A stretch of DNA of 39,479 nt. Source: Clostridiaceae bacterium (GTDB lineage Bacteria; Bacillota; Clostridia; Saccharofermentanales; DTU023). Each line of letters opens with the position of its first letter. Positions within the stretch are counted from its first letter, which is position 1. Made by a program: the position numbers and the translations under genes. Positions 1 through 39,479 of the stretch are shown here, piece after piece. The stretch lies in NCBI GenBank assembly GCA_012519085.1, contig JAAYQX010000009.1:1-39479 (forward strand), in the 5' to 3' direction. Below the pieces are notes generated by a model. The model was not told where the DNA came from. It saw nothing but the letters and a program-made list of their open reading frames with translations, and searched no databases.

Positions 1-21
1 CGAGCCCCATCTGCGTCGCCA
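1..21 (+). tRNA. 3' end of a tRNA gene, cut by the window edge
   Basis: The first bases fit the end of a tRNA exactly: the last five bases of a T loop (CGAGC, 1-5), a 3' T-stem strand CCCAT (6-10), a seven-base 3' acceptor strand CTGCGTC (11-17), discriminator G18 and an encoded CCA (19-21). The anticodon lies outside the window, so the amino acid cannot be read. A G discriminator fits Asp, Asn, Glu, Gln or Ser among others. Asp is a reasonable guess because Asp-Phe tRNA pairs are common in Firmicutes, and tRNA-Phe comes next. Confidence 0.7.
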
Positions 22-48
22 AATCGCCGGTCTCATGACCGGCGATTT
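21..48 (+). other. Perfect hairpin between two tRNA genes
   Basis: An 11-bp perfect inverted repeat (AAATCGCCGGT at 21-31 and its complement at 38-48) with a 6-base loop lies between the two tRNA genes. It overlaps the final A of the upstream CCA. No run of T follows, so it is a poor intrinsic terminator on the plus strand; it may be a tRNA-precursor processing hairpin or a leaky terminator. Confidence 0.45.
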
Positions 49-51
49 ATT

Positions 52-127
52 GCCCAGATAGCTCAGTCGGTAGAGCAGTGGACTGAAAATCCACGTGTCG
101 TTGGTTCGATTCCGACTCTGGGCACCA
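52..127 (+). tRNA. tRNA-Phe (anticodon GAA)
   Basis: A complete 76-nt tRNA with encoded CCA. The acceptor stem is GCCCAGA (52-58) with TCTGGGC (117-123); the D stem is GCTC (61-64) with GAGC (73-76). The anticodon stem is GTGGA (78-82) with TCCAC (90-94), with loop CTGAAAA and anticodon GAA at 85-87. The T stem is GTTGG (100-104) with CCGAC (112-116) around loop TTCGATT. Discriminator A124 and CCA 125-127 follow. It decodes UUC/UUU. It probably shares a transcript with the tRNA that ends at 21. Confidence 0.97.
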
Positions 128-130
128 AGA

Positions 131-173
131 AAAACCGCTGACGTTAGAGCGTTTCAGCGGTTTTCGCTTTTTT
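131..173. terminator. Bidirectional intrinsic terminator after tRNA-Phe
   Basis: An 11-bp perfect stem (AAAACCGCTGA at 131-141 with its complement at 154-164) is followed by T-rich sequence (161-173) on the plus strand. On the minus strand the same stem ends in TTTT and a further TCTT. It can therefore end both the tRNA transcript and the convergent small gene at 261-464. Confidence 0.85.
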
Positions 174-260
174 ATCCAAGTGACCGTTTACTCAGGTGCA
201 ACATAACTAATTTTATTTAACAGATCAGCAGTAGTCTTTACAGCCGGTTTTTGGGTATGG

Positions 261-464
261 TTAGTTGGGGGGATTCTGGTCCTGATATTCCTCTGCCATT
301 TTCTCGCTGGCTACAGCGATTTTGTTCTCTATGTCTTGTTGTTGAATTTCTTCTTGTTGATTATTTTGTTCTGCTTGTTTTCTGTTTATTATTCTCTGCC
401 TGTGAGCATTTATGGCCATCTGAGCAGCTGCAAATATTAGAAATACTAGGATAAGATAAATCAT
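261..464 (-). CDS. Small membrane protein with a charged C-terminal helix, unknown function
   Basis: A 67-residue protein not recognised as any named family. It begins with one hydrophobic helix (about residues 2-18), followed by a very polar, Gln/Glu/Arg/Lys-rich stretch (about 20-60) that looks helical and could form a coiled coil. This is the layout of a single-pass anchor or a small regulatory subunit. An AGAGGA ribosome site lies about 11 bases before the ATG. The opposite-strand frame over the same bases has an implausible Trp/Cys-rich composition, which favours the minus strand. It is convergent with tRNA-Phe. The 465-660 stretch upstream contains no other gene that I can support. Confidence 0.5.
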   Translation of the reverse strand: MIYLILVFLIFAAAQMAINAHRQRIINRKQAEQNNQQEEIQQQDIENKIAVASEKMAEEYQDQNPPN

Positions 465-616
465 TTGAAAAAATTCCTCTCTTCTTGACCTCTTGGTGAT
501 TCCACAATGTAAATGGCGGCATCACCACACTGCTTGGGATACAGTCCATATTCTTAAAATATTATGGCATATGCTATTTCTTCTTAATGCGCTGTTTTGT
601 CATCTGTTAATAATCT

Positions 617-642
617 TTGCTAGCTTTCCGGGGGAATAGCAA
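617..642 (-). terminator. Weak hairpin after the diguanylate cyclase gene
   Basis: TTGCTA (617-622) pairs with TAGCAA (637-642), extended inward by TTCC/GGAA with a small bulge. It sits 19 bases beyond the stop codon of the minus-strand cyclase gene. No strong T run follows on the minus strand, so termination activity is uncertain. Confidence 0.3.
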
Positions 643-660
643 TATATGCCATTGAAATAG

Positions 661-1800
661 CTAACGATAGATTATCCTGTCCCGTCCTTCTCGTTTGGCA
701 CGGTAGAGGTTTTTGTCCGCGGCTTCTATAAAGCCAGAGTAAGAGATCCCCTTGACATAACTACTGAGTCCGCCTGAAATTGTGACCGGCTTACCATGGG
801 TCCAGCCATGTGACCTTATATAATCGGCAAGCGCCCGCACTTTGGGCAGTGCTTCCCTCGGGGTTTTGCCTGGAAACAGCACTACAAATTCTTCACCGCC
901 ATAGCGACCGAAAATCTCTCCTCCTGTCAGACTGGCCTTCATAATCTGAGCAATATTGAACAGGACTTCGTCACCATAATCGTGCCCGTAAGTGTCATTT
1001 ATTACTTTAAAATGGTCAATATCCAGGATGCAAAGCGTTAAGTGCGCGCCTGTGTCATAGGCATGGCGCATTTCCTCGTCTATGCTCGCTGATAGGAAGC
1101 GGCGATTATATAAGCCGGTCAGGGAATCGGTCAGCGAGAGGATCTCCAAGCGATGCACCAAGCGCGTCTTTTCATCCCGCACCCTCACATATTGTCCCAT
1201 CACTGTGTAAACTAAAATAGTATTGACCATGAAACTCATGGTCAGACCGAACGCCATATCTGAATACTGGTCGAAACGGGTGGCATACGGTATGACAATA
1301 TCCGGGAAATGGTATTCCAGCGCAATAAAGACAACCAACATGATCGTATCCGCGACTAGCATAACGGTGCGCAATGTTCCTTTGAAAACGATAGCTATAC
1401 ATATACCGGCCGTGAACATCATAGGAGGAGTGGAGCCGGTCACACCGCCTATTGTGAACCATAGAAAAGGAATTAATATAAACGCGGAGGAGCCCAAAAC
1501 AATCACGGCAGCTCCGTACCAACGATTTTTGACTATACTATAAAAAACACATGAAACGGTTGACACGAGGTACAATGAGAGTACCGGCAACGTAAATATG
1601 CCTAGGTCATTTGCAATATTATAACCGAGTCCGAATATGGCCATAAAGATACCGGCGAAAGCAGTGTACAAAAACACAAGGTGATCCAGCGGCAACTCTT
1701 TATGGTAAACTTGCTTAAGCGTTCTTTTGAGCAAACTCATCGTTGTTTGCTTAGAGGTGTTTTCCCCTTTATCTTCTATTTTTTTAAAGTCATTTTGCAT
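661..1800 (-). CDS. Membrane-bound GGDEF diguanylate cyclase
   Basis: This protein should make cyclic di-GMP from two GTP at the cytoplasmic face of the membrane. With the chosen start it has 379 residues. A hydrophobic N-terminal half (about 35-205) forms roughly six membrane segments and is probably a sensor; it does not match a named domain I can identify. The GGDEF domain covers about 223-379. The catalytic GGEEF motif is intact at 301-305, and the upstream LTDSLTGLYNRR and LDIDHFKVIND motifs are also present. The usual RxxD inhibitory site five residues before GGEEF reads TGGE, so product inhibition may be absent. The frame can be opened to a TTG at 1839, but an AAGGAGG site lies inside that extension (1811-1818), ten bases before ATG 1800, so the ATG is preferred. 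A GTG at 1806 is an alternative. Confidence 0.92.
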   Translation of the reverse strand: MQNDFKKIEDKGENTSKQTTMSLLKRTLKQVYHKELPLDHLVFLYTAFAGIFMAIFGLGYNIANDLGIFTLPVLSLYLVSTVSCVFYSIVKNRWYGAAVIVLGSSAFILIPFLWFTIGGVTGSTPPMMFTAGICIAIVFKGTLRTVMLVADTIMLVVFIALEYHFPDIVIPYATRFDQYSDMAFGLTMSFMVNTILVYTVMGQYVRVRDEKTRLVHRLEILSLTDSLTGLYNRRFLSASIDEEMRHAYDTGAHLTLCILDIDHFKVINDTYGHDYGDEVLFNIAQIMKASLTGGEIFGRYGGEEFVVLFPGKTPREALPKVRALADYIRSHGWTHGKPVTISGGLSSYVKGISYSGFIEAADKNLYRAKREGRDRIIYR

Positions 1801-1892
1801 TACCACCATATCCTCCTTGTCAGTACTACTTGGATCCAAAAAAGGGGATCGATTTCCAGTGGTTATCAGCTTATTCTCTTTGGTTGTTCTAT

Positions 1893-1927
1893 GGTTGTTT
1901 CAAAACAACCCACACTACCATATTATA
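1893..1927 (-). promoter_or_regulatory. Minus-strand -10 box with adjacent 8-bp inverted repeat
   Basis: Reading the minus strand, TATAAT lies at 1927-1922, with no good -35 at the right distance. Just downstream, where transcription would start, GGTTGTTT (1893-1900) and AAACAACC (1903-1910) form a perfect 8-bp inverted repeat with a 2-base centre. A third GGTTGTT copy lies at 1882-1888. This could be an operator for the diguanylate cyclase gene or a leader hairpin. The wider gap 1801-2133 holds this element, a direct-repeat block and a plus-strand promoter, but no gene. Confidence 0.4.
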
Positions 1928-1960
1928 CTCATTCCCGTCAAAAGATAATACGAAGTCCCT

Positions 1961-1996
1961 AATTACAGACAAAATTACAGACACCAAATTCCAGAC
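1961..1996. repeat. Three short direct repeats, AATTACAGACA type
   Basis: AATTACAGACA occurs at 1961-1971 and 1973-1983, and a degenerate copy AATTCCAGAC at 1987-1996. Spacing is 12 and 14 bases. The block lies between the divergent cyclase gene and the secreted-protein operon, about 55 bases upstream of the likely -35 of the latter. This position fits a binding site for a regulator. Confidence 0.5.
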
Positions 1997-2050
1997 TACT
2001 TGTTTCGGTGACAGAACCTTGTTTTTAGATAAGCCTACCCTAATTAGTAG

Positions 2051-2078
2051 CTGACTATTTTAAACTATGTTTTATAAT
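2051..2078 (+). promoter_or_regulatory. Likely sigma-A promoter of the secreted-protein/lipoprotein operon
   Basis: CTGACT (2051-2056) and a perfect TATAAT (2073-2078) are separated by 16 bases. The -10 ends 55 bases before the ATG at 2134. Confidence 0.5.
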
Positions 2079-2133
2079 TAAAGATAGAAAATAGAGGAGT
2101 TTGGATTAAGGATTGGAAAGGAGGTTTGACGCT

Positions 2134-2991
2134 ATGAAAAAAGCGATTAAGGTTCTTATCATCCTACTGGTGATATCGTTTTTACCGCTTGCTGTGCAAG
2201 CACAACCTGGTTCACAACCGCATCCCGATCCCTATAGTGGTGATTTAAGCAATTATGACGGCAAATGGATTATCGATGGGAAAACGGAGCAGGACACGAA
2301 TTGGACGCTGGAAATATCCGGCGATAAGTATCATTTACACAATGAATATCATGACTATAAGGGCGATATCCTCTTTACACCCGGAAATGAAAAATTAGAT
2401 ACACCGGATACCTTGTGGCTGGATTTTGATCCTGACATCCAAATTGAGGTAGTGCTTATCAATCAAGCCGGTGGTCTGATAGATATTTCCGGACAGGGTC
2501 TGTATTTTGTAAAGCCCGGCAATCGTATCGAATTTGATGAAGTGGAAGAATGGGAAAACTACTCAAAAGAAGACATGGTCGGCGATTGGGTCCTGGATTC
2601 ACTGTGGGCAATTATTGTTCAATTAGATTTTTATCTGGAATTAACCAACGAGGATATCATGCAGGGCAGCATAACAGGGGATGATCGTCTTATTTTGAGC
2701 TTTGATAACGGAATTTTGTACGAAGTATCCGAAAAGCTGGAATTTCGTGTTCCGATCACCCGTTACAGATATTGTGGCCGCTACATTTATTTTGAAAACC
2801 CGAATCCGATCGAACCTGTTGCTTACAAATTCTTGGCACATATTGTGCCTAATAGTAGTGATTTAGGTGACGCAGGACAGTTGATCATCAGTCCTTCTCC
2901 CATACCGGATATGGACGACGGTCTCGAATTAATTATGTTTCTGACCTTTTCACGCATCACAAGTGTTGATCAGACAGAAGGGAGTGAATAA
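2134..2991 (+). CDS. Secreted protein with two GxW (lipocalin-like) segments
   Basis: A 285-residue exported protein of unknown function. A signal peptide covers about residues 1-23, with likely cleavage after VQA. The mature part is rich in alternating hydrophobic/polar strands. It carries two GxW motifs, GKW (43-45) and GDW (150-152), about 107 residues apart, each opening a beta-rich block. This resembles two tandem lipocalin-like beta-barrels, but that reading is inference. The frame opens at a TTG (2113), yet GGAAAGGAGG at 2115-2124 sits nine bases before ATG 2134, which is clearly the start. The stop is three bases before the next gene, whose ribosome site lies inside this gene's end, so the two are one operon. 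It may be a periplasm-facing or surface ligand-binding partner of that lipoprotein. Confidence 0.75.
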   Translation: MKKAIKVLIILLVISFLPLAVQAQPGSQPHPDPYSGDLSNYDGKWIIDGKTEQDTNWTLEISGDKYHLHNEYHDYKGDILFTPGNEKLDTPDTLWLDFDPDIQIEVVLINQAGGLIDISGQGLYFVKPGNRIEFDEVEEWENYSKEDMVGDWVLDSLWAIIVQLDFYLELTNEDIMQGSITGDDRLILSFDNGILYEVSEKLEFRVPITRYRYCGRYIYFENPNPIEPVAYKFLAHIVPNSSDLGDAGQLIISPSPIPDMDDGLELIMFLTFSRITSVDQTEGSE

Positions 2992-2994
2992 TCA

Positions 2995-4434
2995 ATGAAA
3001 AGAGTATTTTTACTGATGCTTTCGCTACTTGTCCTCTTCAGCATGGCGGCCTGTTCTTCGTCGCAGCCGGGGAATAAAGAGACGCTGTCTGAGCATCCGG
3101 AAGGCAAAAATGCTGAAGATCCTCAGGCGGAGATTCCTGAGGAATATTGCTTAAAGACTAATATTCCAGACGATTGGCATGACCCTCTGCCTTCATCGGA
3201 ATACGCCGGTGATTTTCCCTTATTCGGCCTAGGAGCGCTGGTGGATGGCGCACAGGAGGGCGTAAGCTTACCCCAAGTCATAGATCTCTTCACCATTGAT
3301 GAACTGGAAGCGTATTTGGGCATGATCGTTTCCGTGGATGAAAACCTTTATTCTCTGGAGGGCGATGACGTTGAGCAATATTTTTTGCGTGAAACTGAAA
3401 CAGCGATACCTGAACTCTGGGATGGAAAGATAAAAATCTGGCTTAAAGACTTAGGCAATCCGGCAGGTGTATCATTTTATTTGGAGCAGCTCTACCCTAA
3501 TTCACGCGAAATAGAGGATTTGGGAGAACACGCGATCATATCTACCTCCAATACTGTTATTATCCAAGTGAAAGGTGCGGTGATTGTGGGTATCTCTGCG
3601 GAATTTAAACGCCCGGAGGATAGAGTAGCGGAACCTGCAGAAGAGAAATTTATGTTGGATTTGGCGCATTTTGTCTCTGAGAGGCTGATAGAAAAAATGT
3701 CGTCTCCCGGCCAAGCAGGTGAAACGGATACCGAAACGGGGACTGCGCAACAGGAAAACAAAAGCTTTAAGGCACTTGGGCCGGGAGAGTTCGAGGCCTA
3801 TATAGACAAACTCGATTTAATCAAGAAATATGTGGATGAGATAAATGCAGAATGTTCCGCTGCTATTAATCTAAGGCCACTCCGGTACCCTGAGTTTGAA
3901 AAAATATTGACGAATTTAGCGCAGAAAGGCGGGCCGGATGTGTTTATCACATCGCAACCTTCCTTTTATGAAGAAGCCCTAAAACAAAATTTGTTCAGTG
4001 AGGGAGTGGTTGTTGCGTATGAAACGCCGGTGATTATGGTACATGTTGGTAATCCCAAAGGAATTACGGGTTTAGCGGATCTTGCCAAGAAGGATATGAG
4101 GGTAGCGATGGCTGATCAAGACACTCCCGAGGGCCAAATGATCCGTGCTATGTTGGCAAAAGCCGGTATTACGGAGGAGGATTTCAGTGTCAGATCTCAA
4201 TATGAAGTCAACTTCGATGCAGCTATTGTTTACCGTAATGCTGTTAGCGCGAAGGAAAAAGAGGAGTATGAATTCGTGGAAATTGAACCGGACTATTTAA
4301 TTGAAAACCCCGTTTTTCTATTCGCGACCAAGTCTACCGAGCATCCTGAACTTGTTGACCAATTTACCGGCTTTATGCTCTCCGAGAGAGTGCAGCATTC
4401 GTTTGAAGTTTTTGGTTACCGACCTGTAAAATAA
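2995..4434 (+). CDS. Lipoprotein with a ModA-like solute-binding C-terminal half
   Basis: A 479-residue membrane-anchored lipoprotein. The signal peptide ends in the lipobox SMAAC with Cys20. Residues about 60-235 form a mixed alpha/beta block I do not recognise. After a polar linker (about 236-253), residues 255-479 resemble the molybdate/sulfate-type binding protein fold (ModA/WtpA, SBP_bac_11). The clearest similarity is in the second lobe: a GLADLAKKDMRVAMADQDTP-like stretch and a closing FMLSERVQHSFEVFGYRP-type helix and tail. The first-lobe oxyanion motif of ModA is not obvious. No permease or ATPase is adjacent, so the protein may sense or scavenge rather than feed a dedicated transporter. 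It is three bases downstream of the secreted-protein gene, and an intrinsic terminator follows. Confidence 0.75.
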   Translation: MKRVFLLMLSLLVLFSMAACSSSQPGNKETLSEHPEGKNAEDPQAEIPEEYCLKTNIPDDWHDPLPSSEYAGDFPLFGLGALVDGAQEGVSLPQVIDLFTIDELEAYLGMIVSVDENLYSLEGDDVEQYFLRETETAIPELWDGKIKIWLKDLGNPAGVSFYLEQLYPNSREIEDLGEHAIISTSNTVIIQVKGAVIVGISAEFKRPEDRVAEPAEEKFMLDLAHFVSERLIEKMSSPGQAGETDTETGTAQQENKSFKALGPGEFEAYIDKLDLIKKYVDEINAECSAAINLRPLRYPEFEKILTNLAQKGGPDVFITSQPSFYEEALKQNLFSEGVVVAYETPVIMVHVGNPKGITGLADLAKKDMRVAMADQDTPEGQMIRAMLAKAGITEEDFSVRSQYEVNFDAAIVYRNAVSAKEKEEYEFVEIEPDYLIENPVFLFATKSTEHPELVDQFTGFMLSERVQHSFEVFGYRPVK

Positions 4435-4475
4435 GGTTCTTAAAAACAGTATAAGTCTAGTAAAACAAAGTTAAT

Positions 4476-4524
4476 AAAGGTGGTGTTTCTTATTTGAGTA
4501 TCAAATCGAGAACGCCACCTTTTT
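4476..4524 (+). terminator. Intrinsic terminator of the lipoprotein operon
   Basis: A 12-bp stem, 4476-4487 with 4511-4522 (one G:U pair), encloses a second perfect 6-bp stem ATTTGA/TCAAAT (4492-4497, 4501-4506). It ends in a TTTTT run. It begins about 40 bases after the stop at 4434. The remaining gap to 4744 holds only the phn promoter region. Confidence 0.85.
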
Positions 4525-4628
4525 AGTTTGTGACGATCAATATTTAATCAGTTAGCAATGGTCATTAGAAATATATTTGCCAATAATTCATCTTCAGTTA
4601 ACGCTAATTTTGTTAAGGAAATATCATG

Positions 4629-4656
4629 TTGAACATAGTCTTTTAACGCATATTTT
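4629..4656 (+). promoter_or_regulatory. Likely promoter of the phosphonate operon
   Basis: TTGAAC (4629-4634) and TATTTT (4651-4656) are spaced by 16 bases. The heptamer TTAACGC occurs upstream at 4598-4604 and again inside the spacer at 4643-4649. TTAAC/GTTAA also form an imperfect inverted pair at 4598-4602 and 4612-4616. TTAACA-like repeats are the type of site bound by PhoP in Bacillus, so phosphate control is possible but unproven. Another TATAAT lies at 4691-4696 without a fitting -35. Confidence 0.4.
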
Positions 4657-4744
4657 ACTCAAATATGATTAGAGTCCAACCCGGCAATTTTATAATCGAG
4701 TTGGTAATCAATCCTGTAACAAATTAGAAAGGGGATGATGGGAA

Positions 4745-5887
4745 ATGCAAAAAAGTAAGATTTCAAAAATAATTTCGTCACTTCTGCTCGTGGCTATTTC
4801 TATTATGGTAGTAGGTATAGTCGCTTGCGATTCAAACAAAACCGAAAGCACTACCGCAGCTAAAAACGCGGAAGCTGACAATACTACTGCGGCCCAAAAT
4901 GCGGAAGCTGACAATACTACCGCAGCCGAGGAGACGGAAGAGCCAAAAGCGAACACAAAGCCAATTGTTGTAACTTGGTATCCGAATGAATCATCTAATA
5001 CTCATGATGAGGTACGTGCGGAAGTCGGTAAATTAATTAAACAGGCTACCGGCAGAGAGGTCGAGCACAAATTGACGACCGACTATACGATAGCCATTGA
5101 AGCAATCGCGAGCGGATCGGCGGATATCGCCATTGCGATGGGCGCAGTCGGTTATATAGAGGCAAAGGAGCGTAATCCGGAGATTGATGTTCTCTTTGTC
5201 AACAGCGACGAGAATTGGAAATTAGATGGGGCCAAGTATTTTGCCTGGCTATGCGTGCCCGCAGAGGAGGCAGACCAATATAAAAGTGGAGATACTTACT
5301 CCATTGACAATATAAAAGGAAAGAAAATGTCCTTTGTATCCAACAGTTCTACCTCCGGGTTCAGAGTTCCTACTACCTCAATAATTTCTCATTTTGCGAG
5401 TGATAACTTGGATGAAGACAAATTGATTGAAGGCGGTCCCGACATGTTCTTCAGCGAAGTATTCTTCGGCGGTTCTCACCAAGGCTCAGCTGTCAATTTG
5501 CTCAGCGGCAATGTTGATGTTGCAGCTTTCTGCGATATTGAAGTGCAGCCCTATGTTGAAGCCAAAACCGGAGATGAAAGCACAGTCGGTTCGGTTTATA
5601 CCGTAAGGGAAGGTGCCGATGCCCCCTTTGACCAATATGTGGGAAGAGACTTCACCATTATAGCGTCCACTCCTGTTTTTAACGGTCCCAATGTGTATAA
5701 TCCTAAAAATTTGAGTGCTGAGGAAATAAAAGCGATTCAAGATTTGTTTACTTCGGAAGAAGTTGCAAACAACAAGGTGCTGTTTTATGACGACAGCGTC
5801 GAAGGTGCGGTGGGATTGTATAAAAAATCTAAAAGTTATGGGTTTGTTCTCACGAGTGATTCATGGTACGACCCGTATAGAAAATAA
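4745..5887 (+). CDS. phnD: Phosphonate ABC transporter, substrate-binding lipoprotein
   Basis: This is the extracytoplasmic binding protein that delivers phosphonates to the PhnCE transporter. It has 380 residues. The lipobox is GIVAC with Cys28, so it is membrane-anchored as expected in a Gram-positive cell. Residues about 31-70 are a low-complexity Thr/Ala/Glu/Asn linker with a tandem repeat. The PhnD-type binding domain fills about 73-380. It contains the STSGFRVP segment (202-209), corresponding to the Ser-Thr-Ser phosphonate contact region, and the later SHQGSAVNLLSGNVDVAAF segment typical of the family. A GAAAGGGGATGATGGG region precedes ATG 4745. It is the first gene of a six-gene operon; phnC starts 18 bases after its stop. 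Confidence 0.92.
   Translation: MQKSKISKIISSLLLVAISIMVVGIVACDSNKTESTTAAKNAEADNTTAAQNAEADNTTAAEETEEPKANTKPIVVTWYPNESSNTHDEVRAEVGKLIKQATGREVEHKLTTDYTIAIEAIASGSADIAIAMGAVGYIEAKERNPEIDVLFVNSDENWKLDGAKYFAWLCVPAEEADQYKSGDTYSIDNIKGKKMSFVSNSSTSGFRVPTTSIISHFASDNLDEDKLIEGGPDMFFSEVFFGGSHQGSAVNLLSGNVDVAAFCDIEVQPYVEAKTGDESTVGSVYTVREGADAPFDQYVGRDFTIIASTPVFNGPNVYNPKNLSAEEIKAIQDLFTSEEVANNKVLFYDDSVEGAVGLYKKSKSYGFVLTSDSWYDPYRK
4850..4930 (+). repeat. 33-bp tandem repeat in the PhnD linker
   Basis: Two 33-bp units (4850-4882 and 4883-4915) and a partial third (4916 to about 4930) encode repeats of the type TTAA-x-NAEADN just after the lipidated cysteine. The copies differ at only a few, mostly synonymous, positions. 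This points to duplication and makes linker length prone to change by slippage or recombination. Confidence 0.85.
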
Positions 5888-5905
5888 ATTAGAAGACATT
5901 GATAA

Positions 5906-6676
5906 ATGCCTATCTTAGAATTTAAAAATGTAAGCAAAGTATATAACAATATTACGAAAGCACTAACAGATATTTCCTTCTCGGTATACGAGGGTGAGTT
6001 CGTCTCTATTATCGGCCCCTCCGGTTCAGGCAAATCGACCATCCTGCGTTGCATCAACAGACTTGTTGATGTAACGCAGGGGTCAATTATATTTGACGGC
6101 CATGACATCAATAAAGCGGATAAAAAAGAGATACGCCAAGTGCGCAAGAAGGCGGGCATGATCTTTCAGCATTACAATCTTGTAGATCGCCTTAGTGTCA
6201 TTGAAAATGTTTTGCACGGACGGCTTGGTTATAAGTCTGTTATGAGTGGTGTTATTGGCCATTATACTGAAGAAGAGAAGGAAAAAGCCTTTCAGATTCT
6301 CGCAATGCTCGGACTTACGGAACAGGCATATAAGCGATGTGATGAGTTGTCAGGCGGCCAAAAGCAACGAGTGGGCATCGCACGCTCTCTCATGCAGGAA
6401 CCAAGACTGATTTTATGCGATGAGCCTATCGCATCTCTGGACCCCAGCTCATCCAAGATTATCATGGATCATTTAAGCGATATCAATGAAACGATGAAGA
6501 TTACCTGCATTGCTAATTTGCATCAGGTTGACGTCGCGTTGAAATACGCCAAAAGGATTATTGGTATCACCGCCGGACAAATAGTATATGATGGTCCGCC
6601 CGAAAAGCTGACCAGATCGAAAATCTATGAAATCTATCAATCGGACGAAGGCGAATTAATTACGGATGTCAAGTAA
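5906..6676 (+). CDS. phnC: Phosphonate ABC transporter ATP-binding protein
   Basis: The cytoplasmic ATPase that powers phosphonate import. It has 256 residues, normal for PhnC. Walker A is GPSGSGKST (37-45), the Q-loop is in MIFQHYNLVDRLSV (about 85-98), the ABC signature is LSGGQKQR (148-155), and Walker B is LILCDEP (168-174) followed by the ASLDP D-loop. The GRLGYKSVMSG region after the Q-loop is typical of PhnC. Its ribosome site is weak (AGAAGA), suggesting translation linked to phnD. Its last 11 bases overlap the start of the first permease gene. Confidence 0.95.
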   Translation: MPILEFKNVSKVYNNITKALTDISFSVYEGEFVSIIGPSGSGKSTILRCINRLVDVTQGSIIFDGHDINKADKKEIRQVRKKAGMIFQHYNLVDRLSVIENVLHGRLGYKSVMSGVIGHYTEEEKEKAFQILAMLGLTEQAYKRCDELSGGQKQRVGIARSLMQEPRLILCDEPIASLDPSSSKIIMDHLSDINETMKITCIANLHQVDVALKYAKRIIGITAGQIVYDGPPEKLTRSKIYEIYQSDEGELITDVK

Positions 6677-7502
6677 GCAAATGGATAAAACAACAGAAAA
6701 AGCACCCAGACCAAATAATCAAACATCCGTGTTTGTACAGAGAAAACGCACATTTACCTTGGCATTTCTTGGCGTGGCTGCGCTTTTTGTGGTATCCGCC
6801 GTTGTCACCAATTATGAAATCATTGGTGGTCTGGAATCGATTCCCAAAGCTGTCATCTGGATGGCCCAACATTTTGTTCCTAATGCCAAGGCATGGTCAA
6901 GACTCCCTTATATACTTTCCAAATTAGTAGAAACCGCGCTTGTATCGGTAGCTGTCACTGTGTGTGCTGCCATATGTGCGTTCTTCTTTAGTTTACTAGG
7001 AACAAAAACTACGAGAACGGCTCCCTGGATTGCAAGAATAGTCAGGATTATTGCAGCGTTTTTCAGAAATGTACCGGATGTAGTCTGGGCCATACTTTTG
7101 TTATTCTCTTTTGGCCAAAATATCCTAACAGGATTTTTTGCCTTATTTTTTTCCACTTTCGGTATGTTGACGCGGACATTTATTGAAACCATAGATGAGG
7201 TCAGCGCATCCTGTGTGGAAGCACTGTATGCCACGGGCGCTACCTCACTTCAAACAGTATTTAACGGTGTCATCCCCTCGTCACTGCCCGAAATAGTTTC
7301 CTGGGTTTTGTATATGATCGAAACAAATATCCGTTCATCTACATTGATCGGCATACTTACGGCAACAGGAATTGGCTATTTGTTCGATCTTTACTACAAG
7401 CGTATGGATTACAGTTCAGCAAGCCTCGTCGTCATTTCTATTGTGATACTGGTTATCGCTATAGAGATACTGTCGAATAAAATCAGAAAGGTGATTATGT
7501 AA
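6666..7502 (+). CDS. phnE: Phosphonate ABC transporter permease (first copy)
   Basis: An integral membrane permease of the PhnE family, 278 residues. About six membrane helices follow a polar N-terminus of about 28 residues. The EAA loop that contacts PhnC reads VEALYATGATSLQTVF...IPSSLPE (about 184-210). The FFRNVPDVVWAILL stretch (about 132-145) is a PhnE hallmark. ATG 6666 overlaps phnC; a second ATG at 6681 is possible. The stop and the start of the next permease share one base (TAATG), so the two permeases are translationally coupled. They most likely form a heterodimeric channel. Confidence 0.93.
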   Translation: MSSKQMDKTTEKAPRPNNQTSVFVQRKRTFTLAFLGVAALFVVSAVVTNYEIIGGLESIPKAVIWMAQHFVPNAKAWSRLPYILSKLVETALVSVAVTVCAAICAFFFSLLGTKTTRTAPWIARIVRIIAAFFRNVPDVVWAILLLFSFGQNILTGFFALFFSTFGMLTRTFIETIDEVSASCVEALYATGATSLQTVFNGVIPSSLPEIVSWVLYMIETNIRSSTLIGILTATGIGYLFDLYYKRMDYSSASLVVISIVILVIAIEILSNKIRKVIM

Positions 7503-8371
7503 TGAGTGAGCTTGATATCGCGGGCCAGCCTCCTGTTTCTTTGGATATAGTCAAATATATGCGAAAGACTCGCGGTGGCAAAATCAAAACGGCAACCAAA
7601 TCGAAAAGCAATCGCGCCATTAAAATAACGCTATTTGTCTTGCTGGCTCTTACCATATATGGTTTTTTAACCTTTGATTATAAAAACGTCGACATAGCGA
7701 AAGCCATGGCCGGCACTTGGAACAATGTCAAAGTATTATTCGGTCAACCGAAGTTGACATACGGCACTTGGGGCGGATCATTAAAGGCATTGTTTGTGAC
7801 ATTTTCTCTCGGTGCACTTGCTACTATTTTTGGAGCGATAATAGCTTTTTTCGGCTCCTTGCTGTGCGCTAAGAATATCGCTAATCCATATGTAGCCAAT
7901 ATTACAAAGAGCTTCGTTGCCTTTATAAGGGCAGTGCCGACAATATTGTGGGTCTTGATTTTTACAGTTGCAGCGGGTCTAGGCAGTGTTGCAGCCGTTA
8001 TTGGCTTGACTTTCCACAGTGCCGGTTACTTGATCAAAGCATATGCCGAATCCATCGAAGAGATGGACGAAGGTACTATCGAGGCCTTAAAAGCCAGTGG
8101 CGCGAGTTTCTGGCAAATTGTGTTTCAAGCTATTCTCCCTTCCTCTATCAGCCGCATGACAGCATGGACATTCCTGCGTTTTGAAATAAATTTTACCAAT
8201 GCGCTGGCCGTGGGTGCGGCAGCAGGAGTGGGCGGTATCGGCTTTGATTTGTACATGGCCGGCAACCATTACTTTGATCTTCGCGAGCTGGGATACATCA
8301 CATATATTGTCGTGGCCGCGGTGATTCTGCTGGAAATGATAGCGACCAAAATAAAAGCGACTGTGAGATAA
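7502..8371 (+). CDS. phnE: Phosphonate ABC transporter permease (second copy)
   Basis: The second PhnE-type permease, 289 residues, with a longer polar N-terminal tail (about 1-38) before the first helix. The family stretch FIRAVPTILWVLIF (about 141-154) and an EAA loop IEALKASGASFWQIVF...LPSSIS (about 193-217) are clear. It differs strongly from the first copy outside these motifs, so the pair is old and probably specialised rather than a recent duplication. PhnCDE systems with two permeases are known in Firmicutes. It starts within the stop codon of the preceding gene. A 44-base gap separates it from the dehydrogenase gene. Confidence 0.93.
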   Translation: MSELDIAGQPPVSLDIVKYMRKTRGGKIKTATKSKSNRAIKITLFVLLALTIYGFLTFDYKNVDIAKAMAGTWNNVKVLFGQPKLTYGTWGGSLKALFVTFSLGALATIFGAIIAFFGSLLCAKNIANPYVANITKSFVAFIRAVPTILWVLIFTVAAGLGSVAAVIGLTFHSAGYLIKAYAESIEEMDEGTIEALKASGASFWQIVFQAILPSSISRMTAWTFLRFEINFTNALAVGAAAGVGGIGFDLYMAGNHYFDLRELGYITYIVVAAVILLEMIATKIKATVR

Positions 8372-8415
8372 GGACGCCGACAATAGCTATTTAAATTTAC
8401 GAAAGAACTCTGATA

Positions 8416-9408
8416 ATGCAACAAACTTTTTATGATTTTTCAGCATTTGAATTATTAAAAGATAAAAAACCGTTATTGGTGTGTGATGATGCCTTTGATT
8501 CATTTGGTATTGAGTTTCCTTGTGAAGTTACCAGATTCAGTGCTTTCACTTCCAATCCGGATTATGAGGATATAAAGTCAGGAGTAAAAGTTTTAAGAAA
8601 GAACAAATGTGACTTTATTGTAGCCATTGGCGGCGGGAGCAGCATCGACACCGCCAAGAGTATTAAGTACTACAATCATATCAATCTGCCTCTAATGGCT
8701 GTCCCTACAACTTCCGGCACCGGCAGCGAAGCAACTCACTTTGCTGTCATATATAGAAATGGTAAAAAACAATCCATTGCCGATAAAAGACTCTTGCCGG
8801 AATATGTTATTTTACAAGCCGACACGCTCAAAACACTGCCCTTGTATCAAAAAAAGTGCACCATGCTTGATGCACTCTGCCAGGCAATTGAGTCTTGGTG
8901 GTCAAAAAAAGCAACGCAAGAAAGTATTCTATATTCCCAAAAAGCCATCTATCTGATTCTCAGTAATATGGAAAGCTATTTGCATAACGATAATGATGGC
9001 AATACTAAGATGCTTGTTGCTGCCAATTTAGCAGGTAAAGCGATCAATATCACTACTACAACCGCACCCCATGCTATGAGCTATAAGCTAACCTCTCTTT
9101 ATGGGCTGCCGCATGGCCATGCTGTTGCTATCTGCCTGCCCAAAGTATGGCGGTACATGGAGAATTTTGATTACATCGCAAAGGCGCTGGGCACAGAACA
9201 TTATGAAGATGCAGTTTCGCTTTTTGAGGAAATGCTGTTAGAACTGGAAATCTTGCCACCTCAAAATATAAATGAGGACGATTTAGATATCCTGACCAAT
9301 TCGGTAAATCGTCAAAGACTAAGCAACAATCCGGTTAGACTTAATAAAAGCACCATAAAAAAATTATATAAAGAGATTTTGGAGATTGCAGATGGCGAAG
9401 AAAATTAA
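8416..9408 (+). CDS. Iron-type alcohol dehydrogenase, probable phosphonoacetaldehyde reductase family
   Basis: A 330-residue member of the iron-containing alcohol dehydrogenase family, resembling the phosphonoacetaldehyde reductase (PhpC-like) group. The dinucleotide-binding GGGSSIDTAK lies at 72-81 and PTTSGTGSEAT at 97-107. Of the four usual metal ligands, Asp152 (LDAL), His219 (PHAMSY) and His233 (LPHGH) are present. The second position, normally His in DALxHAIE, is Gln156 in DALCQAIE. The substrate is likely phosphonoacetaldehyde/2-hydroxyethylphosphonate, or acetaldehyde released by the neighbouring PhnX domain; the sequence does not decide. The protein is shorter than typical members (about 380). 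The gene overlaps the PhnX-PhnW gene by 17 bases and is the fifth gene of the phosphonate operon. Confidence 0.8.
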   Translation: MQQTFYDFSAFELLKDKKPLLVCDDAFDSFGIEFPCEVTRFSAFTSNPDYEDIKSGVKVLRKNKCDFIVAIGGGSSIDTAKSIKYYNHINLPLMAVPTTSGTGSEATHFAVIYRNGKKQSIADKRLLPEYVILQADTLKTLPLYQKKCTMLDALCQAIESWWSKKATQESILYSQKAIYLILSNMESYLHNDNDGNTKMLVAANLAGKAINITTTTAPHAMSYKLTSLYGLPHGHAVAICLPKVWRYMENFDYIAKALGTEHYEDAVSLFEEMLLELEILPPQNINEDDLDILTNSVNRQRLSNNPVRLNKSTIKKLYKEILEIADGEEN

Positions 9409-11233
9409 AGCAGTAATTTTCGATTGGGCCGGAACCACAGTAGACTATGGCTGTTTCGCACCGGTAAAAGGCTTTATAGATGGGTTTAACAGTATCGGTA
9501 TAGATATTACCAATGAAATGGCGCGCAAGCCGATGGGCTTATTGAAGATCGACCATACCCGGGCGATTGCCGCCATGTTACCGGATCCGATTTCCGAAGA
9601 ACAAATTTTACAGGCCTATGAAGTATTTGAGAAAACTCTCTTTACTAATATTGAACAGCACTGCGATATTAAGGACTATGTTGCAGAAACAGTTGCTGCT
9701 CTGCGGGAGCAAGGAATCCAAATCGGTTCCACTACAGGATACACAGCCGCTATGATGGAGCGCGTCTTGCCCAAAGCTAAGGAGAATGGATTTTCTCCCG
9801 ATTTCTGTATCAGCGCCGACCAGGTTGCCAAAGGCAGGCCGTACCCGTACATGATCTGGAATAATCTCATGCAATTCGGCATTTCGGATCCGCGGGAAGC
9901 CATAAAAGTCGGGGATACAGTCGCTGATATAGCAGAGGGTAAAAATGCCGGTTGTTGGACTGCAGGTGTCATTATGGGCTCGTCGGAACTCGGACTTACA
10001 CGCGATGAAGTTGCCGCTTTATCAGAAGAGGAGTTGAAAGAGCGCACAGCCATTGTTCGCGCGGCGTATTACAAGGCCGGGGCTGATTATATAATTGAAG
10101 ATATGAACGAACTTTTAGCTGTTATTGCTGATATAAACCGAAAACTGGATCAAAATGCTGCTCGGATTTTATTGACACCAGGTCCGCTGACAACACGCCA
10201 TTCCGTGAAGCATGCCATGCTTACCGATCATTGCACCTGGGATGATACATATAAAGCGATCACAACTTCTGTGCTGGACGATATTACGTATATTTCTGCC
10301 AACAATGATTATGCTACCGTTTTATTGCAAGGCAGCGGTTCATATGCGGTAGAAGCCATGATCAATAGTCTGTGCGGGGAAAACGAAAAAATCTTGTTTT
10401 TAGTGAACGGCGAGTATGGCAGACGGATGTTAACTATTGCCGATAATTCGGGCAAGGATTATGAATGTTTAGTATTTGACATGACCCGGCCGATAGATGT
10501 TTCAGTGGTTAAAGAAAGATTAAAAAAAGACCCAAACATTGCTGTGGTTGTATTCGTTCATTGCGAAACCACAACCGGTATTATGAATCCTCTGGCAGAT
10601 TTGACAAAGCTCGCTAAATCATATGGCGCGAAGGTTTTTGTCGATGCCATGTCCAGCTTTGCAGCTTATGAGATCGATATGCCGGGCCTTGATATTGATG
10701 CACTGGCGGCAAGTTCCAACAAGTGTCTGGAAGGATTGCCCGGGCTGGCTTTTGTCATAGCGAAGAAAACGCTGATAGAGGAGAGTTGCGGCAATTCTGT
10801 ATCCCACAGTCTTGACCTGTTTGATCAATATCAAGGTCTATATGCGGGCGGCGGCAAGTTCCGCTTTACCTCGCCGACCAATGTCTTGCTGGCTCTGAGA
10901 CAGGCTATTGTCGAATATAAGAAAGAAGGCGGACTGATAGCCCGCAGAGAGCGCTATATGGAAAATAATGAAATTCTGGTGCGAGGACTCGAAAAACTTG
11001 GTATCCGACCCATAATCGCACCTGAAAATCAATCGTATATCATTACAACCTTTGAATTGGGGAATCTTAATTTCGCCAAATTGTACGAAGCGCTTAAGTC
11101 CAATGGATTTATTATCTATCCCGGCAAACTAACCTCAATGCCAACATTCAGATTGGGTAATATCGGCAATGTATATCCCGAGGATATGATTGCGCTTGTA
11201 GCTGCCATAGAAGAATGTATCTGTGAGACGTAG
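9392..11233 (+). CDS. Fused phosphonoacetaldehyde hydrolase - 2-aminoethylphosphonate transaminase (PhnX-PhnW)
   Basis: One 613-residue polypeptide carries both enzymes of 2-aminoethylphosphonate breakdown. Residues 1 to about 250 are a HAD-family phosphonatase: nucleophile Asp11 in FDWAGTT, Schiff-base Lys52 in MGLLKIDH, and the KVGDTVADI acidic motif (173-181). Residues about 259-613 are the class V aminotransferase PhnW, opening with LLTPGPLTT and carrying the PLP lysine at 445 in SSNKCLEG. The transaminase converts 2-aminoethylphosphonate and pyruvate to phosphonoacetaldehyde and alanine; the hydrolase releases acetaldehyde and phosphate. Both halves keep their catalytic residues. ATG 9392 is preferred over TTG 9386 because GGAG (9381-9384) is seven bases upstream. 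No convincing terminator lies in the 152-base convergent gap to murE. Confidence 0.93.
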   Translation: MAKKIKAVIFDWAGTTVDYGCFAPVKGFIDGFNSIGIDITNEMARKPMGLLKIDHTRAIAAMLPDPISEEQILQAYEVFEKTLFTNIEQHCDIKDYVAETVAALREQGIQIGSTTGYTAAMMERVLPKAKENGFSPDFCISADQVAKGRPYPYMIWNNLMQFGISDPREAIKVGDTVADIAEGKNAGCWTAGVIMGSSELGLTRDEVAALSEEELKERTAIVRAAYYKAGADYIIEDMNELLAVIADINRKLDQNAARILLTPGPLTTRHSVKHAMLTDHCTWDDTYKAITTSVLDDITYISANNDYATVLLQGSGSYAVEAMINSLCGENEKILFLVNGEYGRRMLTIADNSGKDYECLVFDMTRPIDVSVVKERLKKDPNIAVVVFVHCETTTGIMNPLADLTKLAKSYGAKVFVDAMSSFAAYEIDMPGLDIDALAASSNKCLEGLPGLAFVIAKKTLIEESCGNSVSHSLDLFDQYQGLYAGGGKFRFTSPTNVLLALRQAIVEYKKEGGLIARRERYMENNEILVRGLEKLGIRPIIAPENQSYIITTFELGNLNFAKLYEALKSNGFIIYPGKLTSMPTFRLGNIGNVYPEDMIALVAAIEECICET

Positions 11234-11385
11234 AGTCCGGTCGATATCTTATACTTCAGCGTTTTCTGCTATTCTGGCTGGAAGCGGCGCGGTAGCAAAC
11301 ATTTGTGGCGACGAAGCTAAAGACAACCGAAACTAAAAACGGACTTAAGCTAAGGGCGGGAGAGATTTGTTAATTTGCGGCTGAA

Positions 11386-12894
11386 TCAATGCCGGGCATC
11401 GTAATCGGCGACAAGCTCACGGGCAATGGATACATCGGATTGAATCGGAACGTAGTCGTCACCGCGCATCTGACTGCTTTCATCACCTTTGCCCAGAATC
11501 AGAAGCAGAGTCTTATCCCGGGCAGCATTAAAGGCGGCACGGATAGCTTCTTTGCGGTCCGCAATAATCTCATACTTGCCGTTGACTGATTCGATATAGC
11601 GCCCAACCTCCCGCGAGATGTCCTCGACGGACTCATAGCGGGGGTCTTCCTCCGTCAGATAGATATAATCAGCCTGCCTGCCTGCGACCAAGCCCAGATC
11701 CTGCCTGCGGCTGATACCTTTGGAGCCGGGGCAGCCGAAGATTGCTACCTGTTTGTAGCCTGGGAAATCATGTCTGGTCGTTTCGAACAGCTTTTCAAAT
11801 GAGAGCTTATTATGCGCGTAATCGACCAGAGTCACGATCTTCCTGTCCGCGGTGGCAAAGACTTCCATCCTGCCGGCGGTGCGGGCAGTGAGCGCTCCGG
11901 CTTGCATGAACTCAAGCGGGCAGCCCAGCAGATAGGCGATAGAGATAGCAGCCAGCGCATTTTCGATATTGAATAATCCCAGCATACCTATCTCGAAAGG
12001 GAAAGTGCCCTCCGGCAGCTTGACATCAAAGCTATAACCCAGCCCTTTACTCTGCACATTTGCAGCTACCACATCTGCCAGATCATCACGGCAGGAATAA
12101 TACAGCAGCTGATTGTCTTGCTTCACTGCCGCAGCGGCGACAGTGTTCAATTCGGGCAGGTCACGATTTATCACCGCCCGCTTGCTGTGCTCGAAGATGC
12201 GCAATTTGGCAGTGAAATAATCAGCAAAATCATGATGTTCGATGGCGCTGATATGATCTTCCGCAATATTCAAGAAGGCGGCGACATCAAGCTTGACACC
12301 ATCTAAGCGATTGTATTTCAAGCCCTGTGATGAGACTTCCATAACCAGATAGCGGATATCACTGCTGCGCGCCTGGTGCAAATGACGGTAGAGTTCCATA
12401 GCCTCCGGTGTGGTCAGATGCGACTCGAAACACTCGACTCCGTCATAAGTATTAATAGTTGAGATGAAGGCGATATCTGGTTGTCCGGCGTCTTTTTGCC
12501 ACAGGTTAAGCATCTCTCTCAAGAAATACAAGGTGGTGGACTTACCCTTAGTGCCGGTGATGCCAATGATGCTGATATCCTGTTCCGGATGGTTGTAGTA
12601 GCGTTGAGCCAGCAGCGGCATGGCCTCGCGAACATCGTGGACTATGATATGAGGTAGATCCGACAGGGGGGCGCCTTCGGCAATATAAGCGACGGCGCCT
12701 TTGGCAATAGCTTGTTGCAGATATGCGGGCTTGAAGGCGCTGCCTTTACAGACAAATAGGCTGCCCGGCGTGACTTGCCTGGAGTCGTAGGTCAGTCCGG
12801 TGATCAAGGGATTGCCGCCCAACTTGCTCCGGCTGACCAGAACACCGAGGTCGTGGGCATATTCTGCTAGTTTATATCGTTCGAGTACAGCCAT
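11386..12894 (-). CDS. murE: MurE-type UDP-MurNAc-tripeptide ligase
   Basis: A cytoplasmic peptidoglycan precursor ligase that should add the third residue (diaminopimelate or lysine) to UDP-MurNAc-L-Ala-D-Glu. It has 502 residues. The ATP loop is GTKGKST (114-120), the carbamylated lysine is Lys230 in FTAKLRIF, and the C-terminal domain starts near 340. The C-terminal motifs differ from textbook MurE: DYAHNKLSFEKLF replaces DYAHTPDAL, and GCPGSKGISRRQDL replaces GCGGDRDRGKRP. These changes resemble the Streptococcus-type lysine-adding branch. The substrate-selecting motif is EDPR (416-419), between DNPR of DAP enzymes and DDPN of lysine enzymes, so specificity is open. It could be a MurE paralogue. 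The frame extends upstream to 13341, but GGAGGAG six bases before ATG 12894 fixes the start. Confidence 0.85.
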   Translation of the reverse strand: MAVLERYKLAEYAHDLGVLVSRSKLGGNPLITGLTYDSRQVTPGSLFVCKGSAFKPAYLQQAIAKGAVAYIAEGAPLSDLPHIIVHDVREAMPLLAQRYYNHPEQDISIIGITGTKGKSTTLYFLREMLNLWQKDAGQPDIAFISTINTYDGVECFESHLTTPEAMELYRHLHQARSSDIRYLVMEVSSQGLKYNRLDGVKLDVAAFLNIAEDHISAIEHHDFADYFTAKLRIFEHSKRAVINRDLPELNTVAAAAVKQDNQLLYYSCRDDLADVVAANVQSKGLGYSFDVKLPEGTFPFEIGMLGLFNIENALAAISIAYLLGCPLEFMQAGALTARTAGRMEVFATADRKIVTLVDYAHNKLSFEKLFETTRHDFPGYKQVAIFGCPGSKGISRRQDLGLVAGRQADYIYLTEEDPRYESVEDISREVGRYIESVNGKYEIIADRKEAIRAAFNAARDKTLLLILGKGDESSQMRGDDYVPIQSDVSIARELVADYDARH

Positions 12895-12939
12895 TTGTGT
12901 CTCCTCCGACCTGATTAGCCACGGCTGGCGATTTAATTT

Positions 12940-12948
12940 ATCATAGCA
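12940..12948 (-). promoter_or_regulatory. Extended -10 promoter for the murE-type gene
   Basis: On the minus strand TGCTATGAT (12948-12940) is an extended -10 element, about 46 bases before ATG 12894. No good -35 is seen, as is common with TGn-extended promoters. The 341-base divergent region 12895-13235 contains only this and the opposite promoter. Confidence 0.4.
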
Positions 12949-13127
12949 CGCCGGAGGTAACCGCGTACACCGGAGGCCATTATTTCCCTGAAATGTTTTG
13001 CCGGACCGGAACGGTGGAAAGTGACACTTATAACAGACAACCGAAGACAGAACAATTGCAAAGCCGACAAATGGTACAGTTGCCTCCGTTAACTGGATTA
13101 TGGCTAATGCTACCGACAACTCTTTTC

Positions 13128-13169
13128 TTGAAGAGACATATCCTGTTATGCTAGACTGACACGCGTCAG
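13128..13169 (+). promoter_or_regulatory. Possible promoter with overlapping palindrome before the phosphoglycerol transferase gene
   Basis: TTGAAG (13128-13133) and TAGACT (13152-13157) are spaced by 18 bases. At the end of the -10 begins an inverted repeat CTGAC-N4-GTCAG (13156-13169), which would overlap the transcription start and could be an operator. Confidence 0.35.
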
Positions 13170-13235
13170 CTGTCTTTGTGAGGGAAATATCCTCTCGGAC
13201 ACTGAGATAGAAACTCAAAAGACGGAAAACAAAGT

Positions 13236-14831
13236 ATGGAAGCCCGAAAAGCGGAAGACCAAGCTGCGGAAATGCATAATTTCGGTCAACGAAGCACAGA
13301 AGCTGAAAAAACAGACCCGCCGGAGGATGGACAGAAGCCAAAGCGCACGCCCAATCTAAAACGCCGGGCGGTCATTAAAATAATCTTCTTTTTTGCCCTG
13401 GCTTGTGCCTTCTTTCTGACCTTATGGGGCGTTACTACCTACGACAGCTTGAATCTGAGTGAAATTGTTTTCCATATGCATTTGCCGTTCAAGGGAACGG
13501 GCGGCGGTCTCATAATCAAGGGCACGCTCTGGACCTTAATCCCCGCCTTTTTTGTCACATTCTGCTTTGGCTTTCTGATCTGGCCCTGGCCGGAGGATTT
13601 TGTACCTTTTGCTTGGCTCAGAAACCGCAAGTTAAAAACGCGTCTAGCCAGAGGTCTAACGCTTTTTCTGATTGTTATCGAGATTTTTCTCGTACAGTAT
13701 TATCTGGACATAGTCGGTTTTATCCGTGCCGAGTTCACCTATACTTCCTTTATTGAGGACAATTATGTCGATCCGGATCGGACCCATCTGCAAGCGCCGC
13801 CACAAAAGAGGAATCTGGTTTTCATTTTTCTGGAGTCTATGGAGTCCACCTATATGTCTAAAGCAGACGGAGGGATGATGGAGATCAGTCGGATAGAGAA
13901 TCTCACCCAACTGGCTAAAGAAAATGTCAATTTCTCACATCACGATCTGCTGGGTGGCTTTAGAAGCAGTAACGGTACCAGTTGGACTGTAGGTGCAGCT
14001 TTCGGTGCTGTTACCGGCCTGCCGCTCAAACTGCCTATCAATGTTAACGGCATGTCGAAGGTTGAGGAATTCTTCATTGGCGCTACGGCTCTGGGGGATA
14101 TTTTGAAAGAGGATGGCTACACAAATGTGATGATGACTGATTGCGATTCCACCTTCGGCGGTCAGGCTATGTTGTACGATCAGCATGGCGATCATCTGAT
14201 TCTCGATCTCAACTGGGCCAGAAAATCAGGCCGGGTGCCCAAGGACTATTTTGAGTTCTGGGGCTTTGAGGATTATAGATTATTTGAGTTCGCCCGAGAG
14301 GAGCTGTCTAATCTGGCGGCCGCCGGCAGACCGTTTGCTTTTACCCTCTTTACAATAGATACTCATTTTGAGGATGGTCATAAATGTCCGAAATGTCCCA
14401 ACCGTTTTAAAGATCAATATTCGAATGTCATTGCCTGTTCAGACCGGCTGGTGACGGATTTTGTGCGCTGGATTCAGGAACAGGACTTCTATGAAAATAC
14501 GACTATTATTCTGGTGGGTGATCATCTGACCATGGATAAGGATTTTATGAAAGAAGTTCCGCGCGAGGAGAGAGCTGTCTTTAATGTTTTTATCAATGCC
14601 GCCGCGACTCCGGTCAGAACCAAAAACCGTGAATTCATGGCAACAGATCTTTTCCCCACTACTTTGGCGGCCATGGGTTATGAAATTGAAGGCGATCGCT
14701 TGGGTCTGGGTACGGATTTGTTCTCCGGCAGGGAAACTCTGGCTGAAGAGCTGGGTGTTGAGGAGCTGGATCAGCGGTTCAAGGAGCGCTCCGCTTTCTA
14801 CGAGCATAAATTCCTGTATAATTGGCAATAG
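13236..14831 (+). CDS. LTA synthase/OpgB-family phosphoglycerol transferase
   Basis: A 531-residue membrane enzyme of the alkaline-phosphatase/sulfatase superfamily. Such enzymes move phosphoglycerol (or a similar group) from phosphatidylglycerol to an outer-surface acceptor. Three membrane helices are visible (about 45-66, 95-117, 138-158), fewer than the five of LtaS. The SFIEDNYVDP linker (171-180) and the extracytoplasmic domain follow. Expected active-site elements are present: Glu200 in FIFLESMEST, nucleophile Thr248 in NGTSWT (as in OpgB/MdoB), His in TIDTHFEDG, and the VGDHLTM metal site. A CPKCPNRF pair of cysteines is unusual here. The start has a weak ribosome site; ATG 13272 is an alternative. 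The polar N-terminal 40 residues are not family-conserved. It diverges from murE, so both neighbours serve the cell envelope. Confidence 0.85.
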   Translation: MEARKAEDQAAEMHNFGQRSTEAEKTDPPEDGQKPKRTPNLKRRAVIKIIFFFALACAFFLTLWGVTTYDSLNLSEIVFHMHLPFKGTGGGLIIKGTLWTLIPAFFVTFCFGFLIWPWPEDFVPFAWLRNRKLKTRLARGLTLFLIVIEIFLVQYYLDIVGFIRAEFTYTSFIEDNYVDPDRTHLQAPPQKRNLVFIFLESMESTYMSKADGGMMEISRIENLTQLAKENVNFSHHDLLGGFRSSNGTSWTVGAAFGAVTGLPLKLPINVNGMSKVEEFFIGATALGDILKEDGYTNVMMTDCDSTFGGQAMLYDQHGDHLILDLNWARKSGRVPKDYFEFWGFEDYRLFEFAREELSNLAAAGRPFAFTLFTIDTHFEDGHKCPKCPNRFKDQYSNVIACSDRLVTDFVRWIQEQDFYENTTIILVGDHLTMDKDFMKEVPREERAVFNVFINAAATPVRTKNREFMATDLFPTTLAAMGYEIEGDRLGLGTDLFSGRETLAEELGVEELDQRFKERSAFYEHKFLYNWQ

Positions 14832-14877
14832 TTTAAACCAAACCGATTTGATTAAGGTTAACCCTCTAATGTCATTA

Positions 14878-14961
14878 AATCGTAGAAAAGACTAGGTATT
14901 TTATCTGCAGTTATTTTAACTATTTACTTCTTGAATAATTGTTGGCATAAGGTCTACGATT
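14878..14961. repeat. 9-bp inverted repeat flanking AT-rich spacer, upstream of leuS
   Basis: AATCGTAGA (14878-14886) and its exact complement TCTACGATT (14953-14961) enclose 66 bases. A GCCAGT/ACTGGC hairpin lies further downstream towards leuS. No T-box consensus (AGGGTGG-type) is present, so this is not a tRNA-sensing leader. The 14832-15063 gap otherwise shows no gene. Confidence 0.5.
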
Positions 14962-15063
14962 AAGGCTGCAAGCTGGAAAACTGCCAGTTGGAGCCGAAGA
15001 CTGGCAAGCGGCGGCAATATATTGCATAATAGAGCTTTGAGTTCACAGAGGACGGGTATTTGC

Positions 15064-17493
15064 ATGAAGAAATATGATTTCAAGGAAATTGAACAGAAGT
15101 GGCAGCAACGCTGGGATGAGAGCGGGGTTTTCGAGGCGGATCAGCCTGCAGACGGCTATATCCCGGACAAGCCAAAGTATTATTGTCTGGTGGAATTCCC
15201 CTATCCCTCCGGTCAGGGACTCCATGTCGGACATCCGCGCAGTTATACGGCGCTGGACGCTATCGCTCGCAAGAAGCGTCTGGAGGGCTATAATGTGCTG
15301 TACCCGATGGGGTGGGACGCTTTCGGCCTGCCGACTGAAAACTATGCCTTTGCCACGAATATTCATCCTGCTATTGTCACCGAGGACAATATCCGCAGTT
15401 TCAAAAAGCAATTAAAAAGTCTTGGTTATTCCTTTAATTGGGCCCGGGAAGTCAATACTACCGACCCGGCATATTATCACTGGACGCAGTGGATCTTCCT
15501 CCAGCTGTATAAACACGGTCTCGCCTATAAGAAAGAAATGAATGTCAACTGGTGCCCGGCCTGTAAGATCGTTTTGGCCAATGAGGAAGTAATTGATGGC
15601 GCCTGCGAGCGCTGCGGCGCAGTGACCACTCATATTGTCAAAAGCCAGTGGATGCTGAGAATTACGGAATATGCCGACAAGCTATTGGACGGACTCGATC
15701 AACTGGACTTTATCGAGCGCGTCAAGCTGCAGCAGCGCAATTGGATCGGTCGCTCACACGGTATTGATATAAAATTCGCTACCACCTGCGGCGATACCCT
15801 GATTGTCTATACTACCCGACCGGATACATTATGGGGAGCGACCTATATGGTCTTATCGCCCGAGCTTGGTCTGCTGGAAGAATGGATTGAACGGGGTCTG
15901 CTGTCCAATGTAGAGGAGATCAGAGCTTATCAGGCGGAAGCGGCGCGTAAATCGGAATTTGAGCGCTCGCAACTGTCGCATGACAAGACCGGTGTCCGCC
16001 TGGAGGGTGTCAATGCCATCAATCCGGTCAATCAAGCAGAAATTCCGATTTTTATTTCCGACTATGTCCTAGCGAGTTACGGTACAGGAGCCATTATGGC
16101 GGTACCCGGACATGACGCCAGAGACTACGAATTTGCCAAAGCTTTCGACCTGCCGATCGTCGAGGTGGTAGCCGGCGGCGATATTTCACGGGAGGCTTAT
16201 CTGAGTATTGATGATGGTGTCCTGGTCAATTCCGGCTTTATTTCCGGCTTGTCCGTAACCGAAGGTATAGAGCAGATCAAGAACTGGCTGACAGAACACA
16301 ATTTGGGCTCACCCAAGACGAATTATAAACTCAGAGACTGGGTCTTCTCACGCCAGCGCTACTGGGGTGAGCCGATCCCGATGGTTCACTGCGAGCAGTG
16401 CGGCTGGCAGCCATTGCCGGAATCGGAGTTGCCTCTGCTGCTGCCGGAAATTCGCTCTTATGAACTGTCCGAAACAGGTGAATCACCGCTGTCTTTGCTC
16501 ACCGACTGGGTACAGACTACCTGTCCTGCCTGCGGCGGTCCTGCTGTCAGAGAGACCGATACCATGCCGCAATGGGCCGGATCATCATGGTATTTCATCC
16601 GCTTTACGGATCCGCATTGCACCACCGGCATTGCCTCGAAGGAAGCGATGCAATACTGGCTGCCGGTCGATTGGTACAACGGCGGCATGGAGCATACTAC
16701 ATTGCATCTGCTCTACAGCCGTTTCTGGCATCAATTCTTATACGATATCGGTGCCGTGCCTACGCCGGAACCGTATCTCAAGCGCACATCGCACGGGATG
16801 ATCCTGGGCGAGAACGGCGAGAAAATGTCGAAGTCGCGCGGTAATGTCGTTAACCCCGATGATATTGTCAATGAATATGGTGCCGATACGCTCCGGATGT
16901 ACGAATTATTTATCGGTGACTTCGAGAAGCCTGCGCCCTGGAATACCAGTTCCATCCGCGGCGTCAGCCGCTATCTGGAACGCGTCTGGGCGCTGCAGGA
17001 GAAGCTGATCCCCGGCACAGCCTACCGCCCGGAAACAGAGACTTTGCTGCATCAGACTATCCGTAAAGTAACCAAAGACACTGACACGCTGAAGGCTAAC
17101 ACGGCTATCGCTCAACTCATGACACTGGTCAATCGATTCTACGAATTGGAAAGCGTCAATCACGCCGAGTACAAGACCTTGCTGATTTTGCTCAATATCT
17201 TTGCGCCCCATATCACGGAAGAGCTGTGGGAGCTGCATAACTACGGAGGCAATATAACCGATCAAGAGTGGCCGGTCTGGCAAGAAGAATTGACAATCGA
17301 AGCCACTATTGAGATTGCAATCCAGGTCAACGGCAAGATCAGGGCCAGAATTGACCTGCCCCATGATGTTTCCCGCGAGGACGCCCTCGCTGCCGCTAAA
17401 TCAGAAGCGCCGATCAGCAGTGAGCTTGCCGGCAAAACTCTGATCAAAGAAATTTTTGTCCCGGGCAGTCTGATCAATTTCGTAGTGAGATAA
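15064..17493 (+). CDS. leuS: Leucyl-tRNA synthetase
   Basis: A class I synthetase that charges tRNA-Leu and edits mischarged tRNA. It has 809 residues, normal for bacterial LeuRS. The HIGH motif appears as HVGH in YPSGQGLHVGHPRSY (about 44-58), and the KMSKS loop is GEKMSKSRG. Zinc-type cysteines are seen in CPAC...CERC (residues about 164-182) and in CEQC and CPAC near the later insertion. The CP1 editing domain is intact, including a TTRPDTLWGAT stretch. The chosen ATG at 15064 gives the conserved N-terminus KKYDFKEIEQKWQ and follows AGAGGA by 11 bases; ATG 15022 would add 14 unconserved residues. It heads a group leuS - acyl-CoA synthetase - yihY - trpS. Confidence 0.97.
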   Translation: MKKYDFKEIEQKWQQRWDESGVFEADQPADGYIPDKPKYYCLVEFPYPSGQGLHVGHPRSYTALDAIARKKRLEGYNVLYPMGWDAFGLPTENYAFATNIHPAIVTEDNIRSFKKQLKSLGYSFNWAREVNTTDPAYYHWTQWIFLQLYKHGLAYKKEMNVNWCPACKIVLANEEVIDGACERCGAVTTHIVKSQWMLRITEYADKLLDGLDQLDFIERVKLQQRNWIGRSHGIDIKFATTCGDTLIVYTTRPDTLWGATYMVLSPELGLLEEWIERGLLSNVEEIRAYQAEAARKSEFERSQLSHDKTGVRLEGVNAINPVNQAEIPIFISDYVLASYGTGAIMAVPGHDARDYEFAKAFDLPIVEVVAGGDISREAYLSIDDGVLVNSGFISGLSVTEGIEQIKNWLTEHNLGSPKTNYKLRDWVFSRQRYWGEPIPMVHCEQCGWQPLPESELPLLLPEIRSYELSETGESPLSLLTDWVQTTCPACGGPAVRETDTMPQWAGSSWYFIRFTDPHCTTGIASKEAMQYWLPVDWYNGGMEHTTLHLLYSRFWHQFLYDIGAVPTPEPYLKRTSHGMILGENGEKMSKSRGNVVNPDDIVNEYGADTLRMYELFIGDFEKPAPWNTSSIRGVSRYLERVWALQEKLIPGTAYRPETETLLHQTIRKVTKDTDTLKANTAIAQLMTLVNRFYELESVNHAEYKTLLILLNIFAPHITEELWELHNYGGNITDQEWPVWQEELTIEATIEIAIQVNGKIRARIDLPHDVSREDALAAAKSEAPISSELAGKTLIKEIFVPGSLINFVVR

Positions 17494-17530
17494 CGATAAG
17501 ATAAGCGCCGGAACTTCTGTGAGGTACTAA

Positions 17531-19600
17531 ATGCAAATTGTCAAAGGTAAAGCTTGGTTTAAAGCTCGTCACTATAAGACACTGAACGAGATGCTGCGGG
17601 CGAGTTGCTCGCGTTTCCCCGATAATCCTTGCGTCCGTTACCGTCTGAATCCACAGGATGAGACGATCACGGTTCGCTACCGCCAGATGCAGTCCGATAT
17701 TCTGGCCCTGCAGTACGCCCTGCGCGGCTTGCAGATTGAGGACGGCAAGATCGCAGTAATTGGCGAGAACAGCTATTACTGGATGTTGTCCTATCTGGCC
17801 ACGGTTTGCGGTGTCGGCATGATCGTACCCTTGGATCGCATGCTCAAAGGCCCTGAGATAGCTTCTTTAGTCAAGCGCGCCCAGGTCGAGCTGATCTTCT
17901 ACGATGCTTCTTTCCACGATACCATTGCCGAAATCGCCGCCGAACAGGAACAATTGCGGACTCTGGTTATGATGCAGCAAGGGCGTGGCCGAGCCCAAGG
18001 CCGCCAAGAGATTTTGGACCGGATGACCAGACCTGATGCCGAAGGCATTTTGTCGAAGGCGGACAGGGTAGGCCCGGTACCCGATCAGAATTTGACCGGA
18101 TTCACGAACTATACCTTTGAAGATTTGATCACATATGGTTATACGGAGATGGCCCGAGCCGCCGGTAGGCAGCAAACGGTAGAAGCTTTGCTGCAGACAG
18201 CAGACGGCACTAATCAGGCGGACCGGATCGCTGCGACAGGAGATCTGTCCTGCCTATCTGACGCCTTCGGCACACAATTACCGCCGCCACCCTACGCAGA
18301 ACCCGATCCCGAGGACAGCAAGGTTCTGATATTTACTTCAGGTACCACTGATCTGGCGAAAGGAGTTCTGCTCAGTCACCGGGCACTGACGGCTGACCTG
18401 GAAGCATTGGGCGGGGTCGTGACTTTTGATGACAATCTGCGCTCGCTATCGATCTTGCCTTTGCATCATGCTTTTGAGAATACTTGCGGCTTCCTATGCG
18501 TCCTTTATTTTGGCGGCAGTATCCATATCTGTGACGGTCTGCGCTATATCCAGCAGAACGCCAAAGAATACCAAGTCGATATGATCATTGGAGTGCCGGC
18601 GATATTTGACGCCTTTTACAAACGCATCCAAGCCGCTCTTAAAAAACAAGGCAAAGAGAGACTGGTTCGTTTCATGATCAAATTATCGCGCGGTTTGCGC
18701 AAGATCGGCATTGATCTGCGCCGCGTCTTCTTCAAGCAGATTCTGGAGGGCTTAGGCGGCAGGCTCTGGATTGGCATTGCCGGCGGGGCTGCCATGGACA
18801 AGGATGTCATTATCTTCTTCAACGATATCGGAGTCAGAGTGATCGAGGGCTATGGTCTGACGGAGACGGCTCCGGTGGCGGCCGGCTGCAATCTACGCGT
18901 GCTTAAGCCGGGCACCGTCGGACATCCTTTGACGGGCATTGAAATAGCCATTGATAGCGAAGATCCGAAAGAACCCGGCGAAATTATGATCCGCGGTCCC
19001 ATTCTGATGAACGGTTACCACAATGATCCGGCGGCCACGGCGGAGGTAATGGATGAAGACGGCTGGTTCCGCACAGGCGATCTGGGTCTAATCAATCCCA
19101 AGGACGATACCCTAACAATCACCGGTCGCCTTAAATCAATGATTGTACTGGAGTCAGGTAAGAAAGTTTTTCCGGAGGAGATTGAGGCAGCCCTGAAGAC
19201 GCATGCCTTTATCAAGGATACGATGGTCTATGGCCTGGATGACAATAAGGGCGGAACGATCATCAGTGCCAAAATAGTGCTGGACGAAGATAAGCTGGCA
19301 GCCTTACAGGCCACGGGAGACAATCTGACCGTGAGGGAGAGACTGGACGAAGTTATCCAGAAGATCAACGCTCAGCTGCCGACTTTCAAAAAAATAAAGA
19401 CCTATTTCTACAGCAAAAAGGATATGGTTCAGACAACAACCATGAAAGTTAAGCGCAATATAGAGATTGAACGCATCAAGGACTTTATGGCCAAGCACAA
19501 ATTGCGCTGGCGCGATCTCAATGGTCTGGACTTCGATCAGATCGAATTTATGGATGAGGCGGAGCTGACATCACTGATTAAAGCACAAATTAGTAATTAG
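17531..19600 (+). CDS. Long-chain acyl-CoA synthetase-like AMP-forming ligase
   Basis: A 689-residue adenylate-forming enzyme of the fatty-acid/acyl-CoA synthetase group. It probably activates a fatty acid with ATP and CoA for lipid synthesis or fatty-acid salvage. The P-loop-like motif is TSGTTDLAKG (about 268-277), the YGLTETAP motif is near 440-447, and the hinge-region GWFRTGDLG lies near 511-519. The domain ends in a catalytic-lysine region TTTMKVKRNIE. Residues about 135-255, between the N-terminal fold and the P-loop, are longer than in most FadD proteins and variable in composition. GAGG sits seven bases before ATG 17531, 37 bases after leuS. The substrate is not clear. Confidence 0.88.
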   Translation: MQIVKGKAWFKARHYKTLNEMLRASCSRFPDNPCVRYRLNPQDETITVRYRQMQSDILALQYALRGLQIEDGKIAVIGENSYYWMLSYLATVCGVGMIVPLDRMLKGPEIASLVKRAQVELIFYDASFHDTIAEIAAEQEQLRTLVMMQQGRGRAQGRQEILDRMTRPDAEGILSKADRVGPVPDQNLTGFTNYTFEDLITYGYTEMARAAGRQQTVEALLQTADGTNQADRIAATGDLSCLSDAFGTQLPPPPYAEPDPEDSKVLIFTSGTTDLAKGVLLSHRALTADLEALGGVVTFDDNLRSLSILPLHHAFENTCGFLCVLYFGGSIHICDGLRYIQQNAKEYQVDMIIGVPAIFDAFYKRIQAALKKQGKERLVRFMIKLSRGLRKIGIDLRRVFFKQILEGLGGRLWIGIAGGAAMDKDVIIFFNDIGVRVIEGYGLTETAPVAAGCNLRVLKPGTVGHPLTGIEIAIDSEDPKEPGEIMIRGPILMNGYHNDPAATAEVMDEDGWFRTGDLGLINPKDDTLTITGRLKSMIVLESGKKVFPEEIEAALKTHAFIKDTMVYGLDDNKGGTIISAKIVLDEDKLAALQATGDNLTVRERLDEVIQKINAQLPTFKKIKTYFYSKKDMVQTTTMKVKRNIEIERIKDFMAKHKLRWRDLNGLDFDQIEFMDEAELTSLIKAQISN

Positions 19601-19612
19601 CCCTGAATAATT

Positions 19613-20581
19613 ATGAACGATCCGGATGATAAGGCGGCACAAAAGACAGACTATCCTGAAGAAGAGTCTGCGACGGCTGACAGGCAGAAATTGTCGGCAG
19701 GGCGAACCCTGCTGAACAAGTTAAAATTTTTGCAACGCTTTGGCCCTATTTCATTTTTGGTGGAGTGGATCAGACGGATGAGCGAGAACAGGGTCAGCCT
19801 GGTTGGAGCCCAGCTGGCTTATTATCTGATGCTGAGTTTTTTCCCCTTTACCATCTTTTTGCTCAGTATCTTTAGTTATTCCAGATTTGGCAGCGAGGAG
19901 ATCCTGGCCAATCAATTAGCCTTATTGCCGGAGGCTTCCTCCAATTTTTTGACGCCGATTCTGCTGAATATTGTCAGGACCCGCAGCACAGCTCTCTTAT
20001 CAACATCATTGTTTCTGGCTCTGTGGTCGAGCTCGACCGGTATCAAGAATCTGATCAATGAAATGAGCAGAATTTTCAATCAAGGGCAGAACAAAAGACC
20101 GTTCTGGCGAACCAGATTGGTCGCAGCAGCAGCTACAGTGCTGATTGTGGTTCTTATGATCCTGATTTTAGCCAGCCAGGTTTTCGGCAACGTCATCTAC
20201 AATTATCTGTCCCGCTATTTTTCCTGGAGTGAGATTTCCCACAGCATTTGGGATGCACTGGTTACCTATATCCCGCTGGTTATCTTATCTCTGGGCCTGG
20301 CTATGTTGTACCGCTATGGTCCCTATTTCGAGCCGGGCTGTCGTCTGAGCTTCGGAAAAGCTTGGGTTAGCGGTGGCGTTGCCGCTGTCAGCTGGGTCCT
20401 GATTTCATATCTATTTCGTATCTACGTCAACAATTTTGCCAATTATGCCAATGTCTACGGTTCTTTGGTCGGCATCATCTTGCTTTTGTTCTGGCTTTAC
20501 CTTAGTGCCGTGGTGATTATGGCCGGTTCCGTTTTTGCCTCAGTCTGGCAAGAACGAAGCCGGAGAAAAATGATACAATGA
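19613..20581 (+). CDS. YihY/BrkB-family inner membrane protein
   Basis: A 322-residue integral membrane protein of the YihY/virulence factor BrkB family, once wrongly called RNase BN. A polar N-terminus of about 50 residues is followed by roughly six membrane helices. Family landmarks are the MSENRVSLVGAQLAYYLMLSF region near 61-81, the LALWSSSTGIKNL region near 140-152, and the final YGSLVGIILLLFWLYLSAVVI helix. Its function is unsettled; transport or envelope lipid roles have been proposed. It begins 12 bases after the acyl-CoA synthetase gene with a poor ribosome site, so it is probably translated through coupling. Confidence 0.92.
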   Translation: MNDPDDKAAQKTDYPEEESATADRQKLSAGRTLLNKLKFLQRFGPISFLVEWIRRMSENRVSLVGAQLAYYLMLSFFPFTIFLLSIFSYSRFGSEEILANQLALLPEASSNFLTPILLNIVRTRSTALLSTSLFLALWSSSTGIKNLINEMSRIFNQGQNKRPFWRTRLVAAAATVLIVVLMILILASQVFGNVIYNYLSRYFSWSEISHSIWDALVTYIPLVILSLGLAMLYRYGPYFEPGCRLSFGKAWVSGGVAAVSWVLISYLFRIYVNNFANYANVYGSLVGIILLLFWLYLSAVVIMAGSVFASVWQERSRRKMIQ

Positions 20582-20643
20582 ATAATTGTGACAGAGGATT
20601 TGTCATTCGGATCATTCCGGACGACAGGTCTTTCTGTCAGTGA

Positions 20644-21732
<1,089 letters not shown>

Positions 21733-21758
21733 GAGAGTTTAACTCTTTGCAATAGTTT

Positions 21759-21787
21759 TTGCTCAAGGCGAAAACATGAAATAATTA
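21759..21787 (+). promoter_or_regulatory. Likely sigma-A promoter for the EamA/Pot operon
   Basis: TTGCTC (21759-21764) and TAATTA (21782-21787) are spaced by exactly 17 bases, 40 bases before the ATG of the EamA gene. Confidence 0.5.
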
Positions 21788-21827
21788 AATAACCGTTGAT
21801 TTGGACGCTGTTAAATTAGGAGGGGTA

Positions 21828-22763
21828 ATGAAACATCGTACAACCGGGGCTGTGATTATCAGCTTGCTGACATGTGTGATCTGGGGTTTCAGTTTTTTAT
21901 TCACAAGGAGTATAGTTATCCGCATTCACTTTTTATCTTTATTGAGTTGGCGCTTTCTGATTGCGACACTGGCCTTTCTGCTCTTGATCCGGTTGAAGGT
22001 TTTCAAGGTCAATCTCAAGGGCAAGAAGCTCCGTCCGCTAATATATATCTCAATTGCCGAGCCGCTAATTTTTTTCACCTGTGAATCAATCGGACTGTAT
22101 CTGACCTCAACCACCGAATCCAGCTTGATGATTGCTACGATTCCGATTGTTACCATGCTGATCGGCATTCCTATCGCCGGAGAAATGCCGACTAAAAAAC
22201 AGGCCGTTGCCATTATCTTGTCTGTAGTGGGTGTAATGGTGATCATTCTGGGACAGAGCAGGAGACTGGATTTTAATATTCTGGGCTATATTGTGCTCTT
22301 GATAGCAGTTATAAGCGGTTCGGTCTTTGCCGCCCTGTCCGCTAAATATAAGGAATATACCAGTGTGGAGAAGAGTTTTGCTATGATTGTGATCGGACTG
22401 ATCGGTTTTGGCAGTGCGGCGCTGATACGCAATCTGGTGCGAGGCACGGTAAAAGAATGGTTGCTTCTGCCTGTTCAGGACCGCGAGTTTCTGATCGCCA
22501 TTCTGTATCTGGGTTTGCTGGCCTCGATCATCTGCTATGTCGGCCAGCAGTACAGCCTCTCGGTTATAGGTTTAAACCGCAACACCTCTTTCTCCGGAGT
22601 AATTACTCTAACTTCCGTTTTGGCCGGTGTTTTTATCCTGGACGAGAAACTTAGCCTTAGTATGTTAATTGGTGGTATCATTGTGGTATTGGGTGTTTAC
22701 GGTGTCAATTTCTACACACCGCAGCGAGAACACGATAAAGCTATCTGTCCGCAGGACAAATAG
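21828..22763 (+). CDS. EamA-family (DMT) transporter
   Basis: A 311-residue drug/metabolite transporter with ten predicted membrane helices in two EamA repeats (about 8-140 and 160-298). The first helix carries CVIWGFSFLF, the typical WG-xx-F signature. The substrate is unknown; relatives export amino acids, sugars or small metabolites. AGGAGGGG (21818-21825) marks ATG 21828; an in-frame TTG at 21801 is not needed. Only 24 bases separate it from the PotD-like gene, so it is likely co-transcribed with the importer cluster and may export a by-product of that pathway. Confidence 0.9.
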   Translation: MKHRTTGAVIISLLTCVIWGFSFLFTRSIVIRIHFLSLLSWRFLIATLAFLLLIRLKVFKVNLKGKKLRPLIYISIAEPLIFFTCESIGLYLTSTTESSLMIATIPIVTMLIGIPIAGEMPTKKQAVAIILSVVGVMVIILGQSRRLDFNILGYIVLLIAVISGSVFAALSAKYKEYTSVEKSFAMIVIGLIGFGSAALIRNLVRGTVKEWLLLPVQDREFLIAILYLGLLASIICYVGQQYSLSVIGLNRNTSFSGVITLTSVLAGVFILDEKLSLSMLIGGIIVVLGVYGVNFYTPQREHDKAICPQDK

Positions 22764-22787
22764 TTAATATTTATGGAGGAAGAAAAA

Positions 22788-23948
22788 ATGAAAAAACTAT
22801 TAGCGTTTTTCCTGGTACTGGTTTTGGTTTTCCCGATCTTGGGCTGCCAATCTGATTCAGGTAGTGCCGAAACCACGGGAGCTGAGCCGGAGCAGACGGA
22901 GGCAGCCGGGGAAACCACGGTAGTTGAGCCGGAGCAGACGGAGGCAACCGGCGAGAAAAGGACATTGACCGTGGCCAACTGGCAGGGATATGGCTCTGAT
23001 GCTGAATATGCTGTCAAGCCCTTTGAAGAAAAATATAACTGTAAAGTTGTGCACCAATATTTTGATTCCGAAGAGGCATTGCTGAATATGCTCAGAACCG
23101 GCGGCCTGGGCGAAATAGATGTTGTCTTGCCTAATATGGCCTATGTTGCTACCGGCAAGCGGGAAAATCTGTTTAGTCCTTTGGATAAGTCCAAACTCGA
23201 GAATTTTGAAGATTTGAAAGAAAATATCCGCGAACTTCCCGATGTCAAGGATGAAGAGGGCAATCTGTTGGGAGTTGCCTGGACCTGGGGCAGCACAGCA
23301 CTCGGCTACAACCCGGATGCTGTATCAGAGCCGATTAATTCCTGGGCAGCTCTCTGGGATCCTGCCAATAAAGGCAAGGTTGCCTATTTCGATGACCATC
23401 TCACGGCTATCATGATCGCCGCGCTCTATTCCGGACAAGATCCGGAGAATCCGGATCTCAATGTCATCAAAGAAGTACTGCTGCAACTAAAAGACAATAC
23501 CAGATTATTCTGGTCCAGCTATGATTCTTTTGCCAAGCCCTATACGGCCGGTGAAATTACCATGGGCAGTGTCTGGTCCGGTGCCGCTACACAGCTCAAT
23601 GCCGAAGGCGTCAAGATAGAGTATGTGTACCCCGCTGAGGGTGCGGTAGTCTGGACTGACTACTGGTGCATACCGGTAAATGCACCGAATGAAGACTTGG
23701 CCTATGCCTGGATTAATTGGATGACTTCTGTGGAGTTTCAGTCAGAATATGCTTCCGATCTGGCTGCGCAGCCGCCGATCCCGGCCAATACCAAGGTATA
23801 TGAGGTTCTGAGCCCTGAGGTCAGAGCAGCCCTTTATATTGATGATATTGACAAAATACCCAAGAAGGTGGCTTTCCAGAAGGAGCTGCCGCCGGAGGTC
23901 AATCAGGCCTGGCTCGATCTCTGGAATGAGGTCAAAGCTACAGATTAA
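22788..23948 (+). CDS. PotD-type ABC transporter substrate-binding lipoprotein
   Basis: A 386-residue extracellular binding protein of the spermidine/putrescine (PotD/PotF) group. The lipobox is PILGC with Cys20. An acidic linker (about 27-60) contains a 14-residue tandem repeat. The binding domain starts with LTVANWQGYGSD, the PotD-like first strand, and includes DVVLPNMAYVATGKRENLFSPL-type and YWCIPVNAPNEDLAYAWINWM-type segments. Aromatic and acidic residues that clasp polyamines in PotD cannot be confirmed here without alignment, so the ligand remains open. GGAGGA precedes ATG 22788 by seven bases; ATG 22773 would lie before that site. Confidence 0.88.
   Translation: MKKLLAFFLVLVLVFPILGCQSDSGSAETTGAEPEQTEAAGETTVVEPEQTEATGEKRTLTVANWQGYGSDAEYAVKPFEEKYNCKVVHQYFDSEEALLNMLRTGGLGEIDVVLPNMAYVATGKRENLFSPLDKSKLENFEDLKENIRELPDVKDEEGNLLGVAWTWGSTALGYNPDAVSEPINSWAALWDPANKGKVAYFDDHLTAIMIAALYSGQDPENPDLNVIKEVLLQLKDNTRLFWSSYDSFAKPYTAGEITMGSVWSGAATQLNAEGVKIEYVYPAEGAVVWTDYWCIPVNAPNEDLAYAWINWMTSVEFQSEYASDLAAQPPIPANTKVYEVLSPEVRAALYIDDIDKIPKKVAFQKELPPEVNQAWLDLWNEVKATD
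22869..22952 (+). repeat. 42-bp tandem repeat in the PotD-like linker
   Basis: Two 42-bp units (22869-22910 and 22911-22952) encode ETTGAEPEQTEAAG and ETTVVEPEQTEATG right after the lipidated cysteine region. Nearly all differences are confined to a few bases, which suggests duplication. Confidence 0.88.
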
Positions 23949-24017
23949 GATCTATCATGGGCAAAAGGACGGGAATAACATAGTTTCCGTCTGCCGGCGC
24001 TGCTTTAGGGGGAGAGT

Positions 24018-24872
24018 ATGATGACAAAGTCAAGGATAAAGACCTGGTTGCTCATGCTGCCTGGAGCCGGTACCTTGTTATCACTCGTCCTTTTGCCTTT
24101 ATCACTACTACTCCTGTTCAGCCTTGTTACAGGTAATCAAATCAGTCTGAGCGGAGCGCTCAGCTTTAAGAATTATCTCAATATTTTTAAGCAAGGTCTC
24201 TTTGGCCCGCTGATGTGGAAGTCAATCCGCATGGGTCTGCTGGTGACGGCCAGTTCAATTCTGATCGGCTATCCGGTTGCCTACGGTCTGGCGAAAGTTG
24301 TCAAGCCCAGATGGCGCAATTTCCTGGTAGTTATGATCATCATTCCCTTTTTTACCTCGCAGCTGCTATTAATATATTCGCTGATGGTAATGCTGCAGTC
24401 ACAAGGTCCGGTCATGACTTTTCTGGCCTTGTTCGGTTTGGATCCGACCCGCTCAATACTCTATAGCAATACCGCCGTCTATTTGATCTTGCTCTATCAG
24501 TTCCTGCCCTATATGGTGCTGTCACTGTTTTCCTCTCTGGTCAAAATTGATGACAATGTCGTATTTGCGGCCAGGAGCATGGGAGCCAGTCGGAGACGTG
24601 TTTTCATTGATATTATTTTACCCTTGACCGCTCCGGCGCTGCTCTCGGGCATTATTCTGGTTTTTATTCCGGTGGCGGGCAGTTTCGTCGAATCCAATCT
24701 GGCCGGCGGCACCAAGGGTATGATGATCGGTTCCCTGATTGACTCTAATTTTTCGGTTTCTCTGAATATGGGACGTGGTTGTGCACTTTGTGTTTTATTC
24801 TTGCTGATCATGTCCGTTCTGACCTTCATTTTGCAAAGAGCTATCAGATATCTGGAGAGGAGACGGCTGTGA
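24018..24872 (+). CDS. potB: PotB-type ABC transporter permease
   Basis: A 284-residue membrane permease of the spermidine/putrescine-type importer. Six membrane helices are visible, and the EAA loop that binds the ATPase reads AARSMGASRRRVFIDIILPLTAPAL (split across about 191-216). A GGGGGAG ribosome site lies at 24007-24013; either ATG 24018 or ATG 24021 fits. The gene starts 69 bases after the binding-protein gene. Its stop overlaps the GTG start of the next permease by four bases (GTGA), so the two are coupled. Confidence 0.9.
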   Translation: MMTKSRIKTWLLMLPGAGTLLSLVLLPLSLLLLFSLVTGNQISLSGALSFKNYLNIFKQGLFGPLMWKSIRMGLLVTASSILIGYPVAYGLAKVVKPRWRNFLVVMIIIPFFTSQLLLIYSLMVMLQSQGPVMTFLALFGLDPTRSILYSNTAVYLILLYQFLPYMVLSLFSSLVKIDDNVVFAARSMGASRRRVFIDIILPLTAPALLSGIILVFIPVAGSFVESNLAGGTKGMMIGSLIDSNFSVSLNMGRGCALCVLFLLIMSVLTFILQRAIRYLERRRL

Positions 24873-25654
24873 GAAAGCGTGCTCCCTGGCTGAAGCTGAT
24901 GATGGTGCTGACCTATCTGTTTTTGTTTGCACCGATTATTGTCGTGATGGTAATGAGTTTCAATACTTCACAGTACGGAACTCTGCCCTTTGTCTTTACA
25001 ACCGGCTGGTATCAGCGCCTGCTGTCAGGTGTCGGCCTGGGCAAGGCCACCTGGCTCTCGATCTGGTTTTCGTTTCTGGTCACATTGGCCGGCAGCTTGG
25101 TAGGTATCCTGACCAGTCTGGGTCTGCGCAGATTGCCTGAGACTTGGGCCCGCCGCTTCATTTCCTGGCTTAATCTGGCGGTAATTATTCCCTGGTTGGT
25201 GCTGGGTATCGCCCTGCTGATGATTTTCAATTTTGTCGGCCTGGGCCGCTCATATACGGGTATGTTCCTAGGCAATTTTGTCTGTGTTTTGCCCTATGTA
25301 GTCATGCTGGTCTATCCGGCCCTGATGGCACTGGACAAGAATGTGGAATATGCGGCCCGAACCCTGGGAGCCTCACCCCGTCGGACATTGGTGACCATTG
25401 TGCTGCCGTCGTTGTTGCCGGCGATCTTGACCTCATCCCTGATGGCCTTTATGGTTTGCTTTAATAATTTTGTCATCCAATACTATCTGGCACCCTTTGG
25501 CATCAGGACTCTGCCTATGGAAATCTATAATCTGGTGCGTGTGGGTTATAAACCGGATATCAACGCCCTGGCAACGATTATGATTCTGGTTTCCGTTTCA
25601 TTGGTTCTGTTGGTCAATAAATTGGGCTATGGCAGCAAAAAAGGATTATTCTGA
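24869..25654 (+). CDS. potC: PotC-type ABC transporter permease
   Basis: The partner permease, 261 residues with six membrane helices. The EAA loop is YAARTLGASPRRTLVTIVLPSLLPAI (split, about residues 161-188). GTG 24869 is chosen because GGAG lies six bases upstream and the resulting protein begins RKRAPWLKLMM, directly before helix 1. A frame upstream to 24779 would overlap potB by 94 bases and add unconserved residues. One base separates its stop from the start of the cysteine hydrolase gene. Confidence 0.9.
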   Translation: MRKRAPWLKLMMVLTYLFLFAPIIVVMVMSFNTSQYGTLPFVFTTGWYQRLLSGVGLGKATWLSIWFSFLVTLAGSLVGILTSLGLRRLPETWARRFISWLNLAVIIPWLVLGIALLMIFNFVGLGRSYTGMFLGNFVCVLPYVVMLVYPALMALDKNVEYAARTLGASPRRTLVTIVLPSLLPAILTSSLMAFMVCFNNFVIQYYLAPFGIRTLPMEIYNLVRVGYKPDINALATIMILVSVSLVLLVNKLGYGSKKGLF

Positions 25655-25655
25655 T

Positions 25656-26192
25656 ATGAAGAGGGCCTTGCTGGTGATCGATATGCAGCGTGTCTATGCG
25701 CCCGGCGGTGCCTGGCAGACACCGGGCTTTGAGAGAGCTGCCGCCAATATCACTAAACTATGTCCTCTATTTGAGCATAGATTATTTACCCGCCATTTGC
25801 CTTTCCCAGATCCGCCGGGCCGCTGGCAAAACTATAATGCCGCTTTCGCCTCGATTAATGCAGATCAGGAAGCAGCGCTGCTAATTCCGGATCTGGATCG
25901 ATTTGAATATTTGGATTTCCCCAAATATACTTATTCTGCCTTGGCGTCCGGCGGGCTTAAATCATATCTGTTGACTGAAGACTTTGCTGAAATTCTGCTT
26001 GCGGGAGTGCAAACCGAATTTTGTGTTACGGCGACTTTATTGCAGGCGGTTGATTTGGGACTGCCGGTCACCTTGGTTCCTGATGCCTGCGCCGGTGACT
26101 TGCCGATGTTCGAAGCCGCTCTGACTGCCCTGGTCAGGCGCATGCCCTGTCAAGTTCAGCTAAAATATACAGAGGAATTATTGCATGGCTAG
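25656..26192 (+). CDS. Isochorismatase-like cysteine hydrolase inside the Pot operon
   Basis: A 178-residue cytoplasmic hydrolase of the isochorismatase/nicotinamidase superfamily. The catalytic triad is intact: Asp9 (VIDMQ), Lys90 (FPKYTYSA) and Cys123 (TEFCVTAT). The metal-binding DxHxxxH of nicotinamidases is missing; instead the protein has a FTRHLPFPDPPGRW segment as in the isochorismatase-like amidase/ureidohydrolase subgroups. It therefore probably cleaves an amide or carbamoyl bond in an imported compound rather than nicotinamide. It is wedged between potC (one-base gap) and potA (eight-base overlap), so it must act in the same process as the transporter. The substrate is not known. 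Confidence 0.85.
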   Translation: MKRALLVIDMQRVYAPGGAWQTPGFERAAANITKLCPLFEHRLFTRHLPFPDPPGRWQNYNAAFASINADQEAALLIPDLDRFEYLDFPKYTYSALASGGLKSYLLTEDFAEILLAGVQTEFCVTATLLQAVDLGLPVTLVPDACAGDLPMFEAALTALVRRMPCQVQLKYTEELLHG

Positions 26193-27216
26193 TTTAGAGA
26201 TCAGAAATGTCACTAAAAGTTTTGGTCCGAAAGTGGTGTTGAGGGATATCTCCTTCACAGCACAGAGCGGGGAATTCCTGGCGCTGCTGGGTCCGTCCGG
26301 CTGTGGCAAGACGACTCTGCTTAAGATTATTTCCGGCATTGAAGAGCAAGACAGCGGCTCGGTCCTGATCGCCGAGCGGGATATCAGCCGGGAGCCGATT
26401 GAAAAACGCAATATCGGCCTGGTATTTCAAAATTACGCACTATTTGAACATATGAATGTGTTTGAGAATATTGCCTATTCCTTGCGGATGCGCAAAGTTG
26501 CCAAAGACGAGATCAGGGACAGAGTGGTGGAAGCCCTGGAGACGGTGCGCCTGGCCGGCTATGAACAAAGACCCACAATTCAACTGTCAGGAGGTGAACA
26601 GCAGCGGGTGGCACTGGCCCGTGCCATCGTCTATAAGCCGGATATTCTGTTGCTCGATGAGCCGCTGTCAGCCTTGGATCGGCGAATTAGGGAACAGATG
26701 CAGGAAGAAGTATTGCGTATCCAGCGCGAGACAGGTATTACCACAGTCTTTGTCACGCATGACCAGGGTGAGGCTCTGGCTATGGCTGATCGCATCCTGC
26801 TGATGAACGAAGGAGAAATCGTGGAAGATAATTTGCCGACGGAAGTCTATCTGCGCCCCAGATCTCAGTTCGCTGCGGAATTTGTGGGCAATTCCAATCT
26901 TCTGAGCGGCACCTATCAGGACGGATATGTCATCGGCGATGGTTTCAAAATTCCGCTGGAGCAGACTTTCCCGGCCGGGACCGCTTTGACTCTGATGATC
27001 AAAGAGGAGAATATTATTCTTTGTCCTGCCGGCGAGGGTATGGGAGAAGGCATCGTCACTGAAGTTTTCTTCCAAGGGACTACGATGAGAGTTACGCTAA
27101 CTAATAAAGAGATTGAACTTAAGATAAGATTGCTGGCCCGGGAGGGAATGTCGATCGAACAGGGTCAGGCCTTGGGCTGGCGCGTACAGTTTGTTGCCGT
27201 CTTTCCAAACGATTGA
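26185..27216 (+). CDS. potA: PotA-type ABC transporter ATP-binding protein
   Basis: The ATPase of the importer, 343 residues, a normal PotA length. Walker A is GPSGCGKTT (36-44), the Q-loop is FQNYALFEHM (81-90), the ABC signature is LSGGEQQR (134-141), Walker B is LLLDEP (155-160), and the switch histidine lies in VFVTHDQGEALAM. A TOBE-like C-terminal domain follows from about 240, with an ATTMRV-like FFQGTTMRVTL segment typical of PotA/FbpC. It overlaps the hydrolase gene by eight bases. Placing potA after potDBC and the hydrolase differs from the usual potABCD order. Confidence 0.92.
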   Translation: MASLEIRNVTKSFGPKVVLRDISFTAQSGEFLALLGPSGCGKTTLLKIISGIEEQDSGSVLIAERDISREPIEKRNIGLVFQNYALFEHMNVFENIAYSLRMRKVAKDEIRDRVVEALETVRLAGYEQRPTIQLSGGEQQRVALARAIVYKPDILLLDEPLSALDRRIREQMQEEVLRIQRETGITTVFVTHDQGEALAMADRILLMNEGEIVEDNLPTEVYLRPRSQFAAEFVGNSNLLSGTYQDGYVIGDGFKIPLEQTFPAGTALTLMIKEENIILCPAGEGMGEGIVTEVFFQGTTMRVTLTNKEIELKIRLLAREGMSIEQGQALGWRVQFVAVFPND

Positions 27217-27240
27217 ATGTAACTAGATTGAGGAGAGTTT

Positions 27241-29448
27241 ATGTATAATATTTCTGCAGATCGTTTTATCAATACCTGGAGCACCAAAAGCCCTGCGGTG
27301 CTGGAGTTTTTACCGGCCAGGTTTCTGGTTGTGCCGGGAGCTTACAGTTTCGCCACCAGCGAATATACCGAATTCCCTTTTTCCGACCGCATCAAATTAT
27401 ATGAACATGATCATGAGGCTCGTTATCTGCGTCTGACCATGGAGCATGCAGGTACGGTTCTGCAGTTGCAGTATTGGAAACAAGATCCCTGGACCGTACG
27501 GGGCAGGCTGGAGGTCTTGGCGCATGGCGAGTGGGGGCTGCGGTTTATGACTACCCTGGCTTTCGGTTTTGCCGAGAGCGGCACAGTTCAAAGAACAAAT
27601 GACGGTTTTGATCTGAGCTACCGCAGCTATCATTTCGGTGTCGCTTTTGCCGACAGACCGGTCCGCGCCTGTCTGGCTCAAACCAGTTCCTATATGGGCC
27701 GGGAAATGGAAAAGAACGGTTATTATGCCCCTTTCACCGATGCTACCGATCCCTTGTATCTCAATACTACTTTCAATCTGGAAGAGACACCGGTACTTGA
27801 TTTTGCTCTGGCCGTGACCAATCATCCGCAGACTGCCGCCGACAAGGCTGCTGCCGCTTTGCAATTGTCAGAGGACGATTTATCCGACATTAAGTCTAAT
27901 CTTAATCAAGCCCTGGCCATGGAGGGCCGTTTTGCCAGTTGTGCCGCTGCCTTGCGCGATGTCATGTCCTGGAATGCGATTGCCGACCATGTTAACAGCA
28001 GAGTGTTTACTTCTCTGACCCGTTTCTGGATCGATAAAAAGTTTGGCGGCTGGTTCCTCTGGCTGGATGATGTTTTCTATCATGCCTTGATCTCAGCCTG
28101 GTCCGGCGACTGGCAGATGGCGGAGAACAATCTGAAAGCGGCGATGGGCAATGCGGTTCCGGCCGGCAATCTGGCCTGCCTGATGTCCGAATTTACCGAA
28201 TGGGTTGATCGTTCCCAGCCGCCGGTATTCAGCTTCATGGTCTGGAAATACTATCAGCTGACACATGATCTAAACTTGCTGGCTCGGGTCTTTCCCACTT
28301 TGCTGGCCGCTCATAACTGGTGGTTCGCCCATCGCGACGGCAATGGGAACGGTGTACTCGAACTGGGTAGCTCCGCTCTCTGCGGTGACGGTCATTTCAA
28401 ACAGACGAAATTGGCTTGCAAAGACGAAGCGGCGATGGACAACAGCCCGATGTATGATCCGGCGGTCTTTGTGCCGCAGGCCGGCACCATGGACATGGAG
28501 GATATCGCGCTTAACAGTCTGCTGGTTCTGAACGCGGAAGCTCTGGCCCGGATTGCAAAAACACTGGGTCACTATGAGATTGCTACCGATCTGTTAGACA
28601 GACGCGAGCAACATAAAGAGAGGATCAATCAGCGCCTCTGGGATGAGGAGCGCGGGCTCTATGCCAATCGCCTCTGGAGCGGTGAATTTGTCAGTCCGTC
28701 GCCCACCAGCTTTTATCCTCTGGCCGCCGGCATCCCGGATCGGGAGCAGGCCGATATTCTGATCCGCCATATCTTTGACGAAGACGAATTCTGGACCAAG
28801 GCGCCTTTGCCCTCAATCTGGGCCAAAGACGAGGCCGTTCATGACGATGTCTACTGGCGTGGCCGCATGTGGCCGCCCTTGAATTTCTTTACTTATGTCG
28901 GCCTGCAGCGCTATGGCTATGAGGTGGAAGCACAGCGGCTGGCGGCCAGAAATGCTGAAGTTTTTACTAATGCCTTCGATAATGAAAGAGCTTGTTACGA
29001 GAACTACAATACTTTCACCGCTGTCGGTAAGAGTGTCGATGCCGATCCTTTCTATGGCTGGGGTGCGCTCCTGCCTCTGATGTGGGTAATGAATTTCGTG
29101 GACAGCAGTGACGAAGGCCTCGACTTCGGCGCCGTCGATAATGAAGCGATGGAGCTAAAACAGCTCAGAACGCATCAAGGGACTTTTGATCTGTCGCTGG
29201 GCGCCACAACAGAGGTTCGCTTGAACGGCGAAACGGTCTTTGTCTCCAATGCCTCAGGTCGCTTCAGGGATTTCAGGATGCAGGACAATTATGCATCTGT
29301 GATTGTGCCGGCGCAGCAAAGCGATGTCTATGTGGATTTCCCTCAGCTGGAACCTTTGCTGGTCAGAATTAACGGTACCGAGATCGAAGCTGCGAGCAAA
29401 CTGCAACTATCAGCCGGCGAGGAGCAGAATATTGAGCTCTGGTTCTGA
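27241..29448 (+). CDS. GH63/MGH1-like glycoside hydrolase
   Basis: A 735-residue protein with a beta-rich N-terminal part (about 1-195), an (alpha/alpha)6 catalytic domain like that of GH63 and mannosylglycerate hydrolase (MGH1) enzymes (about 225-640), and a small beta-rich C-terminus. Likely catalytic acids lie in FLWLDDVFYH (Asp276/277), in EAAMDNSPMYD (Asp400) and in the late ENYNTF...DPFYGWGALLPL block. No signal peptide is present, so it works on an imported or internal glycoside. GAGGAG sits six bases before ATG 27241, 24 bases after potA. The context suggests it releases a sugar for the kinase encoded next. The exact substrate is unknown. Confidence 0.82.
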   Translation: MYNISADRFINTWSTKSPAVLEFLPARFLVVPGAYSFATSEYTEFPFSDRIKLYEHDHEARYLRLTMEHAGTVLQLQYWKQDPWTVRGRLEVLAHGEWGLRFMTTLAFGFAESGTVQRTNDGFDLSYRSYHFGVAFADRPVRACLAQTSSYMGREMEKNGYYAPFTDATDPLYLNTTFNLEETPVLDFALAVTNHPQTAADKAAAALQLSEDDLSDIKSNLNQALAMEGRFASCAAALRDVMSWNAIADHVNSRVFTSLTRFWIDKKFGGWFLWLDDVFYHALISAWSGDWQMAENNLKAAMGNAVPAGNLACLMSEFTEWVDRSQPPVFSFMVWKYYQLTHDLNLLARVFPTLLAAHNWWFAHRDGNGNGVLELGSSALCGDGHFKQTKLACKDEAAMDNSPMYDPAVFVPQAGTMDMEDIALNSLLVLNAEALARIAKTLGHYEIATDLLDRREQHKERINQRLWDEERGLYANRLWSGEFVSPSPTSFYPLAAGIPDREQADILIRHIFDEDEFWTKAPLPSIWAKDEAVHDDVYWRGRMWPPLNFFTYVGLQRYGYEVEAQRLAARNAEVFTNAFDNERACYENYNTFTAVGKSVDADPFYGWGALLPLMWVMNFVDSSDEGLDFGAVDNEAMELKQLRTHQGTFDLSLGATTEVRLNGETVFVSNASGRFRDFRMQDNYASVIVPAQQSDVYVDFPQLEPLLVRINGTEIEAASKLQLSAGEEQNIELWF

Positions 29449-29548
29449 GCATCTGCTGTCGGAGATTAGAGTGGGTATTGTCGATTGTTTAATGATTTGG
29501 ATGGTTGAGCAATTTGCTGTACCTGGATATTGGATAAGTGAGTAGATC

Positions 29549-30487
29549 GTGCGTGTTATTAATCTGGGATCTTTGAATCTGGACTACAGCTATCGCGTGC
29601 CGCGCTTTGTGCGTCCCGGTGAAACTATGGAGGCCGACAGTTTCTCACTCAAGGCTGGCGGCAAAGGTCTAAACCAATCCATCGCCGCTGCTAAAGCAGG
29701 ACTTGAAGTTTACCAGGCGGGATGTGTCGGGCCGGATAGCGCCCTGCTGTTTGAGGAGCTGGAACAAAACGGTGTGGATACTTCGCTGATTCAGACCGGT
29801 GCGGATGCTACCGGTCATGCCATCATCCAGGTCACCGCCAGCGGGGAAAACAGCATTTTGATCTACGGCGGCGCCAATCGGACTTTAACCCTAGAGTATA
29901 TTAACAGCGTACTGGCGCATTTTGCGCCCGGTGATGTCTTGCTGCTCCAAAATGAAATTAATCTCGTACCGGAGATTATATTGGAGGCTGACCGCCGCGG
30001 CCTGAGGATTGCTTTCAATGCGGCGCCGCTGACTTCTGATGTCAAGACATACCCGCTGGATAAGCTGAGCTGGCTGATGGTCAATGAAGTAGAAGGTGAG
30101 GCTCTCACCGGCGAAACGGATCATCTCGCCATCATTAAGCAGTTGAGATTAAGCTATCCGCAGACAATGCCGGTTTTAACTGTCGGTGCTGCCGGCGCTC
30201 TGGCCGCGGATAGCGAAAATATTTACACTCTGTCCGCCTATCCGCTGCAGCCCGTGGATACTACGGCGGCAGGCGATACCTTCAACGGTTATTTTCTCAG
30301 TGCGGTCCTGGCAGATTATCCCTTACCGAAGGCGCTGGAGCTCGGTACAGCCGCCAGTGCTCTCTGCGTGTTAAATCAGGGTGCAGCTGTCTCGGTTCCC
30401 CGGCGGGAGCAGGTGCTGGCTTTCATGCAGGAGAACCCCCCTGCCACATTAACGGCTGAAGTAATACCGTTCCCCATCCGAGGTTAG
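29549..30487 (+). CDS. PfkB-family (ribokinase-like) sugar kinase
   Basis: A 312-residue ATP-dependent kinase of the PfkB family. The sugar-binding signature AGGKGLNQS lies at 36-44, and the C-terminal signature DTTAAGDTFNGYF carries the catalytic base Asp243. The NEVEGEALTG motif (about 179-188) supports ribokinase-type binding. Substrate could be ribose or another free sugar; the 23-residue tail after the kinase core ends in a short hydrophobic/proline stretch. The start is GTG with a weak ribosome site, 100 bases after the glycosidase gene. It ends four bases before the CXXC microprotein gene. Confidence 0.88.
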   Translation: MRVINLGSLNLDYSYRVPRFVRPGETMEADSFSLKAGGKGLNQSIAAAKAGLEVYQAGCVGPDSALLFEELEQNGVDTSLIQTGADATGHAIIQVTASGENSILIYGGANRTLTLEYINSVLAHFAPGDVLLLQNEINLVPEIILEADRRGLRIAFNAAPLTSDVKTYPLDKLSWLMVNEVEGEALTGETDHLAIIKQLRLSYPQTMPVLTVGAAGALAADSENIYTLSAYPLQPVDTTAAGDTFNGYFLSAVLADYPLPKALELGTAASALCVLNQGAAVSVPRREQVLAFMQENPPATLTAEVIPFPIRG

Positions 30488-30491
30488 AACA

Positions 30492-30659
30492 ATGAAACCA
30501 CAGAAGACAAAATCAGCAGCGCTCAGGATTTGGCTGCTCCGAGTGATTATCTTGGCTCTGGCGATTGTTGGCATCATAGTCGGCATCAAGCGCCGGGAAG
30601 TAAGAACCGTGTTTAGTAAGGCGATCCGTATTTGCCTGGAATGCATTGGCTTGGGTTAG
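30492..30659 (+). CDS. CD1871A-family CXXC-motif membrane microprotein
   Basis: A 55-residue protein, shorter than most gene finders accept. A basic N-terminus (KPQKTKSAALR) leads into one hydrophobic helix (about 13-33). It is followed by the family's C-terminal tail, SKAIRICLECIGLG, with CLEC as the CXXC pair. This matches the CD1871A-type proteins of Clostridia, whose function is not established. The tail would sit at a membrane face and could pass electrons or bind a metal. ATG 30492 lies four bases after the kinase stop; the TAG is followed within 12 bases by the ATG of the polyferredoxin gene. This close pairing suggests that the two proteins work together. Confidence 0.88.
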   Translation: MKPQKTKSAALRIWLLRVIILALAIVGIIVGIKRREVRTVFSKAIRICLECIGLG

Positions 30660-30671
30660 GTGGTGCAGCTG

Positions 30672-31589
30672 ATGGCCAAGCAAAAGCGTAAAATTAAGCT
30701 CAAGAAAAGACATCTGATCCAGGCACTGGGTGCCCTGGCTCTGAACGGGCAGCTCAGCGGTTTTGTGACGGGCAATATCTACACCGGTGCCGGCAAACAA
30801 ATCTGTCTGCCGGTGCTTAATTGCTACTCTTGTCCCGGAGCACTTACTTCCTGCCCTATTGGCTCACTGCAGGCTGTTGCCAATCATCCCGGCTTCAGCT
30901 TTAGTTACTATATTATGGGCCTAATCGCCTTATTCGGTATTTTGGCCGGGAGATTCTACTGTGGTTGGCTCTGTCCTTTTGGCTTTCTGCAAGATTTATT
31001 GGCCAAAATAAGTAAAAGAAAGCTGCGGGTCAAAGTCAAGTATGACCGACTTCTGCGTTACTTAAAATATATTATTTTGATTTTCTTGGTTTTGCTCCTG
31101 CCGGCAGTACTGACCAATTCCTACGGAATCGGATCACCTCTGTTTTGTAAATATATTTGTCCGTCCGGTACACTGGGAGCCGGCTTGCCGCTCCTCCTGC
31201 TGACGCCTGCTCTGCGGCCGAATGCAGGGATGCTCCTGGTCTGGAAAGTGCTCTTGGCTCTGGCTATCGTCTTGGTCTGCATATACATAACCCGCGCTTT
31301 CTGCCGCTATGCCTGTCCTTTGGGAGCGCTGCTCGGTCTGCTGCAGATTGTCAGCTTCTATCGTTTTTCTTACAACAAGGATAGCTGCATTTCTTGCCGG
31401 CAGTGCCTAAAGGTCTGCCCGATGGGAATAGATCCGATGGCAACGCCGAACAGCCCGGAATGTATCCGTTGCCGTGATTGCATACATGTCTGCCCGACTA
31501 CCTCGCTGACTAGCAGCCTGGCGGGCAAAACTTTGCCGAAAGAGATATTGTTCGTGGGCGGGAAGTCGGGTCAATCCGACCCTGCCTGA
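30672..31589 (+). CDS. Membrane polyferredoxin-type 4Fe-4S protein (NapH/CcoG-like)
   Basis: A 305-residue membrane protein with about five helices and many cysteines. Cys motifs include NCYSCPGALTSCPIG near the N-terminus, then YCGWLCPFG, CKYICPSG and CRYACPLG at helix ends. A C-terminal two-cluster ferredoxin domain follows (CISCRQCLKVCPMG and CIRCRDCIHVCP). Such proteins move electrons across or along the membrane. ATG 30672 is favoured because AGGTGG (30658-30663) is eight bases upstream; a GTG at 30660 is also possible. Residues after the last cluster are not conserved. The preceding CXXC microprotein gene is the only close partner. A weak GGAG/CTCC hairpin follows the stop. Confidence 0.9.
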   Translation: MAKQKRKIKLKKRHLIQALGALALNGQLSGFVTGNIYTGAGKQICLPVLNCYSCPGALTSCPIGSLQAVANHPGFSFSYYIMGLIALFGILAGRFYCGWLCPFGFLQDLLAKISKRKLRVKVKYDRLLRYLKYIILIFLVLLLPAVLTNSYGIGSPLFCKYICPSGTLGAGLPLLLLTPALRPNAGMLLVWKVLLALAIVLVCIYITRAFCRYACPLGALLGLLQIVSFYRFSYNKDSCISCRQCLKVCPMGIDPMATPNSPECIRCRDCIHVCPTTSLTSSLAGKTLPKEILFVGGKSGQSDPA

Positions 31590-31631
31590 TGCTCCCCGCG
31601 ACCGGAGATGCCGGCTCCATTTTGTAGGCGC

Positions 31632-31666
31632 CTTCGCAAACAGACTCCGCAAACTTCGCAAACAGA
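31632..31666. repeat. 13-bp direct repeats upstream of the EF-G-like promoter
   Basis: CTTCGCAAACAGA occurs at 31632-31644 and 31654-31666, 22 bases apart (two helical turns), with a partial CCGCAAAC copy between them. The second copy ends 13 bases before the -35 at 31680, a typical activator-site position. Confidence 0.6.
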
Positions 31667-31679
31667 TTACGGCCGCTTA

Positions 31680-31708
31680 TTGCTGAAATCTTGCTCTGAC
31701 TATATAAT
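31680..31708 (+). promoter_or_regulatory. Strong sigma-A promoter of the EF-G-like gene
   Basis: TTGCTG (31680-31685) and a perfect TATAAT (31703-31708) with a 17-base spacer. The leader would be about 70 nt before ATG 31786. Confidence 0.7.
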
Positions 31709-31785
31709 ATTATTCGCATGTTTAATCGGGGAAGTATTCAGCGACCCCTTTTTGACAATAATTAATACATTACTGGGGGTTAGCA

Positions 31786-33867
31786 ATGAGACAATATCAA
31801 GCAGCGGACATCAGAAATATTGCACTGGCAGGTCACGGCGGGGCCGGTAAGACAGCCTTTGTCGAGGCGGCTTTGCAGGCGACCGGTGTGGTTGACCGTA
31901 TGGGGCGCAGTGACGAAGGAACAGCTGCCATGGACTTTGATGCCGAGGAAATGCGCCGCGGTATGACGATCAATCTGTCCTATGCCGCAATCGAGTGGAA
32001 GGACAAGAAGATCAATCTACTTGACACACCGGGTGATTTCGATTTCCTCGGCGAGCAGATACAGGGTTTCAGGGTCAGTGATGCTGTTCTGATTGTTATG
32101 AGCGGCAAGGATGGGCTGGCTGTCGGCGTGGAGAAAGCGGTCCGCCAGGCCGGTAAGCAGAAGCGGCCGGTGAGCTTTTTTGTCAACCGCCTGGATGAGC
32201 CTCATGCCAGCTTTGATCAGACTCTTGCTGCGTTGCAGGAGGCCTATGGCAGTAAAGTAGTGCCTCTGGCTTTGCCCATAGTCGAGGGTGAAGATGTGCT
32301 CGGTCTGGTCGATGTTATCGGACGGCAGGCTTTTAAATTCGCCGCCAAGGGCAAGATGGAAAAGATGGATGTGCCGGCTGCTTTGGCCGATCGGATGGCA
32401 GAATACTATGACCAGCTTCAGGAGCAGATCGCTGAGTGTGATGAAGATCTGATGATGAAATATTTCGAGGGCGAGCCTTTTACGGCGGAGGAGCAAAACT
32501 ATGGCTTGCGCCAGGCTATCCTGACCGGCTCTATCTGGCCTGTGTTTGCCGGAGCTGCGCAGAGCAATCTGGGTGTAACTTTCGCTTTGGATGCGATCGC
32601 CGACTATCTGCCGTCACCGCTGGATACACCCCCTGTATTGAGCTCATTCCATGGTGAAGAACAAGAGATTGCCATCGATCCGGACAGCAATCTGGCAGCG
32701 TATATTTTTAAGACGATTGTTGATCCTTTTGTCGGCAAGATCTCTCTGTTTAAGGTCTACCAGGGCGTATTCCCCAGCACGGGCACAGTCTATAACAGTT
32801 CTAAGGAGCTGGATGAGCGTGTTAACGGTCTGTCCTACCTGATTGGCAAGAAACAGATTCCGGCTGATAGCGGGATTGTGGCCGGCGATATCGGCTCTGT
32901 TACCAAATTGGGCGACAGTACGACCAATGATACGCTGTGTGAGCGCAGTCATAAGGTAAGGATCGTGCCGCCTGTGATGCCTCGCGCCTCTTTGACTTTA
33001 GCTATCTTGCCGGTTACTAAGGGCGAGGAAGATAAGATTGTGCAGGGCCTGACCAGACTGGCTGATGAGGATACCGTCTTTACTATTGAGAATAATCCGG
33101 AGACCAAACAGCTGCTCTTGTCCGGTTTGGGCGAGATCCAGCTGGATGTGCTGACCAATAAGCTTAAAAATAAATACAATGTCGAGTCGACTCTGGAAGA
33201 ACCGCGGGTGGCCTATCGTGAGACTATTCGCAAGCAGGTCAGAGTACAGGGTCGCCATAAGAAACAAACCGGCGGGCACGGCCAGTTCGGAGATGTCTGG
33301 ATTGTCTTTGAACCCAGTGAATCCGACGGGCTTGAGTTTGAAGAGCAGATTGTCGGCGGTGTTGTGCCGAAAGGTTATTTCCCCGCCGTTGAAAAAGGAC
33401 TGCTGGAAGCGATCGAAGAGGGTCCGCTGGCCAATTATCCGGTTGTAGGTCTCAAGGCTACCTTGGTCGATGGCTCCTACCATGCCGTTGATTCCAATGA
33501 GATGTCATTTAAGTTGGCAGCCAGATTGGCCTACAGAGCAGGTATGCCACAGGCCAATCCCGTTCTACTCGAGCCGATCAGCAAGCTGTCAGTCCATATT
33601 CCTGATGATTATCTGGGTGATGTTATGGGCGATATGAATAAGCGCCGCGGGCGTATCCTGGGCATTAATCCCGATCCCGAAGAACTGGGTTATCAGATTG
33701 TTGAGGCGGAAGCTCCGACTTCGGAGATACTGCGTTACTCGACTGATCTCAAATCCATGACGCAGGGCCGGGGCTGGTACAATATCGAATTCGCCCGTTA
33801 TGAGCAAGCACCTCAGCCTGTAGCCGATAAGATTATAGCTGAGGCGCAGCGCGAGGAAGAAGAGTAA
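31786..33867 (+). CDS. EF-G-like translational GTPase (paralogue, not canonical FusA)
   Basis: A 693-residue protein with the five-domain EF-G layout. The P-loop is GHGGAGKT (16-23), where canonical EF-G has GHIDAGKT. The RRGMTI switch, DTPGDFDF (G3) and NRLDEP (G4, usually NKMDRP) motifs follow. Domain IV starts near 480, with GRHKKQTGGHGQFGDVWI and a LEPISKLSVHIPDDYLGDVMGDMNKRRGRI end block. These variants place it in the EF-G-like group found beside true EF-G in many bacteria. Its role is not well defined; suggested roles are ribosome recycling, stress or loss of GTPase-driven translocation. It has its own strong promoter. GGGGGTT sits six bases before the ATG. Confidence 0.9.
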   Translation: MRQYQAADIRNIALAGHGGAGKTAFVEAALQATGVVDRMGRSDEGTAAMDFDAEEMRRGMTINLSYAAIEWKDKKINLLDTPGDFDFLGEQIQGFRVSDAVLIVMSGKDGLAVGVEKAVRQAGKQKRPVSFFVNRLDEPHASFDQTLAALQEAYGSKVVPLALPIVEGEDVLGLVDVIGRQAFKFAAKGKMEKMDVPAALADRMAEYYDQLQEQIAECDEDLMMKYFEGEPFTAEEQNYGLRQAILTGSIWPVFAGAAQSNLGVTFALDAIADYLPSPLDTPPVLSSFHGEEQEIAIDPDSNLAAYIFKTIVDPFVGKISLFKVYQGVFPSTGTVYNSSKELDERVNGLSYLIGKKQIPADSGIVAGDIGSVTKLGDSTTNDTLCERSHKVRIVPPVMPRASLTLAILPVTKGEEDKIVQGLTRLADEDTVFTIENNPETKQLLLSGLGEIQLDVLTNKLKNKYNVESTLEEPRVAYRETIRKQVRVQGRHKKQTGGHGQFGDVWIVFEPSESDGLEFEEQIVGGVVPKGYFPAVEKGLLEAIEEGPLANYPVVGLKATLVDGSYHAVDSNEMSFKLAARLAYRAGMPQANPVLLEPISKLSVHIPDDYLGDVMGDMNKRRGRILGINPDPEELGYQIVEAEAPTSEILRYSTDLKSMTQGRGWYNIEFARYEQAPQPVADKIIAEAQREEEE

Positions 33868-33870
33868 TAA

Positions 33871-33886
33871 CCGGCTGCCAAGCCGG
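33871..33886. other. Short perfect hairpin after the EF-G-like gene
   Basis: CCGGCT (33871-33876) pairs with AGCCGG (33881-33886) around GCCA. It starts four bases after the stop codon and has no T run, so it could slow decay of the upstream message but is unlikely to terminate. Confidence 0.4.
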
Positions 33887-33916
33887 GATTACCAATGTGT
33901 TTTAAAAGGAGTTTGA

Positions 33917-35290
33917 GTGGCAGAAGTAGTTCTTTCTGGCCCCGGGGGTGAACCCCGATTACCGACGGCACTGATTTTTCCAGGCAGCTGGCAACTTATC
34001 GTGTTGCCCTGCCTGTTTCTTATTATTTATGCTTTCTTTGCGGCTTTCGAAGCCGGAGTAGCTGCGCTTGATGACCATGCGCTGGAGGAAAAAGCGGAGA
34101 GCGGCTCTTTGTCGGGCAAATTACTGCTCAAGGAAACCAAGATGCCGGGCCGTTTTATCGGCCGAATCCACGCAGCACGCATTGTTTATCTTGCTCTATA
34201 TGCTATCGTCACTGCTGACGGTATCTTAAGAGGTCTGATGCCGCAATTGTCTGCTTTTCCCGGTATCGGTCGTTTTTTGCTGGTGTTGGCTCTAATGGTT
34301 CTGTCCTTTCTTTTGCTCTATGTCCTGGGCGATCTGCTGGCCAAACAGCAGGGCCGGTCAAAAGCGGAGACTGTTTCCTATCGAGGGATTTATCTGTACC
34401 AAATTCTCATTTTGCCCATATTGCCTCTATCGACGCTGGGGGTTGTCGTTGGTTCTGCACTGAGCAAGCTCTTTAAGCTGGAAGATATGGAGATTGTGGC
34501 CGCGGCGACAGAAGAAGACTTGAGAATGATGCTGAGCGCCAGTAAAGAAGCGGGGCATATTGAAGAGCAAGATCGGGATCTGATCGAGAATATCTTTGAT
34601 TTCGATGAGAAGAATGCGGCGGATATTATGACACACCGCACCGATATCTCCGCCTTCGCCGTAACTGATACCTATGATCAGGTAATGGAGCTAATCACAG
34701 ATGATCAATACACTCGCTACCCGGTTTATGATGATTCGATCGACAATATAGTCGGCTTCGTGCATGTTAAGGATATCCTGAGCTGGATCTATGAGCATAA
34801 GGATGAAACATTCAATCTGACACAGCTGATGCGCAAACCGTCGTTTACTCCGGAAAGCAGGAATCTGAGGGATTTGTTTCAGGAAATGCAGCACAGTAGA
34901 GCGCAGATGGCGGTGGTGATTGACGAATATGGGGGCACGGCCGGCCTGGTCACCTTGGAGGATATCGTTGAAGAAATCGTCGGTGAAATCGAAGACGAAT
35001 ACGATGAGGAAGAGATCCCCATTGTTCGTTTGACAGAGAACAGTTGGATGTTGCAAGGAACGACGGAACTGGAAGATGTCGAGGAAGCCTGCGGGCTGGT
35101 GCTGCCGAAAGAAGACTTTGACACGGTGGCCGGTATGATCATCGGTCATCTCGATCGCATTCCGGAGGAGGGAGAGAATCCGGAGATTGTGGTCAACCGC
35201 GGCAAGTTCCGGGTCGAGTCAGTGCAGGATAATCGCATCACTGTGGTGCATTTGAAGGTCATGCCGGAAAAACCTTTGCCGGCAGAATAA
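33917..35290 (+). CDS. CorC/HlyC-family membrane protein with DUF21 and CBS domains
   Basis: A 457-residue protein of the CNNM/CorC group, linked to magnesium (and cobalt) homeostasis. The DUF21 membrane domain covers about 15-190, with about four helices. A tandem CBS (Bateman) pair lies at about 210-330 and should bind adenine nucleotides. The CorC_HlyC transporter-associated domain is at about 365-450. The motifs VIDEYGGTAGLVTLEDIVEEIVGEI and TVAGMIIGHLDRIPEEGE are characteristic. The start is GTG with AAAAGGAG five bases upstream. The older name hemolysin does not describe its function. Confidence 0.93.
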   Translation: MAEVVLSGPGGEPRLPTALIFPGSWQLIVLPCLFLIIYAFFAAFEAGVAALDDHALEEKAESGSLSGKLLLKETKMPGRFIGRIHAARIVYLALYAIVTADGILRGLMPQLSAFPGIGRFLLVLALMVLSFLLLYVLGDLLAKQQGRSKAETVSYRGIYLYQILILPILPLSTLGVVVGSALSKLFKLEDMEIVAAATEEDLRMMLSASKEAGHIEEQDRDLIENIFDFDEKNAADIMTHRTDISAFAVTDTYDQVMELITDDQYTRYPVYDDSIDNIVGFVHVKDILSWIYEHKDETFNLTQLMRKPSFTPESRNLRDLFQEMQHSRAQMAVVIDEYGGTAGLVTLEDIVEEIVGEIEDEYDEEEIPIVRLTENSWMLQGTTELEDVEEACGLVLPKEDFDTVAGMIIGHLDRIPEEGENPEIVVNRGKFRVESVQDNRITVVHLKVMPEKPLPAE

Positions 35291-35293
35291 ATC

Positions 35294-35302
35294 TGTTATA
35301 AT
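35294..35302 (+). promoter_or_regulatory. Extended -10 promoter of the parvulin gene
   Basis: TGTTATAAT (35294-35302) is a perfect TGn-extended -10, placed just after the stop of the CorC-like gene, with TTTGCC 16 bases upstream as a weak -35. The leader would be about 65 nt. Confidence 0.6.
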
Positions 35303-35376
35303 ATACTTTCGTATTCAGAACATAATATTAATATCAATGCTGTGTCCCTTAGGACGCAGTTCGTGTTGAGGGAAAA

Positions 35377-37020
35377 ATGAGCAGAAAAAAAACAGAGACC
35401 TGGAAGACAGATATCGCCCGTCAGGAGCGCAAGGAAAGGCTGGCCAGCCAGAAAGACAGCTCCGGTCAGAAGAAGCGCATTCGAGGATATAGTTTAACCG
35501 GCAGGATTATCGGCATTGCAATAGCTCTTGTCATCATTTTGTCCCTGGCAGTCTGGGCTCTATCTGCGACGGGCCTGATGCAGCGCTGGGTCACAGCGGC
35601 AAAGATTGGGGAGACCAGGCTTTCAGTGGCTGATGTCAATACTGTCTTCGGCTTTCAGGCTGTGAGTCCCAGTCGCTGGAATCTAGGCAATGTTTTTACC
35701 GACGCCGGTCAACAATTGCTGGAGAATGAGTTGTCTTTTGGCGAAGAAGGATTGAATAATTACCGCGACCATATTAGGAAATATTCTCTGGACGAATGGA
35801 AAGCCACTCTGGCACTTTATGAAGAGGGCCAAAGAAACGGCTTTGTCATGTCGGATGAAAAAAGCCAGGCCATGGAAGCCAGTATTGAGCAATTTAGGGC
35901 ATCGATCGAACAGCAAGCTGCCCAGTATCAAATTACGGTGCCGGTGCTGTTGAAATCTACATATGGGCCGGGCAGCCGCTTTGCCGAAATTGAGAACTAC
36001 CTCAAAATCAGCTTCTATGCAGAAGCCTATCTCAGTGACTATTCGCAGAATATCGATATTACTGAAACGGAAATGGAAGAGGCATATCAAGAGAGCAAAG
36101 ACATGTACGATATGGTTTCCTATCATGCGGTGACCTTTATTTCTGAATATCCGGAGCAAGTGACTGATGAGGTGAAGGAAACTGTTGAGAGTCATACTGC
36201 GGCTTTAGCCAATAAAATGAAAGATGATCTCGCAGCAGGCCAGGATTTCTTCGTTGCTGCGCTTGAACATATGGAGGATACCGAGACCAAGAAGCTGCTG
36301 TCTGAGGAGCCTGCTGCATTTATCCATCAGTATCGAACAATCAATAATATTAAAGATACGGAGCTAAGAACTTGGCTGTTTGAAGAGGGACGTCAAGCCG
36401 GGGAGACGACTGTTATTGAATCGACCTCAGAAGGCACTGCCAACCCGAATCAGGAAGCCGACACAGCGGATCAAACCACTCCCACAGAGTATAAGAGTTA
36501 TACCGTGGTCAAATTTGACGGTCGTTCACGCCAGAATGTAAAACCCTTTACCACCAGGCATATCCTTTTTTCAGCTGAAGATGACGAAACAATCACGGAT
36601 GCTAAACTCAAGGAAGAAGCTGAATTAGTGCTGGCCGAATATAATCGGGGTGACAAAACGGAAGAAGCCTTTGCCGAATTGGCCAAAAAACACAGCAAGG
36701 ACAGCAATGCGGCTGAGGGTGGCCTATATGAGAAAACCAAATTGGGTCAGTTCGTGGAAGAATATGAAACTTGGGCACTGGATCCTGCACGTCAAGAGGG
36801 CGATGTAGGCCTTGTCAAAACGCAGTTCGGCTATCATCTGATCTATTATATTGGTTCTGAAGGCGAGGAAGCCTGGAAAGACGCTACGGGCGAAAAGATT
36901 TTGACCGCCAAGATTGCTGAATGGCGCGAAGCACTGGAACAGGCAATATCTTATAAGGAAAGTTCTTTCGGCACTAATATGGTAGGGAAAATCGGCTTAT
37001 TTAAGATCTTGTTCGGCTGA
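35377..37020 (+). CDS. Membrane-anchored parvulin-type peptidyl-prolyl isomerase (PrsA/SurA-like)
   Basis: A 547-residue extracytoplasmic folding factor. A basic cytoplasmic segment (1-42) precedes one signal-anchor helix (43-66). A helical SurA_N-like region follows (about 75-385). The parvulin domain covers about 392-493, starting TTRHILFSAEDDE and closing VKTQFGYHLIYYIG. No lipobox is present, unlike classical PrsA. A low-complexity Thr/Ala/Gln/Asp stretch (about 343-371) separates the helical part from the isomerase domain. GAGGG precedes ATG 35377. It has its own promoter and no co-directional gene within 300 bases downstream. It likely helps fold exported proteins such as the nearby prepilin-like protein, but that link is only positional. 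Confidence 0.88.
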   Translation: MSRKKTETWKTDIARQERKERLASQKDSSGQKKRIRGYSLTGRIIGIAIALVIILSLAVWALSATGLMQRWVTAAKIGETRLSVADVNTVFGFQAVSPSRWNLGNVFTDAGQQLLENELSFGEEGLNNYRDHIRKYSLDEWKATLALYEEGQRNGFVMSDEKSQAMEASIEQFRASIEQQAAQYQITVPVLLKSTYGPGSRFAEIENYLKISFYAEAYLSDYSQNIDITETEMEEAYQESKDMYDMVSYHAVTFISEYPEQVTDEVKETVESHTAALANKMKDDLAAGQDFFVAALEHMEDTETKKLLSEEPAAFIHQYRTINNIKDTELRTWLFEEGRQAGETTVIESTSEGTANPNQEADTADQTTPTEYKSYTVVKFDGRSRQNVKPFTTRHILFSAEDDETITDAKLKEEAELVLAEYNRGDKTEEAFAELAKKHSKDSNAAEGGLYEKTKLGQFVEEYETWALDPARQEGDVGLVKTQFGYHLIYYIGSEGEEAWKDATGEKILTAKIAEWREALEQAISYKESSFGTNMVGKIGLFKILFG

Positions 37021-37130
37021 TGGTGTCTTTGCTAACAAATGATGTCGACAAATGATTGGGACCGTCAAGCCTATTTTGTTCTGGCAGGGACATAAACCCA
37101 TCATTGATGAGCGTATCTTTTTTGAATTCC

Positions 37131-37186
37131 ACACTTAAATGTTGTTGCCAGACCTGTATAAGTGCAGCAACGCAAAACTTAAGTGT
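37131..37186. repeat. Nested 56-bp inverted repeat
   Basis: An outer perfect 8-bp pair ACACTTAA/TTAAGTGT (37131-37138, 37179-37186) encloses an inner pair GTTGTTGC/GCAGCAAC (37141-37148, 37164-37171, one G:U). A 15-base loop remains. No T run follows, so it is not a standard terminator. It may be a terminator-like mRNA end of the parvulin gene, a regulator site or a remnant of a small mobile element. The gap 37021-37322 holds this, a promoter and a leader, but no gene that I can support. Confidence 0.65.
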
Positions 37187-37214
37187 CTAAACATTGAGCA
37201 ATAGTGATCTGTGA

Positions 37215-37243
37215 ATGACAGACCAGTTGCAATATTTTATAAT
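37215..37243 (+). promoter_or_regulatory. Strong sigma-A promoter of the prepilin-like gene
   Basis: ATGACA (37215-37220) and TATAAT (37238-37243) with an exact 17-base spacer. Transcription would begin near 37250, leaving a leader of about 73 nt. Confidence 0.65.
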
Positions 37244-37249
37244 GTAAAC

Positions 37250-37322
37250 AATTATTGTAACTCAGCTGAAACTGAGCCAAGGGAGCCAAACCGTTAATGC
37301 ATTTGAATAGCGGAGGTACACC
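37250..37322 (+). promoter_or_regulatory. Short structured leader of the prepilin-like gene, possible RNA switch
   Basis: The leader contains a CTCAG/CTGAG hairpin (37261-37265, 37272-37276) and a GAGCCAA direct repeat (37274-37280 and 37283-37289). Then come AAACCG and, near the ribosome site, TAGCGGAGGTA. The order AGCC...AAACC...TAGCGG..GTA loosely echoes the 3' half of c-di-GMP-I (GEMM) riboswitches, but the 5' half of that fold is not found and the leader is short. The GGAGG (37312-37316) is inside the last block, so pairing could block translation. Treat the riboswitch reading as weak. Confidence 0.25.
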
Positions 37323-39479
37323 GTGAAAACAAGAATCAACAGCCAATTAAAAAATAAAAAAGGTTTAACACTGATTCAAACACTCATCGTTATTGCGATA
37401 GTAGTGATTCTTCTCGGTGTTGCATTTATTGGCGTCCAAAGCTTGGTTAACCGTATAAAGCAAACTAAACTGGATAACATCGCTCAGAGCATGTACGTAA
37501 GCGCACAGAACAGAATCTGGGAGTTAAAAGCATCGGGAGAAATAGACAGTCTGTTGGAGCACGAAGAGCTAACAGCGGTAGTTAACCAGCCGGCCGATTG
37601 GGGGGAAGTTGATCCTGATGATGATTCTGAGGAGGCGGTAAAATATAGTGATTTAAAGTATTTTTATCATAATAAAGACGATTCTGCTTCAAGCGACCTT
37701 GTAGATTTCATTTTTCCTCAAGGCAGTATCTCCGAGGATGTACTTGATGATAATTGGGTAATCGAACTTGACCCTGTTACCGGGTATGTCTATGCGGCCT
37801 TCTACTCGGAAACCAGATCGGCTAAGGATTTTTATATTGATAACACTGACACATTGGACCAAAGCGGTACCTCCTCGATAAGGTTCAAGGATTTCAGGCA
37901 TAGCCTAAAAGGAAACGATAAGATAGGCTACTATGGCGGCAAGGCAAATATGCCTGCGGATGCCAACGGCTATATAATCCACGCATCAATGAATGTCATT
38001 AATGCGGATATTTTGGAAGTTAGGATGAACGCAATTATTCCTCTTGTTGAAGGGGTTACAAGCGATCTTGAATTTAAGCTTACAGTTAAGGGGAAAATAA
38101 GTAATAATACAGTAACTCTCACGCCGGACGTCAGCTTTGTGGATATAGTAACAGCTAGGGAGTTTTCTGCGGCAGTTATACTGGATAAGCTTGCAGACGG
38201 TCAAAACTTCAAAGCCACTTTCGGTGATGCAAATTGGAAACCAATAAATTATGTAGAGTCGAGAACAGGAGCACTCACTCCGGGTGAAGACTTAGAACTA
38301 TCATTCACTGTCTCAAGCAGCGATGACAGGGTTTTAGACATTGATCCGATAGAAAGAACTGCAAACAGTTTATTCGCCTCATTAAACCAGGCTGAACCGA
38401 CGGAAGCCAATATAGCTTATGGCAGACATCTCCAGAATTTGGATAACTCAACCTCCGGTTTGCCTGCAGGTGCGATTACTGCCGCCAAACAGATTTCGGA
38501 TATAGATTTTAACGATGAATCCTATAAAGACTTGCCTGTCGAAAAACCATTCCTCTGGAAGTCACTTTACGGAGACAAGACATTCACACCGATTAATAAC
38601 CCGAGCTTAAACAAATATTCGGGCTATATTGACGTGCCGTCGGCAACTGATTCATTCAAAATATTGAATATGCATATCGCCGGCAATAATAAACCGGCTG
38701 GATTATTCGGGGATTTCGCAGGAGATGAGATTTCCGGCCTTACCATGGTTAACACAAAGATAGAAGGCGGCACGAATGTAGGCGGCCTGGCGGGAACAAC
38801 CAACTCCAGCCTTACGATAAAAGACTGCAGACTTTATGTTGAAAGAGATTATTTTGCAACCGGAAGCACATATGCAGATAATATCTTATTTAAAGGCACT
38901 ACCAATGTCGGCGGACTCGTAGGAAGTTCGACTGGCGATATAACAATTAAAGACAGCTTTGCTGCAACAATAATCGAGGGAATGGGCTCGATTGGCGGTC
39001 TGATAGGCAAAGCAAGCGGCAATGCTCAGATACAGGACTCTTATGCCGACTCGTACCTGATCGGAGGCGCATCGACCTCCAAGATAGGCGGACTGGCAGG
39101 TGAACTTGCTGCCGGATCCTCTATTTCAGGCTCATACTCCGCAGGTTTCGCAATAATAAAAAATACTGTAACCGAAGAAAAAATTGCTGCGGCAGCGGGT
39201 TTTGTTCCCAACGGCATTTCAAGCGTAACCAATTCCTATTCGCTCTTTAACTGTTCCGAGTCCAAGGCGACTGATATATACAGTACCGTGCCATCCGCAA
39301 CAACGGTAACCAATGTCTACTATTTCGGAGGCGGAGAAACTGTGCTGGCCGGTTCGCTCGAATATAATTTCACATCTAATGAGGAGGCAGCTGCCCAATT
39401 TATCGGAAGTAATTTTTCGGACGACAACAACGAGTATGACAGCTATCCCTATAATCAAAAAACTGACCTTGAGCCTCAG
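37323..39479 (+). CDS. Prepilin-like surface protein with GLUG-type repeats (3' end beyond the window)
   Basis: An open frame of 719 codons runs to the window edge without a stop. GTG 37323 has GGAGG six bases upstream. The N-terminus is a type IV prepilin signal: basic leader, cleavage after Gly14, then LTLIQTLIVIAIVVILLGVAF. The usual Glu at mature position 5 is Gln19, a change seen in some minor pilins. Residues about 50-450 are an unrecognised, mostly polar region. From about 487 there are repeats with GGL[AVI]G cores (codons 487, 530, 558, 589), each followed by an I-x-DSY/DCR-like strand, resembling GLUG motifs of surface adhesins. It is probably exported by a pilin-type system and serves adhesion; no pilus assembly gene is in the window. 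Codon choice is richer in ATA, AAA and TTA than the preceding gene. Confidence 0.8.
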   Translation, partial: MKTRINSQLKNKKGLTLIQTLIVIAIVVILLGVAFIGVQSLVNRIKQTKLDNIAQSMYVSAQNRIWELKASGEIDSLLEHEELTAVVNQPADWGEVDPDDDSEEAVKYSDLKYFYHNKDDSASSDLVDFIFPQGSISEDVLDDNWVIELDPVTGYVYAAFYSETRSAKDFYIDNTDTLDQSGTSSIRFKDFRHSLKGNDKIGYYGGKANMPADANGYIIHASMNVINADILEVRMNAIIPLVEGVTSDLEFKLTVKGKISNNTVTLTPDVSFVDIVTAREFSAAVILDKLADGQNFKATFGDANWKPINYVESRTGALTPGEDLELSFTVSSSDDRVLDIDPIERTANSLFASLNQAEPTEANIAYGRHLQNLDNSTSGLPAGAITAAKQISDIDFNDESYKDLPVEKPFLWKSLYGDKTFTPINNPSLNKYSGYIDVPSATDSFKILNMHIAGNNKPAGLFGDFAGDEISGLTMVNTKIEGGTNVGGLAGTTNSSLTIKDCRLYVERDYFATGSTYADNILFKGTTNVGGLVGSSTGDITIKDSFAATIIEGMGSIGGLIGKASGNAQIQDSYADSYLIGGASTSKIGGLAGELAAGSSISGSYSAGFAIIKNTVTEEKIAAAAGFVPNGISSVTNSYSLFNCSESKATDIYSTVPSATTVTNVYYFGGGETVLAGSLEYNFTSNEEAAAQFIGSNFSDDNNEYDSYPYNQKTDLEPQ

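Follow-up and report, generated by a model that had tools for sequence, protein, structure and literature searches.

The window, a stretch of 39,479 nucleotides analysed at its full length, is the whole of contig C45 of a draft genome (G000; 1.58 Mb, 62 contigs, 92% complete). Its right-hand end holds the first 719 codons of a very large prepilin gene, here called the giant, which opens with GTG at 37323 just after a ribosome-binding-like GGAGG stretch (read by eye) and runs free of stops as far as 39479. Because the window is a complete contig, the gene loses its 3' end to a break in the assembly. Comparison of the first ~440 codons with four relatives gives dN/dS 0.19-0.33, which shows purifying selection on the frame. 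A promoter scan of the region, by consensus match only, found 4 sites where 1.5 were expected. The features at this end of the window are as follows.

35377 to 37020, forward strand: PPIC-type PPIase gene (Pfam Rotamase), bounding the inferred pilus island on the left
37215 to 37243, forward strand: promoter-like site ATGACA-17-TATAAT, 5' of the giant gene (consensus scan only)
37323 to 39479, forward strand: giant modular prepilin gene, 5' 719 codons (open frame; the contig end cuts the gene)
37323 to 37364, forward strand: prepilin leader peptide VKTRINSQLKNKKG, read from the sequence, with a predicted cut after Gly14 (N_methyl below the Pfam cut-off)
37365 to 37535, forward strand: mature alpha-1 helix, residues 15-71 (from the sequence; helix at 17-71 in the model)
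37536 to 38669, forward strand: putative pilin neck or head plus unrecognised region, ~380 residues (relatives' alignment; no Pfam match)
38670 to 39389, forward strand: predicted GLUG-type right-handed beta-helix (Pfam GLUG, E 1e-7; model strands; structure alignment)

Elsewhere in the window, positions 9386-11233 encode, downstream of genes at 5906-8371 that look by eye like those of an ABC transporter, a 615-residue protein in which Pfam recognises a HAD hydrolase joined to a class-V aminotransferase. We take this protein to resemble a PhnX-PhnW fusion for aminoethylphosphonate.

The leader reads NKKG/LTLIQTLIVIAIVVILL, the slash marking the cut, and the prepilin site is therefore G/LTLIQ, with Gln (codon CAA at 37377-37379) as mature residue 5. 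The features of a class III signal peptide are present, namely a basic leader, Gly at -1 and then a hydrophobic helix. At 14.7 bits the Pfam N_methyl match falls short of its cut-off (21.2); among relatives it is also too low in L043 and passes in L042 and L040. Glu5, a typical but not defining mark of pilins, is lacking in the window protein. The initial annotation had described a prepilin signal with Gln5 in a very long frame still open at codon 719, and both descriptions hold for the frame at 37323-39479.

Residues 1-449 of the window protein align with its relatives at 66-71% identity, and no Pfam family matches residues ~40-450, in agreement with the roughly 400 unrecognised residues reported at first. 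Behind this pilin part lies a domain that is not specific to type IV pili, the predicted GLUG beta-helix. Pfam GLUG scores 32.3 bits (cut-off 20.5) over four stretches, and the motif GG[LIVF]xG starts at residues 487, 530, 558 and 589 (nt 38781, 38910, 38994 and 39087), four occurrences against a mean of 0.12 and a maximum of 3 in 5,000 shuffles of the protein. The "at least four" GGLxG repeats of the initial annotation are thus located. Structure prediction, which had been proposed as a check, assigns to the GLUG region a right-handed beta-helix similar to the one in IgA1 proteases. The AlphaFold2 model was built from three sequences and has a mean pLDDT of 44.6, with low confidence outside the beta-helix, where it predicts a helix at residues 17-71 followed, where the globular head of a pilin would be expected, by strands at 112-116, 144-150 and 155-162 (block pLDDT ~57-75); in the GLUG region pLDDT reaches up to 85 (blocks of ten). 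VIA-align places IgA1-protease beta-helices over model residues ~410-700 at Z 14.9-16.5, the next match being an unrelated beta-helix at Z 9.6. Foldseek on the same model returns no match below E 0.001; its top hit is again an IgA1 protease, at 0.007, and the VIA alignment of these same matches is the stronger evidence. A sequence search of solved structures recovers geopilin helices only (E 0.008-0.02), and the same search using the C-terminal part of a giant yields no match. A model of the C-terminal part of the giant from the metagenome-assembled genome (MAG) L040 had a mean pLDDT of 29.5 and was discarded.

A beta-helix need not be an adhesin. The parallel beta-helix fold is also common among polysaccharide-cleaving enzymes and tailspikes (Z 7.4-9.6 against the model), and the beta-solenoid pilin ComZ is described as binding DNA (PMC6561018), so that the domain might instead serve at the tip chiefly as an enzyme, such as a polysaccharide lyase or hydrolase, or as a receptor for DNA uptake. 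We regard this as improbable: the IgA1-protease helices match well ahead of the enzymes, and neither the window part nor any of the six relatives scanned has a catalytic Pfam domain above cut-off.

Full-length relatives show what the contig end has removed. In the P0001 search, 10 of 59 genomes match at E 1e-3 or better, G000 included, and three others match strongly: G019 at 71% identity over residues 1-717, G027 and G021 at 68-77% over parts. Two MAGs add to these, L040 (JAAYNJ010000006.1; 71% identity) and L041 (DUPV01000072.1; a further match). The complete giants have 1,761 residues in G019, 2,122 in G027, 2,348 in G021 and 1,727 in L040. Order-wide and class-wide searches (188 and 391 genomes, with matches in 51 and 23, mostly ordinary pilins) contributed 12 more, of 1,891-3,779 residues; only frames longer than 1,700 residues were taken further, and the counts given here describe giants rather than all pilins. 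The complete relatives thus extend over 1,727-3,779 residues, and the full length of the window protein does lie beyond contig C45, as first supposed. Every one of the 16 complete giants carries GG[LIVF]xG motifs, 6-27 of them against shuffle means of 0.2-2.1. The GLUG region includes a tandem array of ~10 copies of a 93-base unit in G021 and of ~4 copies of an 87-base unit in G027 (arrays of 87-93-base units are seen at L044:12039-13007 and L043:13104-13477), whereas a tandem-repeat scan of the window gene finds no long array, so the number of GLUG units differs between relatives. Two second-family giants, L076 and L083, contain Listeria-Bacteroides repeats (Flg_new), six stretches each, the best of them near the protein ends.

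These relatives also bear on position 5. All 16 complete giants have Glu5 (that of G492 read by eye) and the window protein alone has Gln5, so Gln5 cannot explain the giant family; judged from the sequences, it would be either a change private to G000 or an error. The codon is GAA in G019, L040 and G021 and GAG in G027, which places CAA one base from the codon of three of the four close relatives, and the reading comes from a single draft contig. A sequencing or assembly error, or a first step of decay, would account for Gln5 only and would be compatible with a pilin function of the giant; it is nevertheless rather unlikely, given 719 open codons and the dN/dS of 0.19-0.33.

The genome of the window encodes its own pilus machinery. 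Contig C53 carries Pfam-supported genes for PilB, PilT, PilC, a 122-residue major pilin with Glu5, PilD (an A24 peptidase) and PilM, together with two genes in the places of PilN and PilO that are named by position only, the PilO-like one being cut by the contig end. The initial annotation had made its reading depend on pilus assembly genes somewhere in the genome, and had looked for pil genes and a prepilin peptidase; C53 supplies them, PilD included. Two more ATPase loci occur in G000. On C31 (L011:4463-8316) there is a Tad-like group, which includes an ATPase and a 74-residue Flp-like prepilin, and on C19 (L012:3838-7679) a second PilT-like, pilin-like and T2SSF-like set, which adjoins a 1,220-residue open frame running off the contig; both groups were recognised by eye except for the ATPases.

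In G019 the giant gene directly follows PilO. After it, on the same strand, come three genes for small prepilins, X, V and W, an arrangement found with 12 of the 16 complete giants (G019, G027, G021, L040, G040, G100, G123, G146, G472, G281, G492 and G271); the fetched stretches of the other four (G056, G121, G124 and G125) contain no X-V-W. X is without Glu5 in 12 of 12 cases (F, L, I or T instead), and V and W carry it in every one of them, some motifs, such as that of W in G472, being read by eye. The order giant-X-V-W, seen in 12 of 16, is a candidate for the arrangement of an HIJK-type tip complex (four minor pilins in one operon, K being the one without Glu5), with X, V and W as putative counterparts of K, I and J. 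Minor pilins without Glu5 are known, for example PilA of Streptococcus sanguinis (PMC9934059), and in known systems the subunit lacking Glu5 is reported to cap the tip complex (PMC9934059, PMC10191384). In G000, whose contig breaks inside the giant gene, the 3' part of the giant and X-V-W were not found: a search with the 1,761-residue relative gave a strong match to the window only, and the sole candidate paralogue, the C53 pilin, matched weakly.

This gene order bears on whether the giant enters a fibre at all. The prepilin helix might act simply as an anchor, holding a surface adhesin in the membrane that never joins the pilus. The very large ectodomain would fit such a protein, and loss of Glu5 would favour this fate in G000, since the pilins studied need Glu5 for efficient docking (PMC5207764, PMC10191384). 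The retention of Glu5 in all 16 complete relatives argues otherwise, as does the position of their giant genes amid minor pilins and core pil genes, and we consider the anchored form unlikely. The initial annotation's reasoning from Gln5 is likewise not supported: the relatives have Glu5, and the subunit of the cassette that lacks it is the neighbouring prepilin X.

The pilus set and the giant look like a horizontally acquired island between the PPIase gene and rpoB. PilC of G000 is 90% identical to that of G027, 89% to that of G021 and 87% to that of G019; the corresponding identities are 71%, 75% (386 residues only) and 76% for RpoB, and 47%, 47% and 72% for LeuRS. PilC matches at E 1e-30 in 8 of 37 genomes of family f1, and at 87% identity or more in 4 of 37 (G000 included), which are exactly the holders of the giant. 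The giant part has a G+C of 0.436 and PilB-O one of 0.444, against 0.48 for the remainder of the window. In the sister genome G003 (L089:570-6429) a locus collinear with window genes 27241-37020 has the PPIase gene 424 bases from rpoB, and so represents an empty site; the PPIase gene also adjoins rpoB in G027, where the pilus genes are elsewhere. (Contigs of G002 and G004 end near rpoB and stand outside this comparison.) In G000 the giant comes next after the PPIase gene, and C53 has a divergent PilB after rpoB. From the adjacency of PPIase and rpoB in G003 and G027 and these flanks in G000, the ends of C45 and C53 most likely face the same gap, making the contigs neighbours, and the giant cassette and PilB-PilO are most likely convergent in G000, as in G021 and G027. 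The parts of the putative island seen in G000 are the window end, 37323-39479, and C53 (L010:861-12769).

The giant is probably a minor type IV pilin of modular build, with a large adhesin that it would present at the tip. This reading is supported by the genome's own pilus machinery, the conserved gene order, an X without Glu5, the co-occurrence with PilC and the beta-helix match, and has precedents in PilB and PilC of S. sanguinis (PMC8179133, PMC9934059) and in ComZ (PMC6561018). Counting against it are Gln5, the sub-threshold N_methyl score, the lack of the 3' part and of X-V-W in G000, the 4 of 16 giants without X-V-W, and the low confidence of the model outside the beta-helix. We infer processing, tip location, adhesion and ligand. 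PilD would cleave the giant behind Gly14, the alpha-1 helix would then enter the membrane, and a type IVa-like pilus would take up the protein, along with X, V and W, as one of its first subunits, at or close to the tip. X may cap the tip complex with the giant beside it, the GLUG beta-helix and further domains would be exposed as an adhesin where the fibre ends, and PilB and PilT would extend and retract the fibre. Of the initial annotation's reading, the surface adhesin outside the ordinary fibre is supported by the architecture, the pilus machinery and the relatives' gene order; the argument from Gln5 is not.

The effect of Gln5 can be predicted from TcpB of Vibrio cholerae, if the published behaviour of its position-5 variants carries over. 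Those variants, E5Q included, still assemble pili but have impaired autoagglutination and secretion of TcpF; the E5V mutant was shown to have lost retraction (PMC5207764). By analogy, Gln5 should be tolerated if the giant enters first and should hinder its entry into a growing fibre, so that a Gln5 giant might start a pilus without readily being added later. The natural variant offers a test of whether Glu5 decides between first-only and later entry of a large minor pilin.

A broader proposal is more doubtful, and we put it forward tentatively: clostridial type IVa pili may have a widespread, undescribed tip module, a GLUG beta-helix adhesin of 1.7-3.8 thousand residues fused to a minor pilin, which would stand in for PilY1 in monoderms, move as an island along with the pilus genes and alter its reach or specificity as GLUG units are gained or lost, Gln5 making it a first subunit only, a dedicated initiator or cap, in G000. 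Should the giants be confirmed at the tip, they would reveal how an adhesin of such size is presented by monoderm pili that have no PilY1. A published census of modular pilins names a protein of 860 residues as its most extreme multi-domain case (PMC8179133); members of the giant family are 2-4 times that length and have a predicted beta-helix, a variable number of repeats and mostly the same X-V-W. No description of giant GLUG pilins was found among titles and abstract openings in the open-licence literature.

Several known systems resemble the giants in part. The IgA1 proteases (PDB 6xja, 7uvl and 3n6z) share the predicted fold and weak ZmpA and Peptidase_M26_N profile matches (PF05342, for the N-terminal region, matches below threshold in L043 alone among the three f1 relatives scanned); Pfam shows no metalloprotease domain in the incomplete window part or the three f1 relatives. 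In diderm type IVa pili, PilY1/PilC is a tip adhesin of very large size that a minor-pilin complex holds in place, but it is not a pilin, whereas the giant is itself a prepilin (PMC10191384, PMC7541494); PF05567 (PilY1) has no match in the 59 genomes, and since a control was also silent this is no proof of absence. TcpB and CofB are large minor pilins thought to start the pilus, but belong to type IVb systems; they are compared with the giant here by role (PMC5207764). ComZ of Thermus thermophilus is a pilin with a beta-solenoid and an argued tip site; it differs in having ~550 residues, a solenoid inside the pilin fold whose nearest relatives are ice-binding proteins, and the DNA-binding activity mentioned above (PMC6561018). 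PilB and PilC of S. sanguinis join a pilin moiety to a large foreign module, belong to a monoderm host, have a predicted tip location and are co-encoded with a minor pilin lacking Glu5 (PilA there, X here), yet are of ~50 kDa and bear vWA or lectin modules (PMC8179133, PMC9934059); the giants reach 1.7-3.8 thousand residues in the relatives, carry a predicted GLUG beta-helix and are mostly followed by three small prepilins.
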